A stretch of 64,000 nucleotides of DNA from positions 1 to 64,000 of the forward strand of contig CAMCIC010000011.1 of NCBI GenBank assembly GCA_945874895.1, in the 5' to 3' direction. The translations under genes were made by a program, and so were the position numbers. Within the stretch, counting starts at the first letter, position 1, and each line of letters starts with the position of its first letter. Below the pieces are notes generated by a model, which searched no databases, was not told where the DNA came from, and saw nothing but the letters and a program-made list of their open reading frames with translations. Source of the stretch: Akkermansia muciniphila (GTDB lineage: Bacteria; Verrucomicrobiota; Verrucomicrobiia; Verrucomicrobiales; Akkermansiaceae). Below are positions 1-64,000 of this stretch, in pieces.

Positions 1-1
1 C

Positions 2-700
2 GATTCCGATGCGCCGTCTGTCCTCGGCTCATGGACTCTTGAGGGTGATGCCTACAGCGACATATCGGATGTGTTTGCGAAGGGAGATTTGCTTGCTTTC
101 AGTTATCAGCAGAGTGAGACGATCCAAGGGAAAACCGCGGAATGGATCCTTGGAGATGCTTGGACGGCAACGTCACTTCGGTCATGGCTGCAAGTCGTGG
201 ATTTGGCCGATCCTAGCGCACCGATGCCATGGGCACCGGTTCAGGTTCCCGGCTCGCTTGTTTCGATCTCGGACTGGACCCGCGCGGGGGCGACCGTTTT
301 CACCCGCTCGGGCGACCGCATCGCCGCCCTCGGATTCAATGGAGAGACCGCCTCCGTCGTGGCGGAAGTGGATGCGGGATTCGCCCACGTCATGATTGGA
401 TCGACACTTTTCGCTGCTTTTGATCAGGGAATCTCCCGTCGGGAGTTTTCCTCGCTGAACGGAATTTGGAATCCGTCGACCGCTTGGATGTTGGATCAAG
501 CTAGCGCGATTCACTCACTGGTGGAGTTGGACGGAGGACTGGCCGCGATCAGCCACAATCAGGCATGGATTCTCGGGGCCGATCAATCTTTCGTCGGTCA
601 TGACATCCTTAGCGGAGCGAATTTCAACGCTGCGGCCCGATCCGGTGATGCTTGGATTGTGCCCGCCGGCGACTACGGTCCACTGCTACTGGAACCTTGA
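2..700 (+). CDS. C-terminal part of a propeller-like secreted protein (5' end outside window)
   Basis: The reading frame is open from the first bases of the window to a TGA at 698-700, so only the last ~232 residues are visible. The sequence is rich in short beta-strand-like stretches with repeated W, D and G (for example WLQVVDLADPSAPMPW and TRSGDRIAALGFNGE). This resembles blades of the LVIVD or 'beta-propeller domain' type seen in large exported proteins. No catalytic motif, membrane segment or sorting signal is visible at the C-terminus. The function is unknown, and the fold is inferred only from strand periodicity. The next gene follows 126 bases later on the same strand. Confidence 0.6.
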   Translation, partial: DSDAPSVLGSWTLEGDAYSDISDVFAKGDLLAFSYQQSETIQGKTAEWILGDAWTATSLRSWLQVVDLADPSAPMPWAPVQVPGSLVSISDWTRAGATVFTRSGDRIAALGFNGETASVVAEVDAGFAHVMIGSTLFAAFDQGISRREFSSLNGIWNPSTAWMLDQASAIHSLVELDGGLAAISHNQAWILGADQSFVGHDILSGANFNAAARSGDAWIVPAGDYGPLLLEP

Positions 701-826
701 TCCGATTTTTTCTCAGCAATCGGATGGAGCTCAAGCTGTTTGGAATGACTGATGGAGGTGCCATTTCTCCGCAGCACCTGTAGTTTCTTGAAAAATACCG
801 ATGCCCTGTGCGGTAGTGGTATCCTG

Positions 827-2350
827 ATGAAAAAAGCAGGATATTCCTTGTTGTTGTGGTGCGCCGCCGTGCCGGCGATGGCCGATGTGAAGTTGCCCGC
901 TATCTTTACCAACGGTGCCGTGTTGCAACGCGATCAGCCGGTGAATGTCTGGGGCTGGGCCACTGCTGGTCAGAGCGTGAAGGTCAGTTTCGGCAAGCAA
1001 GAGGCGCAAACCAAGGCCGCTGCCGATGGGACCTGGAGTGTCTCCTTGAAAGCCATGCCCGCTTCGGCGGAAGGCCGCCCCCTGAAAGTCCAGGAAGTGG
1101 GTGGCAAGGAAGTCACCGTGCAGGACGTGCTCGTCGGGGAGGTCTGGCTCGCCAGTGGGCAGTCGAACATGGAGTGGAGCATCTCCGCTTCTCAAGAGGC
1201 GGACAAGGCCGCCGCCACCGCCACCCCACTGCCCCAGGTGCGCATGATCAAGGTGCCGAAAAAAGTCACCCACGCACGGCAGGACGATTTTGTCGGACAA
1301 TGGGACCTCGCCACACCCGACAAGGTGACGAGCTTTTCTGCGGTCGGCTACTTTTTCGCCCGTCAGCTCCATGAACAATTGAAAGTGCCAGTGGGCATCA
1401 TCAATAGCTCGTGGGGAGGCACGCGCATCGATCCATGGTTGGCCGAAGAAGGTTTCGCCAAGGTGACCGAATTGGCCGATATGGCCAAAACCCGCGCCAG
1501 CCAGTTGCCCGGATCGCCCGTTTTCGATCACGCGATGAAGCAGTATCTCACCAAAACCCGCACTTGGTGCGATGCCATGGAGAAAGCGCTTGCCGCAGGT
1601 CAACCGCTCCCCACGCCACCTGCCGCCATACCCACCTTGCCTCTACAAGGCCAGACCGGGATGTATCAGGCGATGATCCACCCTGTGCGCCGCTACGGCA
1701 TCAAGGGTTTCATTTGGTACCAAGGCGAGAGCAACAATGGCGAGGGCATGCTGTATTATCATAAAATGCGCGTGCTCATCGATGGCTGGCGCCAGCAATT
1801 CAGCACTCCCCAAGCACCATTTCTCTTTGTGCAGTTGGCTCCTTATACCTACAACAAACCCGCTCTGCAAGAAATCTGGGCCGCCCAACAAAAGGCTCTC
1901 GACATCCCGAACACGGGCATGGCCGTCATCAATGACATCGGCAACGTAAAAAACATCCACCCCGGTAACAAGTCCGAGGTGGGTCGCCGCCTCGCCCTGT
2001 GGGCCTTCGATCGCACTTACGGCATCAAACAAAAGGAAGTCAGCGGCCCCTTGTTCCGCGAGGCCAAAGCCGAGGGCAAGAGCATGGTGGTTTCCTTCGA
2101 TCACACCGGCAGTGGTCTGGTCGCACGCGATGCCAAGGCACTCACGCACTTTGAAGTGGCAGCCGCCGATGGTCAATTCCAGCCCGCCGTAGCCACCATC
2201 GCCGCTGACGGGAAGTCCCTCACAGTTCATTCGGACAAAGTCACCGCACCCACTCAGGTTCGCTTCGCTTGGAGCGAAACAGCTGAGCCGAATCTGATGA
2301 ACAAAGAAGGCCTGCCCGCCGGCGCCTTTCACAGTCAGTGGGGCAAGTAG
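827..2350 (+). CDS. Secreted sialate O-acetylesterase-type SGNH esterase
   Basis: A 507-residue protein with a short signal peptide (MKKAGYSLLLWCAAVPAMA). It would remove O-acetyl groups from sialic acids or other glycans outside the cytoplasm. Family marks are the block I motif ASGQSNMEWS with the nucleophile Ser, SSWGGTRIDPWL, IWYQGESN, and the C-terminal DIGN...IHPGNKSEVGRRLA carrying the catalytic Asp/His region. An upstream in-frame ATG at 752 would place 25 non-signal residues before the leader, so 827 is preferred. A sulfatase follows 150 bases downstream on the same strand, which fits a polysaccharide-degrading neighbourhood. The exact glycan cannot be told from sequence. Confidence 0.9.
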   Translation: MKKAGYSLLLWCAAVPAMADVKLPAIFTNGAVLQRDQPVNVWGWATAGQSVKVSFGKQEAQTKAAADGTWSVSLKAMPASAEGRPLKVQEVGGKEVTVQDVLVGEVWLASGQSNMEWSISASQEADKAAATATPLPQVRMIKVPKKVTHARQDDFVGQWDLATPDKVTSFSAVGYFFARQLHEQLKVPVGIINSSWGGTRIDPWLAEEGFAKVTELADMAKTRASQLPGSPVFDHAMKQYLTKTRTWCDAMEKALAAGQPLPTPPAAIPTLPLQGQTGMYQAMIHPVRRYGIKGFIWYQGESNNGEGMLYYHKMRVLIDGWRQQFSTPQAPFLFVQLAPYTYNKPALQEIWAAQQKALDIPNTGMAVINDIGNVKNIHPGNKSEVGRRLALWAFDRTYGIKQKEVSGPLFREAKAEGKSMVVSFDHTGSGLVARDAKALTHFEVAAADGQFQPAVATIAADGKSLTVHSDKVTAPTQVRFAWSETAEPNLMNKEGLPAGAFHSQWGK

Positions 2351-2500
2351 GATTCATCCCGCCGCGCTCTATCTTTTGAGGTGGGCCGCTGAAAGTGCAA
2401 CTGGATTGCTTTGACTCAACAGTCGGGTCCTGTGGCATTTGCCATCCAATGCCCAGCGTCCGCGTTTTGATCAGTCCGCAACCGAACCCATTCCCACATC

Positions 2501-3928
2501 ATGAAATTCCTCGTTTTTTTCGCTTCAATCGTATTTTCCGCTGTATCGTTCGGCCAGGTGAAAAAGCCCAATTTTATCGTGATTTTCATGGATGACATGG
2601 GCTACGGCGATCTCGGCTGCTACGGTGCCACGAAACAGAAAACCCCGCACCTCGATCAGATGGCGAGGGACGGCATCAAGCTCACCTCCTTCTACGCAGC
2701 GCCCGTGTGCTCGGTGTCCCGCGCACAGTTGCTTACAGGGTGCTACGGCGCCCGCATCTCGGTGCCCGCGGTATACGGTCCTGGCTCGCCACAGGGGCTG
2801 AACCCCCAGGAAACCACCATCGCCGAGCACTTGAAAACCTTAGGATACGCCACGCAGTGCATCGGTAAATGGCACGTTGGCGATCAAGCGGAATTTTTGC
2901 CTACCAAGCAGGGATTCGATCACTATCTCGGCATCCCTTACTCGAACGACATGCAGGGCAAACCGCTCGACTCCGAGGAACGCGTGGTCCCTTTGTTGCG
3001 CGATGACAAGATCGAGCGCTTGCTCAAGGACGAGGACCAGCGCGACATCGTGGAGCTCTACACGCAGGAAGCGATCCAGTTCATCCGTGAGAAAAAGGAT
3101 CAACCGTTTTTTCTCTACCTGCCTCACACCGCGATCCACACGCCCATCTACGAGAGCAAGAAATTTTCCGGTACTTCGCAGAATGGTCGCGTGGGCGATT
3201 GGATTCAGGAGGTGGATGACAGCACCGGTCGCATCCTCGCGGTGCTGAAGGAGCTCAAGCTCGACGAAAACACTCTGATCGTTTTCACCAGCGACAACGG
3301 ACCTTGGGAAATTCAAGGCAAGGATGCCGGTAGTGCTGGTCCGCTGCGTGGTGCCAAGGGCAGCACCTGGGAAGGCGGCATTCGCGTGCCCACCATCGCT
3401 CGTTGGCCAGGGAAAATCCCCGCAGGCACCAGCAACGATGCCGTGCTCGGCACCATCGACCTCCTGCCCACTCTCGTTTCTCTTGCGGGAGGCAAGGTGC
3501 CGGAAACACCGGTGATCGATGGCCGCGATGCCACCGCACAACTCATGGGAACATCGACCGAGTCCCCGCGTGAGGCCCACTATGGTTTCCTCGGCTACCA
3601 CCTGCAAACCGTGCGCCAAGGACCGTGGAAGTTGGCTGTTACCCCGCAAAACGAAGCGATGGCACGCCCCGTCAAGGAGGACGCCAAGGGCTCCGAACCG
3701 CGACTCTATCACCTCGGCAAAGACATCGCCGAAACCACGAACGTCGCCGCTGCGAATCCACAAGTGGTTGCCCAACTCAGCGCGCTCGCTACGAAGATGA
3801 ATGCTGAAATCGGCGGCACCCAGCCCACGGCTCGCCGCCCCGCCGGCCAAGTGGAAAAGGCCCGAACCCTCTACCCGATGCAACCACGAAAAAAAGCCCA
3901 AGCGCCTCAAAAAAAAGCGAAGAAGTGA
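2501..3928 (+). CDS. Secreted sulfatase (arylsulfatase family S1)
   Basis: A 475-residue protein with a signal peptide (about residues 1-19). Metal-binding Asp31-Asp32 lie in IFMDDMGYGDLG. Other family marks are KWHVGD, LPHTAIHTP and FTSDNGPW. The formylglycine site is CSVSRAQLLTG with Cys70. It carries Val where the usual motif C-x-(P/A)-x-R has Pro or Ala, so maturation by the standard FGE or anSME enzyme is uncertain. The C-terminus is a Lys/Ala-rich tail. The substrate is probably a sulfated polysaccharide, but subfamily and linkage cannot be assigned by eye. It lies 150 bases after the acetylesterase gene and may be co-expressed with it. Confidence 0.92.
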   Translation: MKFLVFFASIVFSAVSFGQVKKPNFIVIFMDDMGYGDLGCYGATKQKTPHLDQMARDGIKLTSFYAAPVCSVSRAQLLTGCYGARISVPAVYGPGSPQGLNPQETTIAEHLKTLGYATQCIGKWHVGDQAEFLPTKQGFDHYLGIPYSNDMQGKPLDSEERVVPLLRDDKIERLLKDEDQRDIVELYTQEAIQFIREKKDQPFFLYLPHTAIHTPIYESKKFSGTSQNGRVGDWIQEVDDSTGRILAVLKELKLDENTLIVFTSDNGPWEIQGKDAGSAGPLRGAKGSTWEGGIRVPTIARWPGKIPAGTSNDAVLGTIDLLPTLVSLAGGKVPETPVIDGRDATAQLMGTSTESPREAHYGFLGYHLQTVRQGPWKLAVTPQNEAMARPVKEDAKGSEPRLYHLGKDIAETTNVAAANPQVVAQLSALATKMNAEIGGTQPTARRPAGQVEKARTLYPMQPRKKAQAPQKKAKK

Positions 3929-4190
3929 AGGCTGAGTTCTCCCAAGCGAGGGGAATCTTTTCACAAGTGGAAGCATCCTTCCGGTGCTCGATTTTCTCGG
4001 CACATGGATCATGGAATGCAAAGAAAAGTCTGCTTTCACGGGATGTGTGTGTCCTCCAAGCTTTTGGGTAATCTTCACGAGCAGAGCCGGTCCTCAGCGC
4101 ATGGGCATGATGCCTTTCTCTGATTTCATGTAGAGACAAGCAGACGAATCGATCCTACCAAAATGTAAGATCCATCGTTATTTTTTCCAC
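3929..4190. other. Gene-free spacer
   Basis: This spacer follows the sulfatase stop. The minus-strand open frames that cross it are out-of-frame continuations over the sulfatase and show no family signature. I see no strong intrinsic terminator, RNA gene or repeat. The T-rich promoter of the next gene begins at 4191. Confidence 0.5.
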
Positions 4191-4233
4191 TTTTTTTCTT
4201 GAGCGGTTCGTTTTTTTCGACATATTTTCGAGC
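4191..4233 (+). promoter_or_regulatory. Probable promoter of first RHH gene (leaderless)
   Basis: A T-tract runs into TTGAGC (4199-4204), read as a -35 element. After 16-17 bases comes CATATT/ATATTT (4221-4227), read as a -10 element. The ATG at 4234 sits about 7 bases after the -10, where transcription should begin, so the mRNA is probably leaderless. This is inference from spacing and composition. Confidence 0.45.
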
Positions 4234-4419
4234 ATGAGCTCTACCGATGAAATCACACCTTCAGAATGGTCCTTGCCACCGCTATCGGAGCATATGGAGG
4301 CGCTGCTCCGGGAGGCCACGCGCCTTACTGGGCAAACGCAAGAGGAAATTCTCTATGTGTGCCTCAATCACGGTCTGCATACGATTTTGGCAGAAACTCC
4401 ACAACATGAAACACCCTGA
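4234..4419 (+). CDS. Small ribbon-helix-helix-like protein, paralogue 1
   Basis: A 61-residue protein. Residues ~15-55 have the pattern of a ribbon-helix-helix DNA-binding fold: a short strand (SLPPL), helix A (EHMEALLREATRLTG), a turn, and helix B (TQEEILYVCLNHGLHTIL). About half of its core 40 residues match the protein encoded at 4812-5015, so the two are recent paralogues. A third, opposite-strand RHH gene lies between them. No toxin gene is adjacent, so it may be a solitary transcription regulator or an orphan antitoxin. The gene is short, but the paralogue and a plausible promoter support it. Confidence 0.65.
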   Translation: MSSTDEITPSEWSLPPLSEHMEALLREATRLTGQTQEEILYVCLNHGLHTILAETPQHETP

Positions 4420-4452
4420 TACGGTGAAAGAACGGATTCCGAACTTAGGGTT

Positions 4453-4722
4453 TCAAATCGTCTCTGTGTCTTCTACAGCACGAAGGGTTGCGTCGTCCTC
4501 ATCGGCAGTCGCGTAGGAAAGAGAACTGCGTGAAAGGCGTGCGCTCTGGGAAATGAGAGTGGGCAGATCGAACTGCAAGCGGCGGAGATCCTCCAGACCT
4601 GTTTCCATCGCCAGGCGCATGATGTCAGCCTTGCTGAGACCAGTGCGCTTTGCAGCCTCGGTGATTTTTTCCAGCAGCGCAGGCTCAAAGCGTAACTGGG
4701 TGATGACGGTCTTTGAGTTCAT
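4453..4722 (-). CDS. Ribbon-helix-helix DNA-binding protein
   Basis: An 89-residue protein, counting from the second Met (MNSKTVITQLRFEPALLEKI). Five more codons are possible, up to an ATG at 4737. Residues ~5-50 form a clear RHH_1/CopG-like domain: strand TVITQLRF, helix EPALLEKITEAAKRTG, turn LSKA, helix DIMRLAMETGLEDLRRL. The remaining tail is Ser/Asp-rich and probably disordered. It lies between and opposite to two related small RHH genes. It is likely a dimeric repressor or antitoxin, but no partner toxin is seen on its strand. Confidence 0.75.
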   Translation of the reverse strand: MNSKTVITQLRFEPALLEKITEAAKRTGLSKADIMRLAMETGLEDLRRLQFDLPTLISQSARLSRSSLSYATADEDDATLRAVEDTETI

Positions 4723-4770
4723 GAGGGGGATATCCAATCACAAGCGAGAGTGTGGCGCAATTTTTTCTAA

Positions 4771-4811
4771 ATTTTTCTTGAAAGCGTAACTGTTTCAGTA
4801 ACATTCGTCGT
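4771..4811 (+). promoter_or_regulatory. Probable promoter of second RHH gene (leaderless)
   Basis: A T-tract leads to TTGAAA (4778-4783), followed after 17 bases by ACATTC (4801-4806). The GTG start at 4812 falls where transcription should begin. The ATTTTTCTTGA string matches the promoter of the paralogous gene at 4191 and the cysD upstream region. The -10 match is weak. Confidence 0.4.
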
Positions 4812-5015
4812 GTGAATCGATCCGTTCGAGAAAATGCTAGGGACACCCTGCCGCTGACGCTGACGGAGGAAACCGAGCAACTTCTTCGCGAAGCCGCCGA
4901 AAAAACCGGCAAAACCGAAGAAGAGATCCTCCAGCTCTGCCTGGAACATGGGATTCAGAAAATTTTGGAGCAAAGAGAAACGGGCGGATTGAACGGTGAA
5001 TGCCAGAGCGTGTGA
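4812..5015 (+). CDS. Small ribbon-helix-helix-like protein, paralogue 2
   Basis: A 67-residue protein starting with GTG. The core LPLTLTEETEQLLREAAEK followed by TGKTEEEILQLCLEHGIQKIL aligns without gaps to the protein at 4234-4419, with about 21 of 40 residues identical. It has the same strand-helix-turn-helix pattern. The ends differ, as expected for a conserved DNA-binding or dimerisation core. It lies upstream of the repeat-rich region and the AbiE cassette on the opposite strand. The function beyond probable DNA binding is unknown. Confidence 0.65.
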   Translation: MNRSVRENARDTLPLTLTEETEQLLREAAEKTGKTEEEILQLCLEHGIQKILEQRETGGLNGECQSV

Positions 5016-5036
5016 GTTGGGAAAGGCGACTTCGAG

Positions 5037-5219
5037 TCAGCACCGAGCCCCAAGAGTCCCAACAACGGGTGCATTCTGCAAACGCCTGAGAACCTCAGCA
5101 GCTAACTCTTTTCGCTCGATTTGTTGTTTTTTGCTCACCCGAGAGAGCAATTTACTACAATCTTGCTGGTTGTGGCGGAATGCCTGTAAGGATTCGATCA
5201 GCCCATCGAATTTTCTGCC
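5037..5219 (-). pseudogene. Possible 3' remnant of a gene cut by the hairpin repeat
   Basis: On the minus strand this stretch reads as a helical, charged tail (containing GLIESLQAFRHNQQDCSKLL and KKQQIERKELAAEVLRRLQN) ending at a stop at 5037. Upstream of 5220 the frame runs straight into hairpin repeat copy 1, which codes only low-meaning residues. It looks like the C-terminal ~60 residues of a gene whose front was replaced by the repeat. I do not recognise the family. It could also be a chance open frame. Confidence 0.3.
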
Positions 5220-5387
5220 TTCGGTCCCAAAGGGACCATTTAGACAAGCCCACGGAGAAGCCGTGGGTAGCGCGTTTTTCCAAAAATTTTGCGTCCCAAC
5301 GGGACGCTTCATCAGGGACCATGCGAAGACCGTGCGACACGACGCAAGGGCAAGTCGTCCTGTGCCTCAAATCATGTCATGTTTTCA
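5220..5387. repeat. Hairpin-rich dispersed repeat, copy 1 (shortened)
   Basis: Bases 5220-5345 match 7364-7489 in direct orientation at 123 of 126 positions. The unit contains successive perfect hairpins: GGTCCC/GGGACC, CCCACGG/CCGTGGG and GCGTCCC/GGGACGC. Compared with copy 2 it lacks about 110 bases of further hairpins. The two copies then become similar again up to the string CATGTTTTCA. It is non-coding, with no transposase nearby. It resembles REP/BIME-like or small non-autonomous elements. Confidence 0.85.
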
Positions 5388-5406
5388 GACAGACAAATGA
5401 TTTTCT
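5388..5406. repeat. 19-bp direct repeat, left copy
   Basis: GACAGACAAATGATTTTCT is found here and again, identically, at 7331-7349. The two copies bracket 1,924 bases that hold the AbiE-like operon and its control region. They could be a target-site duplication, recombination (att-like) sites, or the inner ends of a larger repeated unit. Confidence 0.8.
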
Positions 5407-5572
5407 TCCGCCTAAAGGCAAAAATCCCCCAGTGGCAAATCGCTCCGCGCATCCGCCTGACTTCATCGAAGTCATCGATCACCAACAATGACCACTGCGA
5501 CCCCGCGCATACAAATCCATCCCCATGGTACTTGCGACTACGCTTACGGTGCAACGTTCCCAGGACGCTGTC
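5407..5572. other. Non-coding stretch with small inverted repeats
   Basis: Between the left 19-bp repeat and the end of the toxin gene. It holds short inverted repeats such as GACTTC/GAAGTC (about 5460-5474) and AGGAC/GTCCT (about 5561-5573). The second one overlaps the stop codon region of the toxin gene. No coding frame is convincing. Confidence 0.4.
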
Positions 5573-6634
5573 CTAGGCTGAGGAATCTCGGCCTTTCAGG
5601 CTTGGAAGGAAGCTCTTGGCGTTAAAGATATCCTCGAACATCGTGGCGGCAGCGATCATTTCCTCAAAGCTGGGGGTATTGCCGAAGAACATGGGACCAA
5701 GCATGTCCGTGTAGTCGGCTTTCCAAGCGGAGAGGTGGGTCGGTGGAGGAGTGAGACGAAAGGTGCCGGGCTTGTGGGTGCTGTAATCCACCCAGGAGAA
5801 GCGGAAGAAGAGTTCGCGATGTTCCGCTACACGCTGGAAGAGCGCAGGCTGCGCGAGAGCGGCCTCTCCGATGCCAGCGCGGATGAGGCACCAGAGGTCG
5901 TAGTAGTGCCGAGCCATGCGAAGTTTCCGAGGCTTTTCTGCCGGGCGGAAGGTCTCCTCGTGGAGCAGGCAGGCTTTTTCCCAAAAGGTGCGTTCGGCGG
6001 CGAGAACTCTAACAGGAAAGGCGGGAGCAGGGTCCAGAGCAGGAAAATGTTCCGTCACGTAAGGTAAGATGGTTCTTTCCTCATGCGGCCAATCGTCGGA
6101 ACGGGCTCCGAGCTCGATCTTTACCACAGGGCGGACGTAGCCTGCTGTCCCGGACGCAAAGGCAGATGGGTAATGAAAAAGCAAGCACTGGCCATCTGGC
6201 ATGTCAGGGTCAACTTCGAGCAGCCAACCTTTTTTACCAATCGTTTCCTCTATGCGTGCGCGAAGTGCGGGTTGCAGCTTACCCTGGACCCACTCGCGGC
6301 AGGTAGCGATGAGTGCTTCAAGTCGAGCTTTGCGTTGCTTGTTACTGGGTGCGCGATCCGGTGCTGCCTCTCCCCCAAACCCAAGAGCCTCCTTGTCTAC
6401 GATGATGTCAATGTCTTCGGAGAAACGTTCGATGAGTTTCCACGCTTTAGAAAGTGAAGTGCCGCCTTTGAAGGTCAGGTGTGAACCGATGCCGGGAAGC
6501 GAGAACAGCTCGCGTAGGGTCCAGCACACCCAGAAGTCCTTCTCGACGCTTACGGCTTGTAGCCCCATCACATCATCGACTTGCTGGAAGGCGAGAAGGC
6601 GTCGGGCCTTGGGGATTTGAAGAAAGGCATCCAT
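5573..6634 (-). CDS. abiEii: AbiEii-family nucleotidyltransferase toxin (type IV toxin-antitoxin)
   Basis: A 353-residue protein of the AbiEii/AbiGii family, cytoplasmic nucleotidyltransferases that act as toxins, shown for some relatives to modify tRNA ends. The core NTase motif is near residues 56-80: FKGGTSLSKAW (GG-T/S) followed by RFSEDIDIIVD, with the D-x-D metal ligands. Later family motifs are VVKIELGARSD, AAERTFWEKACLLHEE and RHYYDLW. The start lies 3 bases after the stop of the antitoxin gene, so the pair is a tight operon. The last residues (KGRDSSA) are coded within repeat-like inverted sequence at 5573-5600, so the native C-terminus may have been exchanged. Length is normal and key residues are intact. 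Confidence 0.9.
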   Translation of the reverse strand: MDAFLQIPKARRLLAFQQVDDVMGLQAVSVEKDFWVCWTLRELFSLPGIGSHLTFKGGTSLSKAWKLIERFSEDIDIIVDKEALGFGGEAAPDRAPSNKQRKARLEALIATCREWVQGKLQPALRARIEETIGKKGWLLEVDPDMPDGQCLLFHYPSAFASGTAGYVRPVVKIELGARSDDWPHEERTILPYVTEHFPALDPAPAFPVRVLAAERTFWEKACLLHEETFRPAEKPRKLRMARHYYDLWCLIRAGIGEAALAQPALFQRVAEHRELFFRFSWVDYSTHKPGTFRLTPPPTHLSAWKADYTDMLGPMFFGNTPSFEEMIAAATMFEDIFNAKSFLPSLKGRDSSA

Positions 6635-6637
6635 GGT

Positions 6638-7246
6638 CTAAGAGGATGGTTCCGTGAGGCGCCGGAGGATTTCCGCGATCCAAGCGGGTGCATGCATGAG
6701 GTCTTTGAGGATCGCAGAGCGGTCGGAATTTGCGAGATTTCTGCGCAAGATGGCGAGAACCTGATCGTCGACTTGATCTTGGCCAAGATGGCGGAGTGCT
6801 TGAATGATCGTGCCGCTGATGCGCCCGGCGGTGGCCATGTTGCGTGGCGTGGTGTGCTGAAGGATGATTTCCCGTTTGCCCATGCTGACCTTACGGGCGG
6901 GACCGTCGGTGAGGAAGACAATGCGAGAAGGGACCTGGTCTGAGAGTCCCAGCAGGTTGGCGGCGTATGCCCCGGAGGGCTGGATCCGTATGGCATCACG
7001 TACGACAAGCGCGCGCGCGATGGCGTCCGCAGAGGGTGCCACCGTGCCAAGAACTGCGTCATGGACCGGGTAATCGTAGAGGCCAAAGGTCAGACGTCGA
7101 ATGGTTCCGGCTGCAGTCAATCGACTGAGTGCATTACCCACGGCGGAGCGCGATCCAAGGTCTAGGAAGTGAGTTGGTGTAAACACCCAACCCCTCCCTT
7201 TCCCGTAGATCCTGGAAACTATTGTATTTTCAATCGATTTTGCCAT
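6638..7246 (-). CDS. abiEi: AbiEi-like (DUF6088-type) antitoxin and repressor
   Basis: A 202-residue protein encoded immediately before the toxin gene. The N-terminal ~75 residues look like a winged helix-turn-helix (GWVFTPTHFLDLGSRSAVGN, ALSRLTAAGTIRRLTFGLYDYP). The remainder fits the DUF6088/AbiEi antitoxin domain (DAIRIQPSGAYAANLLGL, VFLTDGPARKV). Members of this group neutralise the AbiEii toxin without direct binding (type IV) and repress their own operon through inverted repeats. A perfect inverted repeat over the -10 region at 7264-7291 fits this. The ATG at 7246 gives a leader of roughly 18-20 bases. Confidence 0.88.
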   Translation of the reverse strand: MAKSIENTIVSRIYGKGRGWVFTPTHFLDLGSRSAVGNALSRLTAAGTIRRLTFGLYDYPVHDAVLGTVAPSADAIARALVVRDAIRIQPSGAYAANLLGLSDQVPSRIVFLTDGPARKVSMGKREIILQHTTPRNMATAGRISGTIIQALRHLGQDQVDDQVLAILRRNLANSDRSAILKDLMHAPAWIAEILRRLTEPSS

Positions 7247-7263
7247 TTAGATCAAAAATTTTC

Positions 7264-7291
7264 GTGACAAATCATACCCATTATTTGTCAC
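7264..7291 (-). promoter_or_regulatory. Operator and -10 region of the abiE operon
   Basis: A perfect inverted repeat, GTGACAAAT (7264-7272) and ATTTGTCAC (7283-7291), with a 10-base spacer. On the minus strand a consensus-like -10 TATGAT (7276-7271) overlaps the spacer and one arm, so a bound repressor would block RNA polymerase. The start codon follows at 7246. This matches the known AbiEi mode of autoregulation. Confidence 0.7.
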
Positions 7292-7330
7292 AAAAGAAAG
7301 AAGAATTTGTGGATTTTTTCATGACCTGGG

Positions 7331-7349
7331 GACAGACAAATGATTTTCT
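7331..7349. repeat. 19-bp direct repeat, right copy
   Basis: Identical to 5388-5406 and in the same orientation. It lies 14 bases before hairpin repeat copy 2 and just outside the abiE operator. Confidence 0.8.
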
Positions 7350-7363
7350 AACCTCTTTTTCTC

Positions 7364-7642
7364 TTCGGTCCGAAAGGGACCATTTAGACAAGCCCACGGA
7401 GAAGCCGTGGGTAGCGCGTTTTTCCAAAAATTTTGCGTCCCAAGGGGACGCTTCATCAGGGACCATGCGAAGACCATGCGACACGACGCGAGCGTTTCGA
7501 TGAGGCGTCCCGTTGGGACGCAGCGCCTCTTTTGGTTGATCTAGCCCACGGATGCACCGTGGGCTGATATGAATCGTCCTGTTAGGACGGGAAGACACAC
7601 AAGGGACAAGACGACCGTGACTCACATCATGCCATGTTTTCA
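7364..7642. repeat. Hairpin-rich dispersed repeat, copy 2 (full length)
   Basis: The first 126 bases match copy 1 at 5220-5345. This copy continues with further perfect hairpins: GCGTCCC/GGGACGC nested near GAGGCG, AGCCCACGG/CCGTGGGCT (7552-7574 region) and CGTCC/GGACG. It ends in the same CATGTTTTCA segment as copy 1. Six or more stem-loops in under 300 bases give a non-coding, RNA-like look. Long open frames drawn through it have no protein signature. Confidence 0.85.
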
Positions 7643-7716
7643 CATGCAAGTGCCCCTCCTTCCAGGCTTTGGGCTGTGGTGGAGAAGAAGGATTACGTGC
7701 TGCCGACCTTCCCAAG

Positions 7717-9657
7717 TTATGCACCGGTGGCAGCGATGGCTTCGAGTTCTTCCCAGCGTTGATAGAGTGCGGCGGCGGTAGCACGGGCTTTTTCTAACGA
7801 TTCCATAACGCTGGCGGCTTCGTGAAAACGGGTGCTGTGGAATTCGGGGTCGTTGAGGAGGGCTTCGATTTCGGCGACTTTTTCCTCGGCGGCGAGAATC
7901 GCGTCCTCCATGCCATCGAGTTCCTTGCGCTCGGCGAGAGTGATTTTGCGCGGTTTGACTTCGATGCTGGTCTGAGCTTTTTTCTTGGCCACCTCGCGCG
8001 CAAGGTTTTGCGCATACAGCTTGTCGCGCTGTTCGCGGGCTTTGCGTTTTTCGAGGTAGTAGGAGTAATTGCCCGGTTGCACCACGACGTTGCCGTCTTC
8101 AAAGGCGACGATCTGATCGCAGATGCGGTCGAGGAAATAGCGGTCGTGCGAGACCACTAGGACTGCTCCATCAAAGTCAGCGATGGCTTCTTCCAGCATG
8201 CGCAGGCTGGGCAGGTCGAGGTCGTTGGTGGGCTCGTCCAGCACTAACAGATTGCCGCCGTTTTTCAGGACCTTCGCCAGCATGAGGCGGGCTTTTTCGC
8301 CGCCAGAAAGCAAATCCACGCGTTCATTGATGCGTTTGTCATCGAAGAGGAAACGCCGCAGGTAGGCGCGGGCGCCGAGCGTCTGATCGCCGAACTGGAC
8401 CTTCTCGTTGCCATCGGCCACTTCATCCAAGAGCGAGCCGGTGCCATCGAGCTGCATGCGGGCTTGGTCGATGTAATTGACACGGATTTTTTTTCCGATC
8501 TGCACCGTGCCGGCATCGGGCTCGCGTTTGCCGAGGCAGACTTTGAGGAGAGTCGTTTTGCCCACGCCGTTGCGACCAACGATGCCTGTGCACTGGCCAG
8601 GTCGAATGGAAAGCGTGAGGTCGCGGGCGAGGTAGCGTGGGTTTTGCGCATCGCCGACGATGATGGAAACTTTTTCGAGTTCTACGGCGATGTTGCCGAT
8701 TTCCGGTGCGGGTGGGATGAGCAAATCCATCTCGCGCTCCTCGGGCGGGGCTTCCAGATCGGCCACGGCGTAAAAGGCATCCAGCCGGTGTCGAGACTTC
8801 GTAGTGCGCGCTTTAACGCCCGCGCGCACCCATTGCAGTTCCTCGCGCAGGAAGCGTTGGCGGCGTCGCTCGGTCTGTTCCGCGATCGATTGCCGCACGG
8901 CCTTCGATTCCAGATACGCGGTGTAATTGCCGGGATGCGAGTAGGCCTTACCGTGGTCGATCTCGATGATGCGTGAGGCGATTTCATCGAGGAAATAGCG
9001 GTCGTGCGTCACAAAAATCACTGCTCCCGCGAAGGTCCGCAAGAAGGCCTCCAGCCAGGAGATGGATTCGGCATCGAGGTGGTTGGTCGGTTCGTCCAAC
9101 AGCAACAGATCCGGTTGTGAGGCGAGCGCGCGGCATAGTGAGACGCGGCGTTTTTCTCCACCGGAGAGTGGGCCGACGAGGGCATCGAGGGGTGGGCAAT
9201 CGAGTGAGGTGGCGAGCGATTTGATGCGAGCGTGGAGGTTCCAGCCATCGGCATGTTCGATCACGTGCAACAGATCCGCGAGCTCGTTTTCCGAGCCGTC
9301 GCCCTGTTCGTAGCGTTGAACGGCGGTGATCAGATCCGCGGCGCCTTGTTCGATGCATTCCATCACCGATTGTTGCGGGTCCATCTCGAAGTCTTGTGGC
9401 AGATAGCCGACGCGCAGACCTTTGCGCACGGAAATTTCTCCTGAGTCCGCTTGTTGCTGGCGGGTGAGAATTTTCAGCAGACTGGATTTTCCGCAGCCGT
9501 TGCGTCCCACCAATCCTGCTTTTTCTCCTGCTGCTACGGCGAGGGTCACGCCGTCTAACAGGTTTTGGTAGCCGTAGGACAGGCGGATTTCGTTGGCGGA
9601 GAGCAGAGCAGACACGGCGCGCACGCTAGGTGGCAATGCGCCGATGGGCAATCTCAA
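7717..9657 (-). CDS. ABC-F ATPase (Uup-like)
   Basis: A soluble protein of about 630-646 residues with two ABC ATPase domains and no membrane segments. ABC-F proteins act on ribosomes or nucleic acid. Domain 1 has Walker A GRNGCGKSS, signature LSGGEKRRVSL and Walker B LLLLDEPTNHLD. Domain 2 has GRNGVGKTT, LSGGEKARLML and LLVLDEPTNDLD. A charged linker joins them, and a C-terminal coiled-coil (AEREL-rich, then VAEIEALLNDPEF and onward) fits the Uup-type DNA/RNA-binding tail. The first possible start is TTG at 9657. A GTG at 9615, just before SALLSANEIRLSYG, fits family length better. An antibiotic-resistance ABC-F is possible but the C-terminal domain favours Uup. Confidence 0.9.
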   Translation of the reverse strand: MRLPIGALPPSVRAVSALLSANEIRLSYGYQNLLDGVTLAVAAGEKAGLVGRNGCGKSSLLKILTRQQQADSGEISVRKGLRVGYLPQDFEMDPQQSVMECIEQGAADLITAVQRYEQGDGSENELADLLHVIEHADGWNLHARIKSLATSLDCPPLDALVGPLSGGEKRRVSLCRALASQPDLLLLDEPTNHLDAESISWLEAFLRTFAGAVIFVTHDRYFLDEIASRIIEIDHGKAYSHPGNYTAYLESKAVRQSIAEQTERRRQRFLREELQWVRAGVKARTTKSRHRLDAFYAVADLEAPPEEREMDLLIPPAPEIGNIAVELEKVSIIVGDAQNPRYLARDLTLSIRPGQCTGIVGRNGVGKTTLLKVCLGKREPDAGTVQIGKKIRVNYIDQARMQLDGTGSLLDEVADGNEKVQFGDQTLGARAYLRRFLFDDKRINERVDLLSGGEKARLMLAKVLKNGGNLLVLDEPTNDLDLPSLRMLEEAIADFDGAVLVVSHDRYFLDRICDQIVAFEDGNVVVQPGNYSYYLEKRKAREQRDKLYAQNLAREVAKKKAQTSIEVKPRKITLAERKELDGMEDAILAAEEKVAEIEALLNDPEFHSTRFHEAASVMESLEKARATAAALYQRWEELEAIAATGA

Positions 9658-9677
9658 ACGCTCGATCTCGATGTTCC

Positions 9678-10070
9678 TTACTCAGCCAGTTGTTCGTTCA
9701 GTGTGAACAGATCATAGATCACGCCGATGCCAAAAACGCCACCGGTGAAAAGCCAGATGAGCCCCGTGCCCCACTTGCCCAGATAAAATCGATGAATCCC
9801 GAATAAGCCGAGCAGAACCAGTAAAATCCACGCGACGGTGGGGTCTTGTTTTGCATAGGGATAGCGGTCATTCGCCTCCCGCACCATGCCGGGAACGAGG
9901 AAGACATCGATCAGCCAGCCTATGCCCAACAGCCCACCTGTCAGTGCCCAGATCAGACCACTGATTTTGCGACCTGTGTAAAAGCGATGCAGTCCGACGA
10001 AGCCGAAGACCCAGAAAACGTAGCCCAAGCCGGTATCATGTGTTTGTTTCACGAGGAAATCGTAGTTCAA
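9678..10070 (-). CDS. TM2-domain membrane protein
   Basis: A 130-residue protein with two tandem TM2 units. Each has a pair of hydrophobic helices joined by a short turn with the family motif: [20 protein letters not shown] in the first and [20 protein letters not shown] in the second. It is an integral inner-membrane protein of unknown role. The start is read as TTG at 10070, and a GTG six codons later is an alternative. It lies 20 bases upstream of the ABC-F gene on the same strand and may be co-transcribed with it. Confidence 0.85.
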
Positions 10071-10152
10071 TCCGCAGGGTGAGGCGATGGGAATTTTTTG
10101 TCATCTTTGGAATCGCGCTTGCAGTCAGATGGGCGATCTCTAGTCTTATACC

Positions 10153-11154
10153 ATGTCCAACGTCTCTTGGAATCGTCGCACCTTTCTTACCGGTTCAGCT
10201 GCCTTGCTCTCGCAGTTGGCCACGTCTGCCGCTGCTGAATCGCCCGCCACCACAGCTGCAGCGCCGTTTCGCAATCCGAACGTCTATCGCTTTCAGATCG
10301 GCGACATCGAGGCCTTTTCCATCAGTGACGGCCATTCGCTCATTCGTCCGGCGATGGGCATGATGCATCCGGAGGGCGACCGTCCGCAGATGCAGTCGGT
10401 TTTGGAATCGAACTTCGAGCGCACGGATGGAATACCGCTTTATGTCAATATCCTCGTCCTGCGCAAGGGCAAGGAAGTGGCGGTGTTTGATGCGGGATTT
10501 GGCAAATGGCCGAATCCGAACTGGGGTTGGTTTTTTCAAGCGCTCGCGTCTGTGGGCATCCAGCGCACGGATGTCACGGCGGCGTTTCTGAGTCACGCGC
10601 ATGTCGATCACATCGCAGGTTTTGTCACCGACGATGCGATGACTTTTCCCAATGCGCAGTTTTATTGTACCCAAGAAGAATTGGATTTTTGGTTTTCGCC
10701 CGAGCCGGATTTTTCCAAATCCAAACGCGACAAACGTGAACTCCCAGGTCTCACGCGCGACAACCGCAAGCGTTTTGAGATTCTCAAGCCAGTGACCCAA
10801 GTGCTCAAAGACGGGAGCAGCGTGTGGGGTGGAGACATCCAACTGGAACTCGCGCCCGGTCACACGGCGGGGCACGCGATTTTTCACATCCAGTCGAAAG
10901 GCGAAAAGCTCCTCCACATCATGGATCTTGCTCACCATCACCTGCTGATGTTTGCAAATGTGAACTGGACGATCGCTTTCGATCACGATCCGGAACTCGC
11001 TGTGATTACGCGGAAAAAAGTCTACGGTCGTGCTCTAACAGAAAAGACGCGTCTCTACGGATTCCACTTGCCGTGGCCGGGACTCGGGCATCTGGGGCAG
11101 CGCTCCACGGATTCTTACCTGTGGATTCCCGAGCGATATTCTTGGGGATCGTAA
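10153..11154 (+). CDS. Tat-exported metallo-beta-lactamase-fold hydrolase
   Basis: A 333-residue protein with a twin-arginine leader (NRRTFLTGSAALLSQLATSAAA), so it is folded with metal in the cytoplasm and then exported. The MBL core shows the zinc motif SHAHVDHIAG, then APGHTAGH, IMDLAHHH with the bridging Asp, and FHLPWPG near the end. The substrate is unknown, and relatives include lactonases and quorum-quenching enzymes. TTGCAG (10119) and TAGTCT (10141-10146) lie upstream with the ATG at the expected transcription start, so the message may be leaderless. Confidence 0.88.
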   Translation: MSNVSWNRRTFLTGSAALLSQLATSAAAESPATTAAAPFRNPNVYRFQIGDIEAFSISDGHSLIRPAMGMMHPEGDRPQMQSVLESNFERTDGIPLYVNILVLRKGKEVAVFDAGFGKWPNPNWGWFFQALASVGIQRTDVTAAFLSHAHVDHIAGFVTDDAMTFPNAQFYCTQEELDFWFSPEPDFSKSKRDKRELPGLTRDNRKRFEILKPVTQVLKDGSSVWGGDIQLELAPGHTAGHAIFHIQSKGEKLLHIMDLAHHHLLMFANVNWTIAFDHDPELAVITRKKVYGRALTEKTRLYGFHLPWPGLGHLGQRSTDSYLWIPERYSWGS

Positions 11155-11211
11155 AAAATCATTTTTTAGACAAAACGTCATGCCCGTGCCGCTCCTACAG
11201 ATGAGCATCTG

Positions 11212-11241
11212 TTTGGTTTTATGGGTTTTTCCAACGGTTGC
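11212..11241 (+). repeat. Conserved T/G-rich core, unit 1
   Basis: The string TTTGGTTTTATGGG followed by TTTTTCCAACGGTTGC recurs with small indels at 11367-11393. Each copy is followed within 4-12 bases by a strong terminator hairpin. The region is non-coding and may be the end of a small RNA or a mRNA-tail element. Confidence 0.6.
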
Positions 11242-11253
11242 TATCAAACAATG

Positions 11254-11292
11254 AACGGGTAGGCTTCGCATAGGAGCCTACCCGTTTCTTTT
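11254..11292 (+). terminator. Intrinsic terminator 1
   Basis: A perfect 12-bp stem (11254-11265 with 11275-11286), a 9-base loop and the T-rich tail TTTCTTTT. It lies about 100 bases after the MBL-fold gene and reads in the same direction, so it probably ends that transcript. Confidence 0.85.
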
Positions 11293-11397
11293 CCGATCGA
11301 AATGATTCATACTTGTGCTGCGCGGAAAAGTTGGCACGGATTTCGCTAAACGTAAGGTGTCGACTGATTGGTTTTGGGTTTTCCAACGGTTGCGCAG
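11293..11397 (+). ncRNA. Candidate small RNA between two terminators
   Basis: This stretch lies between terminator 1 and terminator 2 and holds the second copy of the conserved core (11367-11393). No plausible coding frame stays within it. A second plus-strand terminator only ~100 bases after the first implies a separate short transcript starting in between, or a duplicated tail. A weak CATACT (-10-like) lies near 11307-11312. Expression is unproven. Confidence 0.35.
11367..11393 (+). repeat. Conserved T/G-rich core, unit 2
   Basis: ATTGGTTTTGGG followed by TTTTCCAACGGTTGC, matching unit 1 at 11212-11241 except for a few inserted or deleted T/A bases. It is followed 4 bases later by terminator 2. 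Confidence 0.6.
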
Positions 11398-11448
11398 AGA
11401 GGGCGGCGAATCGATCGAGCATCAAAGGATTCGCCGCCCTCTTTTTTT
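11398..11448 (+). terminator. Intrinsic terminator 2
   Basis: A perfect 15-bp GC-rich stem (11398-11412 with 11428-11442), a 15-base loop and a run of seven T. It reads on the plus strand, while the next gene (DUF1552) is on the minus strand and converges on it. Confidence 0.88.
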
Positions 11449-11495
11449 CTCGTTGCATCACCCGCCATCAAGAGGCGATGGAGATGCGATCGTGA

Positions 11496-12797
11496 TCAGA
11501 CATCCAGTTTTCCTGTCGAGTCTCCCACGCGTTCGGCCTTGGCTCCCATGCGATCCAGCAGTGACAGGTGCAGGTTGGTGAGAGGGGTCTCTCCGCTGGT
11601 TTCGAGCAAGCGACCGGCCTTCAGAGTGCCGTTGCCATGACCTGCCAGGATCATGGGCAGATTGTCGTGATTGTGACGATCGCCATCGCAAATGCCACCG
11701 CCGTAGACGATCATCGAGTGATCGAGCAAGTTGCCATTTCCCTCCTTGGTGTTTTTCAACTGGGTCAGGAAACGAGCGAATTCTGCAGCGTAGAATTCAT
11801 CGATTTTGGCGATGATGGAAAGACGTCTTTCATCGCGCTGGTGGTGCGAAACGCCGTGATGCGATTCGTTCACGCCGATTTCTGGGAATGTGCGGTTGGA
11901 GCCGTCGTGGGCTAACAAAAAGGATGCCACGCGTGTGGAATCGGTCTGGAATGCGATAAGCATGAGATCATACATCGCACGGATGTGTTCCCGATAGCTT
12001 TTGGGGACGCCGTTTGGCACATCGATTTCCGGCACTTCTTTGCGGTGTTTTTCCGCGCGTTCGATGCGTTGTTCAATTTCCCGCACGGAGGTGAAATATT
12101 CATCGAGCTTGTTTTTGTCCGCACCTGTGGCGCGCGATTGTAGGCGTTTGGCATCAGCCATCACGAAGTCCAGCACGGATTTTTTTCGCATCTGCCGCTC
12201 CGCGTTGCCTTTCTCGTCCTTCGAGCCGAATAGAGCCTCGAACACCATGCGGGGATCACGCATCGGGGGAACGGGGGTGGTGTCGGAGCGCCAGGCGAGA
12301 TTGTATTGGTAGGCGCAGGAATAGCCGGAATCGCAATTGCCGGAGCGGCGCGGTTCATCGGTGGAAAGCTCCAGTGAGGGGAGTCGCGTCAGGTGCCCGA
12401 GTTGTTGGGCGGCGATCTGATCGGCGGACACTCCGATGCGGATGTCGGCTCCCGAAGTTTTTCGCGCTTGGCAGCCAGTGAGGAAGCTGGCGTTCGCCCG
12501 GGCGTGGTCACCTGCGCCGTCGCCATTGGCCCGTGCTGTGTCGAGCGTGAGTCCCTTGATCACCTGGAAGTGATCCCGCAAATCGGACAAGGGTGAGAGC
12601 GACGGTGAGAGTTGGTAGTTTTTTCCCGAGCCATTAGGGAACCACAACTTGGTGTTCACGCCATTTGGCAAATAGATGTATGCCAAGCGCAGGGGAGAGC
12701 CCGGGCTTGCGGCAGCCGTGGCGGCGCGCAAAGGTTCCAACATCGGCAGTGCCAAGGTGGATGCCAAGCTTTTCAGAAACAGGCGGCGTGAATTCAT
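11496..12797 (-). CDS. DUF1552 secreted protein
   Basis: A 433-residue protein from the ATG at 12797. An upstream ATG at 12845 would add a non-signal extension. The leader MNSRRLFLKSLASTLALPML is Tat/Sec-like with a double Arg. The body matches DUF1552, common in Planctomycetes and Verrucomicrobia: IYLPNGVNTKLWFP, ARANASFLTGCQARKTSGAD, SIDQ-like region, HHGVSHHQ and MIVYGGGICDGDRHNHDNLP. In other genomes such genes usually neighbour DUF1592/DUF1588 cytochrome genes. Here it stands alone. The role is unknown, probably periplasmic. Confidence 0.88.
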   Translation of the reverse strand: MNSRRLFLKSLASTLALPMLEPLRAATAAASPGSPLRLAYIYLPNGVNTKLWFPNGSGKNYQLSPSLSPLSDLRDHFQVIKGLTLDTARANGDGAGDHARANASFLTGCQARKTSGADIRIGVSADQIAAQQLGHLTRLPSLELSTDEPRRSGNCDSGYSCAYQYNLAWRSDTTPVPPMRDPRMVFEALFGSKDEKGNAERQMRKKSVLDFVMADAKRLQSRATGADKNKLDEYFTSVREIEQRIERAEKHRKEVPEIDVPNGVPKSYREHIRAMYDLMLIAFQTDSTRVASFLLAHDGSNRTFPEIGVNESHHGVSHHQRDERRLSIIAKIDEFYAAEFARFLTQLKNTKEGNGNLLDHSMIVYGGGICDGDRHNHDNLPMILAGHGNGTLKAGRLLETSGETPLTNLHLSLLDRMGAKAERVGDSTGKLDV

Positions 12798-13032
12798 AGC
12801 GGAAAGGGGTCGCACATAGGATAGCCCAAATGAGCAAGGAAGCAAATTTACGCGCCATGAGATGACACTATTTCAGCGATTCTGCCATCGGCGGTAGCGG
12901 GGCATGGTCGTGATGTGCTTTTTTTTGCGGCGACACGTTCTTCGCGATTGTGACGGATTTTTTGTTGAGAGCATGGGGCTTTCGAGATTCGGGCTTTACA
13001 GCACTTGTGGCATCTGATTCTAGTTTTGCTTC

Positions 13033-13632
13033 ATGACAGACCACATCTACACCGAATTTCATCGATTTCTTCAACGCGAGGAAAAAGAGCGCTTGCTGGG
13101 CCAGCGTGGCATGGTGATTTGGTTGTGTGGTTTATCGGGTTCGGGGAAATCCACCATCGCCAATGCTGCGGAGCGCGTGCTGCACCAGCAGGGTCGCGCC
13201 ACGGTCATTCTCGATGGCGACAACATCCGCTCTGGGCTCAATGCGAACCTGGGATTCTCGGATGATGATCGTCTTGAAAACATCCGTCGCATGGCGGAGG
13301 TGGCCAAGCTTTTTGCCTCTCAGGGCATGATCACTTTTGTTTCTGCCATCACGCCGCGCGGCGCGCTGCGCGATGTGGCGCGCGGCATCCTTGGTGATGA
13401 CTTTTATGAAGTCTACGTCAAAGCCAGCTTCGAGGCCTGCGCGGCCCGTGACGTAAAAGGCCTCTACGCCAAGGCCGCGCGCGGGGAAATCCAGCATTTC
13501 ACCGGCAAAGACAGTTCTTTTGAAGAACCCATCCAAGCCGACTTGGTGCTGGATAGCGAGGTTCTCAGTCTCGTGGAATGCGTCGATGCCCTCCTCGAGG
13601 CCACCTCGAAACGCCGCCATCTGTCCTGCTGA
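13033..13632 (+). CDS. cysC: Adenylylsulfate (APS) kinase
   Basis: A 199-residue cytosolic enzyme that phosphorylates APS with ATP to give PAPS. Walker A is GLSGSGKST (about residues 33-41). Family motifs LDGDNIRSGLNANLGFSDDD, ENIRRMAEVAKLF and VSAITPRG, and the lid region FTGKDSSFEEP, are all present, so the enzyme looks active. It precedes cysD by 118 bases on the same strand. No PAPS reductase (cysH) or sulfotransferase is in the window, so the fate of PAPS here (assimilation or sulfation) is open. Confidence 0.95.
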   Translation: MTDHIYTEFHRFLQREEKERLLGQRGMVIWLCGLSGSGKSTIANAAERVLHQQGRATVILDGDNIRSGLNANLGFSDDDRLENIRRMAEVAKLFASQGMITFVSAITPRGALRDVARGILGDDFYEVYVKASFEACAARDVKGLYAKAARGEIQHFTGKDSSFEEPIQADLVLDSEVLSLVECVDALLEATSKRRHLSC

Positions 13633-13644
13633 TTTTTCCCAATC

Positions 13645-13670
13645 ATTAGTAAATTACACAACAAACTAAT
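13645..13670 (+). promoter_or_regulatory. Inverted repeat before cysD promoter
   Basis: ATTAGT (13645-13650) and ACTAAT (13665-13670) are separated by 14 bases in an AT-rich stretch. They sit directly before ATTTTTTCTTGACC (13671-13684), whose TTGACC can serve as a -35. This may be a regulator site for the cysDN transcript. The binding protein is unknown. Confidence 0.4.
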
Positions 13671-13701
13671 ATTTTTTCTTGACCGGGGAGAAATTTGCGG
13701 C

Positions 13702-13736
13702 AAATTCCGCGGCGCGCGACGCAAGTTGCGGAATTT
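13702..13736 (+). promoter_or_regulatory. Leader hairpin upstream of cysD
   Basis: AAATTCCGC (13702-13710) pairs perfectly with GCGGAATTT (13728-13736), followed by TTCCC and the ATG 14 bases later. It could reduce translation or act as an attenuator. It matches no riboswitch I know. Confidence 0.4.
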
Positions 13737-13750
13737 TTCCCTACGTCATC

Positions 13751-14656
13751 ATGCCCAACTACCAACTCAGCCATTTGGATCAATTGGAAGCGGAAGCCAT
13801 TTTTGTGCTCCGTGAAACGGCCGCCCAATTTGAAAACCCCGCATTGCTTTTCTCCGGCGGCAAGGACTCCATTGTCATGGCCTGGCTCGCTCGCAAGGCT
13901 TTCTGGCCCGCCAAGATGCCGTTTCCATTGGTTCACGTCGATACCGGTCACAATTTCGCCGAGACCATGACGTATCGCGATGAGTTCGTGGACATGATCG
14001 GTGCTCGTCTGGTGGTGGGCCTCGTTCAGGAATCGATCGACACCGGTCGCGTGGTGGAGGAAAAAGGTCCCAACGCCTCGCGCAACAAACTCCAGACCGT
14101 CACCTTGCTCGATACCATCGAAAAGCACCAATACGATGCCTGCCTCGGTGGTGGACGTCGTGATGAGGAAAAGGCCCGTGCGAAGGAGCGCTTTTTCTCG
14201 CATCGTGATGACTTCGGTCAATGGGATCCGAAAAATCAACGTCCCGAATTGTGGAATCTTTTCAACGGACGCAAGAATCCCGGTGAGCACTTCCGCGTGT
14301 TCCCGCTATCCAATTTCACCGAGATGGACATCTGGATGTATATCAAGCGTGAAAACATTCCTCTTCCCTCGATTTACTTCTCTCACGAACGCGAAGTGTT
14401 TGAGCGCAACGGCCAACTTCTCGCCGTGACCGATTTCCTTCAACCTCAGCCACACGAGCTCATCGAAAAACGCATCGTGCGGTTCCGCACCATTGGCGAT
14501 GCCACCTGCACCGGTGCCGTCGAGTCACGCGCCTCCAATCTCGATGAGGTCATCGCCGAGGTCGCTGCCGCCCGCCAGACCGAACGTGGCACCCGTGCCG
14601 ATGACAAACGTTCCGAAACCGCGATGGAAGACCGTAAGAAAGAAGGATATTTCTGA
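13751..14656 (+). CDS. cysD: Sulfate adenylyltransferase subunit 2
   Basis: A 301-residue catalytic subunit of ATP sulfurylase, the usual family length. It forms APS from ATP and sulfate with CysN. The PP-loop is FSGGKDSIVM (about residues 36-45). Other conserved segments are VDTGHNFAETMTYRDEF, GGGRRDEEKARAKER, FPLSNFTEMDIWMYI and the C-terminal GYF. The ATG at 13751 gives MPNYQLSHLDQLEAEAI, as in relatives. A further upstream frame adds 24 residues with no match to the family. cysN follows 98 bases later. Confidence 0.95.
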   Translation: MPNYQLSHLDQLEAEAIFVLRETAAQFENPALLFSGGKDSIVMAWLARKAFWPAKMPFPLVHVDTGHNFAETMTYRDEFVDMIGARLVVGLVQESIDTGRVVEEKGPNASRNKLQTVTLLDTIEKHQYDACLGGGRRDEEKARAKERFFSHRDDFGQWDPKNQRPELWNLFNGRKNPGEHFRVFPLSNFTEMDIWMYIKRENIPLPSIYFSHEREVFERNGQLLAVTDFLQPQPHELIEKRIVRFRTIGDATCTGAVESRASNLDEVIAEVAAARQTERGTRADDKRSETAMEDRKKEGYF

Positions 14657-14754
14657 AAAGTGACGAGTGTGCATGGATCCGTGATCCGCGCCACTCAAGA
14701 AAATCAAATCGTCAAACCACTGCTCACTTTACACTGCTCACTCCACAAGAAAAA

Positions 14755-15999
14755 ATGGATCTGTTACGTTTCACCACTGCCGGTTCCGTCGATGACGGTA
14801 AATCCACTCTCATCGGGCGCTTGCTCTATGATTCCAAATCGATTTTCGAGGACCAACTCGAGGCCGTGGAGGAATCCTCGCGCAAACGCGGCGATGAACA
14901 CGTGAACCTCGCTCTTCTCACTGATGGCCTGAAGGCCGAACGCGAACAAGGTATCACCATCGATGTTGCCTACCGCTATTTCGCTACGCCGAAACGCAAG
15001 TTCATCATCGCCGATACACCGGGGCACATCCAATACACTCGCAACATGGTCACTGGCGCCTCGACGGCGAACCTTGCCATCATTCTCATCGACGCCCGCA
15101 AAGGCGTGATCGAGCAAACCAAACGCCACAGCTTCATCGCGAACCTGTTGCGCATCCAGCACTTGGTGGTAGCGATCAACAAGATGGACCTCGTCGATTA
15201 TTCCGAGGAGGTTTATGACAAGATCGTCGAGGACTACCGTGCCATGGCATCGCGTCTCGGCAACATTGTCGATATCACCTTCATTCCCATCTCGGCGTTG
15301 AATGGTGATAACGTGGTCGATAAATCCGAAAACATGCCTTGGTATCAAGGTCCAGCTTTGCTTTATCATCTGGAGCACGTCTACATCGGCGGTGAGGAAA
15401 ACCACGTGGACGCCCGTTTCCCTGTGCAATGGGTGATCCGGCCGATGAGCGACGACTGGCACGACTTCCGTGGATACGCCGGTCGCGTCGCTGGTGGCGT
15501 GTTCAAGCCCGGCGATCGCGTCACTGTATTGCCCTCCGGATTTTCCACCCGCGTGAAAGCCATCCATTCTCCCGATGGCGAAAAAGAGGAAGCCTATGCG
15601 CCGCAATCCGTGTGCATTACGCTAGAGGATGAGATCGACATTTCCCGCGGCGACATGCTGGTGAAGGACAACAATCCGCCGCGCGTGGAGCAGGACATCG
15701 AGGCGATGATCTGTTGGTTCTCGAGCAAGCCGATGCCGCACCGCGCCAAACTGGTCTTGCGTCACACCACCCGTGAAACCAAGGCCGTTGTGCAGGAAGT
15801 AAAATACCACGTGGATATCAACACACTCCACAAAGTCGAGGGACCGGAAACATTTGCCATGAATGACATCGGTCGTATTTCTTTACGCACCGCTGTGCCG
15901 TTGATTCACGACAGCTACAGTCGCAACCGCCAGACCGGGAGCTTCATTCTGATTGATCCCGGCACGAATGAAACCGTGGGCGCAGGCATGATTGTTTGA
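14755..15999 (+). CDS. cysN: Sulfate adenylyltransferase subunit 1 (GTPase)
   Basis: A 414-residue GTPase subunit that drives APS synthesis with CysD. EF-Tu-like G motifs are GSVDDGKSTLIGRL (G1), GITIDVAYR (G2), DTPGHIQYTRNM (G3) and NKMD (G4). The GTPase domain is followed by two beta-barrel domains. It is not fused to CysC, which is a separate gene upstream (13033-13632). The gene order is therefore cysC-cysD-cysN on one strand. Confidence 0.95.
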   Translation: MDLLRFTTAGSVDDGKSTLIGRLLYDSKSIFEDQLEAVEESSRKRGDEHVNLALLTDGLKAEREQGITIDVAYRYFATPKRKFIIADTPGHIQYTRNMVTGASTANLAIILIDARKGVIEQTKRHSFIANLLRIQHLVVAINKMDLVDYSEEVYDKIVEDYRAMASRLGNIVDITFIPISALNGDNVVDKSENMPWYQGPALLYHLEHVYIGGEENHVDARFPVQWVIRPMSDDWHDFRGYAGRVAGGVFKPGDRVTVLPSGFSTRVKAIHSPDGEKEEAYAPQSVCITLEDEIDISRGDMLVKDNNPPRVEQDIEAMICWFSSKPMPHRAKLVLRHTTRETKAVVQEVKYHVDINTLHKVEGPETFAMNDIGRISLRTAVPLIHDSYSRNRQTGSFILIDPGTNETVGAGMIV

Positions 16000-16098
16000 G
16001 AGTCATGCCTCGCTCGCTAGTCTGATCGTCCTTTGGGATGGCGGGAAAATTCCCTCTATCTTTGGTGGTTTTATTCTGATATTCCATCTTGTGCAAAC

Positions 16099-17067
16099 AT
16101 GAGAGGCTCGAGTCAAAATGGTGGTCAAGTGAGGCTGGACATCAGTGCAGGCAAGAGCTCCAAGCGTCATGCTCACGAGGGAAAAAGCGTTGATTACACC
16201 TTGGATGATTTGATTCATCCGTCACCGGTTTCGGAAAAAACCTTGGAAAGCACCTGGGAGCAGAAACCAAGCCAAGTGCCGGACGTCGTGATCTGGTCTG
16301 GAGTGGGAATCGCAAGCCTTCTGGCTCTCGGTATTTTTTTCTGGCTGAGATCTGACACCCCATCCCGCCAGCAAGTTCCCATCGTGGAAATACCGGCAGA
16401 TCCAGAACCGGCATCGAACCTTCATGCAGCGTTGATGCAACCCGTCAGCGAGTATCTATCGGCTGATACGATAGAAAAAAAACGGGCCTACGTGAGAAAT
16501 CCGGAGCAAACGCTACAGCGAATGGAACACCATTATGCTGTCCATCCCCTCATCCCCCAAACCTGCGAGTCGTTCATCAAAATCCAACCATTCTTTTACA
16601 AGCAGCGGCAGCTGTGGCATGTCACCGCGAAAACTGGTAGAAATTCCGCTGTCGCTCTGATGCTTGAGCAGATGGCGGACGGAAAATTTCTGGTGGACTG
16701 GGAAAGCCATGTGGACTACCAGCCGATGCCCTGGAAGCAGTATCTGGAGGAAAAACCCAACAAGGAAATGGCGTTTCGTGTCATGGTGCAAGATTCGACG
16801 CATTATGCCTATGAATTTTCCAGTGAAACGCAATGGGCTGCCTACGAACTGACGCAGAGTCATTCCGAGGAAACAGCATACGGGTATGTCCTGCGCGATA
16901 GCGATGCCCACAAAGCCCTGACGGAAGGCCTATCGCAGGGGCCGAAAAGAATGATCCTGCGGCTTCAAGCTTCCAAGGGATTCGCGGCGCTAAGAGCCTT
17001 CGTCATCAAGGACCTGATCAGCGATTCCATCTATCGCATCGAACCACCATCATCCCTGGACGATTGA
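16099..17067 (+). CDS. Hypothetical protein with one membrane segment
   Basis: A 322-residue protein from the ATG at 16099. The open frame extends upstream but gives no leader. A charged, probably cytoplasmic N-terminus (~50 residues) precedes a single transmembrane helix (VIWSGVGIASLLALGIFFWL). A 230-residue outer domain with many aromatic residues follows (for example FLVDWESHVDYQPMPWKQYL). I recognise no enzyme motif. Similar one-TM proteins with a DUF-like outer domain are frequent in Verrucomicrobiales. It may be transcribed with cysN (99 bases upstream), but no link in function is visible. Confidence 0.75.
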   Translation: MRGSSQNGGQVRLDISAGKSSKRHAHEGKSVDYTLDDLIHPSPVSEKTLESTWEQKPSQVPDVVIWSGVGIASLLALGIFFWLRSDTPSRQQVPIVEIPADPEPASNLHAALMQPVSEYLSADTIEKKRAYVRNPEQTLQRMEHHYAVHPLIPQTCESFIKIQPFFYKQRQLWHVTAKTGRNSAVALMLEQMADGKFLVDWESHVDYQPMPWKQYLEEKPNKEMAFRVMVQDSTHYAYEFSSETQWAAYELTQSHSEETAYGYVLRDSDAHKALTEGLSQGPKRMILRLQASKGFAALRAFVIKDLISDSIYRIEPPSSLDD

Positions 17068-17112
17068 GCCGAGGTGATGGAGTTGACCATGCCGTGGAGA
17101 TCCGTTGCAGAA

Positions 17113-18228
17113 TCAAACGTTGAATCGGAACTCGATCACATCGCCATCCTTGACCGTGTAGTCTTTGCCCTCGATGCGCAGCTTGCCCACATCGCGTGCG
17201 GCGGCTTTTGATCCGCTGGCCACGAGGTCATCGAAATGCACGACCTCTGCGGCGATGAAACCGCGCTCGAAGTCGGTATGAATCACGCCGGCTGCGGCTG
17301 GAGCTTTATCCCCCTCATGAATCGTCCAGGCGCGCGTTTCCTGAACGCCGGTGGTCAGATAGGTGCGCAAGCCTAACAGGTGATAGACGCCACGGATCAG
17401 ATTGGATACGCCACTGTCGTTCACACCCATGTCGGCCAAGAAAGCCTCCGCTTCCTCGGGATCAAGATCGATCAATTCTTCCTCGATGCGGGCAGAGATC
17501 ACCACGCATTCGGCGCCGAAGTTTTCTGCGGCGAATTTCCTTACCTTCGCTACCAGCGGTTGAGAATCCGGATCGGCGCTGGCGCTGGCGAGTTCATCCT
17601 CGGAAACATTGCATGCATAGATGGTGCGCTTCATCGAGAGCAGGAAAAAGTCCTTCACGTAGGGCAGATCCTCTGTGGCGAAGCTTAGGGTGATGGCGGG
17701 CTTGCCGTCGTAGAGATGGGGCAGCAGGACATCGATGAGCTCCACTTCTTTTTTCGCTTCCTTGTCACCGGACTTGGCTTTTTTCTCACGGGACTGGCGG
17801 CGTTTTTCCATCGCGGTGATGTCGGCCAGGATCAGCTCGGAGTTAATGATCTCAATGTCGCGCACCGGATCCACGCTGCCCAGCTCGTGAATGATATCAT
17901 CGTTTTCAAAACAACGCACTACCTGCACGATGGCATCCGTCTCGCGGATGTTGGCGAGGAACTGGTTGCCTAGACCTGCGCCTTCGGAAGCACCTTTGAC
18001 CAGACCGGCAATATCGACAAATTCGATCGCCGCGGGCACCAGTTTTTTCGAACCGGAAAGTTGGGACAGAATGGCGAGCCGAGGATCTGGCACAGTAACG
18101 ACTCCGACGTTCGGGTCGATGGTGCAGAAGGGATAATTGGCGGCCTCCGCTTTGCGCGAGCGGGTGACGGCATTGAAGAGGGTGGATTTCCCGACGTTGG
18201 GCAGACCTACGATTCCAGCTTTGAGCAT
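17113..18228 (-). CDS. ychF: YchF/OLA1-family P-loop ATPase
   Basis: A 371-residue cytosolic protein. It starts [20 protein letters not shown]. The open frame extends 38 residues further upstream but without family match. Walker [11 protein letters not shown]3 [20 protein letters not shown], the NSEL-type region in place of canonical G4, and the C-terminal TGS domain ([20 protein letters not shown] to the EFRFNV end) are complete. YchF binds ribosomes and prefers ATP, and is linked to stress responses. It is divergent from the nitric oxide synthase gene with 157 bases between starts. Confidence 0.95.
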
Positions 18229-18352
18229 GACGCGCTGAGATTGCGCAGGTTGTGTGGGTCTGGTAAAGGCAAATTCATTCGTGGGCTTGTGGATGGAATG
18301 CCGAACGCATGCGGCTGGGGTGAGGCTCTCCTCAATCAACAAAAAAATCGCC

Positions 18353-18385
18353 TTGGGGAAAAGAGATGCGCTATAGTGTGGCCGG
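18353..18385 (+). promoter_or_regulatory. Probable nos promoter (leaderless)
   Basis: TATAGT (18372-18377) is a good -10. The ATG at 18386 is 8 bases beyond it, where transcription should begin. A -35 is not clear: TTGGGG at 18353 is too close for normal 17-base spacing. A leaderless mRNA is inferred. Confidence 0.45.
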
Positions 18386-19528
18386 ATGACGCAGATGTTT
18401 CATTATCCTGAAGGAAAAAGCGCGCGGGCGCCGACGGCGAACCTGCTACGTGAGTATCAGGAATTTCTCCAACGTGCCGAGAGCGAGGGCGTCATGCCCG
18501 GGAGCGAGGTGCAGTGCCATGCCACCGAGCCGCCGGCTTTGGATTCGTCGCTTCTCGTCTTCGCCGGTCGCATGGCATGGCGCAATAGCACGCGTTGTGT
18601 GGGTCGTTTTTTCTGGCAGAGCTTGCAAGTCAGGGATTGCCGTGACCTTTGCCATCCAGATGATATTTTTGAAGCATGCTTGGAGCATTTGCGTTTTGCC
18701 ACCAATGGCGGGAAGATTCGCCCTTTGCTCACGGTTTTTGCCGCAGCGAGCGAGGGTTCATCGGAGCCGCGGATTTTGAATCACCAATTGATTCGCTATG
18801 CTGGCTACGATCTCGGCAATGGCCGCATCATCGGAGATCCGCAAAACATTTCGTTCACCAAGCATGCAATTCACTGCGGTTGGAGACCGCCTGCGGACCC
18901 GGGCGCCTTCGACCTGCTGCCTGTGGCCATCAGCATGCCGGAGCAGCCCGTGTGTTGGTATGAAATGCCTCGCAGCGAGGTGTTAGAGGTTTCGCTGCGT
19001 CATCCTCGCTATGCATGGTTTGCGGACTTAGGTTTGAAGTGGCACGCCCTACCGGTGATCACAGATATGTGCTTCGCCGCTGCCGGAGCCAGATACACTT
19101 GCGCTCCTTTCAGCGGGTGGTATATGGGAACCGAAATCGGCGCGCGCAATCTCAGCGATGTAAGCCGTTACAACATGCTTCCTCTCATCGCAAGCCGCAT
19201 GGGCTTGGATACGAGCCGTGCGAATCCGCTGTGGAAAGATCGCGCTTTGATCGAGCTCAACGATGCGGTGATTCACTCGTTCGCACAGGACGGCGTCACC
19301 ATGGTCGATCATCATAGCGCGACAGAACAGTTCATGCGATTCCAAAAACGGGAGAGCCAATGTGGGCGCGCGGTCAAGGGCGACTGGAGTTGGCTGGTGC
19401 CACCGTTATCCGGCTCTACGACGCCGGTTTTTCACAATTCGTTTGATCCCCGCGCAGAGCTGCCCAATTTTTTCTACCAGGATTCCGCTTGGCAGGTGGA
19501 AGACGAGGGGAATCCTGAAATTTCCTGA
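18386..19528 (+). CDS. nos: Nitric oxide synthase oxygenase (bacterial NOS)
   Basis: A 380-residue heme enzyme of the NOS oxygenase family that oxidises L-arginine to citrulline and NO. The heme-ligand motif is MAWRNSTRCVGR with Cys71 and Trp66. The substrate site PFSGWYMGTEIGARNL contains Trp245 and Glu250, which hold the arginine guanidinium. Conserved DHHSATEQFMRF, GDWSWLVPPLSGSTTPVFH (pterin side) and NFFYQ follow. As in other bacterial NOS there is no N-terminal zinc hook and no attached reductase, so electrons must come from other flavoproteins. No reductase or biopterin gene is adjacent. The family is best known from Firmicutes, Deinococcus and actinomycetes. Confidence 0.93.
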   Translation: MTQMFHYPEGKSARAPTANLLREYQEFLQRAESEGVMPGSEVQCHATEPPALDSSLLVFAGRMAWRNSTRCVGRFFWQSLQVRDCRDLCHPDDIFEACLEHLRFATNGGKIRPLLTVFAAASEGSSEPRILNHQLIRYAGYDLGNGRIIGDPQNISFTKHAIHCGWRPPADPGAFDLLPVAISMPEQPVCWYEMPRSEVLEVSLRHPRYAWFADLGLKWHALPVITDMCFAAAGARYTCAPFSGWYMGTEIGARNLSDVSRYNMLPLIASRMGLDTSRANPLWKDRALIELNDAVIHSFAQDGVTMVDHHSATEQFMRFQKRESQCGRAVKGDWSWLVPPLSGSTTPVFHNSFDPRAELPNFFYQDSAWQVEDEGNPEIS

Positions 19529-19570
19529 AATCATGATGGAAATGCCCTGCTGGTGGCGTATGCATGGACG

Positions 19571-20536
19571 ATGAAATCGATTGTCTCCACCATCGCCCTC
19601 TCCTTTTTGTTCGCTGTGCCGAGCCTTGCTGCGGAAAAACTCAAGGCCCTGATCGTCGATGGTCAGAACAACCACGCTGTGTGGCCTAAGTCCACGGTGA
19701 TGATGAAAGACTATCTCGAAAACAGCGGCTTGTTTCAGGTGGATGTGGCACGCACCAAGTTCATCAGCAATCATCAGCGTGAAAAAGACTGGCTCCCCTT
19801 GGCCGGTGCTCCCGAGGCTGAGGGCAAGGATAAGCCCATGCCGGATCCGGACTTTGCTCCCGATTTCTCGAAATACAGCATCGTTGTCAGCAACTTCGGT
19901 TACGGGGCGGCGGATTGGCCCGAGGGCACGCGCAAGAAGTTCGAAGACTACATGAAAAATGGCGGAGGCTTGGTGGTGGTGCATGCTGCAAACAACAGCT
20001 GGGCGAATTGGCCGGAGTTCAATAAGATGATTGGTCTCGGCGGCTGGGGTGGACGCAATGAAAAATCCGGTCCCTACGTTTACTTCGATGCGAGTGGCAA
20101 GGCCATCCGCGATGGCAGCCCAGGTGGTTGCGGCTCCCATGGTCCGCAAGGCGAGTTCCTCATCACCATGCGCGACAAAGAGCATCCCATCACCAAGGGT
20201 TTGCCAGATTTCTGGATGCACACCAAGGATGAGTGCTATTCGAAATTGCGTGGTCCTGGCGAAAACATGACCATTCTCGCCACGGCAGCAGATACTCCCG
20301 CCCTCAAGCAGGCTGGTCGCAATGAGCCCATGCTCATGGTGCTCTCCTATGGCAAGGGTCGTGTTTTTCATACCACCCTAGGCCACGATGTTGATGCCTT
20401 TCAGGGAGTGGGTTTCATCGTCACCTTCCTGCGCGGATCCGAGTGGGCTGCCACCGGTAAGGTCACTCAGGATCTCCCCAAGGATTTCCCTGCTGCGGAC
20501 AAAGCCACCTCCCGTCCTTACGAGCGGAAGAAGTAA
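19571..20536 (+). CDS. Secreted ThuA-domain protein
   Basis: A 321-residue protein with a signal peptide (MKSIVSTIALSFLFAVPSLA). The rest is a ThuA-like (trehalose-utilisation, glutamine-amidotransferase-like) domain: KALIVDGQNNHAVWPKS, VVSNFGYGAADWPE, GGGLVVVHAANNSW, EHPITKGLPDFW and GKGRVFHTTLGHDV. ThuA proteins bind or modify sugar-related compounds, but the reaction is not settled. The GTG at 19553 is an alternative start but puts six residues before the leader. It converges on the sulfatase gene at 20555. Confidence 0.88.
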   Translation: MKSIVSTIALSFLFAVPSLAAEKLKALIVDGQNNHAVWPKSTVMMKDYLENSGLFQVDVARTKFISNHQREKDWLPLAGAPEAEGKDKPMPDPDFAPDFSKYSIVVSNFGYGAADWPEGTRKKFEDYMKNGGGLVVVHAANNSWANWPEFNKMIGLGGWGGRNEKSGPYVYFDASGKAIRDGSPGGCGSHGPQGEFLITMRDKEHPITKGLPDFWMHTKDECYSKLRGPGENMTILATAADTPALKQAGRNEPMLMVLSYGKGRVFHTTLGHDVDAFQGVGFIVTFLRGSEWAATGKVTQDLPKDFPAADKATSRPYERKK

Positions 20537-20554
20537 GACGCGGGTGTCTCTGCA

Positions 20555-22036
20555 TCACTGTGGGCGGGTGACGGGTTGTGCCCTCGTTTTTTCTAACAGA
20601 TCTGCCATTTTTTTCGCTACTTGGACTTGCTGGGAGAAGAGGTTTTGGCTTTCACCTGGATCCTTTGCTAGATCATAGAGGGCAGGCCGCGCGGGCGCAT
20701 CCTGCTTATTCTTGCCTGCTTGCCAACCATCAGCCAAGTTGAGGTTGGGCATGTATTTCCAGTTTCCGCTGCGGAGGGCGAGATGGCCAGTGCCGCTCAT
20801 GACAACGAGATGATCGCGCATGGGAGCATTGGTTTCGCCGCGCAGGGAGGGGAAGAGATTGTAGCTATCCGGCAGTGCGTTTTGCGGGAGCTTTACTCCA
20901 GCGGCACCGCAGATGGTGGCGGGGATGTCGATGGTGGAAACGAGTTCTTTCCGCTCGCCAGAGCTGATGTGACCCAGCCAGCGGGTGATGAAGGGAACGC
21001 GATGGCCGCCTTCCCAGAGTTGGGATTTTTTTCCGCGATAGGGACCGTTGGGCTTGTGATCTTTTTCATCGGTAACGTAGGCCCCGTTGTCACTGCTGTA
21101 TATCACCAGTGTGTCCTTAGCGAGATTCAGCCGATCCAAGGTTTGGAGAATTGCGCCGATCGATGCATCGAGCTCATGCAGCATGTCCGTGCGATTCCCC
21201 AGGCCGCTGCTGCCTGCAAAACGCGGGTGTGGGATGGTCGGAGCGTGGACGTCGTGGGGCGTGAACATGAGGAAAAATTTCCTGTTCTGATTTCGTTCCA
21301 GAAATTGTATGCATTCGCGCATGTGGGTATCTGCGATGTCGGCGTCTTTCCACCAGGCCGACTTGCCGCCTTTGCCCCAGCCGATGCGGTTGCGACCAGC
21401 GGCGAACGGTGAGAGACCGAGTTTCTGCGCCTCCTCTTTGTCGTAGGAAACGTGGATCGGGTCACTGGCATCGAGCCCTACCACGCGGTGATTGCGCACA
21501 AACACGGTGGGAATGCGGTCGTTGGTGGCAGGGATGCCGAAGAATTCGTGAAAGCCGATTTCAAGAGGCCCCGGATGCAGCTCTCCATTGTAATCGGGGC
21601 GATCGACACCAAAGCCCAGATGCCATTTGCCGATCATGGCGGTCTGATACCCTGCTTGCTTAAGCAGTCCCGGCGCTGTGGTCATGGAAGGAGAAATCAA
21701 TAGGGGCGAATCGCCAGCGGCCACGCCCTTGTTCAGTCCCATGGCGTTTTGTCGCCAGGAATATTGGCCCGTGATGAGAGAATAGCGGGTGGGTGTGCAG
21801 CAGGCAGCAGAGGCATGCCCGTCGAGAAAGCGCTGACCCTCGCGTGCGAGGCGATCGATATGGGGTGTTTTAACTTTCGTAGCACCGTAGCAACCGGCAT
21901 CGCCCCAACCCACATCATCGGCGAGGATGACGATGATGTTGGGTGTTTGATGCGAAGTCTCGGCCGCGTGACTGAACCATGTCGTAATGGCAATGCTACA
22001 GAGCGAGCAAAGAAAACGTAAGGGTTTGGTTTGCAT
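20555..22036 (-). CDS. Secreted sulfatase
   Basis: A 493-residue protein from the ATG at 22036, which opens a clear signal peptide (MQTKPLRFLCSLCSIAITTW then FSHA). An ATG eight codons upstream is also possible. Metal-site ILADDVGWGDAGCYG and formylglycine motif CTPTRYSLITGQ (Cys80, canonical C-x-P-x-R) are present, as are IGKWHLGF, FTPHDVHAPTIPH and YSSDNGAY. The substrate is likely a sulfated glycan. It lies 68 bases downstream of the next sulfatase gene on the same strand, so the two probably form an operon. The maturase is not in the window. Confidence 0.93.
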   Translation of the reverse strand: MQTKPLRFLCSLCSIAITTWFSHAAETSHQTPNIIVILADDVGWGDAGCYGATKVKTPHIDRLAREGQRFLDGHASAACCTPTRYSLITGQYSWRQNAMGLNKGVAAGDSPLLISPSMTTAPGLLKQAGYQTAMIGKWHLGFGVDRPDYNGELHPGPLEIGFHEFFGIPATNDRIPTVFVRNHRVVGLDASDPIHVSYDKEEAQKLGLSPFAAGRNRIGWGKGGKSAWWKDADIADTHMRECIQFLERNQNRKFFLMFTPHDVHAPTIPHPRFAGSSGLGNRTDMLHELDASIGAILQTLDRLNLAKDTLVIYSSDNGAYVTDEKDHKPNGPYRGKKSQLWEGGHRVPFITRWLGHISSGERKELVSTIDIPATICGAAGVKLPQNALPDSYNLFPSLRGETNAPMRDHLVVMSGTGHLALRSGNWKYMPNLNLADGWQAGKNKQDAPARPALYDLAKDPGESQNLFSQQVQVAKKMADLLEKTRAQPVTRPQ

Positions 22037-22104
22037 CGTTTTTTTATGATTGATTGTCATAGCAGAAGGGCGAGAGGCGGAAGCAAAGAGGGCCCACGGA
22101 TTTT

Positions 22105-23454
22105 TTACTCGCTGGTTTTGGCGTTGGGTTCCGGGTCAGCGGAGGGCACGGCTTTGTGAAGAAGTTGGTCTAACAGCATTTTCATTTCCGTGACTTTTTG
22201 CGGTTGGCTTTCGGCGAGGTTTTTGGTTTCCCCGAGATCTTCTCTGAGGTGATAGAGTTCATATTCTGGCATGTCCGCGGGAGATTTCTTTTTTCTGGCA
22301 GTTGCGGCCTTTCGATGGATGAGTTTCCAGTCGCCCGCCCGCACGGCGGCGAGACCAGGTTGTGTGCTGGAAAGCAAAAGGGCATCGTGAGGGGACTTCG
22401 CCTCTGCGGTTAGCACAGGCCAGATGTCCTTGCCATCGATGGGAAGTTTTTGTTCGAGCGAACCGCCCGCCCGCTGAATCAGGGTGGGATACCAATCGAT
22501 GATGTGCAGCGGATGATCGATGATTTTTCCGGCGGCAATTTTGCCCGGCCAGGTGGCGAAGGCGCATACACGAACGCCGCCCTCGTAGATGGTTCCTTTG
22601 CCCTCGCGCAGCGGACCGTTATCCGTGATTTTCCCTGGGGATGGGCCACCGTTGTCGCTCGAAAACACGATCAGTGTGTTGTCACGCATCTTTTGTTCCT
22701 CCAGTGTTGCCACGATTTGGCCGATGGCTTCATCCATGGCGGAGAGCATGCCCGCGTAGGTTTTTCGGTTGCCTTTCAGCGAGGCATAGGGTGCCACGTA
22801 GGAATCCGGCACCTGCAAGGGGCCATGTACCGCATTGAATGGCAGGTAAAGAAACAGTGGTTTTTTGAGATCGCGTTTGCGAATGCGTTCGCAAGCTTCT
22901 TTGGCAATCAAATGGGTCGAATAGCCTTGGTCTTCGCAGGGTTGGTCGTTGCGATGCCAATCGAGAATTTTGCCACGCTTGTGGGTGTAAAAATCGATCA
23001 TGCCGAACCATAAGCCGTATTGATGGTCGAACCCGCGTTGGGTCGGTTGATAGGCGGACTGAAATTCACCGAGATGCCATTTGCCACTGATCGCCGTCTC
23101 GTAGCCTGCATTCTTCATGGCTTGCGCGAGAGTTTTTTCCGTTAAAGGGAGTCCCCAAGATGCGTTGGGCCGCACGATGCTATACACGCCGGTATGGGCG
23201 ACGTAGCGACCTGTCATGAGCGATGCGCGAGTGGGCGAGCAGACGGGTTGCACGTAGAACGATCGCAAAATCGCGCCTTCTTTGGCAAGGCGATCGAGGT
23301 GCGGCGTTTTGATATCTTTTGCACCATTGAATCCCGCATCGGCATAGCCCATGTCATCGGCCATGATGTAGAGAATGTTCGGTTTTGTCTCAGTAGCAAA
23401 TCCCTGAAATGCAAGATTCATGCAGCAGAGGATGAGTGACAGTGGGCGTTTCAT
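22105..23454 (-). CDS. Secreted sulfatase
   Basis: A 449-residue protein with signal peptide MKRPLSLILCCMNLAFQGFA. The motifs are MADDMGYADAGFNG, CSPTRASLMTGRY with Cys72 as the formylglycine residue, SGKWHLGEF, LPFNAVHGPL and FSSDNGGPSPG. It is the first gene of a two-sulfatase pair reading leftward. It differs clearly from its neighbour in sequence, so they probably act on different linkages of one polymer rather than being a recent duplication. Confidence 0.93.
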   Translation of the reverse strand: MKRPLSLILCCMNLAFQGFATETKPNILYIMADDMGYADAGFNGAKDIKTPHLDRLAKEGAILRSFYVQPVCSPTRASLMTGRYVAHTGVYSIVRPNASWGLPLTEKTLAQAMKNAGYETAISGKWHLGEFQSAYQPTQRGFDHQYGLWFGMIDFYTHKRGKILDWHRNDQPCEDQGYSTHLIAKEACERIRKRDLKKPLFLYLPFNAVHGPLQVPDSYVAPYASLKGNRKTYAGMLSAMDEAIGQIVATLEEQKMRDNTLIVFSSDNGGPSPGKITDNGPLREGKGTIYEGGVRVCAFATWPGKIAAGKIIDHPLHIIDWYPTLIQRAGGSLEQKLPIDGKDIWPVLTAEAKSPHDALLLSSTQPGLAAVRAGDWKLIHRKAATARKKKSPADMPEYELYHLREDLGETKNLAESQPQKVTEMKMLLDQLLHKAVPSADPEPNAKTSE

Positions 23455-23590
23455 GGGTTGATCAGAGGATACGTAAGAATAGGATAGAAAACTATCAAAG
23501 CAGGGAAAATGGGAGGAGAGGGAAAATCAGTGCCCCGCGCGGCGCCTCACAGGTTCTTGACATTCGGGTCAGGTGCGGGGACGATCATTC

Positions 23591-24556
23591 ATGGCGGAAC
23601 CGATCGAACAGTGGCTCAAGCATCTCGATGCGATACTCGAGCAGCATCCATTCGAAACTGCGGAAGAAGCCGAGGCCTGGCTGAGGGAGCAATCGCAGAA
23701 TCGCACGATCGAGGAATTTTTCGAGCAATGCGGCACGCCTGTCCTGCGCCTTACCATGTTGTGGCAACGCGCGGAACAGGCCGAGGATCCGCAAGCCGCC
23801 TTGGAGCTGTATGACCGCGCCATTGCGCATGCGGAAGAATCTCTGGTGGAAGAAATCGAGCAGGCGCGCCAAGGTCCGGCGACATGGCCAGAAAGCAAGG
23901 TCTACAGTTATCTCTGCTGCTTGTCCGGTCGCGCAGGGTGCATGGAAATGCTGGGTGCACTCGATCGTGCGGAAGCCGCCTATCAGCAGGTATGGGATGC
24001 TGATCCCTTGGATTCATTTGGTGTAGCGGAAAAATTGTTTTCGCTGTGCCTGACCGATGGCCGCTTGTCTGATGCGCGGTCATGGTTGGATCGTTTGGCT
24101 GACGATGATGGCACTACTTTGTGTTACCATCGTGCTCTCCTGCGTTTTCTGGAGGCTGCTGATGTGGCCGAGCAGGCCTACCAAGAAACGGGTGATGTGG
24201 CGGCGGCGCACGCTTGGGAAGATCCTGAAGCGAACCGTTTGTTAGATCTTGCCTTGCAACGCAATCCATTTGTCGCCGCCATCATGGCTCATCCGCGCGC
24301 CTTTGAATTGGAATTTCCCAAAGAGGCGCCATGGGGCAGTCCTGCCGAGGCCGTGCAGGTGATGTTTGCATCGGCTCATTTATGGCTCAGCGATTTTCTG
24401 GCGCTGCATTGGTTGATCGGACGGTCGCAACGATTTTCTTTGCAGGATCATCTGCACTCCGCTGCGTGGCGTTGCATGTTAGATGAGTTGGGTGGGGAGC
24501 CTACCGATGAGGAGCGCGTCGCGTATTTGCGACAGTTGGAGGAAATGGATGGCTGA
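23591..24556 (+). CDS. TPR-like helical protein
   Basis: A 321-residue soluble protein, almost wholly helical. It contains degenerate tetratricopeptide-type pairs such as DPQAALELYDRAIAHAEESL and GALDRAEAAYQQVWDADPLD. The second half (LLDLALQRNPFVAAIMAHPR) has the look of a family-specific cap. No signal or catalytic motif is present. A consensus -35 TTGACA at 23557 lies 34 bases before the ATG, so the message may be leaderless. Its role is unknown, probably a scaffold. Confidence 0.75.
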   Translation: MAEPIEQWLKHLDAILEQHPFETAEEAEAWLREQSQNRTIEEFFEQCGTPVLRLTMLWQRAEQAEDPQAALELYDRAIAHAEESLVEEIEQARQGPATWPESKVYSYLCCLSGRAGCMEMLGALDRAEAAYQQVWDADPLDSFGVAEKLFSLCLTDGRLSDARSWLDRLADDDGTTLCYHRALLRFLEAADVAEQAYQETGDVAAAHAWEDPEANRLLDLALQRNPFVAAIMAHPRAFELEFPKEAPWGSPAEAVQVMFASAHLWLSDFLALHWLIGRSQRFSLQDHLHSAAWRCMLDELGGEPTDEERVAYLRQLEEMDG

Positions 24557-24567
24557 TACGACTCCGA

Positions 24568-25497
24568 TCACTGACCGTTTTGGGGTGGTGACAGATCGCG
24601 CATTCCTTTCAAACCTTCCATCATGGCCTTTAAACCCGTGGTCAGCTTTTGTGCGCTGGCCATGGTTTGATCCAGTCTTTCCAGTTCCATTGCCGGCAGA
24701 TTGCCGTCTTGGAAGGGCATTTGCTGGGGATTTTTCCCGCGTGCTTCCGTGGCTTTTTGAACAATGCCTGCCAATTTTTGTTGCTGATCCGCCGTGAGGA
24801 TTTCTTGCAACTGCTCGGCGAGAATCGGGTCGCTCAGGTCATTGCCGCCACGTCCCGAGAATGCGAAGCCGCTCACGTTGCGCATGACGGCCAATGTATC
24901 ATCGGCGATCGCATCGTATTCCTGCTGGTTGATTTCTCCGCGTTTGAGAGCATCACCCGCGAGAATCGTTTCCATCATGCCTGAGGGATCGGCTTCCAAT
25001 GCGGCGGCCAACTCATTGACCGCATCCATGCGCTCACCTACGCGTTGTTCTACGATGGTTGCGGCTTTGTTTTTTTGTTCATCGTTCAATTCCAACCGCG
25101 AAGCCAGAGCATCCGATGCTTGTTTGATGGCGAGCTCTTTGGCCGATGAGGCACCTGCGAGTCCTGCTCCCATGTCGGCGAGCTGCATGGCGTCTTTCAT
25201 CAGTCCCGCCATGTCCTGGGTAATTTTTTTCGACAGCTTGGTGCGGCCGTCGCCATATTTTTCCGCCAGTTTGGCCCATGCGCCATCGGAGCCACGATCG
25301 TTCGAAGAAGCTTTTGCCCCTACAGCGGGTGCGTTGCCTGCATTCGTGGCATTGGTTTTCAAGGCCGTTGCCATCGCCGCCGCCGCGGATTCTTCCGTAT
25401 CCGAGTTGTTTTTTTTGCCCATGGTGGAGCCGAGATACATTCCGCCAGCGAGCAGCGCGATGCCGGCAACGGCAATCATCAAATTTTTTTGTTTCAT
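24568..25497 (-). CDS. Membrane-anchored helical protein of unknown function
   Basis: A 309-residue protein from the ATG at 25497 with one N-terminal hydrophobic anchor (MIAVAGIALLAGGMYLGSTM). A low-complexity Ala/Asn linker and a long helical domain rich in Glu, Gln and Met follow. The segment ELNDEQKNKAATIVEQRVGE and later ILTADQQQKLAGIV resemble the LTxxQ/Spy-type pattern of periplasmic chaperones, but the match is weak. It is divergent from the TMEM43-family gene with 119 bases between starts. Confidence 0.7.
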   Translation of the reverse strand: MKQKNLMIAVAGIALLAGGMYLGSTMGKKNNSDTEESAAAAMATALKTNATNAGNAPAVGAKASSNDRGSDGAWAKLAEKYGDGRTKLSKKITQDMAGLMKDAMQLADMGAGLAGASSAKELAIKQASDALASRLELNDEQKNKAATIVEQRVGERMDAVNELAAALEADPSGMMETILAGDALKRGEINQQEYDAIADDTLAVMRNVSGFAFSGRGGNDLSDPILAEQLQEILTADQQQKLAGIVQKATEARGKNPQQMPFQDGNLPAMELERLDQTMASAQKLTTGLKAMMEGLKGMRDLSPPQNGQ

Positions 25498-25616
25498 AGA
25501 GGCTTGATCGGAACAAAAGCGTTTCGCGTTGATTGTTCCGTTCAAATTTCACCACAAAATGTGCTTTTCAGCAAGATACAAACGTGGAACATGGGGATCA
25601 CTCCATTCATCATCTC

Positions 25617-26762
25617 ATGAACAACGATTCGTTTTCGGAAGTCACACACACCGGTTGGTTGTCTAGGTTGGGCAAATCCGTCACCGGCTTGCTCATCGGG
25701 CTCGTTCTCACCGTGGGCTCGTTTCCTCTGCTGTGGTGGAATGAGGGTCGTAGTGTGAAAACCCACCAAGGTCTGAAGGAAGGAGAGAAGATTGCCATCA
25801 CGATTGGCGCGGATGCCGTCGATGCGGGCCACGATGGCAAATTGGTGCACGTTGTCGGACACGCCGCGGCTAAGGACGAGGTGGTCGATCCGGTATTCGG
25901 GCCCAAATTTCCCGGTGCCATCAAACTTTGCCGCAAGGTCGAGATGTTCCAGTGGGTGGAAACCAAAAAAACCACTACGAAGACGAAACTGGGCGGCGGC
26001 GAAGAGACGGTAACGGAATACCATTACCAACAGGAGTGGGCGGAAAAGTTTCACCCATCTAACGAATTTCGCCAACCGCAAGGGCATGCAAACACGCAAC
26101 CCGCTCATCGGAGTGAGACATTCGTTTCTCATAACGCCACGATCGGTGCCTTTGCCCTGCCAGGATTTCTCATTGATCTCTGGCGGGACCTGCGTCCCAT
26201 GACTCTTGCCATCGATGCAATCAAGCCCGAGCACAGGGAAAAAGCGCAATTGCAAGGTGAGTGGCTCTATTTGTTAGGTCGGTCGGATCGTCCTGTGAAT
26301 GGCGATTTGCGCGTTAAGTTTGATGCGATCCCCGAGGGCGACGCCAGTGTGTTGGCGCGACAAGTGAGAAACACTTTCGAACCGTATTTGACGCAGGTAG
26401 GAACCAAAATCGCGCGGATCAACGCGGGCGTTCAAAGCAAGGAGTCGATGTTTGCCGCCGCACAAGCGGAAAACACCCTGCACACTTGGCTTTTTCGAGG
26501 ATTGGGTGCGCTGCTGATGTTCATCGGCATCGGCTTAGTGTTTCAACCGTTCAAAGTTTTTGCGGATGTGCTGCCGCTGGCGGGCCGGATTGTGGGCGCA
26601 GGCACAGGCATGATTGCCTTGTTGCTAGCGGGCATTGGATCTACGATCACCATCTCTCTGGCTTGGCTGTGGTATCGCCCACTCCTCGGCGCGGCGGTGC
26701 TGATCGGCACGATATCATTGGTCGTGCTGCTGGTCCGCCGTTTCCGCTCCAAGTCGGCATGA
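25617..26762 (+). CDS. TMEM43-family membrane protein
   Basis: A 381-residue protein with one N-terminal TM helix (TGLLIGLVLTVGSFPLLWW), a large outer domain and three C-terminal TM helices (about residues 290-375). This is the TMEM43/LUMA architecture. Family strings are WWNEGRSVKTHQGLKEG, VEMFQWVETKK and YHYQQEWAEKFHPSNEF. Known mainly from animals, the family has many bacterial members of unknown role, probably in membrane organisation. The ATG at 25617 follows no clear ribosome site. A small two-TM gene follows 80 bases later. Confidence 0.85.
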   Translation: MNNDSFSEVTHTGWLSRLGKSVTGLLIGLVLTVGSFPLLWWNEGRSVKTHQGLKEGEKIAITIGADAVDAGHDGKLVHVVGHAAAKDEVVDPVFGPKFPGAIKLCRKVEMFQWVETKKTTTKTKLGGGEETVTEYHYQQEWAEKFHPSNEFRQPQGHANTQPAHRSETFVSHNATIGAFALPGFLIDLWRDLRPMTLAIDAIKPEHREKAQLQGEWLYLLGRSDRPVNGDLRVKFDAIPEGDASVLARQVRNTFEPYLTQVGTKIARINAGVQSKESMFAAAQAENTLHTWLFRGLGALLMFIGIGLVFQPFKVFADVLPLAGRIVGAGTGMIALLLAGIGSTITISLAWLWYRPLLGAAVLIGTISLVVLLVRRFRSKSA

Positions 26763-26842
26763 GATCCCACGTCCGCTAGCGATTGGAAACAGGGGACTTT
26801 TTTCTCATTGCTGAAATGGGCGCGCGCGGCCATCTTGTATGG

Positions 26843-27103
26843 ATGAAAAAGTTTTTTGCTCTTCTGATCGCTCTGCTCAGCGCCTGGGTTTTGTTTACTC
26901 CTTTTGATCTGCCGCCCATCCCGTTTTTTTTCATCGATGAAGCCATCGCGCTGCTCTTGTTCACCAAATCGATGTCTTATCTGGGCTTTGATATTGCCCG
27001 CATTTTGCCGTTTCTCTCGAGTCGTGTTCGCAAAAATGCATCGACCACTCCCCCCGCCGCGGGGACCGGCAGGGGGAAAGGGTCTGTGATCGATATCGAA
27101 TAG
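26843..27103 (+). CDS. Small two-helix membrane protein
   Basis: An 86-residue protein with two hydrophobic segments (FFALLIALLSAWVLFTPF and FFFIDEAIALLLFTKSMSYL) and a short basic, Pro/Thr-rich tail. Upstream in-frame starts at 26783 or 26816 are possible but give a polar extension. It lies on the same strand behind the TMEM43-family gene, which suggests co-expression. The central PPIPFFFIDEAIALLLF pattern resembles small DUF1232-like membrane proteins, without certainty. Confidence 0.65.
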   Translation: MKKFFALLIALLSAWVLFTPFDLPPIPFFFIDEAIALLLFTKSMSYLGFDIARILPFLSSRVRKNASTTPPAAGTGRGKGSVIDIE

Positions 27104-27190
27104 CGAGATTCGCGTCTGACACACGCAAGGCGGAGCAAAGCTTGCATTGCAGAAAGATCGGGGCTACATCATTCGTAACGTAATCAGAAC

Positions 27191-28726
27191 ATGAGCGACT
27201 CTAGTGAAGCAATCAAACCTCGGAAGCCCATTTATCTCACCTTGATCGGACTGGGAGCCTGCGCGTGCATGTTGGCCATGCCAGCGCTAGCCGGACCACC
27301 CAATGGTCAAGCATTGCCGGACATCATGCGGTTTCTCGGCCGTTTTCACCCGGTCATTCTGCACCTGCCCATCGGGATTTTGACCCTTGCCTTAATCAAG
27401 GAATTCATCTCGCTTGTCTCTCGGGACACCCAGTCCACCCGTAGCATCATGTTTTTTGCCGCAGCTTCCTCGGTGATTGCCGTGATCGCAGGATTTTTGC
27501 TGTATCAGAGCGATCTCGATGGAGAAGCCACCGATCTCGGCAACCGTCACTTGTGGGGAGGCATCGCTTTTTCCTGCGTGACCATTCTCGCCTACATTGT
27601 CAAATCATGGACGGACGCGGGCGCCGCGAATCCTTGGTTCTACCGCCTCTTGCTCGTTGCAAGTGCAGGCGTGATGGGTTTCGCCAGCCATGATGGCGCC
27701 TCCATGGTTCACGGCACCGATTACCTCAGCAAATACGCACCACCTGCGCTCAAGCCACTGCTCGGTGAAAAAGCGGTCCACTCTACCGCGCCGGACGCGG
27801 GAACCGCTGTTGACGAGCCGCTGATCTATCAGGATGTGGTTGCTCCGATGATGGAAGAGAAATGCTGGAAGTGTCATAATGCCGATAAGATCAAAGGCAA
27901 GTTCCGCATGGATACCTACGAACTTCTCGTCAAAGGTGGCAAGGAAGGCGCGGGACTCGTCGCTGGAGACGCCGCCAAGAGCAACATCGTCAATCGTTGC
28001 GAGCTGCCTATCGATGACGAAGAGCGCATGCCACCCGATGAAAAACCTGGTCTAACGAACGAGCAACTCATCGTCATCAAGTGGTGGATCAATGCCGGTG
28101 CCTCACCCGCGCTGAAACTTAGCGAAGCCAATGCTCCCGCCGATGTGACTGCCATTCTCGCCAAACAAAAACCGGTGGTGAAAAAACCGACCGCGCCTGC
28201 GCCCACCACGGGTGCCGCCCCCGCCGAAGCCCCCAAAGCCGATACCAACCGCGATGCTCTCAAGACCGCCATGGCCGAAGTACAGAAATCTTTCCCCGGC
28301 GCCGTACAGTTTGAATCGCAGGCATCTTCTGGTATTACTTTCACTGCCGTCAGCATGCGAGGAAAGTTCAGTGATGACGATACCGCTAAGCTCGGTCCCG
28401 TTCTTGCTGGTCTGGTTTCCGCTGATTTTTCCGCTGCCCTGATTACCGATCAATCCCTCTCTCTGCTCACCCCAGCGAAAGGCTTGCGCACCTTGCGCGT
28501 TTCCGAGACGAAAGTGACGGATGCCGGTATGGACACCATTGCCAAGATGACATCTTTGGAATCGCTCAATCTCTACGGCACTGAAGTGACCGATGCCGGT
28601 CTACAAAAACTCGGCGCCCTGCCGCAGTTGAAAAAACTCTTCGTCTGGCGCAGCAAAGTCACGCCCGCTGGCATACAGGAGCTGAAAAAGAAACTCCCCC
28701 AGTGCGAGATCGAGACGGGGATGTAA
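27191..28726 (+). CDS. DUF2231 / planctomycete-type cytochrome c / leucine-rich-repeat protein
   Basis: A 511-residue membrane protein with three parts. Residues ~1-190 are a DUF2231-like domain with several TM helices and HLPIGILTLALIKEF. Residues ~210-320 hold a covalent heme site CWKCH (225-229) with KIKGKFRMDTYELLVKGG and MPP in ERMPPDEKPGLT, the PSCyt1 pattern. After a Pro/Ala linker, residues ~420-511 are leucine-rich repeats (LRTLRVSETKVTDAGMDTI, LESLNLYGTEVTDAGLQKL). It is probably an electron carrier held at the inner membrane with a protein-binding end. TTGCAT-17-TACATC lies upstream. Confidence 0.88.
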   Translation: MSDSSEAIKPRKPIYLTLIGLGACACMLAMPALAGPPNGQALPDIMRFLGRFHPVILHLPIGILTLALIKEFISLVSRDTQSTRSIMFFAAASSVIAVIAGFLLYQSDLDGEATDLGNRHLWGGIAFSCVTILAYIVKSWTDAGAANPWFYRLLLVASAGVMGFASHDGASMVHGTDYLSKYAPPALKPLLGEKAVHSTAPDAGTAVDEPLIYQDVVAPMMEEKCWKCHNADKIKGKFRMDTYELLVKGGKEGAGLVAGDAAKSNIVNRCELPIDDEERMPPDEKPGLTNEQLIVIKWWINAGASPALKLSEANAPADVTAILAKQKPVVKKPTAPAPTTGAAPAEAPKADTNRDALKTAMAEVQKSFPGAVQFESQASSGITFTAVSMRGKFSDDDTAKLGPVLAGLVSADFSAALITDQSLSLLTPAKGLRTLRVSETKVTDAGMDTIAKMTSLESLNLYGTEVTDAGLQKLGALPQLKKLFVWRSKVTPAGIQELKKKLPQCEIETGM

Positions 28727-28753
28727 TTCTCCAAGCATTTTGTTCATTCCTTG

Positions 28754-28785
28754 GCGATCCCGCTCCCTGTGGGATCGCTTTTTTT
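28754..28785 (+). terminator. Intrinsic terminator
   Basis: GCGATCCC (28754-28761) pairs with GGGATCGC (28771-28778), followed by seven T. It ends the DUF2231-cytochrome transcript. Confidence 0.88.
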
Positions 28786-28803
28786 ACGGACTTCTTTACC
28801 CAC

Positions 28804-30255
28804 TTACTCCTGCGTGTGGCGTTTTTCTAAGGCCACCATGGTGATGTCGTCCATTTGCGGTGCGTTACCAGTGAAGTCCTTGAGGGTGCGAAGCATTTTT
28901 TGTAGCACGATCTCCGCGCCCAGTGGCGAGCTTTGGAGGAAAGTTTCTTTCATGCGCTCGATGCCGAATTCTTCGTCCGCGCCGTTAAGCGCTTCTTTCA
29001 CCCCATCGGTGTGCAGCAACAGGCAGTCCCCGGGGGCGATTTGGAAAGCGAAGTCCTTGGTCACCCGCTCGAACACATCGCCTTCATCGATGCCCACTGC
29101 CAGCCCTGAGGGTTTGATTTGGGTGATTTCGCCGCTGTCCTTGTGAAACCAGAAGGCGGGATCATGTCCTGCGCGCGCCATCACCGCGTGGCCTTGATCG
29201 CCATCGAGAATCAGATAGGCCATGCTGATGAACATGTCCTCGCGGATGTCGGGAAATAGTTGGCGGTTTACCAAGGAAAGGACTCGCGCCGGCGAGGTTT
29301 GGTCCATCGCTACGCAGCGCAGCACGCTCCGGCACATGGCCATCAGCAAGCCCGCCGCCACTCCTTTGCCGGAAACATCCGCGATGACCAGTCCCCAGCG
29401 CTTGTTGCCGAGATCGATGAAGTCGTAATAATCCCCGCTGATGATGCGAGCAGGTGTATTGGTGCCAGCCACACGGTATCCTTCGATCGAGGGGTTATGC
29501 TGGGGCAGAAGAATCCGCTGCACTTCGCGTGCGGTGCGCAGCTCGTTTTCCAAAGTTCGTTTTTCGTTCGCTTCCTGATGCACCATCGAGTTGCCCAAGG
29601 CAAACGATGACTGTTCAGCCACGGAACGGAAGACGGCGAAGTCATGTTCCTTGAACTCGCCTTGGCTGTGCGGCTTGGCCACGGCGAGCACTCCCAGATC
29701 CTTGCCGCCGTGACGCAGCGGTGCGATCATGGCAGAGACGTTCTCATCATAGCTGACAAAGGCATCGCGGAACGACTCGTGGGTTTTTACGTCCGGCACG
29801 TGCACAGCTTTTCCCACAGTCAGACAATGTCCCAATACCCCCTCGTCGCTCGCTTGGTTCGACAAACGGAAATGGCTCTCCGCCGCGCGGGAATCCTTCT
29901 GTGCCCTGCGCATGACCTCAAGAGGAAGGCCGATGAGCTGAGGACAGCGTTCGCTCACGTATTTCGGCACCAGCCACTGTCGTGTTTCATTACTCAAATA
30001 AATCGCACCTCCTTGGGCGCTTACAACATCCACTACACCGTCTACGATGGTACGGTTTACGCTGTGGGGCGATGAGTCTTTTTCGATGGCCTCGCCGAGA
30101 TCGTGAAGAAAGTGGAACATGCGCTGTTCCTCGCCGACGATCTCGCTCTTTTCTTTTTCTAACAGTTTTGCACTGCGTCGGGCTCGCCATCCCCACAAGC
30201 CGATCAACACCAGCAAGGCCGCCAATCCGCACACGATGTAAAATTCAAGCGACAT
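28804..30255 (-). CDS. RsbU-like PP2C (SpoIIE) phosphatase with GAF domain
   Basis: A 483-residue protein with one N-terminal TM helix (FYIVCGLAALLVLIGLWGW), a GAF sensory domain (about 45-225) and a SpoIIE-type Ser/Thr phosphatase domain (about 245-480). The metal-binding residues are in RIISGDYYDFIDLG and VIADVSGKGVAAGLLMA, then MARAGHDPAF, LLLHTDGVKEA and QMDDITMVALE. It probably dephosphorylates a STAS-domain anti-anti-sigma factor. The STAS gene lies 33 bases upstream on the same strand. The matching kinase is not in the window. Confidence 0.92.
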   Translation of the reverse strand: MSLEFYIVCGLAALLVLIGLWGWRARRSAKLLEKEKSEIVGEEQRMFHFLHDLGEAIEKDSSPHSVNRTIVDGVVDVVSAQGGAIYLSNETRQWLVPKYVSERCPQLIGLPLEVMRRAQKDSRAAESHFRLSNQASDEGVLGHCLTVGKAVHVPDVKTHESFRDAFVSYDENVSAMIAPLRHGGKDLGVLAVAKPHSQGEFKEHDFAVFRSVAEQSSFALGNSMVHQEANEKRTLENELRTAREVQRILLPQHNPSIEGYRVAGTNTPARIISGDYYDFIDLGNKRWGLVIADVSGKGVAAGLLMAMCRSVLRCVAMDQTSPARVLSLVNRQLFPDIREDMFISMAYLILDGDQGHAVMARAGHDPAFWFHKDSGEITQIKPSGLAVGIDEGDVFERVTKDFAFQIAPGDCLLLHTDGVKEALNGADEEFGIERMKETFLQSSPLGAEIVLQKMLRTLKDFTGNAPQMDDITMVALEKRHTQE

Positions 30256-30288
30256 GTTTTGGGTTCGTGAGGAGACGGCATGACGACC

Positions 30289-30834
30289 TCAGCCGGAGGT
30301 GGACCCTAGTTCTTTTTCTAACAGTTGCACCACGTTATCAAACTTCTCTGCGTTGTCTTGGTTGGTGGCGGAGAGGATCTTGTGCGCTTCGAGAACTTCT
30401 TGGCTGCGCTCGCGCATGTTCAGCACAGCGCCAGTCCACGGTTGCAGTTGCCTGCGGATTTCCTCCAGTGCTGTCGCCCAGGGTGCCTCTGTGGGGTTGA
30501 TTTCCATCAGCGCGTTGAGTCCCAGATCTTCGAGCGAGGCGACATTCTTTTCCGCTGCGCCTGCGATTTCCAATCGCCCGCCATCGGATTGTTTGCTCAG
30601 TCGTATCGCCAAGCCTGCCAGCATGCCCATGAAGGTAGAGTCCATGCCCGTGCACAAGTGCAAGTCGATCACCACGCACCGTTCACCGTCTTGCAGGCTG
30701 CGCTCCGCGCATTGTTTTACCGCGGGGCTGCTCATGAAGTTTCCCTTGCCGGCACAACGGATCCACGAGTAGCCGTCAAATTTTCCCCAGTCGATATGAC
30801 TTGATTCACTCACAAATGACCTTAGCCGCAACAT
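30289..30834 (-). CDS. STAS-domain protein (anti-sigma factor antagonist type)
   Basis: A 181-residue protein. Residues ~14-115 form a STAS domain with CVVIDLHLCTGMDSTFMGML, where the Ser in MDSTFMG is the usual phosphorylation site. A C-terminal helical extension (~60 residues, ending DNVVQLLEKELG) is longer than in SpoIIAA/RsbV. With the adjacent SpoIIE-type phosphatase it forms a partner-switching pair for a sigma factor or another output. The kinase and target are elsewhere. Confidence 0.87.
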   Translation of the reverse strand: MLRLRSFVSESSHIDWGKFDGYSWIRCAGKGNFMSSPAVKQCAERSLQDGERCVVIDLHLCTGMDSTFMGMLAGLAIRLSKQSDGGRLEIAGAAEKNVASLEDLGLNALMEINPTEAPWATALEEIRRQLQPWTGAVLNMRERSQEVLEAHKILSATNQDNAEKFDNVVQLLEKELGSTSG

Positions 30835-30940
30835 TCACGCGACGCCCCTACTCTAGGCAAATTCACGATGAGGTCAACGCCGGAAAAAACTTTCTCTGTA
30901 TCGCAAGCACGCATTTTTCTTTTGGATCACGGTTCACAAG

Positions 30941-31012
30941 TGGGCCCGACAGGAATCGAACCTGTACCTACGGCTTCGGAGACCATCGTCCTATCCATTG
31001 GACTACGGGCCC
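30941..31012 (-). tRNA. tRNA-Arg (anticodon CCG)
   Basis: On the minus strand the 72-base cloverleaf is complete. The acceptor stem is GGGCCCG with CGGGCCC and discriminator A. The D stem is GTCC/GGAC, the anticodon stem ATGGT/GCCGT with loop CTCCGAA (anticodon CCG, reads CGG), and the T arm ACAGG-TTCGATT-CCTGT. CCA is not encoded. Just upstream on the minus strand is an inverted repeat CCAAGGT/ACCTTGG (31035-31058). Confidence 0.97.
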
Positions 31013-31084
31013 ATGTGATGAGCTGCTGCGGCCGCCAAGGTAGCGTAACAAACCTTGGTCTGGCAAGCATCGGTTTTGCGGATT

Positions 31085-32491
31085 TCACACCCGTGCTTGC
31101 AACCATTTGCCGCGAAAGTGCAGCCAGGAAAACACCAGTGCCTGCACGGTGAGATCTACGGCGAAAATGGTCCACACTCCCACCAGGGTGAGATGTCCCG
31201 TCGATTTGAAATAAAACAACACGCCGATGCGGAAAAACGCCATGATGGAAAAGGCCCATTTCATCACGAGGGGCGTCGCACCCGCGCCGCGCATCGTCGT
31301 TTTTAACAAAATGCACGTGGCGAAAGCTGGTTGGGAAAAGGCACATACTACGAGCAAAGGCGTTGCCATACGCAAATGCTCCTCACTCCCCGCCGCGAGA
31401 ATGTTGACCAGAAACTCGCGAAACAAAACGAAACAAAGTCCGAGAAAACTCATGACAGCAATGTTGAGCTTCCAGCAAAATCGAACAACTCGCACGGCCA
31501 TGGGTTTCGATCCAGCGCCCAAGTATTGTCCCGTCAAGGCCGCTGCTGCGGTGGCGATGGCGAAGCCTGGCATGAAACTCATCGACTCCACCCGGATGGC
31601 AATCATGTGTGCGCCCAGCGAGCCATGCACGGGAAGTTGGGAGATCGTCTGGATGCCGAAGTAGTGGATCATCCACATGCCGGCAACCTCCATCGATTGG
31701 GGAATGCCGACGCGAACAATGCGTGTGAGGGTTTCGCGATGGAAACGCAGCGCCTCACGCGTCCAGCGCAGCGTCACCTCATGGCCGCCTTTGCGCAACC
31801 AAAGTACCATCGATACCGAAATCAGGCCGGCGATCCATCCGCACACCGTTCCTGCGGCGATGCCCGCAATGCCATGTCCGCCGACGGGTTCAGGACCAAA
31901 AACAAACAGCACGCTGAGCAGAAAATTCACCACATTGACTACGATCATCGCGAAAAACGGCGTGCGGGTGTCGCCCGATCCGCGCAGCGCGGCATTCAAT
32001 GCCATCATCGCTCCGCTGAATGGACCCGATAAAGCCAATACGGTAAGAAATTCCCCGGCAAAGATCGAGGCCTGCGGCGACATGTCCATTTTGTCCACCA
32101 ACCAACCGGAGCCCATTCTCAGTAAGGCAAAGGATCCCAATCCCGCCGCCAGACCCAGCCACAAGCCCTGGCACATGCCGCGACGGGCAAGCAAAGTATC
32201 TCGCGCGCCACAGGCTCGCGATACCAAGGCCATGACTCCGACGGCTACCGCACCTTGGAGAATATTGAAAAACCAGCCTACGTAACCGCCCAACCCCATC
32301 GCGTCGAGAATGGCCACACGCGTTTCCCCGCTGGCCATGCGGCTGGACACCATAATGTCGGTGACTCCCACAAGGAAGGTCAGTGCATTCTCTAGCAAGG
32401 GCCATACGGCCAGCAAAGCCACCTGACGCGATAGGCTCAAACTACCGAGTTTGCCTGCCAGTATGGGCTTTTTGTGATCCGCATCAACCAT
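31085..32491 (-). CDS. MATE-family multidrug/toxin efflux transporter
   Basis: A 468-residue integral membrane protein with about 12 hydrophobic helices in two MatE halves. The first half opens with SRQVALLAVWPLLENALTFL and VGVTDIMVSSRM. The typical GSGDTRTPFFAMIVVNVVNF and the second-half GIPQSMEVAGMWMIHYFG and TGQYLGAGSKP support the family. It would export cationic compounds using a Na+ or H+ gradient. It stands between the tRNA-Arg gene and the giant ThuA-heme gene. Confidence 0.9.
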   Translation of the reverse strand: MVDADHKKPILAGKLGSLSLSRQVALLAVWPLLENALTFLVGVTDIMVSSRMASGETRVAILDAMGLGGYVGWFFNILQGAVAVGVMALVSRACGARDTLLARRGMCQGLWLGLAAGLGSFALLRMGSGWLVDKMDMSPQASIFAGEFLTVLALSGPFSGAMMALNAALRGSGDTRTPFFAMIVVNVVNFLLSVLFVFGPEPVGGHGIAGIAAGTVCGWIAGLISVSMVLWLRKGGHEVTLRWTREALRFHRETLTRIVRVGIPQSMEVAGMWMIHYFGIQTISQLPVHGSLGAHMIAIRVESMSFMPGFAIATAAAALTGQYLGAGSKPMAVRVVRFCWKLNIAVMSFLGLCFVLFREFLVNILAAGSEEHLRMATPLLVVCAFSQPAFATCILLKTTMRGAGATPLVMKWAFSIMAFFRIGVLFYFKSTGHLTLVGVWTIFAVDLTVQALVFSWLHFRGKWLQARV

Positions 32492-32663
32492 GCCGCACTA
32501 TGGGGTGAGGGAGGGCTGCGTGGCGGCATATTTTGCCGTCTCCGTGCGTTTCGTTGCAGCCCATCAGTGAATCCGTCATCGTTTTCCTGCAGCACCCGCT
32601 GCAATCGGATTTTCACGGAGGATCGATAAAACACAAGCCATGAATCAGACGCAGAGGAAAATC

Positions 32664-32690
32664 AAAAAAAGCCGCCCATGCGGGCGGCTT
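32664..32690 (-). terminator. Intrinsic terminator of the ThuA-heme gene
   Basis: On the minus strand AAGCCGCCC pairs with GGGCGGCTT over a 4-base loop, followed by seven T (32670-32664). It lies 24 bases after the stop at 32714. Confidence 0.88.
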
Positions 32691-32713
32691 TCTTGGGTGG
32701 ATTTTTTCGATTG

Positions 32714-35700
32714 TTAGAGGCTCTTCAGATAGGCAGTGATGTCGGCTATGGCTTGCGGGGTGAGGCCGAGATTCGCGGGGCTATACATCAGGGATTTTTC
32801 CATGGGCTTCACAGAGGCAATGCGCGATTTGGCGATCGTCTGAGTTTGTCCGCCCATGCATTTCACGATCAAAGGATCGCCATCGCTGAGCACCATGCCG
32901 ACGATGGTGATGCCGTCTTTCGTTTTGATTTCGGTGCCTTCGTAGCCATGCGAAACTTCCGCGCTGGGATTGGCGATGGCGTTGATGATCACATCAGCAG
33001 GTTGCTGGCGACCGAAGCTGGTAAGATCAGGACCGTAATCGATGCCTTGATCGCCGACTTTGTGGCACATGTAGCAGGAAGCGATGGCAGTTTTGCCACG
33101 ATCCTTATCGCCCGTAAGTTTGGCAATTTCCGCTACGCTGGGGAGTTTCGGTGCATGGGCGGGAATGGCGGGCATTTCTACCGCCACCAATTTCACGTTC
33201 GCGGGGTCTTGGCCCATGGATTTGAGGATGGCATCGAGATTGTGCGATTTCCAGAGATTGCCCTTACGATTGTTGATCCACCATTTCGCCAGATCTTTGT
33301 GCACAAAGCCTTCGGTGTTGGTGATTTGTAGCATCGCACCAGAGGCAGCGGCACTTGGATTGAAGCCGAGGGCGGTGAGCATGAGCTTCGATTGTTCCGG
33401 ACTGGTGCTGGCGGCGAGGGCGCGCAGTTTGAGATCGGCCACGGATTGGTTCGGATGCAAACGCCAGGCGATCCAGGCAAAGGAGTCGCTCCATTTGTCC
33501 CCACTCCCTTGTTTCATCAACTTGCGAGCGGCATCGTAGACGGCGGCTTCCTTGCCCGTGGAACCGAGGCCCAGAGCTTCGAGATAGGCGCGGTCTTGGC
33601 CATCGAATTGCGCGGCGATTTGCGCAAGCAGGGGAACGCTTTGGGCGGCGGGGGTCGCACGCAACATCAGGGCAACCTCGCGGCGCACCATGGCGGATGG
33701 ATCTTTGACCATTTTTTCGGCGAGTTTCACGACGTCCCCGCCAGCAGCGCGCAGGGCGCGGACAGCGACCAGACGTTGGCGTGGCTCCTTGGCGGAGAGC
33801 AACTGACTCACGATTTCCTGACCTTGATCGCCCATTTGTGCCAGCAGCCACACGGCACGGGCAGCGATGTAAGGATTGCTGTCCTTGAGCAGGGCGCTCA
33901 CGGCGGGGATCGCCTTCGCACCCTGGGCCTTGAGGCGGGTGAAGCCGCTGTTGCGCACGTTCACGGCTGGACTTTTCAGTGCGGCGATTTGGCCCTCGGT
34001 GGTCGTGAGATCGATCTTGGGAACGACGGACTTAAAGCCTTTCGGTGCGATCCGATAGATGGTGCCAGATTGGCCTTTGTCTCCGGTGCCGTGACCACCG
34101 ACGCGGGGATCAAACCAGTCAGCCACGTAAAGCGCGCCATCAGGCCCCACGGCCACATCACTGGGGCGGAATCGCGTTTTTAGATCGTTGTTGGTGCGGC
34201 CGATGAAATCGGAGCCAGCGAATTCACCTTCTTTGTTGGAGGTCAGGAAGTCGATACGCTTCAGCGTGAAGCCAGCACCGTTGGGCACCGGCAGGTAACC
34301 GAAGACCACATTCTTGCCGGCCTCGCAGGCAAGCAGCAGGCCCTGCCACTTGTCTCCAAGCGCGCCGTTTTCATAAAACGCCACGCCAGTGGGAGAGCCT
34401 CCACCATACACATCACCCGAGGGCATAGTGCCGGGATCTTCCTGACGCCACTCAGCCGTGGGTGTATCCTGTCCTGGACGCTTGTCTGCACCCCAGCTGC
34501 GTTGGCCATCCGCCGAGGAAAATCCGGCATTGCCGCCTTCCATGATTTCAGCCACACGACAGGCGGGTGGGTCGTCATTATCGCTCTGGAACATGTCGCC
34601 GAAGGAGGTGAGTGCTTGCTCATAGGAATTGCGATAGTTGTGTCCGACAATGCGAGCATTCGTGCCATCGGGATTCATGCGCACGGAAAATCCGCCGACC
34701 CATACATTTCCGTCATCACTGCGCTGGCCAGCGATGCTGCGAGTATCCGCATACCAGGTGCCGCCACCGCTTTGGTAGTAACTGCTGCCGATGCGAAAGG
34801 TCTTACCAGATTTATCGGTGAAAATGCCACCGCAGTTGCCGTTGTTGAAATTCCACTGGCCATCCGGTCCCGCGGTCAAGCTATGGAGGCTGTGGTCGTG
34901 CTGGCGCGCATTGAAGCCAGTGAGCAACACTTCTTTTTTGTCGACCGCTGGGTCGAATTTGCGGTCGCCATTGACATCCGTATAAACGATCAAATCCGGC
35001 GGTTGCGAGACCACGACTTTGTTGTCGAGCACGGATACGCCGAGCGGAGATTCGAGATTGGGATCTTGGGTAAAGACGTTGCTTTCATCGGCCACGCCAT
35101 CGCCATCGGTATCGGCGAGGATCACGAGGCGGTCGCCGGCTGGTCGGGAATTTTTCGCATGACGGTAATTCACACCTTCTGCCACGTAGAGTCGGCCGTC
35201 TTTGTCGAAGTCGATATTGGTGGGGTTGAACAACTGCGGTGTGGTGGCCCAGATCGAGATTTCCAGTTGATCATCGGCGATGGAGAATCGGTCTTCAGGC
35301 ACCAGAACTGCTTGCAGTTCGGCGGCCCCGCTTGCGGGTTTTTGTGAATAAACGGCGAATTTCACACTGGAATTTTTGTTAACGCCCTGTTGGACGGCGC
35401 CGCCGTCATCGATGCCCACCTTCGCGCTGAAACTATCCACACCTGCGGGCAGATCGAACACGATGGTAGATGCCGCATGCGTGCCTATGCCTTTCGCATA
35501 CGTTTGCTTGTCGATGACCAGAGGATTGCCTTGAACGTTTTTGCCGACCTTGCACTGCCCCCAGCCTGATTCGGCCGAGCGCCATTTCAATTCTGTGAGA
35601 TCTTTTTTCGAACCATCGGCCATGATTAAGGTAGGCTCGATCCAGTCGGCCCAATCGAAGCTGTTTTCCCCGGCTTCTTCCACGACGAGATAGAGTTCTT

Positions 35701-36805
35701 TGGCTCCTTTGAGGGATGCCTTGATTTCTCCGAGTCGTTTGTCCTTGGGGGTCATTACGGCGGTGCTGGCAAGTGCGGTTCCTGCTCCGGCGGATGCATT
35801 TTTTGCGCTGGAGCGTGCGGCATCGATCGCTGCTTTTGCTGGTTTGGTAAACTTCGCTTCGCGATCCGTCTGGATTTTTGCGGCGGGAATTTTTTTGAAT
35901 TCCCCGGGCTCCACCAATTTCAATCGAACGACTTTTCCTTTGTCATCGAGATGGGCGTTGAGTTCATCCTCGCTGAGCGGTTGGGAAGATACGCCATCCT
36001 TGGGCACGTCGAGTCCCGCCGTCCAGACTACCGCGTTGAGAACGATCTTGCGGAAATTGTCGATGGACCAGTTGCGATGATAATGACCGCCGGTGAAACC
36101 AACGCCGCGACCGCCGTCCTTGCGCTCGATGCCCCACATCAAGGTCTGAGGTTTGTTCATTCCCTCTACACCGTTTTGGTTCCACAAATTGATGTAAGCC
36201 TTCATGCGCTCGCGATCGGGCGTTGCAGTGACGAGATCTAACACTTTCGCGCGATCGGGAATGAAGCGCATGTTGTAATAAAACTCATCGAATGCCTCGA
36301 CCAATGATCCCACGCCATTTGACACAGGGTGGTTTGGAAGGGCCTTAAGGTCCGCTACCCAATGCGGGTTCACAGAAAAATCCGTTTCAAACGCGCCACC
36401 GATCCAGGGACGGTAGTATTTCTCGCCATCAGCGGCAGACGGATGAACGGCATAGTGCATGAACATGAGTCCCACGCCACTCTTGGCAAGTTGGTCGACT
36501 TTATCCCAGCCCTTTCCCACTACGCTGGTGCCATCGGCGTAAATCACGAGCGCCTTGATGCCTTGGAGCACCGATTCATCCTTTGGCCAGCCCTGAACCA
36601 CGGTGGCCTCGATGTCGAGTTTGCTTTCATTCAGAGCTTTGGCGAGCAATTGGCAACCGGCGTTGAATTCGTGTTCGCCTGGACCGTGACTGCGGCCTCC
36701 GGCGAGGAAGACGATTTTGCGCGCGGCCCATGTGGGGCTTGTCAATAGCACGGCGATGCCCAACGCAGATGCGCGGAGGAATGCGGGAGTTTTGATACGA
36801 AACAT
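32714..36805 (-). CDS. Giant secreted ThuA / NPCBM / PVC-type heme-binding protein
   Basis: A 1363-residue exported protein with signal peptide FLRASALGIAVLLTSPTWAA. The domains in order are: ThuA-like (about 28-270, IVFLAGGRSHGPGEHEFNAG to VGFTGGHYHRNW); an NPCBM-like carbohydrate-binding module (about 360-500, YAKGIGTHAASTIVFDLP); a six-bladed PVC-type membrane-bound-dehydrogenase propeller (about 515-930, FDKDGRLYVAEG, RPSDVAVGPDGALYVADWFD); HEAT-like repeats (about 960-1180); and a C-terminal cytochrome c domain with CYMCH at 1244-1248 and DYGPDLTSFG. It probably oxidises a sugar and passes electrons to the heme. The natural substrate is unknown. It is a single-gene transcript with its own terminator. 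Confidence 0.92.
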   Translation of the reverse strand: MFRIKTPAFLRASALGIAVLLTSPTWAARKIVFLAGGRSHGPGEHEFNAGCQLLAKALNESKLDIEATVVQGWPKDESVLQGIKALVIYADGTSVVGKGWDKVDQLAKSGVGLMFMHYAVHPSAADGEKYYRPWIGGAFETDFSVNPHWVADLKALPNHPVSNGVGSLVEAFDEFYYNMRFIPDRAKVLDLVTATPDRERMKAYINLWNQNGVEGMNKPQTLMWGIERKDGGRGVGFTGGHYHRNWSIDNFRKIVLNAVVWTAGLDVPKDGVSSQPLSEDELNAHLDDKGKVVRLKLVEPGEFKKIPAAKIQTDREAKFTKPAKAAIDAARSSAKNASAGAGTALASTAVMTPKDKRLGEIKASLKGAKELYLVVEEAGENSFDWADWIEPTLIMADGSKKDLTELKWRSAESGWGQCKVGKNVQGNPLVIDKQTYAKGIGTHAASTIVFDLPAGVDSFSAKVGIDDGGAVQQGVNKNSSVKFAVYSQKPASGAAELQAVLVPEDRFSIADDQLEISIWATTPQLFNPTNIDFDKDGRLYVAEGVNYRHAKNSRPAGDRLVILADTDGDGVADESNVFTQDPNLESPLGVSVLDNKVVVSQPPDLIVYTDVNGDRKFDPAVDKKEVLLTGFNARQHDHSLHSLTAGPDGQWNFNNGNCGGIFTDKSGKTFRIGSSYYQSGGGTWYADTRSIAGQRSDDGNVWVGGFSVRMNPDGTNARIVGHNYRNSYEQALTSFGDMFQSDNDDPPACRVAEIMEGGNAGFSSADGQRSWGADKRPGQDTPTAEWRQEDPGTMPSGDVYGGGSPTGVAFYENGALGDKWQGLLLACEAGKNVVFGYLPVPNGAGFTLKRIDFLTSNKEGEFAGSDFIGRTNNDLKTRFRPSDVAVGPDGALYVADWFDPRVGGHGTGDKGQSGTIYRIAPKGFKSVVPKIDLTTTEGQIAALKSPAVNVRNSGFTRLKAQGAKAIPAVSALLKDSNPYIAARAVWLLAQMGDQGQEIVSQLLSAKEPRQRLVAVRALRAAGGDVVKLAEKMVKDPSAMVRREVALMLRATPAAQSVPLLAQIAAQFDGQDRAYLEALGLGSTGKEAAVYDAARKLMKQGSGDKWSDSFAWIAWRLHPNQSVADLKLRALAASTSPEQSKLMLTALGFNPSAAASGAMLQITNTEGFVHKDLAKWWINNRKGNLWKSHNLDAILKSMGQDPANVKLVAVEMPAIPAHAPKLPSVAEIAKLTGDKDRGKTAIASCYMCHKVGDQGIDYGPDLTSFGRQQPADVIINAIANPSAEVSHGYEGTEIKTKDGITIVGMVLSDGDPLIVKCMGGQTQTIAKSRIASVKPMEKSLMYSPANLGLTPQAIADITAYLKSL

Positions 36806-36901
36806 AAGCGAATGGTTTACTGTGTGATGGGTCGGATCTTATCACCACACCTGCGGATTCCGCTATGAAATTTGTTGCAACATCCCTGGTCCATCGAGCA
36901 C

Positions 36902-38740
36902 TTAGACCAATCGGGCGGCTAGCAGTTCGCGCTGAAACAAAAGTTCTTTGGGCAGGTGGTCGTAAAGCTCGATGAAAAACTCGGCTTGGCTGACCAACTC
37001 GGCCTTCCATTCGCGATGGTCGAATGCCATGCAAGCGTGGAAGTTTTCCTCGGTGAAGTTTGGCAATCCGGTCACATCGAAATCCTCAAAAGATGGTGTC
37101 CATCCGATCTGTGTTTCGTGTCCGGCGGCCTCTCCTTTGCAGCGACGCACGATCCACTCCAGCACGCGCATGTTTTCGCCAAAACCGGGCCACAGATAAT
37201 GGCTCTGAGCGTCTTTGCGGAACCAATTGACGTGAAAAAACCGAGGGAGATGACGGAGATAGCGCCGCATTTCCAACCAGTGAGCGAAATACTCGCCCAT
37301 GTTGTAACCGCAGAAGGGCAACATAGCCATGGGGTCGCGCCGCACTTTGCCAATGGTGCCTGCGGCAGCCGCTGTCATTTCTGATCCCATGGTGGCACCC
37401 AGATAGACACCGTGGCCCCAGTTGAAAGCCTGGAATACCAATGGCATGGTGGTGGCGCGTCGGCCACCGAAGATGATGGCATCGATGGGCACACCATCAG
37501 GGTTTTGCCAATCGGGGTCAATCGTGGGGCATTGTGATGCCGGCGCGGTGAAGCGCGCGTTTGCATGAGCCGCCGTGCGACCGCAGTCTGGTGTCCAGTC
37601 CTGCCCCGTCCAGTCGATGAGATGCGCCGGTGCTTCTGGAGTCATTCCCTCCCACCAGACATCGCCTTCGTCAGTGAGGGCCACATTGGTAAAAATGCAG
37701 TTTTCCTTCATCGAGTCCATGGCGATCGGGTTGGTCTCATAGGAGGTGCCAGGTGCTACTCCAAAGAACCCCGTTTCTGGATTGATGGCATGGAGCTTGC
37801 CGTCTTCGTGAGGCCATAACCAGGCGATGTCATCGCCCACAACGGAAGTTCTCCATCCCTGAGCGGTATATTGCTCCGGCGGCACCAACATGGCCATATT
37901 GGTTTTGCCGCAGGCCGAGGGGAATGCGGCGGCGACGTAGGTCACACTTCCGTCAGGCGCGTGTAGACCGGTGATCAACATGTGCTCCGCCATCCACTTG
38001 TGTTCGCGGGCTATGTTAGAGGCGATGCGCAAGGCGAGACATTTTTTTCCTAACAAGGCATTGCCGCCATACCCAGATCCATAGGACCAGATCTCTCGAG
38101 TATCGGGGAAATGGCAGATGTATTTTTCCTCGTTGCAGGGCCATGGGGAGTCGATCTCTCCATGCGCGAGCGGCATGCCTACTGTGTGCACACATGGGAT
38201 GAAACAACCGTGACCGTCACGTTTTTTTTCGACCAAACCAGCCGCCTCATCCCCCAAGCGTTGCAAGACATGTGCCCCCATGTGACACATGATCCGCATG
38301 TTCACCACCACGTAAGGGCTATCGGTGATTTCCACACCAATTTTGGCCAAGGGTGAATCGAGTGGGCCCATGCAAAAGGGGATCACATACAGGGTGCGTC
38401 CTTTCATCGAGCCACGGAATTTCTCTTTCAGCAAAGCCTTCATTTCCACGGGGTCCGCCCAGTTGTTGGTCGGTCCCGCTTCATCCGGCCGCTTGACGCA
38501 TATGAAAGTCCTATCTTCCACGCGCGCGACATCGGAAGTCCGTGAACGCGCCAAAAAGGAATTGGGCCGTTTCGCTGGATTGAGGCGAAGGAAGGTACCT
38601 TGTTTCACAAGAAGTTCCGTGAGACGGTTCCATTCGCCTTGGGAGCCATCACACCATTCGACCGCATCTGGTGTGCAGAGTATGATCATTTCCTCGACCC
38701 ACGTCAAAAGGGCCGCATGTTGAGTCGTTGCGTTTGTCAC
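36902..38740 (-). CDS. pckG: Phosphoenolpyruvate carboxykinase (GTP)
   Basis: A cytosolic enzyme converting oxaloacetate and GTP to PEP, the entry to gluconeogenesis. The P-loop [60 protein letters not shown] and FHVNWFRKD are family marks. The open frame extends to 38917, but the first ~59 residues are unlike PEPCK and run through the lexA promoter. The GTG at 38740 ([18 protein letters not shown]) gives 612 residues, the usual length. A perfect palindrome (38752-38766) just upstream may control it. lexA is divergent. Confidence 0.93.
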
Positions 38741-38751
38741 TACCCCATTTT

Positions 38752-38766
38752 CACCACAGTGTGGTG
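38752..38766 (-). promoter_or_regulatory. Perfect 15-base palindrome upstream of pckG
   Basis: CACCACA-G-TGTGGTG lies 12-26 bases before the GTG start of pckG. The position fits an operator or a hairpin over the ribosome-binding region. The regulator is unknown. Confidence 0.5.
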
Positions 38767-38902
38767 GAGTGAGCAAACAGATTCGAGGATTTGACCAACA
38801 TTTGATCGAATGCTCGCCGTATCTGGCGACGAGACATCGTCCACAACCGGAATCAGCGATTTGTTGAAATTTTTTCTTGTCAGACTCTATCTCATATTGT
38901 TT

Positions 38903-38916
38903 TGTTCCCTCGAACA
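38903..38916 (+). promoter_or_regulatory. LexA operator (SOS box)
   Basis: TGTTC-CCTC-GAACA is an exact match to TGTTC-N4-GAACA, the LexA motif published for Verrucomicrobia. It ends 11 bases before the lexA start codon and follows a likely -35 TTGTCA (38877-38882). This indicates autoregulation of lexA. Confidence 0.85.
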
Positions 38917-38927
38917 CTGTTCATAAG

Positions 38928-39545
38928 ATGAGCGAACTGAACCTTACCAAACGTCAGCAGGAGATTCTAGCGTATCTCAAAACCGCACAACGCAAGACAG
39001 GAATCATGCCTTCCACGCGTGAGCTGCAACATTACTTTGGCTTTGCCAGCCAGACGGCAGCCATGAGTCATTTGCGGGCTCTGGAAAAAAAAGGCGCCAT
39101 CCAACGTCTTCCTGGCAAGGCGCGCGCCGTTGCTTTTCCCGATGAATTGGATCGTGAGGAAATCATTGACGTGCCCATCTATGGCCGCATTGCCGCGGGA
39201 TTCGGTGATGACACTCCGCCGGAAAAGGAAGGCTGCCTATCGATTGACATTCGCTCCCTCGGCATTCAGCGCTCGGCGCGCACCTTTGCTCTCAAAGTGC
39301 GAGGAGAATCGATGGTGGACGCCCATATCTGTGATGGCGATGTAGTGATCATGGAGTTTCGAGAGCCCCGCAACGGCGATGTTGTGGCCGCACTGATCGA
39401 TGGTGAAACAACGCTGAAACGCTATGTTGTGGAAAATGGCAAACCCTATCTTCATGCGGAAAATAAAAATTTTCCCGACCTGATTCCCGCACGGGAATTG
39501 ATTGTTCAAGGTGTCCTAGTGGCCTTGTTGCGCCAAGCGGCATAA
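38928..39545 (+). CDS. lexA: LexA repressor (SOS regulator)
   Basis: A 205-residue repressor-protease. The N-terminal winged helix (residues 1-65: TKRQQEILAYLKTAQRKTG and MPSTRELQHYFGF) binds DNA. The S24 peptidase domain has the self-cleavage bond Ala90-Gly91 in GRIAAGFGDD, catalytic Ser128 in VRGESMVD and Lys164 in TTLKRY, so self-cleavage should work. An SOS box matching the phylum motif is directly upstream. The ATG at 38928 is chosen over an upstream open frame that lacks the family N-terminus. Confidence 0.95.
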   Translation: MSELNLTKRQQEILAYLKTAQRKTGIMPSTRELQHYFGFASQTAAMSHLRALEKKGAIQRLPGKARAVAFPDELDREEIIDVPIYGRIAAGFGDDTPPEKEGCLSIDIRSLGIQRSARTFALKVRGESMVDAHICDGDVVIMEFREPRNGDVVAALIDGETTLKRYVVENGKPYLHAENKNFPDLIPARELIVQGVLVALLRQAA

Positions 39546-39612
39546 AATTTTGAAATTTGCCGCGACTTTTCGCACATCCGATTGTTGGATGAGCTAGTAG
39601 GAGTTGATGAAA

Positions 39613-40011
39613 ATGACGTCACAAAAACAGGAGCGAAACAGGGATGAGCAGAATGCGCTGCATGATCCCGTATGGGATTTGTTGCGTCAGTCCCCTGCGA
39701 CCAATGTTTCCGCTGGTTTTGCCGATCGCGTTGCAGTCGCCGCTCGTGAGGCGGATGCCATGGTTGCCCCGTTCTGGTCACGCGCTCGTGCGATGATGAC
39801 TGCGGTCGCCTCCGCCGCCGCGGCTTTGGTCGTGGCTGTTACTTGGGTGGCATTGCCCGAACCCATGCCCGTTGTGGTGCATCCATTGCCCGATTCTTCG
39901 GATGCCTTTGCGCCACTCGATGAGGTGGCCAGCCAGGAAATGCTTCTGGCTGCTACCGATCACCTCGGTGAATTTTCCGATACAGAGCTGGTGGATTTGA
40001 TCGGATTCTGA
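39613..40011 (+). CDS. Small one-TM protein, anti-sigma-like
   Basis: About 132 residues. A polar N-terminus (DPVWDLLRQSPATNVSAGFA then DRVAVAAREADA), one TM helix (AVASAAAALVVAVTWVAL) and a short acidic tail ending SDTELVDLIGF. This layout is common for small anti-sigma or regulator-anchor proteins in the phylum, but no sigma gene is adjacent. TAGGAG at 39598-39603 suits the ATG at 39613 better than the ATG at 39607. It follows lexA by 67 bases and precedes the HAD gene by 12. Confidence 0.7.
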   Translation: MTSQKQERNRDEQNALHDPVWDLLRQSPATNVSAGFADRVAVAAREADAMVAPFWSRARAMMTAVASAAAALVVAVTWVALPEPMPVVVHPLPDSSDAFAPLDEVASQEMLLAATDHLGEFSDTELVDLIGF

Positions 40012-40023
40012 TCCAATCCTCAC

Positions 40024-40662
40024 GTGAGGAAAGGTTGGATTTTTGATTTGGATGGCACTTTGGTGGATTCGCTGCCTGGCATCGCTACCAGTCTCAACGC
40101 GGCTTTGGTTTCTTGTCAACAGCCTGAACACACCACTTCTGCCATACGTGGGTTCATTGGGGACGGTGCAGAAATGTTGGTTCGTCGCGCGTTGGTGACG
40201 GATGACTCGGAGCTTGTTGCCGATGTTCTCGAACACTTTCGCGCGCATTATGCCAAACATTGGTCCAAGGGAACCACGCCTTATCCTGGCATCTGTGATT
40301 TGCTATCGCAACTGCAAGCGCGCGGAGACCAGTTGGCGGTGCTTTCCAACAAACCGCATGCATTTACCATGCAAATTGTAGAGTCCTTGTTTCCCGCCAC
40401 ATTCGATCAAGTTCTGGGGCAGCGCCCGGGCATTCCGCACAAACCGGATCCAGCGGGATTGAAGGAAATTCTCGCGTCTTCGGCATGGATGGCCGAACAA
40501 TCGATCATGATCGGCGATAGTGTGATGGATTTGCAAACAGCCCGAGCAGCAGGCATTCCGTCGATTGCCGTGACATGGGGGTATCACGACAGCGCTCCGC
40601 TGCTCGCGGAGCAGCCCCCATGGATGGCCCATGATGTGGGTGATCTCGCCCGAATCATGTGA
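40024..40662 (+). CDS. gph: HAD phosphatase, phosphoglycolate phosphatase-like
   Basis: A 212-residue cytosolic enzyme of the HAD superfamily, subfamily IA. Motif I is FDLDGTLVDS (catalytic Asp nucleophile and acid), motif II VLSNKP, motif III Lys in HKPDP, and motif IV MIGDSVMDLQTA. The cap sequence SLPGIATSLNAAL and GFIGDGAEMLVRRAL fits Gph. The substrate is probably 2-phosphoglycolate, which also forms during DNA repair. It starts with GTG at 40024. Confidence 0.9.
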   Translation: MRKGWIFDLDGTLVDSLPGIATSLNAALVSCQQPEHTTSAIRGFIGDGAEMLVRRALVTDDSELVADVLEHFRAHYAKHWSKGTTPYPGICDLLSQLQARGDQLAVLSNKPHAFTMQIVESLFPATFDQVLGQRPGIPHKPDPAGLKEILASSAWMAEQSIMIGDSVMDLQTARAAGIPSIAVTWGYHDSAPLLAEQPPWMAHDVGDLARIM

Positions 40663-40682
40663 CGTGCTTCACCGCAACGAAG

Positions 40683-42263
40683 TTACTTTTTCTTCTTCCG
40701 CAGGAATGGGGGAATATCGAGATCATCCCCATCCACGATGGTGGGATCCGTATCGGAAAATCGTCCCCGAGTATTGCCATCAAACAACTCACTGGGGTTG
40801 AATTTCGCGCGGGATTTTTCTAACAAATCGGAAATATCGCCGGTACTGTCGTCCTCATGGTCCGTGGTGGATGTCCAAGCCTCCGTCATCGGGTCGGATG
40901 ATGGCTCGGTCGGCTGCTGTTCATCAGATGCATGAGAACTAGGGCTGAACGATGTTCCTACTACCGTCGTAAAATCCGCTTGTTCGTCGTCGGATATCGA
41001 TTCGGATAAGAGGTTTTCTTTGCTTGCCGAGCCCGTCTGTTGCTGCCAGCCATCGAATACGAACTCTTCTGCATCGGGGCTGTTTTCCTGAAGGATGGGT
41101 TCGGACGCTGGAGAGAAGGGAGATTCTTTGGGAAGCTCTGGGCTCCCAGTCGATGCGCTTTCCGTGGCGATCACGGGTGGCGTGATAGGATCTACGATGG
41201 CCGCCGTGGTCGTTGTCGCATCCTCAAATCCTACACTCGGTTCGGGCGAGGACTTTTCCAACGATTCGCTTTGGTTCACAGATTCCTGCAATTTTTCCTC
41301 GGGCAAGGCGCTGATCAGGGTGATGCTGAGCGAGTCTTTCATCGATCCGTCAATCGCGGCGCCGAAGAGCACATGCGCCTTGGCGGGCACATGCTTCATG
41401 AGCTTTTGCATGAGCAATTCGATTTCGAAAAGAGTCAAATCGTCGCCTCCACAGATGTGGACCAGCACAGACGCGGCATCGCGCAGGAGAGAACCTTTGT
41501 CGAGCAAGGGGCTGGATAAGGCATTGCTCAATGCTTTGGTGGCTCGATCTTTGCCGGTGGCAACACCGGAACCGAAGAGACAGCGCGACCGCGTTGTGCG
41601 AAGTGCCGTCATCAGTTCATCGAGTCCCACGTGAATGAGCCCTGGGCGAGTCACGAGCCGAATTACAGCCTTAATGCTGTCGGAAATCATTCGGTCACCC
41701 GCCTGAAAAGCCTCGTGGATCCCTTGCTTGGCCAGTACCAATTCTCCCATGCGGTTGTTGTCAAACACGACCAACGCGTTGCTCAGGACTGCCAATTCGT
41801 TGAGCGAAGTTTGGGCCTGTTCACGCCGACGTTGTCCCTCAAAAGCGAAGGGCATGGTGGCAAACACAACTACAAATGCGCCTTCTTCGCGAGCGATGCG
41901 TGTCACAATCGGAGCGCCGCCCGAGCCAGTGCCGCCGCCTAGACCTAGGCAGAGGAAAATGATCTTGCGCCCTTTGATGGCCATGCGAATTTCCTGCTCG
42001 GCTTCCAACGTGACTTTTTTGCCCAGATCCGGATCTCCACCGGAACCCAGTCCTTTCGTTAGATTGCGACCTAGCTGCACCCGTTCGGCTGCGACTGAAC
42101 CTGTCAGTGTGCGGAGATCAGCATTCAAGGCCAGCATCTCCGCGCCATCGAGACCATCAAGCGCAACGCGGTCGAGCATGTTCGATCCGGCTCCGCCCAG
42201 ACCGATGATTTTCACTTGCGAGGACGGAATCGTGTGTTGTGCGTTGCGGGGAAATTCAATCAT
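40683..42263 (-). CDS. ftsZ: Cell division protein FtsZ (divergent T7 loop)
   Basis: A 526-residue tubulin-like GTPase that forms the division ring. The GTP-binding domain has GLGGAGSNML and the tubulin signature GGGTGSGGAP (about 109-118). The T7 synergy loop, NVDFAD in E. coli, reads HVGLDE (211-216), so the first catalytic Asp is Gly and the second is Glu. A long acidic, low-complexity linker (~190 residues) leads to the C-terminal peptide LDIPPFLRKKKK that binds FtsA. It is the last gene of a ddl-ftsQ-ftsA-ftsZ row, 12 bases after ftsA. Confidence 0.95.
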   Translation of the reverse strand: MIEFPRNAQHTIPSSQVKIIGLGGAGSNMLDRVALDGLDGAEMLALNADLRTLTGSVAAERVQLGRNLTKGLGSGGDPDLGKKVTLEAEQEIRMAIKGRKIIFLCLGLGGGTGSGGAPIVTRIAREEGAFVVVFATMPFAFEGQRRREQAQTSLNELAVLSNALVVFDNNRMGELVLAKQGIHEAFQAGDRMISDSIKAVIRLVTRPGLIHVGLDELMTALRTTRSRCLFGSGVATGKDRATKALSNALSSPLLDKGSLLRDAASVLVHICGGDDLTLFEIELLMQKLMKHVPAKAHVLFGAAIDGSMKDSLSITLISALPEEKLQESVNQSESLEKSSPEPSVGFEDATTTTAAIVDPITPPVIATESASTGSPELPKESPFSPASEPILQENSPDAEEFVFDGWQQQTGSASKENLLSESISDDEQADFTTVVGTSFSPSSHASDEQQPTEPSSDPMTEAWTSTTDHEDDSTGDISDLLEKSRAKFNPSELFDGNTRGRFSDTDPTIVDGDDLDIPPFLRKKKK

Positions 42264-42275
42264 GAAAAAGGATCG

Positions 42276-43484
42276 TTAGGATTGGGAACCGAAAGGCCAT
42301 AGCCAACTGGGGAATCTGCGTTTGCGCATTTTTTCGATATCCGCCAACTGCGCGTAACGAATCAGACCGAGGACGGTGGCAAATTGAGGATCTTGAAAAT
42401 TCGCCTGCACGCCGCTGATTTCTGATCGTTCTGCGCGATAGACCGACAACCCGAAAACCTGGTGCGCGAGTTTGTCTAAGCCTTGCATCGTGCTGCTGCC
42501 GCCCGATAGAATGATGCCCGTGCCGATGCGTTCCAGCGCACCAGCTGGCAGACGTTTTTTCACCAGTGTGAGAATTTCTAACATCCTTTGGCGAATCACC
42601 TCGTTCAGCAATTCACGCTTCACTTCCTGATGCGTGAAACCTTTTTCATCGTAGGGGATTTTGATGCCGCCGACGGAGCGCGAGAGATCGCCGGAAGCAT
42701 CTCCTTCGCGGATTTTTAAGGCCTCTGCTTTGGAAAAAGGCAGCTCTGTGAGCATGTGAATGTCGTTGGTGACATGCTCACCTCCCGCAGCAATGCATCC
42801 TGACGCCGCGATGGCGCCTTCGAGATAAAGCGCGTAGTCTGTCGTTCCGCCACCGATGTCGATCAAGAGCGCGCCGCGTTCACGCTCTGCGCGATGGATG
42901 GCATACTGAGCAGTGGCAATGGGTGCGAACACCACATCGTCTACTTCCATCTGCAATTCGCGCGCGCATTTGATGCTATTCTGAATCCGGGTGCCTATGC
43001 CATAGACAACGTGATAATCGGACTCCAGGGTTTTGCCAAACAAACCGACGGGGCTGGAGCTGTGCTCGAAACTGTCGACGCGGTAATGTCGGGGAATGGT
43101 GTGGAGAATCACATGGTCCTCCCCGATGTTTACGCCTTTCGCGATTTCCTCGGCTTCACGCAAGTGCTCTGGTCGGATCTGTTTTTCCTTATCGGGCAGC
43201 CGATAGGTGCCGGTGTTGTTGACTCCTGTGTAATGAGCCCCGGTGACGGACAGAAACACACTGCCGATTTCGACTTCGCTGGATTCCTCGGCCTTGTTGC
43301 GTGCGTCCTCCACGCATGCGCGGACGTTGGCGTAATCACAGATTTCTCCCTTGCGCACACCAGCGGTTTTCGAGGTGCCGATGCCGAGAATTTTGACCGA
43401 GCCATCGGACTTTACTTCACCCACCAGCATGCAGACTTTGCTGGTGCCGATTTCGAGAGCGACATGAATTTTGGCGCGTGGCAT
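42276..43484 (-). CDS. ftsA: Cell division protein FtsA
   Basis: A 402-residue actin-like ATPase that tethers FtsZ to the membrane. Phosphate-binding ALEIGTSKVCMLVGEV, SHS2-type 1C insertion (about 80-165), LLIDIGGGTTDYALY and GIILSGGSSTMQGL are in place. The C-terminal amphipathic helix RRFPSWLWPFG serves as membrane anchor. It lies between ftsQ (28 bases) and ftsZ (12 bases) in the division cluster. Confidence 0.95.
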   Translation of the reverse strand: MPRAKIHVALEIGTSKVCMLVGEVKSDGSVKILGIGTSKTAGVRKGEICDYANVRACVEDARNKAEESSEVEIGSVFLSVTGAHYTGVNNTGTYRLPDKEKQIRPEHLREAEEIAKGVNIGEDHVILHTIPRHYRVDSFEHSSSPVGLFGKTLESDYHVVYGIGTRIQNSIKCARELQMEVDDVVFAPIATAQYAIHRAERERGALLIDIGGGTTDYALYLEGAIAASGCIAAGGEHVTNDIHMLTELPFSKAEALKIREGDASGDLSRSVGGIKIPYDEKGFTHQEVKRELLNEVIRQRMLEILTLVKKRLPAGALERIGTGIILSGGSSTMQGLDKLAHQVFGLSVYRAERSEISGVQANFQDPQFATVLGLIRYAQLADIEKMRKRRFPSWLWPFGSQS

Positions 43485-43512
43485 GGAGGGAAACGAGGCA
43501 AATAAGTTCGGG

Positions 43513-44454
43513 TTATGGGCGAGAGATCCCCTGAGCCGGTCCTTGAGGACGAACGCGCAAGGGCGAGGAGTTTGAAGAACGCAGAATGACGGGAAGATTG
43601 CGCTCGGGAATCAAATTGATGCTGGCGATTTGCATGCCTTTGTCACTGGCATGTTTCATCGACAACAATAGGTTCTCCAACTGGGTTTGATGGTCTTCAA
43701 GTCCGAAAATGGCTTCAACGCCATCACGTGTCCAAACTTTCATGGCCCATGGTTGGTAAGGTTGGATGCTATCGATCCATATGGCGTCGCTGTTGATGGC
43801 GCGTTCTGCCAGAGTCAGCAGCCGCAAGGCGCGTTTCATGGATTTGGACTCCACCTTTTGCCCTGGGATCAGCAACGGGGCTTCTTCGGCCGTCACAGTG
43901 ATGACGGGCAGGACCACGGCCTGATCGTATTGGAGTGGAGGGCACGGATAAAGATACCCATCACGATCCACCAGATAGCCATTCTCCCGCGATCGGGCCT
44001 GCATGTTGTTGGCTCGGCATTCCACCCACGCGTGAGGTTGGCGAACGGTAAGATCGATATGGATCGTGCCGGGCATCTCGCGGCACACTACGGCGGATGT
44101 CACTTCGGGACGTGCCTTCAAGCGTTCCTCGACCTCGCTCACGGGAATGTGGAAAATACTCTCGTTCAGGGGAATTTGAGCAATGGAGACAATGTCGGAT
44201 TCATTGAAAGCGTTGTTTGGAGAAAGTTGAATGACCCGCAATTCATATTTCGGGTTATTGAGAACGGTCTCTTGGAAAAAATTCCAAATACACCATCCTG
44301 AACCGAAGACCACACCAGCCACCATGCTCCACTTCAGAAGGCGAACGAGCCATCTTAGGGTCTCAAACCATACAATCCGCGGAGTGTAAATGCGCGCTTG
44401 CAGCACCTTTGAGCGGCTTTTGGGCACAAATTTGCTTGTTTTACGGCGCGGCAT
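43513..44454 (-). CDS. ftsQ: Cell division protein FtsQ
   Basis: A 313-residue bitopic inner-membrane protein. A basic cytoplasmic N-terminus (KTSKFVPKSRSK), one TM helix (WSMVAGVVFGSGWCIWNFF), a POTRA domain (about 75-145, SEVEERLKARPEVTSAVV) and a FtsQ beta domain follow. It links early and late divisome parts. Sequence identity to known FtsQ is low by eye, and position between ddl and ftsA makes the call firm. Its start is 2 bases beyond the ddl stop. Confidence 0.88.
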   Translation of the reverse strand: MPRRKTSKFVPKSRSKVLQARIYTPRIVWFETLRWLVRLLKWSMVAGVVFGSGWCIWNFFQETVLNNPKYELRVIQLSPNNAFNESDIVSIAQIPLNESIFHIPVSEVEERLKARPEVTSAVVCREMPGTIHIDLTVRQPHAWVECRANNMQARSRENGYLVDRDGYLYPCPPLQYDQAVVLPVITVTAEEAPLLIPGQKVESKSMKRALRLLTLAERAINSDAIWIDSIQPYQPWAMKVWTRDGVEAIFGLEDHQTQLENLLLSMKHASDKGMQIASINLIPERNLPVILRSSNSSPLRVRPQGPAQGISRP

Positions 44455-44456
44455 CG

Positions 44457-45374
44457 TTACGAACGTAACTTTACCGAAATATCAGCAATCCGTAAACATA
44501 AATCCCCAAAAACAATCCCTGCCGCCGCAGCTGCTTTGGGGAGCAAACTGGTCTCCGTCATGCCGGGAATGGTGTTGGCTTCCAGGACATAGGGGTGGTT
44601 GTTTTGATCCAGCAATACATCCACACGCGAGTAAACCTCGATTCCCAGAGCGTGGTGCGCCTCTACGGCTGCTTTTTGCACGGCCAAAGTGGTGGCTTCG
44701 TCTAGATCCGCTGGGCAGTAGTAGTCGCTTCCATCCCCGCCATTCATCCAGGGATACTTGTTGCTCATGTCATAGAATCCGCTACGCGGCGCGATGTGCA
44801 CGATGGGCAGGGCTTCACCGTCGAGCACGCCCACAGTGAGTTCTTTACCCGCAATGTATTGTTCCACCAGAATGTCATTGCCATATTTGGCCGCGTCTTC
44901 CATGGCGGACATGGCTTCCTCCTCACGCAACACGATGTGCACTCCTACACTCGATCCCTCACGTGGTGGTTTCACCACAAATGGTAGGGGCATGTGAGGG
45001 AGTCTTACACCTTGGCTTACATCGACGATTTCCGCGGCAGGCGTGGGAACGTTTGCGCCGATGAATTTCTCTTTGGCCAGATTTTTGTCGAACGCCACAC
45101 GACTGCTTGCCACTCCAGCTCCCGTGTAAGGGATGCCGCGTTTTTCTAACAGGTCTTGCAAGGTGCCGTCTTCGCCGAAGGTGCCGTGAATCACGTTAAA
45201 ACAAAGCCCCGTTCCTTCTGGTAGCGAAAAATCAGATCCTGTCACATCTACGGCTTCCGCGCGGAAACCCTTGTCCTGCAAGGCTTTGACGACGGCTGCG
45301 CCCGATGCGAGCGAAACCTTGCGCTCCGATCCTGGGCCACCCATTAGTACGGCGATGATAGTATTTTGATCCAT
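44457..45374 (-). CDS. ddl: D-alanine--D-alanine ligase
   Basis: A 305-residue ATP-grasp enzyme that makes the D-Ala-D-Ala end of peptidoglycan precursors. Motifs are VLMGGPGSERKVSLASG, HGTFGEDGTLQDLLE, PFVVKPPREGSSVGVHIV, DILVEQYIAGKELTVGVL and VLEANTIPGMTETSLLPK. The Tyr/Phe specificity region reads YYCPADLD, consistent with D-Ala rather than D-Lac. murB and murC, which precede ddl in many relatives, are not here. A polyphosphate kinase gene lies upstream instead. Confidence 0.95.
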   Translation of the reverse strand: MDQNTIIAVLMGGPGSERKVSLASGAAVVKALQDKGFRAEAVDVTGSDFSLPEGTGLCFNVIHGTFGEDGTLQDLLEKRGIPYTGAGVASSRVAFDKNLAKEKFIGANVPTPAAEIVDVSQGVRLPHMPLPFVVKPPREGSSVGVHIVLREEEAMSAMEDAAKYGNDILVEQYIAGKELTVGVLDGEALPIVHIAPRSGFYDMSNKYPWMNGGDGSDYYCPADLDEATTLAVQKAAVEAHHALGIEVYSRVDVLLDQNNHPYVLEANTIPGMTETSLLPKAAAAAGIVFGDLCLRIADISVKLRS

Positions 45375-45456
45375 GTGTTCCGCGTTTGTTTCGCGGCGCG
45401 AGATTACCGCGTTGGCAGGATGTGAGCGAGGAAAATTTGTCGATGCGGGGCATCGC

Positions 45457-47613
45457 TCATGAGCTCGGCGTGTGCGGTTCGAACGTGAGGGATCGTTCGT
45501 GCTCGCGCGCTTTCGCTAGACGTTTTGCCTCACGGAAAAAATGCAATTGCGCGCGGAAAGGCTTCTCTCCCTTGATGGGCATGACCGGCGAGGAAAGCCC
45601 AGTCGGTAGTATCAAATGCGCGTTGCTATTGTCGTTGAAACAGTTTTTCAAAATGCCGATCAAACGACGCTTCAAGGTGGCGTCCTCGATGGGAATCATG
45701 AGCTCGATGCGGCGATCGAGATTGCGTGACATCCAGTCTGCCGAGGCGATGAACACGGCATTTTGTCCACCCTGATGAAAAGCGAAGATCCGCGCGTGTT
45801 CGAGATAGCGATCGATGATCGATACGACGCGAATGTTCTTCGAATATTTTTTGTCGTTTGGTTTGAGGCAGCAAACGCCGCGAATGTTGAGGGAGATTTC
45901 CACGCCAGCCTGCGATGCTTTGTAAAGCGCTTGTATGATATCGGGATCTTGCAACGAATTCACTTTCGCCATGATCCACGCAGGCTCGCCGAGTTTGGCG
46001 CGATCTGCCTCCGAGGCGATCAGTTCTAACAGACGCGGCTTCATTTGGGTGGGAGCCGGAATCAAATGTCGGAAACGCAGAAGCTTGGAGCGACCGGTGA
46101 GAGCATTGAAAAACAAGGAAGCGTCGTGTCCGTAATCCGGCCTGCAAGTGAGGTAGGAGATATCCGTGTAAAGTTTGGCCGTGGTCTCATTGTAGTTGCC
46201 CGTTCCCAGATGGACATATCGACGCAGGGATCCCTCTTCACGACGCACGACCAGACAGATCTTGGCGTGGGTTTTGAGCCCCTTGACGCCATACACGATG
46301 GTCACTCCGGCATTTTGCAACTCATCCGCACGCATCAGATTGCGAGCTTCGTCGAAGCGGGCTTTGAGCTCTACCAGCACAGTCACCTGCTTGCCGTTTT
46401 GCGCTGCAAGGATCAGTGCGTCAATGATGCGAGATTTTTTTGCCGTTCGATAGAGCACTTGCTTGATCGCCAGCACGTTCGGATCCACAGCCGCCTCTTC
46501 TAATAAACGCAGGACTGGATCGAACGATTGATAGGGATGAAAGAGAAGCAGATCTTTTTGCGATATGGCATCGAACATTGATGCGCCGGGAGCGATATCG
46601 GGTGAGTGCTGGGGTTGCCAGTCTTCATCACGCAGCGCGTGGAATCCGGGGAGAAAGGCAAGATCCATCAGGCTCGCCAGCCCCACAGGACCGCGCGGTA
46701 TGGTGTAAATTTCCTCCTTGCCGGCTCCGGTTGCACTGCGAATGACGGCGATCAACTCGCGCGGACAGGAAATGGGAACCTCCACGCGCACAGTATCGGC
46801 AAAACGCCGTGCCGTCAGCACCTCTTCCATTTCATCAGCCAAGTCATGGGTGTTATCATCATCCACCGCAATGTCGCCGTTACGCGTGATGCGGAATACG
46901 CCTGTGGATGTCACGGTTTCTCCAGGGAACAAGGAAGATGCTTGCAGGGCCACCAGATCTTCTAACAGAATAAATGTGGTGGGACTGTTGGTGAGAGGGA
47001 TTCTTCGCCCTAACGATTCCGGCAGCGGAATGAAGGCGAAGCGTTTCTCATGGGTCTCGGGATTCTGTATGCGGCAGGCGAGTATGGGCGTCAAGGCCGG
47101 CAAGGTCAGCGTGTCCTGACTGGGATCATAGGAGAGCGGAGTCAATACCGGCATGATGGCATGCTCGTAGGTGGCACGCAGGGAGGTTTTTTCGGATTCG
47201 CTCAAACGTGCGGGATCGAGAAAATGGATCTCATGCTTTGCCAACAAAGGCATCAGAACTCCATGAAGAAGATGATATTGATCATCGACAAACTGCAGGA
47301 TTCGCTTGCGTAGGAGTTCAAGCTGCCGTCTCGGAGTATGTCCACTGGCATCAGGGTTTTTGCGGCCCGCTCGCTGGAGCAACATCAGCCCGCCGATGCG
47401 CACTTGGAAAAATTCATCGAGATTCGATGCGGTGATGGCTAGAAATTTCACTCGCTCTAACAGTGGTAGATCCGAACGCTGAGCCTGATGCAGAACGCGT
47501 TGGTTGAACTCGATCCAAGAGAGTTCACGATTGAGGAAGGGCGTGACCATGAGCGCGTATGCTAGAAGCAAATTGCGGCTTTGCCAAGCATCCATGAGTG
47601 AAATTGTCGCCAT
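45457..47613 (-). CDS. ppk: Polyphosphate kinase 1
   Basis: A 718-residue enzyme that makes inorganic polyphosphate from ATP. The family N-terminus MVTPFLNRELSWIEFNQRVL begins at an internal ATG at 47550, which may be the true start. The phosphorylated His lies in GLKTHAKICLVVRREEG, the second His in YVHLGTGNYNETTA, and KQVLYRTAKKSRIIDAL is typical. All four PPK domains are present. It sits 83 bases upstream of ddl and 34 bases downstream of the DUF6288-like gene, all on the minus strand. Confidence 0.95.
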   Translation of the reverse strand: MATISLMDAWQSRNLLLAYALMVTPFLNRELSWIEFNQRVLHQAQRSDLPLLERVKFLAITASNLDEFFQVRIGGLMLLQRAGRKNPDASGHTPRRQLELLRKRILQFVDDQYHLLHGVLMPLLAKHEIHFLDPARLSESEKTSLRATYEHAIMPVLTPLSYDPSQDTLTLPALTPILACRIQNPETHEKRFAFIPLPESLGRRIPLTNSPTTFILLEDLVALQASSLFPGETVTSTGVFRITRNGDIAVDDDNTHDLADEMEEVLTARRFADTVRVEVPISCPRELIAVIRSATGAGKEEIYTIPRGPVGLASLMDLAFLPGFHALRDEDWQPQHSPDIAPGASMFDAISQKDLLLFHPYQSFDPVLRLLEEAAVDPNVLAIKQVLYRTAKKSRIIDALILAAQNGKQVTVLVELKARFDEARNLMRADELQNAGVTIVYGVKGLKTHAKICLVVRREEGSLRRYVHLGTGNYNETTAKLYTDISYLTCRPDYGHDASLFFNALTGRSKLLRFRHLIPAPTQMKPRLLELIASEADRAKLGEPAWIMAKVNSLQDPDIIQALYKASQAGVEISLNIRGVCCLKPNDKKYSKNIRVVSIIDRYLEHARIFAFHQGGQNAVFIASADWMSRNLDRRIELMIPIEDATLKRRLIGILKNCFNDNSNAHLILPTGLSSPVMPIKGEKPFRAQLHFFREAKRLAKAREHERSLTFEPHTPSS

Positions 47614-47646
47614 CTCTCATGGCCTGCAGCTGGGAATCTGGGGGGA

Positions 47647-49938
47647 TCATTTCCACCAGTTTCGGTCTTTGGCTCCGGTAAGCGTTAGAGTCTTTTTATG
47701 GGCCTGAAGCACCAGCGGGTAGACGGCGTTGAGTAGATCGTCCTCGCCCATGTAGGGCGCACCCATGTGGGGTGTGGTGAAATGAAGGCCATAGCCTGGC
47801 TCCCAAGCGAGTGAGAAAGACCATGCGTATTGGCGCAAAACAGTGCCGAAGGCCTGCGGGCGAGCGAGATGGAGGCCGAGCAAGCCCCAGCCAGCGCCGG
47901 GTTCGCCATAAGCATGGGTATTGCGCAGCCACGGGTGGTTTTTTTCCATGAAAGCGGTCATCGCATCGCGCATATCGGTCCGTTGTCCACGCAGTTGGCA
48001 GGCGATGGCAAACAATCCCGAGCGCGACCAGAATTCTTCCGTGTCTTTGTAGGAGCGATTGTAGCCGAGTGCGCCATGACCTCCTTCTTTGGGATCGGAC
48101 CATGCCATTTCCATGTAGGGCATGAGCATTTCAAAAAGGGCCGATTTCATGCCACAGCGCTGGGCAAGAGCTTCGAACACGAGCAAGTGACAAGCCGGTG
48201 CTACGAGGGCTTTTTGCCCATATGGCAAGCCGTCAGGTCCGTGGCCCAAGGCGGGTACGTCCCAAGCGGATTGGTGTTTTCCGTTGAAAGCCCAATCGCG
48301 CAGGGCATCGAGATGGGGTAATACGCGTTCATCTCCGGTGGCAAGATACCATTCGCTGTAAAGGATGCAGGCATAGGCTCCGCTCCAGAATCCGAGATTG
48401 CCGTAGTTCTCGGGTTTCGGATATTTCGCCAAAGACCAATCGACGGCACGTTTGACATTTTCTCTATAGGTGGCTTCGCGCGTGGCCATCAGAGCCAGTG
48501 CCGACCAGCAGGTGCGAATGATGTCGTTGGACCATGAGCCATTCGCGAGTTGTTTGGTCTTGGCATAATGCAGCATGTCCTTGAGTAGGGCGGATGCCTC
48601 GGGATCTGTTGCTGGATCCATGGTGGTGAACGGGCGGCTACGCGGCAGCTTGAGAGGAATGGAGGTTTCCTTGCCATTGCGCCACACCCCCAGCACCAGT
48701 TCGGATTTTTTTGCCCGCAGAGCTGCCTCAGTGGCTCGCCCCAGCATGGCTTCATGGCTGTAACTCAGCCATTCCCAGCCAGGATTCAGATCATTTTCGG
48801 ACAGAGGAATTCCCGAGACGGAGAGGATGGCATCTCCTGCGACCAGTCCCGCTGCGGCGGCGGGTGAGTCGGGTCGCACATTCATGATGGTGAGAACTTT
48901 TTGCTGGTGTTCCGTCAGCGCATCAAAACCCAGTAAGCCCGCCCCAAGTTTGTCAGGACCTAGACCGCCATTGGACCGGCCGTAGAGTTTGGCACTGGGC
49001 GCAGTGTGGATTCGTGCAAGATCGATGCCCCCAACAATGGCTGTGGCTCCCTTGTTGCGAATGCGAAGGACGAAGCGTTTTTCGATCAACTTTTCGAGAA
49101 GCTCGGAAGGTATTTCCATGGTCACGCGATGCGGAGCGGGACTGGCCTTTTCCAGAGGCAAAGGCCAAGGAATCCCCAGTGGTGTGAGTTCCGCGCAGGC
49201 ACCAAAACCACCGCCTGTGATGTCACTCAAGATCGTCATGCGAATCGCCTCCACCGCGGTTTTTTCCGCAAAGAGAATTTCCAGCGGAGTGGTTTCCTTG
49301 CCCTTGGCCACCGCGCCGGCAGAAGCTTCGCGCCATTGACCTTTAGCGCGATACTCCAAACGATACTCCCTCGCGTTGCCATTGCCAAATCCCTCGCGTG
49401 GAGTGTAGCGAATGCCCGTCAGCCATTGGGTTTTACCAAATTCCACACCAATGGTATGAGGACCATCGACTTTTCCTCCCGCATAACGCGAGTGCCATAT
49501 CGTTTTGGGATTGCCATCGAAAGCCAGCTTCGCCTCTCCACCTGGTTGTTCTGAGGAATACAACATGGCCCACTGGGCACGGGGGGCCGCGACATTCAAT
49601 CGTTTGGTGGATGTTGCAAAGACGCCTCCTGTCGCAGGGTCAACGGCTTCCCAGATGATTTCCGCCCATCCTCCTGCCGCCCCAGTGCCATAGAGATCTG
49701 TGGACGCCATCAGGCGCCATGAGCCTCCCGCGGCTTTTTCCTTATCGCCCAATTCAGGAATAAGCACTGGCAGCGTTCGGCTTGTCCCTGCTGCCAAGGG
49801 ATATCCGGCACCTCCTGGCAGCGGCCAGATTCCTTGGTCGTCCATCGGCCAAGACAAAGCGGGCAAGGGATGGGCATGGGATAGGGATGTAGCCAATCCT
49901 AGTACAAATAAGCAGCGCATGCTCCATAAACGTCTCAT
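47647..49938 (-). CDS. Secreted discoidin/PDZ/DUF6288-type protein
   Basis: A 763-residue exported protein with signal peptide RCLFVLGLATSLSHAHPLPA. Residues ~125-250 look like an F5/8-type C (discoidin) domain (LAFDGNPKTIWHSRYAGG, GVEFGKTQWLTGIRYTPR). Residues ~340-420 are a PDZ domain (DSPAAAAGLVAGDAILSVSG). Residues ~450-750 form an alpha/alpha-barrel-like domain (NGSWSNDIIRTCWSALALMA, GALGYNRSYKDTEEFWSRSG) as in DUF6288 proteins. It is probably a carbohydrate-active or scaffold protein outside the cytoplasm. Activity is unproven. Confidence 0.82.
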   Translation of the reverse strand: MRRLWSMRCLFVLGLATSLSHAHPLPALSWPMDDQGIWPLPGGAGYPLAAGTSRTLPVLIPELGDKEKAAGGSWRLMASTDLYGTGAAGGWAEIIWEAVDPATGGVFATSTKRLNVAAPRAQWAMLYSSEQPGGEAKLAFDGNPKTIWHSRYAGGKVDGPHTIGVEFGKTQWLTGIRYTPREGFGNGNAREYRLEYRAKGQWREASAGAVAKGKETTPLEILFAEKTAVEAIRMTILSDITGGGFGACAELTPLGIPWPLPLEKASPAPHRVTMEIPSELLEKLIEKRFVLRIRNKGATAIVGGIDLARIHTAPSAKLYGRSNGGLGPDKLGAGLLGFDALTEHQQKVLTIMNVRPDSPAAAAGLVAGDAILSVSGIPLSENDLNPGWEWLSYSHEAMLGRATEAALRAKKSELVLGVWRNGKETSIPLKLPRSRPFTTMDPATDPEASALLKDMLHYAKTKQLANGSWSNDIIRTCWSALALMATREATYRENVKRAVDWSLAKYPKPENYGNLGFWSGAYACILYSEWYLATGDERVLPHLDALRDWAFNGKHQSAWDVPALGHGPDGLPYGQKALVAPACHLLVFEALAQRCGMKSALFEMLMPYMEMAWSDPKEGGHGALGYNRSYKDTEEFWSRSGLFAIACQLRGQRTDMRDAMTAFMEKNHPWLRNTHAYGEPGAGWGLLGLHLARPQAFGTVLRQYAWSFSLAWEPGYGLHFTTPHMGAPYMGEDDLLNAVYPLVLQAHKKTLTLTGAKDRNWWK

Positions 49939-49969
49939 GATTCATCGATGTTTCGGCGACCGCAAAAAA

Positions 49970-50533
49970 TCATGGTTTCCACGAAACCGCGCACTGCTGG
50001 ATCTGTCCATTCCGGTCAGCGAATTTGACAAATCCATGTTCCCTCCCGTATTCATGAACCATTTTGGTGACTTTCACGTCGTAACAGCAGTATTCCGCGA
50101 TTTTGAGTAACGGCTCAGGTTGGCCCGTGCGTTTGTGTTCCTGCCACCACTTCAGTGCATCCAGACCGTCCGCCGTTTTCCCTGTACCTAAGGAAGCCGA
50201 AGCGATGGAGTCCAATTTCAGGCGATGTCCGAGAGTGTGCTCGATATCCACCAACATGTCGAGATTGCGAGTTTGCTCGATGATGTCGAATACCGAATAG
50301 GATTGCAAAACACCATAATCAAAGCCGATGTGATTGAATCCCACCACCAAATCGGCGCGCGTCAGTTCCTGCACCAGCGCCTGCATCTCACTTTCGGGAT
50401 AAATCGTGTATTCGCCGCGATCTGTGGAATAGGTGACCGCCACGGAAACCCCCATTTTGTGTTTTTGTGAAAATCCACCTACGTCACTGAAGCTGCGTTG
50501 GGTTTCGAGGTCAAAATACACAATGTTCGGCAT
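49970..50533 (-). CDS. DEDD-type 3'-5' exonuclease/RNase H-like protein
   Basis: A 187-residue protein starting MPNIVYFDLETQRSFSDVGG. The four acidic residues of the DEDD fold are visible: D and E in YFDLETQ, D in VGFNHIGFDYGVL and D in YCCYDVKVTKMVHEYG. It resembles the RNase_H_2/YprB-like group and is probably a nuclease acting on DNA or RNA. It may be the first gene of the long minus-strand row, 31 bases before the DUF6288-like gene. Confidence 0.8.
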   Translation of the reverse strand: MPNIVYFDLETQRSFSDVGGFSQKHKMGVSVAVTYSTDRGEYTIYPESEMQALVQELTRADLVVGFNHIGFDYGVLQSYSVFDIIEQTRNLDMLVDIEHTLGHRLKLDSIASASLGTGKTADGLDALKWWQEHKRTGQPEPLLKIAEYCCYDVKVTKMVHEYGREHGFVKFADRNGQIQQCAVSWKP

Positions 50534-50761
50534 GCGGAGACATCGTATCCATGCCACTGCCTCGCGCAAGGCGGAACCTACAAATGGGAAAAATCATGCG
50601 CTGACCATCTTGAGCCTTGACACGAACGAGCACATTGTTTTGGCTGTGGCCGGGCTGGGATGAGAGATGTGACTGGTACGTATGGGAACCTTGCCCGGCG
50701 TGCTCCAGGCTTTCCCGTTGAAACATTTTTCATTCCGCAGGCGTAACTACCGCATTCGTTC

Positions 50762-52276
50762 ATGGATATTACTTCTCCACTTTGGTATATATGCTATCTG
50801 GTCGTTCTGATCGGCATGTCGGGATACGGCTTTCACAGGTTGACGATCGTCTATCTCTACCTGAAGCATCGGAACGATGCACCCAAGCCCAAGGAGCTTT
50901 TTCAGGAATTGCCGCTGGTAACCATCCAATTGCCCGTATTCAACGAAATGCATGTGGTCGACCGTTTGCTCGACAGTGTGGCAGCGCTGGACTATCCCAA
51001 GGATAAATTGCAGATCCAGATCATCGATGACTCCACTGATGAAACCACAGCCATCTGCGAAGCCGGTGCTGCTCGTTTGCGAAGCATGGGCTTTGACGCG
51101 GAAATGATTCATCGCGATGATCGCACCGGCTACAAAGCAGGAGCTCTGGAGAACGCCACGCCCATGGCCAAGGGCGAGTATCTCTTCATTCTCGATGCCG
51201 ATTTCGTTCCCAATGCCGATGTGTTGCAAAAGACGATTCACTACTTTACCGATGACAAAGTAGGGCTGATTCAAACTCGCTGGGGTCACCTCAACCGCAC
51301 ATACAACGTGCTGACCCGCGTGCAGGCGATGTTTCTCGACGGCCACTTGGAACTCGAGCAAACAGCTCGCAATCGTTCGGGACGTTTTTTCACCTTCAAT
51401 GGCACGGCGGGCATTTGGCGCAAGTCCTGCATCGAGGATGCCGGCGGTTGGGAGCATGACACTCTCACGGAGGACATGGATCTTTCCTACCGCGCCCAGC
51501 TCAAGGGATGGCGCTTTGTCTTTCTCAATGATGTGGAAACGCCCGCTGAGTTGCCAGTAGACATGGATGGATTCAAGAGCCAGCAACACCGTTGGACGAA
51601 GGGTTCGATCCAAGTCTGCAAAAAGGTCCTCCCCTCCATTCTCAAGAGTAATGTATCGCTTCCCATTAAGATGGAAGCCTTCGCTCATTTGACGTCGAAC
51701 TTCGCTTATCTTGCTCTGATCTGCCTTTGTTTTTTGATTTACCCGAATTTGCACTCCAAGATCGATTTGGGACCTTACGGCTACTACCTGATCAACGGCT
51801 CGATCTTTTTCTTCACGACTGTTTCGATCGTGGCCTTCTACCTGACTTCGCAAAAAGCGCTTCGTCCCGGGACTTGGTGGAAAGAGATGCCCTATCTGCC
51901 CTTGTTGCTCGCACTCGGCATAGGCATGTCGGTGAATAACGCCAAGGCGGTGATCGAAGCCATTTTCAATCACCAGTCCGCTTTTGTTCGAACCCCCAAG
52001 TATGGCATCGATCAGAAGCCCCGCACAGACTGGAAAAAGAGCAGTTACAAGGCGATCAAGACACTCACTCCCGTTGTGGAATTTCTGTTCGGCAGTTTTT
52101 TCCTCTACGTGGTGATCGAAGCGGCAATGGACGCGAAATATAGCTCTGCCGTGCTATTGCTTCCTTTCCCTATCGGATTTTTCTACACTTCGTTATCTTC
52201 TTTGGCAAGAATGTTGCCTTCACGCAAGGTGGAGGTGGCCAAGGAGATGGCCGCTATCCCTACCACAGAGTCGTGA
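50762..52276 (+). CDS. Cellulose-synthase-like family 2 glycosyltransferase
   Basis: A 504-residue inner-membrane enzyme. An N-terminal TM helix, the GT2 catalytic domain and four or more C-terminal TM helices are visible. Motifs are IIDDSTDETTAI (first Asp), DADFVPNADV (D-x-D), TEDMDLSYRAQLKGW (base Asp) and QQHRWTKGS, the processive Q-x-x-R-W. The pattern is closest to CSLA/CSLC-type (glucomannan or xyloglucan backbone) synthases. It probably polymerises and exports a beta-linked glycan. The stop overlaps the GTG of the next gene, so the two are translationally coupled. Confidence 0.9.
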   Translation: MDITSPLWYICYLVVLIGMSGYGFHRLTIVYLYLKHRNDAPKPKELFQELPLVTIQLPVFNEMHVVDRLLDSVAALDYPKDKLQIQIIDDSTDETTAICEAGAARLRSMGFDAEMIHRDDRTGYKAGALENATPMAKGEYLFILDADFVPNADVLQKTIHYFTDDKVGLIQTRWGHLNRTYNVLTRVQAMFLDGHLELEQTARNRSGRFFTFNGTAGIWRKSCIEDAGGWEHDTLTEDMDLSYRAQLKGWRFVFLNDVETPAELPVDMDGFKSQQHRWTKGSIQVCKKVLPSILKSNVSLPIKMEAFAHLTSNFAYLALICLCFLIYPNLHSKIDLGPYGYYLINGSIFFFTTVSIVAFYLTSQKALRPGTWWKEMPYLPLLLALGIGMSVNNAKAVIEAIFNHQSAFVRTPKYGIDQKPRTDWKKSSYKAIKTLTPVVEFLFGSFFLYVVIEAAMDAKYSSAVLLLPFPIGFFYTSLSSLARMLPSRKVEVAKEMAAIPTTES

Positions 52277-52905
52277 TTCATCTCTCGCCGTTCCTATCCT
52301 CAGCCTGGTTGCCGCGTTGTGCGGTGGTTGTCGTGACTCTGCTGCTCAGCCAGTGCGCGATCAAGGTGGATGGCGCGTCGAAGATGATCGTATCGGTTCG
52401 TGACCAGAAGCTCCTGCTCACTTGTGACGGCGTGCCCGTTAAGGCCTATAAGATTTCCACTTCCAAGTTTGGTCTTGGTAGCCATTCGGGCAGCAACCGC
52501 ACGCCTTTGGGCAAGATGGCAGTGGCACGCAAAATCGGAGGCTCCGAGCCTAAGGGCATGGTGTTCAAGTCACGCAAACCCACCGGCGAGGTTCTCAAGC
52601 CCAACGCTCCGGGTCGCGATCCCATCGTATCGCGCATTCTCTGGCTGCAAGGCAAGGAAAAGCAAAATCGCAATACCTACCGCCGGTGCATTTACATTCA
52701 CGGCACACCTGAGGAATACCGATTGGGCACCCCGGCCTCGTATGGATGCATCCGCATGTCGTCGAGTGATATCATTGATCTCTACAAACGCATCGGTGTC
52801 GGTGCTGAGGTCCAAGTGATCCGCGGTCCTCTCATCAGCACCGATGAGGGTCAACGCTACGCCGGAAAGAAACCGGGAACGGTGGCGCAGGATGCCGACG
52901 GATGA
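52273..52905 (+). CDS. L,D-transpeptidase (YkuD family), membrane-anchored
   Basis: A 210-residue protein with an N-terminal hydrophobic segment (RCAVVVVTLLLSQC). Its Cys28 could be lipidated, although Gln at -1 makes the lipobox poor. The YkuD domain shows KISTSKFGLGSHSGSNRTPL, IYIHGTPEEYRLG and the catalytic PASYGCIRMSSSDIIDLY. It would cross-link peptidoglycan or attach a protein to it. The GTG start overlaps the stop of the glycosyltransferase gene, so glycan synthesis and wall attachment may be linked. Confidence 0.9.
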   Translation: MIHLSPFLSSAWLPRCAVVVVTLLLSQCAIKVDGASKMIVSVRDQKLLLTCDGVPVKAYKISTSKFGLGSHSGSNRTPLGKMAVARKIGGSEPKGMVFKSRKPTGEVLKPNAPGRDPIVSRILWLQGKEKQNRNTYRRCIYIHGTPEEYRLGTPASYGCIRMSSSDIIDLYKRIGVGAEVQVIRGPLISTDEGQRYAGKKPGTVAQDADG

Positions 52906-52927
52906 ATTCCAACCAAGTTCGCCATTT

Positions 52928-53515
52928 ATGAACACCAACACCACTCTCTCGCTCTTGCTCTCAGGAGCTTTGCTCATCTCATGTGGTCTCGTGGGCTGTC
53001 TGCCCTACAAGGTGAACACCGTTGATTTTCATCAAACCAGCTCCACCTGCAGCGGCATGTTGCCGAAAATCGGCATCGATACGAATGTCAGCATTACAGG
53101 TCCGTTTGGTGGCTTCATCAGAAGCAAAAAGCCCTACGCCATTGCGGTGGATCACACGGACATGAGTTTTTCCATCGCCGCCGTCGAGTTCACTAAGGTC
53201 GTGGTGACATACCAAGATGGCACGACCGATCCCGGTGTGGCCAAGCTCAAGCTGCCGCAGCGTTTCGCCTCCCGACACCACGTTTCGATCAACAGTGGCG
53301 GACCTCCTCCTACCTATACGTTTGAGACACCCATGCGTCTGATTACCGCGCGAGTTCCTAAGGTGATTTCGCGCAACGAGCCCTTCACGCTCGTCATGGA
53401 AGGCCGGTTTATCAAAGACAGCGGTCAGACCATCCCCTTCAAAATCAAAAAAAGCTTCGCGCCCCAGTTCGAAAATAGTGTCCAGTCCTGGGACGAGGTT
53501 ATCAGCGGGGTATGA
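52928..53515 (+). CDS. Putative lipoprotein of unknown function
   Basis: A 195-residue protein with a lipoprotein-type leader (NTTLSLLLSGALLISCGLVG, with Cys candidates in LISC and LVGC). The mature part is beta-rich: GIDTNVSITGPFGGFIRS, VEFTKVVVTYQDGTTDPG and PFTLVMEGRFIKDSGQ. I know no family for it. It lies 22 bases after the L,D-transpeptidase gene and probably belongs to the same operon, perhaps as an envelope partner. Confidence 0.78.
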   Translation: MNTNTTLSLLLSGALLISCGLVGCLPYKVNTVDFHQTSSTCSGMLPKIGIDTNVSITGPFGGFIRSKKPYAIAVDHTDMSFSIAAVEFTKVVVTYQDGTTDPGVAKLKLPQRFASRHHVSINSGGPPPTYTFETPMRLITARVPKVISRNEPFTLVMEGRFIKDSGQTIPFKIKKSFAPQFENSVQSWDEVISGV

Positions 53516-53622
53516 CAATGCGCGCGATAAGGTCCATGCTTGGAGGGGCGTGAAATTCGGACAGGTGGTCGCGGCAAAGAATCCATTGCCAGTGGTTCAC
53601 GCTTTTGATCGCGTGGAGAATC

Positions 53623-54301
53623 ATGAACGAAAGTGTCGCGTATCGCGCCAGTGCGTGGCATCGCTGGTTCCAGGGCGTGATTCGCGCGCTTTATTACATT
53701 CGTGTTACCATACAAGGGCGGGAACATTTGCCGTCCTCAGGGCCATTGCTGCTGGTCATGCTGCACCGCAATGGAGCGGTGGATGGCTTCGTTTATCGTG
53801 CTCTCTGGCCGAAGATTTGCTACACGCTGAAAGCAAACTTGCGTCGATCGTTGTTCGCTAGAATCTTTTTTCATGGCTTGGAAATGGTCCGCAGCGAAGA
53901 CGGCGACGATGCCGAGGGGAATCGTGCGGTGGTCGACCGATGTGTCGATGTCCTCCAACAGGGTGCCGCTTTGGGCGCGTCGCATGCATATGCGAAGGTC
54001 TTACAGACAGGCGCGGCGGGCATTCCTGAGGAGATGCGGCGAGCCAATGAGACGTGGAAAAAACGCTTGGCTGCGAACCGAATGCCGACGAGGTTCCACA
54101 GGAAGTCGCCGCAGGTGCGGAGTTGCGCGGCACGCCGGGCAATACGGGCATCGCCCAGGGTCCTGTATGCATGGGGCCGTCACCGCCCGCGAAATGCGCA
54201 TCCCCGCCGTGATGTCGGTGCGTGCCTGCCTCTCGCAACTGCGCGATGGAGAGACCGTCCGCATCGATGGCGCGCGCGGCACCATCACGCGCATCGGGTG
54301 A
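53623..54301 (+). pseudogene. Decayed gene: PlsC-like acyltransferase plus PEP-utilising swivel domain
   Basis: Frame 1 from 53623 codes ~118 residues of a PlsC-type acyltransferase with the H-x4-D motif in LHRNGAVDG and YTLKANLRRSLFARIFF. The following conserved FPEGT segment is absent, and the sequence jumps to a later part (VLQTGAAGI). At 54120-54170 another frame reads ELRGTPGNTGIAQGPV, the start of a PEP-utilising swivel domain. A third frame (54171-54301) reads HGAVTAREMRIPAV and GETVRIDGARGTITRIG, its end with the phosphorylated His. Two internal deletions with frame changes explain this. It is a remnant of one or two genes and is not expected to be functional. Confidence 0.72.
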
Positions 54302-54350
54302 ACGAATATTTCCATTGCGGGATCGAGATTCTGTGGCTGATTCTCACATC

Positions 54351-54938
54351 ATGCACACTTTCTCTTCCTCCATGGCCGCGATGATCTTTCTTTTTACCGT
54401 AGGCAAGGCGCAAGCAGGTTCTGTTGCCGAATTCACGTCCGATGAAATCAAGAGCCTAGGATGGGGCATCGTGGATGATGGCGTGATGGGTGGTCTTTCC
54501 CAAGGCCGTTATGAGATCACCAAGGAGGGGATTCTGCGATTTTTCGGAACGCTGTCGCTAGAAAACAATGGCGGATTTTCTTCGCTCCGTTCGCAAAACG
54601 TGCAGATGGATTGGAGTGGAGCGGAGGGTCTGATCTTGCGGGTCAAGGGCGATGGCCGCAACTATCAGACACGATTGTCCACCGATGCCGAATACCGTGG
54701 TGGGGAAGTATCCTTCCAAGCGGAATTTGCTACGAAAAAAGGAGAGTGGATCGAAATCAAGATTCCTTTCAAAAATCTGTTAGGGTCGTGGCGCGGAGTA
54801 AAATTGCCCGATAAAACCTTCGATGCAGCGAAAGTTCGTCGCATCGGGTTATTGTTAGGTGATAAACAACAAGGGCCATTCGAGCTGCAGGTGGATTGGA
54901 TCCGCACGTATAGCTCACGAACGGATGGAGCGCCGTGA
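54351..54938 (+). CDS. Secreted CIA30-family protein
   Basis: A 195-residue protein from the ATG at 54351 with a signal peptide (HTFSSSMAAMIFLFTVGKAQ). The remainder is a CIA30/NDUFAF1-like beta-sandwich: GIVDDGVMGGLSQGRYEI, GTLSLENNGGFSSLR, VKGDGRNYQTRLST and GLLLGDKQQGPFELQVDWI. In mitochondria the family helps complex I assembly. Bacterial secreted members are of unknown role and may bind carbohydrate. The longer open frame upstream overlaps the decayed gene and is not used. Confidence 0.88.
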   Translation: MHTFSSSMAAMIFLFTVGKAQAGSVAEFTSDEIKSLGWGIVDDGVMGGLSQGRYEITKEGILRFFGTLSLENNGGFSSLRSQNVQMDWSGAEGLILRVKGDGRNYQTRLSTDAEYRGGEVSFQAEFATKKGEWIEIKIPFKNLLGSWRGVKLPDKTFDAAKVRRIGLLLGDKQQGPFELQVDWIRTYSSRTDGAP

Positions 54939-54958
54939 GGCAGGTGGTCGACCGTGAC

Positions 54959-54990
54959 AAAAAAGCCCCTCATCGAAAGATGAGAGGCTT
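54959..54990 (-). terminator. Intrinsic terminator of the Gfo/Idh/MocA gene
   Basis: A 12-bp stem with one mismatch (54963-54974 with 54979-54990), a 4-base loop and six T on the minus strand (54964-54959). It ends the leftward transcript that stops at 55015. Confidence 0.82.
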
Positions 54991-55014
54991 CGTAAGTGGA
55001 GATGATAGATATCC

Positions 55015-56298
55015 TCAGATCACTGCTTCCTTGCTCGGTTTAGGGCAGGGATAGAGACCATCTTCACCGGGCTTTGGCCCCGGTTGGGAGTCCCAGTTGA
55101 GATCTTTGGGCATGGTGTCGACCTGCGAATTCATCGCCATGTCCCAGGTCACTTCTTTGCCCGTGTAGCAGGCCATGCGACCCATGATGCCAGTGAGTGT
55201 GGCCTCAGCGGTATAGTAAGCATCGTTGTGGGCCGTGTTCTCGCGGATGTATTGATAAAGCATGTCGTGCTCGGTCTGATAGGGGTTGTTGTCAGGTCCG
55301 CGGAAACGCCAGATGATTTTGCCGCTGCGGTCCTTGATGACACCAGGCTCCGCCGTGCCTTTGGTGCCGACGATGGACTCTGACACTCGCGACCAAACAC
55401 CATTCCACTGACGGCTCTGGCTGTTCATGATCGTGCCATCGGCATAGTGGTATTCCACGAAGAAGTGATCGAAAATTTCCCCCCAATCTTTGCCGATACG
55501 GCTGGTGCGGCCGCCCATGCCCACGGCCTTGACCGGATGTGACCCTTTGAACCAGTTGCTGACATCGATGTTGTGCACGTGTTGTTCAACGATGTGATCG
55601 CCGCAGAGCCAGTTGAAGTAATACCAATTCCGCACCTGATACTGCATTTCCGTTTGGCCTTCGCTACGGGGGCGTGTCCAGACACCACCGCTGACCCAGT
55701 AGACCTGTGAGGAAGTGATGTCCCCGATCATGCCCTCTTTGACCTTGGCCAATGTCTCGAGGTAGCTCTTTTGGTAGCGCCGTTGCAAACCACAGACGAC
55801 TTTTAGATTCTTTTGATCGGCGATTTTGGCGGCTTCGATGACCTTACGAATCCCCGGACCATCGACGGCTACGGGTTTTTCCATGAAAACGTGCTTGCCT
55901 TGTTTGACAGCATATTCGAAGTGCTGCGGACGGAAACCGGGGGTTGAGCACAGCAAAACCACATCGGCTGCATCGATGGCAGCCTTGTAGGCATCCAGTC
56001 CGACAAATCGACGGGCTTCTGGGACATCGACACGAGCGCCGAACTTTTCCGTCAATTGCTTATGTGCGAATTCGATATTGTCGGCAAAGGCATCGGCCAT
56101 CGCGACCAGCGTGGTGCCTGCCACATTCAGCGACTGGGCGGCGGCGCCAGTGCCGCGACCACCGCAACCGATGAGGGCGATCTTGATGGGTTTGACTTCA
56201 TCGGCCGCGGAGCCGATGGCGGGAAAAAGGGACGCCGCGCTGAGCAGAGCACCGGTTTTCAAAAAATGACGACGATCCGACGAGTGATGGAATGACAT
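55015..56298 (-). CDS. Tat-exported Gfo/Idh/MocA-family oxidoreductase
   Basis: A 427-residue protein with a twin-arginine leader (SDRRHFLKTGALLSAASLFP). The Rossmann domain has IALIGCGGRGTGAAAQSLN and the family motif MEKPVAVDGPGIRK. The C-terminal alpha/beta domain shows NWLCGDHIVEQHVHNIDVSN, where the His pair is near the active site. Export through Tat is consistent with bound NAD(P). Related exported members act on sugars or amino sugars (GH109-like chemistry is possible). Expansion of this family is typical for Planctomycetes and Verrucomicrobia. Confidence 0.9.
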   Translation of the reverse strand: MSFHHSSDRRHFLKTGALLSAASLFPAIGSAADEVKPIKIALIGCGGRGTGAAAQSLNVAGTTLVAMADAFADNIEFAHKQLTEKFGARVDVPEARRFVGLDAYKAAIDAADVVLLCSTPGFRPQHFEYAVKQGKHVFMEKPVAVDGPGIRKVIEAAKIADQKNLKVVCGLQRRYQKSYLETLAKVKEGMIGDITSSQVYWVSGGVWTRPRSEGQTEMQYQVRNWYYFNWLCGDHIVEQHVHNIDVSNWFKGSHPVKAVGMGGRTSRIGKDWGEIFDHFFVEYHYADGTIMNSQSRQWNGVWSRVSESIVGTKGTAEPGVIKDRSGKIIWRFRGPDNNPYQTEHDMLYQYIRENTAHNDAYYTAEATLTGIMGRMACYTGKEVTWDMAMNSQVDTMPKDLNWDSQPGPKPGEDGLYPCPKPSKEAVI

Positions 56299-56425
56299 AG
56301 CGTAAGATACCTCGCATCCCTACAGGATTTTTCAACAGGTTTTGCGCGAGGAGAAAATCGATGAATGCCGCGGCGGCTGACGATTTGTTTTGCTAGGTCC
56401 AGCGTTTTCTTGGTATCATGGCCAC

Positions 56426-59400
56426 ATGGACATTCTCGCACCTCATATGATGGTACTGGCTTCGGCAGGTTCGGGAAAAACCTATCAATTGAGCAATCGC
56501 ATCATCGGCTATATCGCGATGGGGGTGGATCCTTCCAGTATCGTGGCTCTGACCTTCACACGGAAAGCAGCGGGCGAATTTACTGATGCGATTTTGAGCA
56601 AGCTGGCCCATGCCTGTCTTAGCGAAGAGCAGGCGCAAAAATTGCGGAAAGATTTGATCGATAGCGGGAAAACCTTCGAGGATGAAGATTTTTTGCGCGT
56701 TCTTGAATCCTTGATCATTGCGCTACCGCGCATGACATTGGGCACGATGGACGGTTTTTTTACCAAGGTGGTGAAGGCATTTCCGTTAGAAATGGGAATC
56801 TCGGCCACAAATTTTCAGCTTATCGAGGGCGCGGAAGCGGAAATTGTCCGGCAGAACCTGTTGCAAAGTTTGCTGCAACAGGAACTCAAGCCGGAGGAAG
56901 CGGAAAAGTTTTATCAGGCTTTTCGTCGATCTCTCATGGGACAGGAAATTGTCACGGTGCGCAAGCGAATCGATGATTACACCAGCCAGTGGCACGAGCA
57001 CTGGATGAATGGAGGAGATCGTTTGGAGTGGGGGCCGGCGCATCTCGCAGACCGTGATGCCATCGAGAGATGGATGGCCCGACGCGGAGACATCTCTCGT
57101 TCTATCGAGCTTGCAGCTGAAGGGATGGTGTTCACCGATAAGAGGCAAGCTGGGGCTTGGAGCAGAATGGCACAAGTGTTCGCGGAGCACAGTACAGGTA
57201 GCGGTGTGATGGCTAAGGGCAATGCCCTATTGGATCGCTTGATCGAGCTCGTGGCCCAGGACGAGCAAGGCGTTCAGGAGTTAAAAATGTATAAGAATTT
57301 TACTGTTCCTGCCGAAGTTTTTTCCCTGATTCGCGAAGGGTTGCGTTTTGCTGCAGAAGCGGAAATGGCCAGTGCCTGTGCCAGCACCCGAGCGGTAGCG
57401 GAAGTGATCGAGCTCCTTGATCAGGTGTGTGAGCGGCGACTGCGGCGCAAGGGGAAATTCGGATTCGCCGACGTCAAGGCCAAGATGAGCGAGTGGACGT
57501 TGCAGGAGGACAAACGCTTGATGCGAGAGGCGCTCGATTACCGTCTGGACGCGAAATACCAGCACTGGTTGCTCGATGAATTTCAGGACACCAGCCGACT
57601 GGACTGGAGTGGTCTATCGCCCCTCATCGATGAGGCGATGACTGCTGAGCAAAGCTCGGTATTTCTCGTCGGCGACAAAAAACAGGCGATCTACGCATGG
57701 CGTGGAGGCGATGTGGGTTTGTTCGATGATCTGCACCGCCATTACGGCGAGTATATGGTTGTGGGGCGGATGCAGAAGTCCTACCGCTCAGCGTCAGAGG
57801 TGTTGGATCTCGTCAATCGGATTTGCGGCAATCTTGATACCCTGAATGCCCTTTACGGCAGTGTGGAGCAGCCCTGGGAATGGGACGATCACGTGGCGGC
57901 CGACTCCGGTTTTCGCGGCCACGCTCGAGTCGAGTCCATCCAAGAAAACGACGAAAAAGATGCTCGTTTGGAACGGTTGGCGGCCATTCTAGATTTGGCG
58001 GGCGTGGGTGAAAAACAGCAGAGCTGTGGCGTATTGGTAAGAACGAACGAGGAACTCAAGCGCGTAGCCGATTTTTTGCGACAGAAGGGGTTCCGAGTGG
58101 TGGAAGAAGGCCGGCGCAAACCAGCGCACGACAATCCGGTTGGTTTGGTGATTTGGCATTGGATGCGTTGGCTGGCCGATCCTGCAGATTCTTTTGCAGA
58201 GGAAGTGCTCCGTTTGTCGCCGTGGTGGTCGTGCATCACCGCAGCATACGGTGAGCATCCGTGGAGCGCCTGTCAGGATACGATTGCTCGGCAAGGCTTA
58301 GCGGGGATGGTCGGAAGATGGCTCGAATCGTTCTGGGGGGAGCTTTCAAATTTCGGTCGCAACCGAGCGGATGATTTGATGCAGGCATTGCGTGTTGTGG
58401 ATGCCTCTGGTGCTGGCTCAGCCAAGGCGGCCGCCGAGATGTTAGAAAAACTGGAGGCAACGCAGAGCCCCGGTTCTGCCGAAGTGCAGGTCCTGACGAT
58501 TCACAAATCCAAAGGCCTCGGCTTCGATGTGGTGGTGCTGCCCTTGATCTCGACTTCCTCCATTCCTGACAATAACAAATTCGATATCGCTCGCACCGAG
58601 AGATGGATTTGTAAGACTCCGCCGCTGTGGGCACGGCAGTTGCTGCCAGCCATGCGCGAGGTGGAGGATCAATGGCGTGGTCAACAACAATACGAGGCGA
58701 TGTGCGTGCTTTATGTGGCGTTGACCCGTGCCAAGCGCGGGCTCTATGTCTTGCTTGAGGAGAAATCACTGAAGGACGAAAACAATTCACTGGCGAGGTG
58801 GATTTCTGACTCTTGTCCAGGCGAAGGCGAGGTGATGTTTGAATCCGGTAGTTTCGATTGTTTCGCATCAGTAAAACCCATCGAGCAAAAACCACAGCCA
58901 GCTGCGCCTGTGTTAGGACGTGCGGTGTGGAAATCGCGCGCAAAGACCGCATCTCATGCGGCACAAGGCCCCAGCGCTGCCTTGGAATACGGCACTTCCA
59001 TGCACAGCTTGATGGAGTCCATCACTTGGCTGGATGAGATTCCTTTCACTGTCGAAGGAGAAATGGCGCGAACGGTGAACCAGTTGTTAGAAAAAGAGGA
59101 GTGGCGCATGTTGCTTGAGAAACGTCAGCGGCGCGTGCAATTGCAGCGCGAGATTCCCGTGGAAGGCATGGTCGAAGGCGAATGGGTGCGGGGTGTCATA
59201 GACCGCCTGCATTTGTTTCGTGATGAAACGGATCGGATCACACGCGTGGAGATCATCGATTACAAAACCGACCGATTGACGGATCCGAATGCACTGCGTG
59301 ACAGGCATGCCGAGCAACTCCGCATCTATCGGCACTTGATCACCCAAGCATTGGGAGTGGAACAGTCGTGCGTAGATTGCATTCTGTTAGGCATGCACGC

Positions 59401-59431
59401 CGGGCTCGTCGTGAAATGCGATGGAACGTAG
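56426..59431 (+). CDS. addA: AddA-like UvrD-family helicase-nuclease
   Basis: A ~1001-residue protein from the ATG at 56426. Superfamily 1A helicase motifs are ASAGSGKTYQLSNR (Walker A), ALTFTRKAAGEF, WLLDEFQDTSRLDW (Walker B), VGDKKQAIYAWRGGD, VLTIHKSKGLGFDVVVLPL and VLYVALTRAKRGLYVL. The C-terminal PD-(D/E)xK nuclease is present with GVIDRLHLF and EIIDYKTDRL. It should process double-strand breaks for recombination. The partner AddB is not adjacent. TATCAT (56414-56419) lies six bases before the ATG, suggesting a leaderless message. Confidence 0.9.
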   Translation: MDILAPHMMVLASAGSGKTYQLSNRIIGYIAMGVDPSSIVALTFTRKAAGEFTDAILSKLAHACLSEEQAQKLRKDLIDSGKTFEDEDFLRVLESLIIALPRMTLGTMDGFFTKVVKAFPLEMGISATNFQLIEGAEAEIVRQNLLQSLLQQELKPEEAEKFYQAFRRSLMGQEIVTVRKRIDDYTSQWHEHWMNGGDRLEWGPAHLADRDAIERWMARRGDISRSIELAAEGMVFTDKRQAGAWSRMAQVFAEHSTGSGVMAKGNALLDRLIELVAQDEQGVQELKMYKNFTVPAEVFSLIREGLRFAAEAEMASACASTRAVAEVIELLDQVCERRLRRKGKFGFADVKAKMSEWTLQEDKRLMREALDYRLDAKYQHWLLDEFQDTSRLDWSGLSPLIDEAMTAEQSSVFLVGDKKQAIYAWRGGDVGLFDDLHRHYGEYMVVGRMQKSYRSASEVLDLVNRICGNLDTLNALYGSVEQPWEWDDHVAADSGFRGHARVESIQENDEKDARLERLAAILDLAGVGEKQQSCGVLVRTNEELKRVADFLRQKGFRVVEEGRRKPAHDNPVGLVIWHWMRWLADPADSFAEEVLRLSPWWSCITAAYGEHPWSACQDTIARQGLAGMVGRWLESFWGELSNFGRNRADDLMQALRVVDASGAGSAKAAAEMLEKLEATQSPGSAEVQVLTIHKSKGLGFDVVVLPLISTSSIPDNNKFDIARTERWICKTPPLWARQLLPAMREVEDQWRGQQQYEAMCVLYVALTRAKRGLYVLLEEKSLKDENNSLARWISDSCPGEGEVMFESGSFDCFASVKPIEQKPQPAAPVLGRAVWKSRAKTASHAAQGPSAALEYGTSMHSLMESITWLDEIPFTVEGEMARTVNQLLEKEEWRMLLEKRQRRVQLQREIPVEGMVEGEWVRGVIDRLHLFRDETDRITRVEIIDYKTDRLTDPNALRDRHAEQLRIYRHLITQALGVEQSCVDCILLGMHAGLVVKCDGT

Positions 59432-59440
59432 GCGCCCATC

Positions 59441-60493
59441 TCATCGCCGAGAGCCGAGGGATTTTTTCCATCGAGGGTGTTCCTTTTCGATCAGTGACTG
59501 CGCCCAACTTCCATACCAAGCGTAGCCGTTGCGTCGTTCGTGTCCGATGGCTGCGTAGGATGTTTTTGGAATGCCATCACGATCGCAGAACATCGGCTGC
59601 TGTGTTTTGAGATCGTAAAATCTTGCCCACAGCGGGCGCGCCTTTGGATCTTTGACGATGACCTTGTCCTTGCCACCGGGTGCTTTGGGATCGCTGATGG
59701 TGTCGATGCGAATGCCTTGCTGCGCGGATTTCTCGAACCAAGCCACCGCCGCATCCACGGCGGTAATGATCGCGGCGCTTGGTTTTTCCTCGCTCATGAG
59801 CAGGCGTATGATGCCCACCGATTCCGAACCACTCAGTGATGGCAGCTCATAAGATCGCGCGGTGACTGGTGCCAGAGTGATTTCATCATGCTGAGCGCAC
59901 CACACGGTCAGCTTGCCATCGATGCGGATCTGGCAGCGTAGAATGCAATCGATTCCTTTTTGGTAAGCGACCGCAGCTTTTTTACGATCGGATTCCGCTA
60001 CGAATGCATAGACTGGATCATGACTGACCTCGCGCAAAAATTCCATCACGCGCACCATGGAGCCATCGTTGAACGTGATGTGACGATGGTATTGTTTGCT
60101 CAGCGGGTAGTATTGCGGCCAGCCCCCGTTGGGATACTGGGCGATAAAAATGTAATCCAAGCCACGTTGAAAAGCTTGTTGATAGGGAGCATGGCGTGTC
60201 GCTTGATGGCAGCGCGCGAGAAAACGCAATTCGTCCATGGTGGCTCCATTGTCGAAAGTAGGCTTCAGGTCCTTGCGGTTACCGGTGTAAGGGCGCTTCA
60301 CTGTATCCGTATTTTTCGGCCAAGCGCCTACGTCGGTCTGATAAGAGAGAATATGGGCCGCGATGGTTTTCGCTTCATCGCTGCGATACCAAGGATCAGG
60401 CTTCTTTAGGTAATCCGCCACTCCGGCGGACAAACATGGGAATGCTGATGCCAAAAACAAAAGAGCCAAAACGGTCAAGGGATTTCGATTCAT
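59441..60493 (-). CDS. Secreted pectate lyase (PelA/PL10 type)
   Basis: A 350-residue protein with signal peptide NRNPLTVLALLFLASAFPCL. The (alpha/alpha)3-type PL10 body shows LSYQTDVGAWPKNTD, PTFDNGATMDELRFLARC, AQYPNGGWPQYYP, HITFNDGSMVRVMEFLREV and the C-terminal RFYDLKTQQPMFCDRDGIP and RRNGYAWYGSWAQ. It would cleave polygalacturonate by beta-elimination with calcium. The ATG at 60493 starts the signal peptide, and an upstream frame is not used. It converges on the helicase gene with 9 bases between stops, and is divergent from cstA. Confidence 0.93.
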   Translation of the reverse strand: MNRNPLTVLALLFLASAFPCLSAGVADYLKKPDPWYRSDEAKTIAAHILSYQTDVGAWPKNTDTVKRPYTGNRKDLKPTFDNGATMDELRFLARCHQATRHAPYQQAFQRGLDYIFIAQYPNGGWPQYYPLSKQYHRHITFNDGSMVRVMEFLREVSHDPVYAFVAESDRKKAAVAYQKGIDCILRCQIRIDGKLTVWCAQHDEITLAPVTARSYELPSLSGSESVGIIRLLMSEEKPSAAIITAVDAAVAWFEKSAQQGIRIDTISDPKAPGGKDKVIVKDPKARPLWARFYDLKTQQPMFCDRDGIPKTSYAAIGHERRNGYAWYGSWAQSLIEKEHPRWKKSLGSRR

Positions 60494-60557
60494 GGAGCGG
60501 GAGCACGGTAAAGCGCAGAGCGCTCCGTGCCAAGAGCAGATCATGGCATGTTTCTTC

Positions 60558-60592
60558 TTGTCCTGTCACTGCTCTCCACCGTATGGTGACTC
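60558..60592 (+). promoter_or_regulatory. Probable cstA promoter with small inverted repeat
   Basis: TTGTCC (60558-60563), 17 bases, GTATGG (60581-60586), and the ATG at 60593 exactly where transcription should begin. The -10 overlaps CACC-GTAT-GGTG (60577-60588), an inverted repeat that could be an operator. The -10 is weak. Confidence 0.4.
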
Positions 60593-62635
60593 ATGCGGTT
60601 GTGGAAATTCTTGATCTGGATCTGTGTTTCGCTTTTAGGTGCGGCGGCTGTCGCCGTTGCCGCATTTTCACGTGGTGAACCGATCAATTCTCTATGGTTG
60701 GTGGTGGCTGGGGTTTGCACCTTCGCCGTTTCCTATCGGTTTTACGCTTCATGGCTGATTGCCAAGGTGTTGACGGTGGACGACAATCGGGCTCCTGCCG
60801 CTGTGACCCGATCCGATGGCAAGGACTTCGTGCCCACTCCGAAATGGGTGGTCTTCGGTCACCACTTTGCGGCGATTGCGGGCCCCGGTCCGCTGGTGGG
60901 TCCTGTGCTGGCAGCTCAGTTTGGCTACCTCCCGGGCACGCTGTGGATTTTGATCGGCGCGGCGTTGGGTGGTGGCGTGCATGACGCGATCGTGCTTTTC
61001 GCTTCGATGCGTCGCGACGGCAAATCGTTAGGACAGATGCTCAAGGAGGAAATCAATCCCATCGTCGGTTTGATTGCGATGTTCAGTTTGCTCGCCATCA
61101 TGACCATTCTCCTCGCGGTGCTGGGATTGGTCGTGGCGAAAGCCCTCGCGCATTCCCCTTGGGGTCTGTTTACCATTGCCTGCACCATTCCCTTGGCGAT
61201 GGCCATGGGTGTGGCGATCAAGTCGGGAAAAATCGGTGTGACACCCGTATCCATTGCCGGCGTGATCGGCCTGTTGCTCGCCGTGGTAGGAGGAAAATTT
61301 TTGCCTCCTTCTTGGAATGAGGCGCTCACTTTGTCCACTCCTTCGCTGGCCTGGGCGATCATGATCTACGGCTTTGCGGCATCGGTGCTACCGGTTTGGT
61401 TGCTGCTCGCTCCACGCGATTACCTCAGCACATTCATGAAATTGGGCACGGTGGCCGTGTTGGCGGTATTCATCGTTATCCTTGCGCCGCCACTGCAGAT
61501 GCCCGCCGTCACGCCATTCATCGATGGCTCGGGTTTTGTTGTTCCCGGTCCGGTGTTTCCCTTTGTCTGCATCACCATCGCCTGCGGTGCGGTGAGTGGA
61601 TTCCACGCACTGATTTCCTCCGGCACCACACCGAAATTGTTAGCCCGCGAAAAAGAAATCAAGCTCGTGGGCTATGGATCGATGGTGGTGGAAATGCTCG
61701 TCGCTCTGATGGCCATCATCGCGGCTTCCACATTGCCGCCAGGGCAATATTTCGCCATCAATTCACCGATTGATCCGGCGGACCCCGTGGCTGTGGAACG
61801 ACAAATCGAGAAAATCAATGGCTACGGTCCGACCTATGCGGTTACTTTGGAGGAAATGAAAAATCTCTCCGCGCAGTTGGAAGAGCCCACCATGATCGGT
61901 AAGTCCGGCGGAGCTCCCACATTTGCCGTCGGCATGGCCATGATGTTCCAGAAGGTGTTTAAGGGCAAGGACGCGCTGTCGCTCTGGTATCATTTCGCCA
62001 TCATGTTTGAGGCCCTTTTCATCCTTACCACTTTGGATGCGGGAACACGTGTGGGCCGCTTCATTTTGCAGGACTTTCTCGGCACCTTCGTGCCCAAGCT
62101 CAAGGACACGGGTTCATGGACAGCGAACGTGATTTCTACGTTTTTGTTGGTATCGGCTTGGGGGTATTTCCTCTATCAGGGCGCGTTGGATCCTGGTGGC
62201 ATCGCAAAGAGCCTGTGGCCGATATTCGGCATCTCGAATCAGCTGTTGGCAGTCATTGCGTTTTGTCTTGGCACTACGATTCTCATCAAGATGGGCAAGG
62301 TGCGCTACTGTCTCGTCACCGTCATCCCTATGGTCTTTCTCACCAGTGTGACCTTCATGGCAGGGTGGATGAAAATTTTCTCCTCCAAGGCTGCTGGCTT
62401 CTGGCCGGAGATCCTAAAACACCGCGGATTGCTGGAAACGGCTCTATCGGAAAAGCAGCGCAAGGTCAGTGAACAGGCGATCGTCAACGCTTGGGTGGAC
62501 ATCGCAATCACTTCATTGTTTCTCGTGTTGGTCACCGCCATCATCATCGGCTGCGCTCGAGAATGGTGGTTGCTCCTGTCGGGCAGAAAGGTTGTCAAAT
62601 TGCAGGAGAGTGCCTATCAACCGCAGCCTTCATGA
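60593..62635 (+). CDS. cstA: CstA-family carbon starvation transporter
   Basis: A 680-residue inner-membrane protein with ~15 hydrophobic helices. The family signature HHFAAIAGPGPLVGPVLAAQ followed by FGYLPGTLWILIGAALGGGV is intact, as are SGTTPKLLAREKEIKLVGYG and DAGTRVGRFILQDFLG. CstA and BtsT import peptides or pyruvate when better carbon is short. The gene overlaps nth by four bases (ATGA), so both are on one message. Confidence 0.94.
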   Translation: MRLWKFLIWICVSLLGAAAVAVAAFSRGEPINSLWLVVAGVCTFAVSYRFYASWLIAKVLTVDDNRAPAAVTRSDGKDFVPTPKWVVFGHHFAAIAGPGPLVGPVLAAQFGYLPGTLWILIGAALGGGVHDAIVLFASMRRDGKSLGQMLKEEINPIVGLIAMFSLLAIMTILLAVLGLVVAKALAHSPWGLFTIACTIPLAMAMGVAIKSGKIGVTPVSIAGVIGLLLAVVGGKFLPPSWNEALTLSTPSLAWAIMIYGFAASVLPVWLLLAPRDYLSTFMKLGTVAVLAVFIVILAPPLQMPAVTPFIDGSGFVVPGPVFPFVCITIACGAVSGFHALISSGTTPKLLAREKEIKLVGYGSMVVEMLVALMAIIAASTLPPGQYFAINSPIDPADPVAVERQIEKINGYGPTYAVTLEEMKNLSAQLEEPTMIGKSGGAPTFAVGMAMMFQKVFKGKDALSLWYHFAIMFEALFILTTLDAGTRVGRFILQDFLGTFVPKLKDTGSWTANVISTFLLVSAWGYFLYQGALDPGGIAKSLWPIFGISNQLLAVIAFCLGTTILIKMGKVRYCLVTVIPMVFLTSVTFMAGWMKIFSSKAAGFWPEILKHRGLLETALSEKQRKVSEQAIVNAWVDIAITSLFLVLVTAIIIGCAREWWLLLSGRKVVKLQESAYQPQPS

Positions 62636-63267
62636 CAAAAAAGGAACGCGCTGCCTATCTGCTGAATCGGCTGGATCAACTCTATCCGGAGACGCCGATC
62701 CCCTTGGATCATAAGGATCCCTTCACCCTTTTGATCGCGGTATTGCTCTCTGCGCAATGCACCGATGCCCGTGTCAACACCGTGACTCCTGCGCTCTTCG
62801 CACTGGCGGACAATCCCTATGACATGAGTCGCGCCACCGCGGAGCAAGTGCGTGAGATCATCCGCCCCTGCGGTCTTTCCCCTCGCAAGAGCGTGGCGAT
62901 CGTGGAACTCTCGCGCATTCTGGTGCAGCACTATGATGGCCAGGTGCCACAGGATTTTGCGGCACTCGAATCGTTGCCAGGAGTGGGCCACAAAACCGCA
63001 TCGGTGGTGATGGCTCAAGCCTTCGGCGTCCCCGCTTTTCCAGTCGATACCCACATTCATCGCTTGGCGAAACGTTGGAAGCTTTCGTCAGGAAAATCGG
63101 TGGAGCAGACCGAAGCGGATCTGAAGAAACTTTTCCCGCGCGAGAAATGGAACAAACTTCATTTGCAGATCATTTTCGCCGGGCGTGAGCATTGCACGGC
63201 ACGCGGATGCCAAGGGAATACCTGCCTCCTCTGCGGTGAACTCTTTCATCGTTCGGTGCGGTCATAA
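62632..63267 (+). CDS. nth: Endonuclease III (DNA glycosylase/AP lyase) with unusual Cys pattern
   Basis: A 211-residue base-excision repair enzyme. The helix-hairpin-helix LESLPGVGHKTASVVMAQAF contains the catalytic Lys, and the catalytic Asp is in FPVDTHIHRLAKRW. The Fe-S site of E. coli Nth is C-x6-C-x2-C-x5-C. Here the tail HCTARGCQGNTCLLCGELF gives C-x4-C-x4-C-x2-C, so the cluster may be bound differently or absent. The start overlaps the cstA stop (ATGA). The 3' end overlaps the convergent Kef-type gene by six bases. Confidence 0.93.
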   Translation: MTKKERAAYLLNRLDQLYPETPIPLDHKDPFTLLIAVLLSAQCTDARVNTVTPALFALADNPYDMSRATAEQVREIIRPCGLSPRKSVAIVELSRILVQHYDGQVPQDFAALESLPGVGHKTASVVMAQAFGVPAFPVDTHIHRLAKRWKLSSGKSVEQTEADLKKLFPREKWNKLHLQIIFAGREHCTARGCQGNTCLLCGELFHRSVRS

Positions 63268-64000
63268 GAATTTCTTTTCGTAGGCGCACAACCCTTGTTC
63301 CACCATAGCGATGGAACTTTCCTGCTCGTCGTGGATCACCTTGGCCCCCATCAGGGTCAGGTCGAGCGCCTCGCTAGAAAATTTGGCACGCGCCAGAATC
63401 AGGATTTCCGGATTTTCTGATAAGACTTGCGGGATGGCTTTGGAAGTGACTCCGACATGTGGGAAGGTGAACGCGATGAGGCGCGCCTTTTTGATCTTGG
63501 TGAGGGCGAGAGCCTCCGGGTGGGTAATGTCACCAAAGAGCACAAGGTGACCTCTCTTTTTCAGATCGCATACCGTATCGGCGTTGAGATCGACGATGAC
63601 ACAGTCGATGCCCGCGTGCAACAAGGCTTGGTGGAGTGTTTGGCCTACGGGTCCATAACCACAAATGATCGCGTGATCTTCGAGATTTTTGATCGATGAG
63701 CTGAGCGTCATCACCGCGGGTGTAGTCCGTTTGTTGCGGAACCAGCCCTTGCGTTCGAGCCACAGGCTGAGCGGCGTCATGGACAGCATCGAAGCAGGAA
63801 TCAGAGCCATGCCCAGGGCGGTGCAAACAAGAATCATTTGTTCCAGCCATGGCTCAAAGGCGCGGAACTGTTGTGATTTTTGGATCAGCACCAAGGAAAA
63901 TTCGCCTATGCTCGATAGGCTGGCCGCCGCCAGTAAGGCGGGTCGCAAGGGGAGCCGCAAGATACGCGCGACGGCGAATACCGTGAGGAATTTGAAAAGA
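63262..64000 (-). CDS. Kef-type cation/proton antiporter, C-terminal part (5' end outside window)
   Basis: The minus-strand frame is open to the window edge, leaving ~245 residues. The last TM helices of a CPA2 Na+/H+ exchanger domain (SSIGEFSLVLIQKSQQF, MILVCTALGMALIPASML) are followed by a TrkA-N/RCK nucleotide-binding domain (HAIICGYGPVGQTLHQALLH, CVIVDLNADTV, VLFGDITHPEALALTKI). This is the KefB/KefC/YbaL layout for K+ or Na+ efflux gated by NAD(H) or thiol compounds. The TrkA-N domain ends soon after its core, with no added TrkA-C domain. Confidence 0.9.
   Translation of the reverse strand, partial: LFKFLTVFAVARILRLPLRPALLAAASLSSIGEFSLVLIQKSQQFRAFEPWLEQMILVCTALGMALIPASMLSMTPLSLWLERKGWFRNKRTTPAVMTLSSSIKNLEDHAIICGYGPVGQTLHQALLHAGIDCVIVDLNADTVCDLKKRGHLVLFGDITHPEALALTKIKKARLIAFTFPHVGVTSKAIPQVLSENPEILILARAKFSSEALDLTLMGAKVIHDEQESSIAMVEQGLCAYEKKFL

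Follow-up and report, generated by a model that had tools for sequence, protein, structure and literature searches.

Restriction-modification systems provide the precedent for the kind of event considered here. Their insertion with long (and variable) target duplication is attributed to Nobusato et al. (2000) and Furuta et al. (2010), as cited in PMC3031569, and the former work is also cited for long target duplication in PMC1643837; the phenomenon is described for Helicobacter restriction-modification genes and later summarised for all system types (PMC3031569, PMC1643837, PMC2749054). Two further kinds of system bear on the comparison, namely the toxin-antitoxin cassettes of super-integrons, for which PMC2654758 gives a stabilisation model, and the type IV AbiE systems, for which autoregulation by AbiEi is in print (PMC7725324). 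Among titles and the openings of abstracts, with few subscription journals represented, we found no survey of toxin-antitoxin operons with target duplications or border repeats; two of the papers listed name DUF6088. To our knowledge, how small toxin-antitoxin operons that lack a transposase reach new chromosomal sites is an open question.

We analysed a stretch of 64,000 nucleotides from Akkermansia muciniphila, hereafter the window, in which a first-pass annotation had described an AbiE-like toxin-antitoxin operon between identical 19-bp direct repeats, with a copy of a hairpin-rich repeat outside each. The arrangement had been read as a small cassette without transposase or integrase, open to gain or loss by recombination, and as a new kind of carrier for type IV systems. 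The description of the interval between the 19-mers (5407-7330, 1,924 bases) held up: in open-reading-frame and family scans it contains only the AbiEii gene, the DUF6088 gene and an inverted repeat (Table 1). The predicted toxin scores 157.4 bits against PF08843 (cut-off 22.5) and 348 bits against the PADLOC AbiEii model, while the product of the gene just upstream, separated by an intergenic gap of 3 nt, scores 156.8 bits against Pfam DUF6088 and 234 bits against PADLOC AbiEi. No NCBIfam match to the AbiEii protein was obtained at E 0.01, and a PDB sequence search gave no match to either protein. All other open reading frames of at least 80 aa in the insert overlap these two genes. Neither the open-reading-frame list nor the Pfam and PADLOC scans contained a transposase or integrase within the insert, and no inverted pair of at least 12 nt joins its two ends, which sets it apart from composite transposons and insertion sequences. 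The operon has a G+C content of 57.3% against a window mean of 55.1% (SD 1.4), which gives no clear signal, and recent foreign origin was not retained as a reading on grounds of composition.

Table 1. Features of the repeat-bounded operon and its surroundings, in window coordinates.
Feature	Position	Strand	Remarks
Normal 5' end of REP-type element, continuous with left chromosomal side	5190..5218	+	aligns with C21 half copy and C15 copy; right window copy diverges at this point
Outer direct repeat copy 1 (half REP element and flank piece), 169 nt	5219..5387	+	111 nt present in copy 2 are missing
Inner 19-bp direct repeat, left copy	5388..5406	+	abuts end of outer copy 1
AbiEii-type nucleotidyltransferase gene (predicted toxin), 353 aa	5573..6634	-	PF08843 E 7.6e-46; PADLOC AbiEii E 1.3e-104
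DUF6088 gene (PADLOC: AbiEi), putative antitoxin and repressor, 202 aa	6638..7246	-	PF19570 E 6.1e-46; PADLOC AbiEi E 3.2e-70
Inverted-repeat operator-like site	7260..7295	.	just upstream of DUF6088 start
Inner 19-bp direct repeat, right copy	7331..7349	+	13 nt ahead of outer copy 2
Outer direct repeat copy 2 (REP element and flank piece), 280 nt	7363..7642	+	from repeat comparison
Native flank past ABC-F gene 3' end, common to G009	7629..7716	+	first 14 nt (7629-7642) within outer copy 2
ABC-F type ATPase gene, conserved right neighbour (named by eye)	7717..9657	-	orthologues 94% (G003) and 92% (G009) identical

The inverted repeat ahead of the DUF6088 gene is not peculiar to the window. Of 101 family loci, 86 have a palindrome scoring at least 8 within the 130 nt that precede the DUF6088 match, versus 4 of 101 shuffled controls, so that it is a standing feature of DUF6088/AbiEii operons; the copy in the window is most simply a candidate operator of its operon. 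Among the best ones listed, these upstream inverted repeats are mostly about 50 bp distant, and their sequence varies between loci. The locus thus resembles type IV AbiE systems in having an AbiEii nucleotidyltransferase, an upstream gene for an antitoxin/repressor and an inverted repeat at the expected place of an operator, and differs from them in that its antitoxin is DUF6088 by Pfam and its activity is predicted from sequence. With a predicted toxin, an upstream antitoxin gene and a candidate operator all present, we assign the operon to the AbiE type of toxin-antitoxin systems, the roles in toxicity, neutralisation, repression and phage defence being putative.

The inner direct repeat, GACAGACAAATGATTTTCT, is present as reported, in two identical copies on the + strand. 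Allowing up to three mismatches, the window contains these two matches, a number never reached in 100 shuffles (mean 0.01), and with up to two mismatches they are also the only copies in the genome (2.92 Mb, 26 contigs). In this whole-genome search, which the first-pass annotation had proposed, no REP copy other than those at the operon was accompanied by the 19-mer, and it flanks no other cargo anywhere in the genome. When a 14-mer core was searched with one mismatch allowed, one additional match appeared in the same genome, at C5. A 15-mer core was absent from all 22 other relatives searched, and the full 19-mer had no match in the genome_contigs records, a set that may omit records very near the window's own. 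Given two genome copies, a core absent from 22 relatives and no genome_contigs match, we rejected the idea that the 19-mer is a dispersed element.

The 19-mers are themselves enclosed by a longer direct repeat composed of two parts. Its hairpin-rich part pairs 5212-5348 with 7356-7492 (137 nt, 95% alike), and its flank piece pairs 5362-5387 with 7617-7642 (26 nt, 88% alike); a 47-nt alignment of the flank piece that overlaps the REP element is 83% alike (E 3e-7). Both hairpin-rich copies that had been noted are therefore present, but they are of unequal length (169 versus 280 nt), as the left one lacks 111 nt. The hairpin-rich element gives 22 hits on 7 contigs of the genome, including opposite-strand hits of its palindromes, and several copies surround a Y1_Tnp gene (IS200-like, RAYT-like) at C21:46827-47168; palindromic copies scattered over the genome, some of them close to a Y1 transposase gene, identify the first part of the outer repeat as a REP-type element. 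RAYT-type Y1 transposase genes move REPs. The interspersed palindromic repeats, several of them around the Y1_Tnp gene, resemble REP/RAYT systems, from which the present arrangement differs in that the repeats bound a toxin-antitoxin operon and the transposase lies outside the insert. The same genome holds a second nucleotidyltransferase gene pair (L066:4513-6659, that is G000:C21, about 44512-46658), made up of an AbiEii/DUF6036-like gene (PF08843 25.8 bits against a cut-off of 22.5; DUF6036 below cut-off) and a gene without a Pfam match. It sits between a full and a half REP copy in direct orientation, has no 19-mer, and is accompanied by a PIN-domain gene beyond the half copy; the REP element thus flanks toxin-antitoxin-like cargo at two places in the genome.

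The two outer copies can be related to their respective surroundings. The left copy is preceded by the normal REP 5' end, as in the C21 and C15 copies, and the right copy is not. After the right copy comes the flank CATGTTTTCACAT.CAAGTGCC, which is also present in the relative G009 beside the same ABC-F gene, with no REP element there. By blastn, window 7629-10006 matches L064 (G009) 17134-19501 at 85%; the match begins at 7629, so that 14 nt of the repeat, out of a flank piece of 26-37 nt, are known native sequence, and by eye the last 14 nt of the left outer copy are identical to the G009 sequence. Each outer copy is hence continuous with its own side, over 14 nt only on the right and by reference to within-genome copies only on the left, as expected if an insert spanning 5388-7362 had duplicated its target. 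The copies differ, by the 111-nt deletion and by flank pieces that are 83% alike, so that either the event is old or the copies arose separately and were then homogenised.

Comparison within the genus (10 genomes including the window's own, with loci compared from eight of the nine others, all but G001) yielded no empty site for this locus, and none with one joined 19-mer between the hairpin repeats, the configuration that the first-pass annotation had proposed to look for. In G009 the interval of the window's operon carries about 9 kb of other cargo (L064:8174-17133), by eye encoding TerC-, TerD- and von Willebrand-like proteins, and different cargo at the same place marks the interval as a variable spot. 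The two flanks are on different contigs in G003, where 768 nt are available beyond the ABC-F gene, and the stretches retrieved beyond this gene from G002 and G004-G008 had no match to window 5211-7642. Elsewhere in the genus, the DUF6088 protein matches a single protein, 47% identical, which is encoded on another contig of G003.

Border repeats recur in the family at large. Our survey comprised 101 loci, most of them from MAGs: the best 80 of 190 from genome_contigs, 20 chosen by hand, and the window. In the main version, the flanks of the operon (at most 800 nt per side) were compared by blastn at 40 bits or more and three duplicates were dropped; a border direct repeat was found in 16 of 87 distinct testable operons versus 37 of 1580 control pairs, which were equally spaced window pairs placed at least 1,700 nt away in the 79 loci with room for them. 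The other 71 operons had no border repeat at this cut-off. A version based on a longest exact repeat of at least 15 nt gave 15/91 operons versus 8/348 controls, and one at 40 bits or more gave 16/90 versus 16/492, with control hits from 7 loci. Among the 16 are the window itself as index case, a locus with a broken toxin and a third repeat copy (L163) and two weak cases (L175 and L231; 82-83%, 44-47 nt). Without these four the count is 12 of 85, as the window and L163 also leave the denominator; this gives a binomial P of 7e-7 and a Fisher P of 3e-6, both optimistic because control pairs of one locus are not independent.

The repeats of the 12 firm cases measure 28-446 nt at 82-100% identity, and by eye none is the 19-mer of the window. 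In ten cases the locus contains no copies of the repeat besides these two; additional ones occur in L198 and L227, and the downstream copy in L198 ends at the contig end. L166 and L207 share the same repeat, and the remaining ones look different by eye. This shared repeat of about 120 nt, on both sides of the operon in two delta-proteobacterial records (L166:4773-4891 and 6715-6833; L207:4055-4177 and 6296-6418), may represent a genuine attachment site or the border of a cassette; as judged by eye, a HigB-like gene lies close to the operon in L166. At L180 a tRNA-Leu-like sequence contains the upstream copy from its anticodon loop onwards, and its 3' part recurs, with a terminator, as the downstream copy. 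This reading was made by eye, as a tRNA finder run on 15 loci reported no gene; the 5' end lies at the contig end. At L209 the upstream copy corresponds to the final part of an open frame of 230 codons (nuoN-like by eye), which a downstream fragment of 140 nt resembles at 82%.

Thirty HigB loci, searched with wider windows and without being turned to the strand of the gene, yielded two border repeats at 40 bits or more (L258 and L280; L266 reached 34 bits), which is no different from the AbiE control rate (P 0.16), and HigB was dropped as a second family with general border repeats. The two repeats are 164 nt at 98% (L258:799-962 and 2111-2274) and 82 nt at 95% (L280:1048-1129 and 1870-1951). 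None of 21 core-gene loci had a border repeat. Taken as a whole, the survey suggests that entry with border repeats is frequent among DUF6088/AbiEii operons, as it is for restriction-modification genes.

A clean case of empty and filled sites for a related operon is provided by another genus. In G376, which belongs to the same family as G317 (Opitutaceae), an operon whose DUF6088 protein is 53% identical lies between pnp and surE (genes named by eye), with a copy of the pnp terminator region on either side (44 nt, 95%, spacing 1,934). A pnp query matched 23 of 29 genomes searched, and 11 loci from 10 genomes were compared, the eleventh, L148, being a pnp fragment of G414. Six of the ten genomes (G421, G415, G417, G420, G419 and G424) are empty at this site, with pnp, one terminator and surE on one contig and no operon; G418 and G414 carry another insert there, and surE was not found in G413. 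Set against the empty site of G424, each terminator copy in G376 keeps the native flank of its own side, so that about 47 nt are duplicated (by eye). In G414 a HigB-HigA-like pair, again recognised by eye, is enclosed by two terminator copies, and G418 is arranged likewise over two contigs. G376, G414 and G418 have about 150 nt in common after the left terminator, so that all or some of the cargo has been exchanged at one site. The loci that show this interval empty, with the AbiE-like operon or with the HigBA-like pair include L111:6160-8160, L149:2399-4040, L125, L127 and L132.

We consider that the operon of the window entered as a small insert without its own recombinase, by an event that duplicated its target, the REP element together with a short adjacent piece of flank, and we give this reading a probability of roughly 0.55. 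In its favour are the side-continuity of the outer copies, the flank piece that they share, the pnp-surE case, the excess in the survey and the border copies of L180 and L209. Against it stand the lack of an empty site in the genus genomes compared, the differences between the outer copies, a 19-mer that one event does not explain, and the 71 of 87 family operons without a border repeat at the cut-off used. The native part of the duplicated flank is also short (14 nt), and the left half-REP stops at the same point as the half-REP at C21, as would fit an independent REP insertion. The latter would belong to a different history, in which two REPs were inserted independently beside a resident operon by way of the RAYT-like Y1 transposase of C21, and the flank piece and 19-mer arose by conversion or chance. 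Such a history would draw on the dispersal of REP copies with a Y1_Tnp gene among them and on a left outer copy with the 5' end and half-length of another REP copy. It is nevertheless unlikely in our judgement, as the flank piece of the left copy matches that of the right one, down to a last 14 nt that are G009 native sequence, and a flank piece shared to this extent is not expected from two independent REP insertions; nor is the 19-mer found on any other REP copy.

The 19-mers themselves invite two other explanations. Being identical, unique in the genome and tight around the operon, they could be the recombination sites of a small excisable cassette, recombining without RecA or with the help of an enzyme provided in trans, much as the first-pass annotation had proposed. 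We think this improbable: there is no third copy in the genome and no other cargo between such copies, the core is missing from the 22 relatives and the full sequence from genome_contigs, a joined 19-mer was not seen, the repeats of the twelve firm family cases look unlike it, and a bigger REP-plus-flank duplication lies outside it. Moreover, 19 bp is short for homologous recombination. The proposal of a reused recombination site is not supported, and excision or recombination at the 19-mer is hypothetical.

The 19-mer also contains the decamer GACAAATNAT, as do both half-sites of the putative operator, and might therefore be an additional binding site for the DUF6088 repressor. Its four occurrences in the 64 kb are the two operator half-sites and the two 19-mers, and shuffles gave a mean of 0.66 and never four; it was, however, picked after the match had been seen, and two of the four hits are one repeat. 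Among 52 family loci whose operator is clear, 8-mers from the operator arms recur within 200 nt upstream in 4/52 and downstream in 1/52, versus 2/44 and 3/47 in controls, and in the window itself no arm recurs at this word length. We discarded the idea of a general extra half-site, since these loci hold no excess, treat the decamer match as a lead, and regard a binding-site role for the 19-mer as very doubtful.

The 19-mer is probably not the main boundary of the insert, and the longer outer repeat is probably the one that matters. The 19-mer is the least explained part of the locus, and a single event does not account for it; under target duplication of the REP element and flank it would be an older or secondary junction, perhaps left by a previous, smaller duplication that the insert brought along. 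The DUF6088 and AbiEii operon would have arrived, without a recombinase of its own, in an intergenic spot downstream of the ABC-F gene. The likeliest route, we infer, would be single-crossover integration of circular or transferred DNA carrying the operon beside a copy of the target, and an alternative would be a one-ended or illegitimate event in which the target is copied, a mode that has been put forward for restriction-modification genes. Inserts bounded by repeats would easily be lost by recombination, and an addictive toxin-antitoxin pair would have the best chance of surviving in such a position.

Compared with restriction-modification insertions, as portrayed in the cited accounts, the likeness lies in a small addictive unit between direct repeats of variable length that duplicate the target, and in an empty site with a single copy, here at pnp-surE. 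The differences are that the cargo is an AbiE-type operon, that the targets include REP elements, a terminator and the 3' ends of genes or a tRNA, and that the window has a second, 19-bp pair nested inside. Toxin-antitoxin cassettes of super-integrons share with the locus a toxin-antitoxin unit between repeats and stabilisation by addiction; near the window's operon no integrase or cassette array was recognised (attC by eye). The layout exists and recurs elsewhere, but it matches the insertion with long and variable target duplication already in print for restriction-modification systems, so that the operon does not represent the new kind of carrier that had been suggested. Support for the cassette reading is partial. 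What stands is a compact, repeat-bounded insert without a transposase, backed by the family-wide excess and by the empty and filled pnp-surE sites; gain and loss at the window's own locus did not find the same support, no empty site with a joined 19-mer having turned up among the other genomes of the genus.

Beyond this locus, we tentatively propose, at somewhat less than even odds, that AbiE-type operons spread across phyla as transposase-less cassettes by long target duplication, sharing with restriction-modification systems an unsolved mode of mobility of which addiction would be the common denominator. The proposed connection is that DNA lying between direct repeats soon disappears by deletion if cells survive without it, and addiction may in this way slow the loss of such inserts. 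It predicts that the catalytic activity of the toxin shields repeat-bounded DNA from deletion. With about one in six operons of the family bearing a border duplication, and with the pnp-surE sites at hand, the question of how these operons spread becomes testable at concrete junctions, and the extension of long target duplication to AbiE-type operons across phyla is the part that we believe to be worth following.

Follow-up and report, generated by a model that had tools for sequence, protein, structure and literature searches.

Among the described nitric oxide synthases (NOS), those of Bacillus subtilis (bsNOS) and Geobacillus have no reductase in cis, and the self-sufficient enzyme of Sorangium cellulosum (scNOS), of the same oxygenase family, carries an N-terminal 2Fe2S/FAD/NAD reductase (PMC3701330). 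According to a review, His128, Ile218 and the Asn (bsNOS) separate the bacterial from the mammalian enzymes (PMC9500659). A NOS gene has also been noted in an Opitutae MAG of the Verrucomicrobiota and was described as common among the other MAGs that were reconstructed (Cabello-Yeves et al. 2017, PMC5673642). The part of that article considered here describes freshwater MAGs in which the gene has no toxin-biosynthesis neighbours, and contains no sequence analysis or phylogeny of the NOS. The gene described below lies in a stretch of 64,000 nucleotides (the window) from an Akkermansia muciniphila genome; it likewise belongs to the Verrucomicrobiota and lacks such neighbours, whereas the hosts in the earlier report were Opitutae and other MAGs. 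It provides a well-supported NOS for a phylum where mentions of the enzyme exist but studies are scarce.

Identity and active site of the enzyme

The nos frame is intact from the ATG at 18386 to the stop codon at 19526-19528 (Table 1) and encodes a single-domain protein of 380 aa with short ends. Residues 53-370 matched positions 47-362 of the NO_synthase profile (PF02898) with 460.1 bits (E 6.1e-138), the curated Pfam cut-off being 22.7 bits. The best PDB matches in a phmmer search were bacterial NOS (2flq, 1.7e-111), the solved bacterial structures overall falling at about 1e-111 to 1e-102, with bsNOS at about 1e-105 and mammalian NOS at about 1e-99. The top PDB match of an AlphaFold2 model (pLDDT 84.9) in Foldseek was also bsNOS (7.5e-39, TM 0.82/0.86). 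These matches are far beyond chance and bear out the preliminary description, which had called the product a NOS oxygenase; judged by sequence and predicted fold, the gene is a real, intact and canonical single-domain bacterial NOS. There is no fused reductase, which sets the protein apart from eukaryotic-type and self-sufficient enzymes (mammalian NOS, scNOS, SyNOS). The whole genome contains one NOS copy, and a promoter scan found no sigma-70-type site.

Table 1. Features of the nos locus, with positions in the window.
Feature	Position	Strand	Remarks
APS kinase (cysC)	13033-13632		upstream of nos
CysD	13679-14656		upstream of nos
CysN	14755-15999		upstream of nos
344-aa frame	16033-17067	+	between cysN and ychF; no Pfam/NCBIfam match at E 0.001
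ychF	17113..18342	-	TIGR00092, 468 bits; divergent from nos; context only, not in NOS system
nos, single-domain NOS oxygenase, 380 aa	18386..19528	+	predicted from PF02898 (460 bits), PDB bacterial NOS (1.7e-111) and fold match
Cys71 codon, proximal heme ligand, in WRNSTRCVGR	18596..18598	+	aligned with bsNOS Cys66
Codons 245-255, WYMGTEIGARN: arginine site (Trp245, Glu250) and bacterial-type Asn255	19118..19150	+	alignments with bsNOS and 140 NOS
Trp334-Ser-Trp336 codons, pterin-side motif	19385..19393	+	aligned with bsNOS 327-329
ThuA-domain protein, signal-peptide-like N-terminus	19571..20536	+	PF06283, 94.5 bits; 42 bases after nos; context only
Two sulfatases	20555-23454	opposite to nos	

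The protein is identical to bsNOS at 156 of 309 aligned residues, about 50% over the oxygenase domain. It differs from bsNOS and Geobacillus NOS in this divergence from bsNOS and in its verrucomicrobial host, and shares with both the length, the domain plan, the heme Cys, the Glu/Trp arginine site, the pterin Trp and the bacterial His/Ile/Asn signature. Every catalytic residue aligned with a bsNOS counterpart (Cys71 with Cys66, His133 with His128, Ile225 with Ile218, Glu250 with Glu243, Asn255 with Asn248, Trp334 with 327 and Trp336 with Trp329), and the heme, arginine and pterin residues are complete. The residues singled out in the preliminary description (Cys71, Trp245/Glu250 and WSWLVPP) were thus correctly identified, and His133, Ile225 and Asn255 are all of the bacterial type. 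In an alignment of 140 NOS sequences, Cys71 was kept in all rows except one gapped row, the two tryptophans of DWSWLVPP (Trp334 and Trp336, the pterin-stacking Trp at the dimer interface) were invariant, and Arg74, Glu250 and Arg254 were, like these, essentially invariant.

Fusions with the inverted domain order of scNOS were observed at two other loci, L049:5700-8951 (+) and L153:1-2648 (-), the latter cut by the contig end. Here two cNMP-binding domains stand in front of a BFD-like 2Fe-2S domain and an FAD/NAD reductase, with the NOS oxygenase at the C-terminus; one host is a gammaproteobacterial MAG, the other a genome of the Verrucomicrobiota.

Distribution and active-site types in the Verrucomicrobiota

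A clear NOS was present in 73 of 260 genomes of the same family (75 were listed, and two very weak matches were discounted), spread over seven genera in a Pfam search, and in 17 of 388 genomes sampled evenly across the phylum. Within the genus, 6 of the 9 other genomes have one. Two candidates, G080 and G578, reached E values of about 4e-4 and 8e-4 at 25-36% identity over stretches of about 100 aa at most and were rejected as NOS. The gene is therefore widespread but patchy in the family, being common in some genera and missing from others, and is scattered through the phylum. Because of these counts and the 2017 report (PMC5673642, as far as considered here), the occurrence of NOS in Verrucomicrobiota is not new. 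The suggestion that the phylum is an unexpected one for the enzyme is accordingly weak, and the verrucomicrobial clade that the preliminary description had named as evidence against its own reading has largely come to light; the complete oxygenase stands, the rarity in the phylum does not.

The main clade of family NOS (for example L128, L129, L131 and L139) resembles the window NOS in being single-domain, present in single copy and without generally conserved neighbours. It differs in forming a separate clade, in replacing the bacterial His mostly by Arg, Thr or Ser, and in carrying Tyr, Phe or His where GWYMGTE has its Trp. This position, Trp245 in the window enzyme, was Tyr, Phe or His in 41 of the 140 aligned NOS. 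These 41 are without exception verrucomicrobial, and the six genus-mates are among them (GWYMGTE becoming GY or GH there), whereas the Trp was kept by the window enzyme and by every non-verrucomicrobial sequence in the set. At least two changes of the Trp are needed on a tree of 60 rows, and a targeted literature search brought up nothing on what such a change means for function.

Most of the loci L128-L147, L151, L161-L165 and L178-L201 encode such Trp-less enzymes, with the catalytic core otherwise intact. The Gly of MGTE is also changed, to Val, Ser, Ala or Glu, in about a dozen of the 41.

Origin of the window copy

The family NOS fell in several separate clades in protein trees, and the named records pairing closely with them were an Akkermansiaceae MAG and a Luteolibacter MAG, from which the family is probably GTDB Akkermansiaceae. 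The window NOS formed a long, deep and unplaced single branch, its nearest rows by path including Chloroflexota, Actinomycetota and other Verrucomicrobiota. Its identity to the NOS of its genus-mates is 51-55%, although the flanking YchF, at 90-95%, marks the window genome as their close relative; the other genus pairs compared had 63-84% in NOS at 86-98% in YchF. A tree constrained to unite it with the two nearest genus-mates, a choice made on YchF similarity once the first tree was known, was rejected (p-AU 0.0195, lnL difference 56). The simplest reading of these sequence comparisons, and the most likely one, is that the genome would have acquired a canonical NOS independently of the NOS of its genus-mates. 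The phylogeny proposed in the preliminary description as a check for transfer thus favours transfer relative to the genus without pointing to one donor.

Constraint of the window NOS with the whole main family clade was not rejected (p-AU 0.26), so an old paralogue followed by losses could take the place of transfer: a family ancestor would have had two NOS types of the same enzyme function, of which the window genome kept the canonical and its genus-mates the Trp-less one. The G+C content of nos (56%, and 63% at third positions) fits such a history in matching that of the neighbours, so that no recent foreign signature was seen in the comparison of composition with these genes. We nevertheless regard vertical descent of this kind as rather unlikely, since no genome in the family search has two NOS genes and many parallel losses would be required.

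The family NOS could be a single-gene mobile unit with at least two active-site types, namely a Trp-less one, confined to Verrucomicrobiota in this set, in which the substrate-pocket Trp is replaced, and canonical ones like the window copy, which would have entered this genome independently; we put this forward tentatively. The Trp-less type may then differ in arginine handling or NO release. A canonical NOS within a genus of otherwise Trp-less NOS is a natural contrast, and the pair is suited to a simple test of the role of the Trp.

Gene neighbourhood and candidate partners

The neighbours listed in the preliminary description (sulfate activation, YchF and sulfatases) were right, and the adjoining downstream gene for a ThuA-domain protein had been left out. 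The TIGR00092 match begins at about residue 39 of the ychF frame, and its true start is therefore probably near 18228. Roughly 40 window ORFs were scanned, and as had been stated for the vicinity of nos, none was a NOS-type reductase or pterin gene. All-against-all clustering of verrucomicrobial loci revealed no gene family that generally accompanies NOS, the commonest besides NOS itself occurring in 5 loci, and no other locus fetched had a YchF or ThuA orthologue next to its NOS. An empty-site comparison with genus-mates found no conserved arrangement of genes about ychF and the gene for the ThuA-domain protein. The neighbours of nos are not conserved, and the context says nothing on its functional role, whether as to the antioxidant or signalling use of NO or the nitration chemistry that the preliminary description put forward as candidates.

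Elsewhere in the genome, a family search found a CysJ-like NADPH flavoprotein (586 aa, 667 bits, on contig 1) as well as FolE2, dihydrofolate reductase (DHFR) and a PTPS-family gene; FolE was not found. Bacterial NOS reportedly operates without a dedicated redox partner, as the title of Gusarov et al. (2008) states. Given the flavoprotein, FolE2 and DHFR, the use of tetrahydrofolate and a general flavoprotein reductase is plausible, and these three would plausibly suffice for that mode of action. By analogy with the family, the predicted heme-thiolate homodimer would convert L-arginine to N-hydroxyarginine and on to citrulline and NO, using O2. Its electrons would come from a general flavoprotein, be it the sulfite reductase subunit of the CysJ type or some other reductase of the cell, and its pterin would be tetrahydrofolate. 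It is highly probable that these elements hold jointly, namely a putative canonical single-domain bacterial NOS that makes NO from arginine with a general flavoprotein and tetrahydrofolate, was separately acquired, and has a context uninformative on its role.

Streptomyces pathways use bacterial NOS genes for nitration (PMC9500659), and the NOS fold could have been repurposed to bind heme and arginine while supplying a specialised pathway mainly with nitrated products, nitroxyl or N-hydroxyarginine. This is very improbable given the canonical active site and the window ORFs scanned, among which there was no nitration-type P450 and no biosynthetic or natural-product gene cluster of the TxtD/RufN type. 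Mis-binning of the nos contig from outside the Verrucomicrobiota, which the unlikeness of the window NOS to that of the genus might suggest, is strongly disfavoured by YchF (95%) and ThuA (85%), which flank nos on the same contig and, within the genomes searched, have their nearest matches in genus-mates, by an estimated contamination of 0.03% and by the uniform base composition. We thus retain the reading of a separately acquired canonical NOS in a verrucomicrobial genome.

Several other genes in the window were recorded. Two further long frames near nos, 23573-24556 (+) and 24568-25545 (-), were like the 344-aa frame of Table 1 without a Pfam or NCBIfam match at E 0.001 (325-344 aa for the three). 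The segment 5573-7246 (-) encodes an AbiEii nucleotidyltransferase (PF08843); together with the DUF6088 gene that precedes it, it resembles a type IV toxin-antitoxin/abortive-infection pair. A GAF-SpoIIE phosphatase adjoining a STAS-domain protein at 28804-30834 (-) is likely a partner-switching regulatory pair. The frame at 32714-36805 (-) encodes a protein of 1363 aa with ThuA, NPCBM, DUF7133 and HEAT domains and a weak match to cytochrome c.
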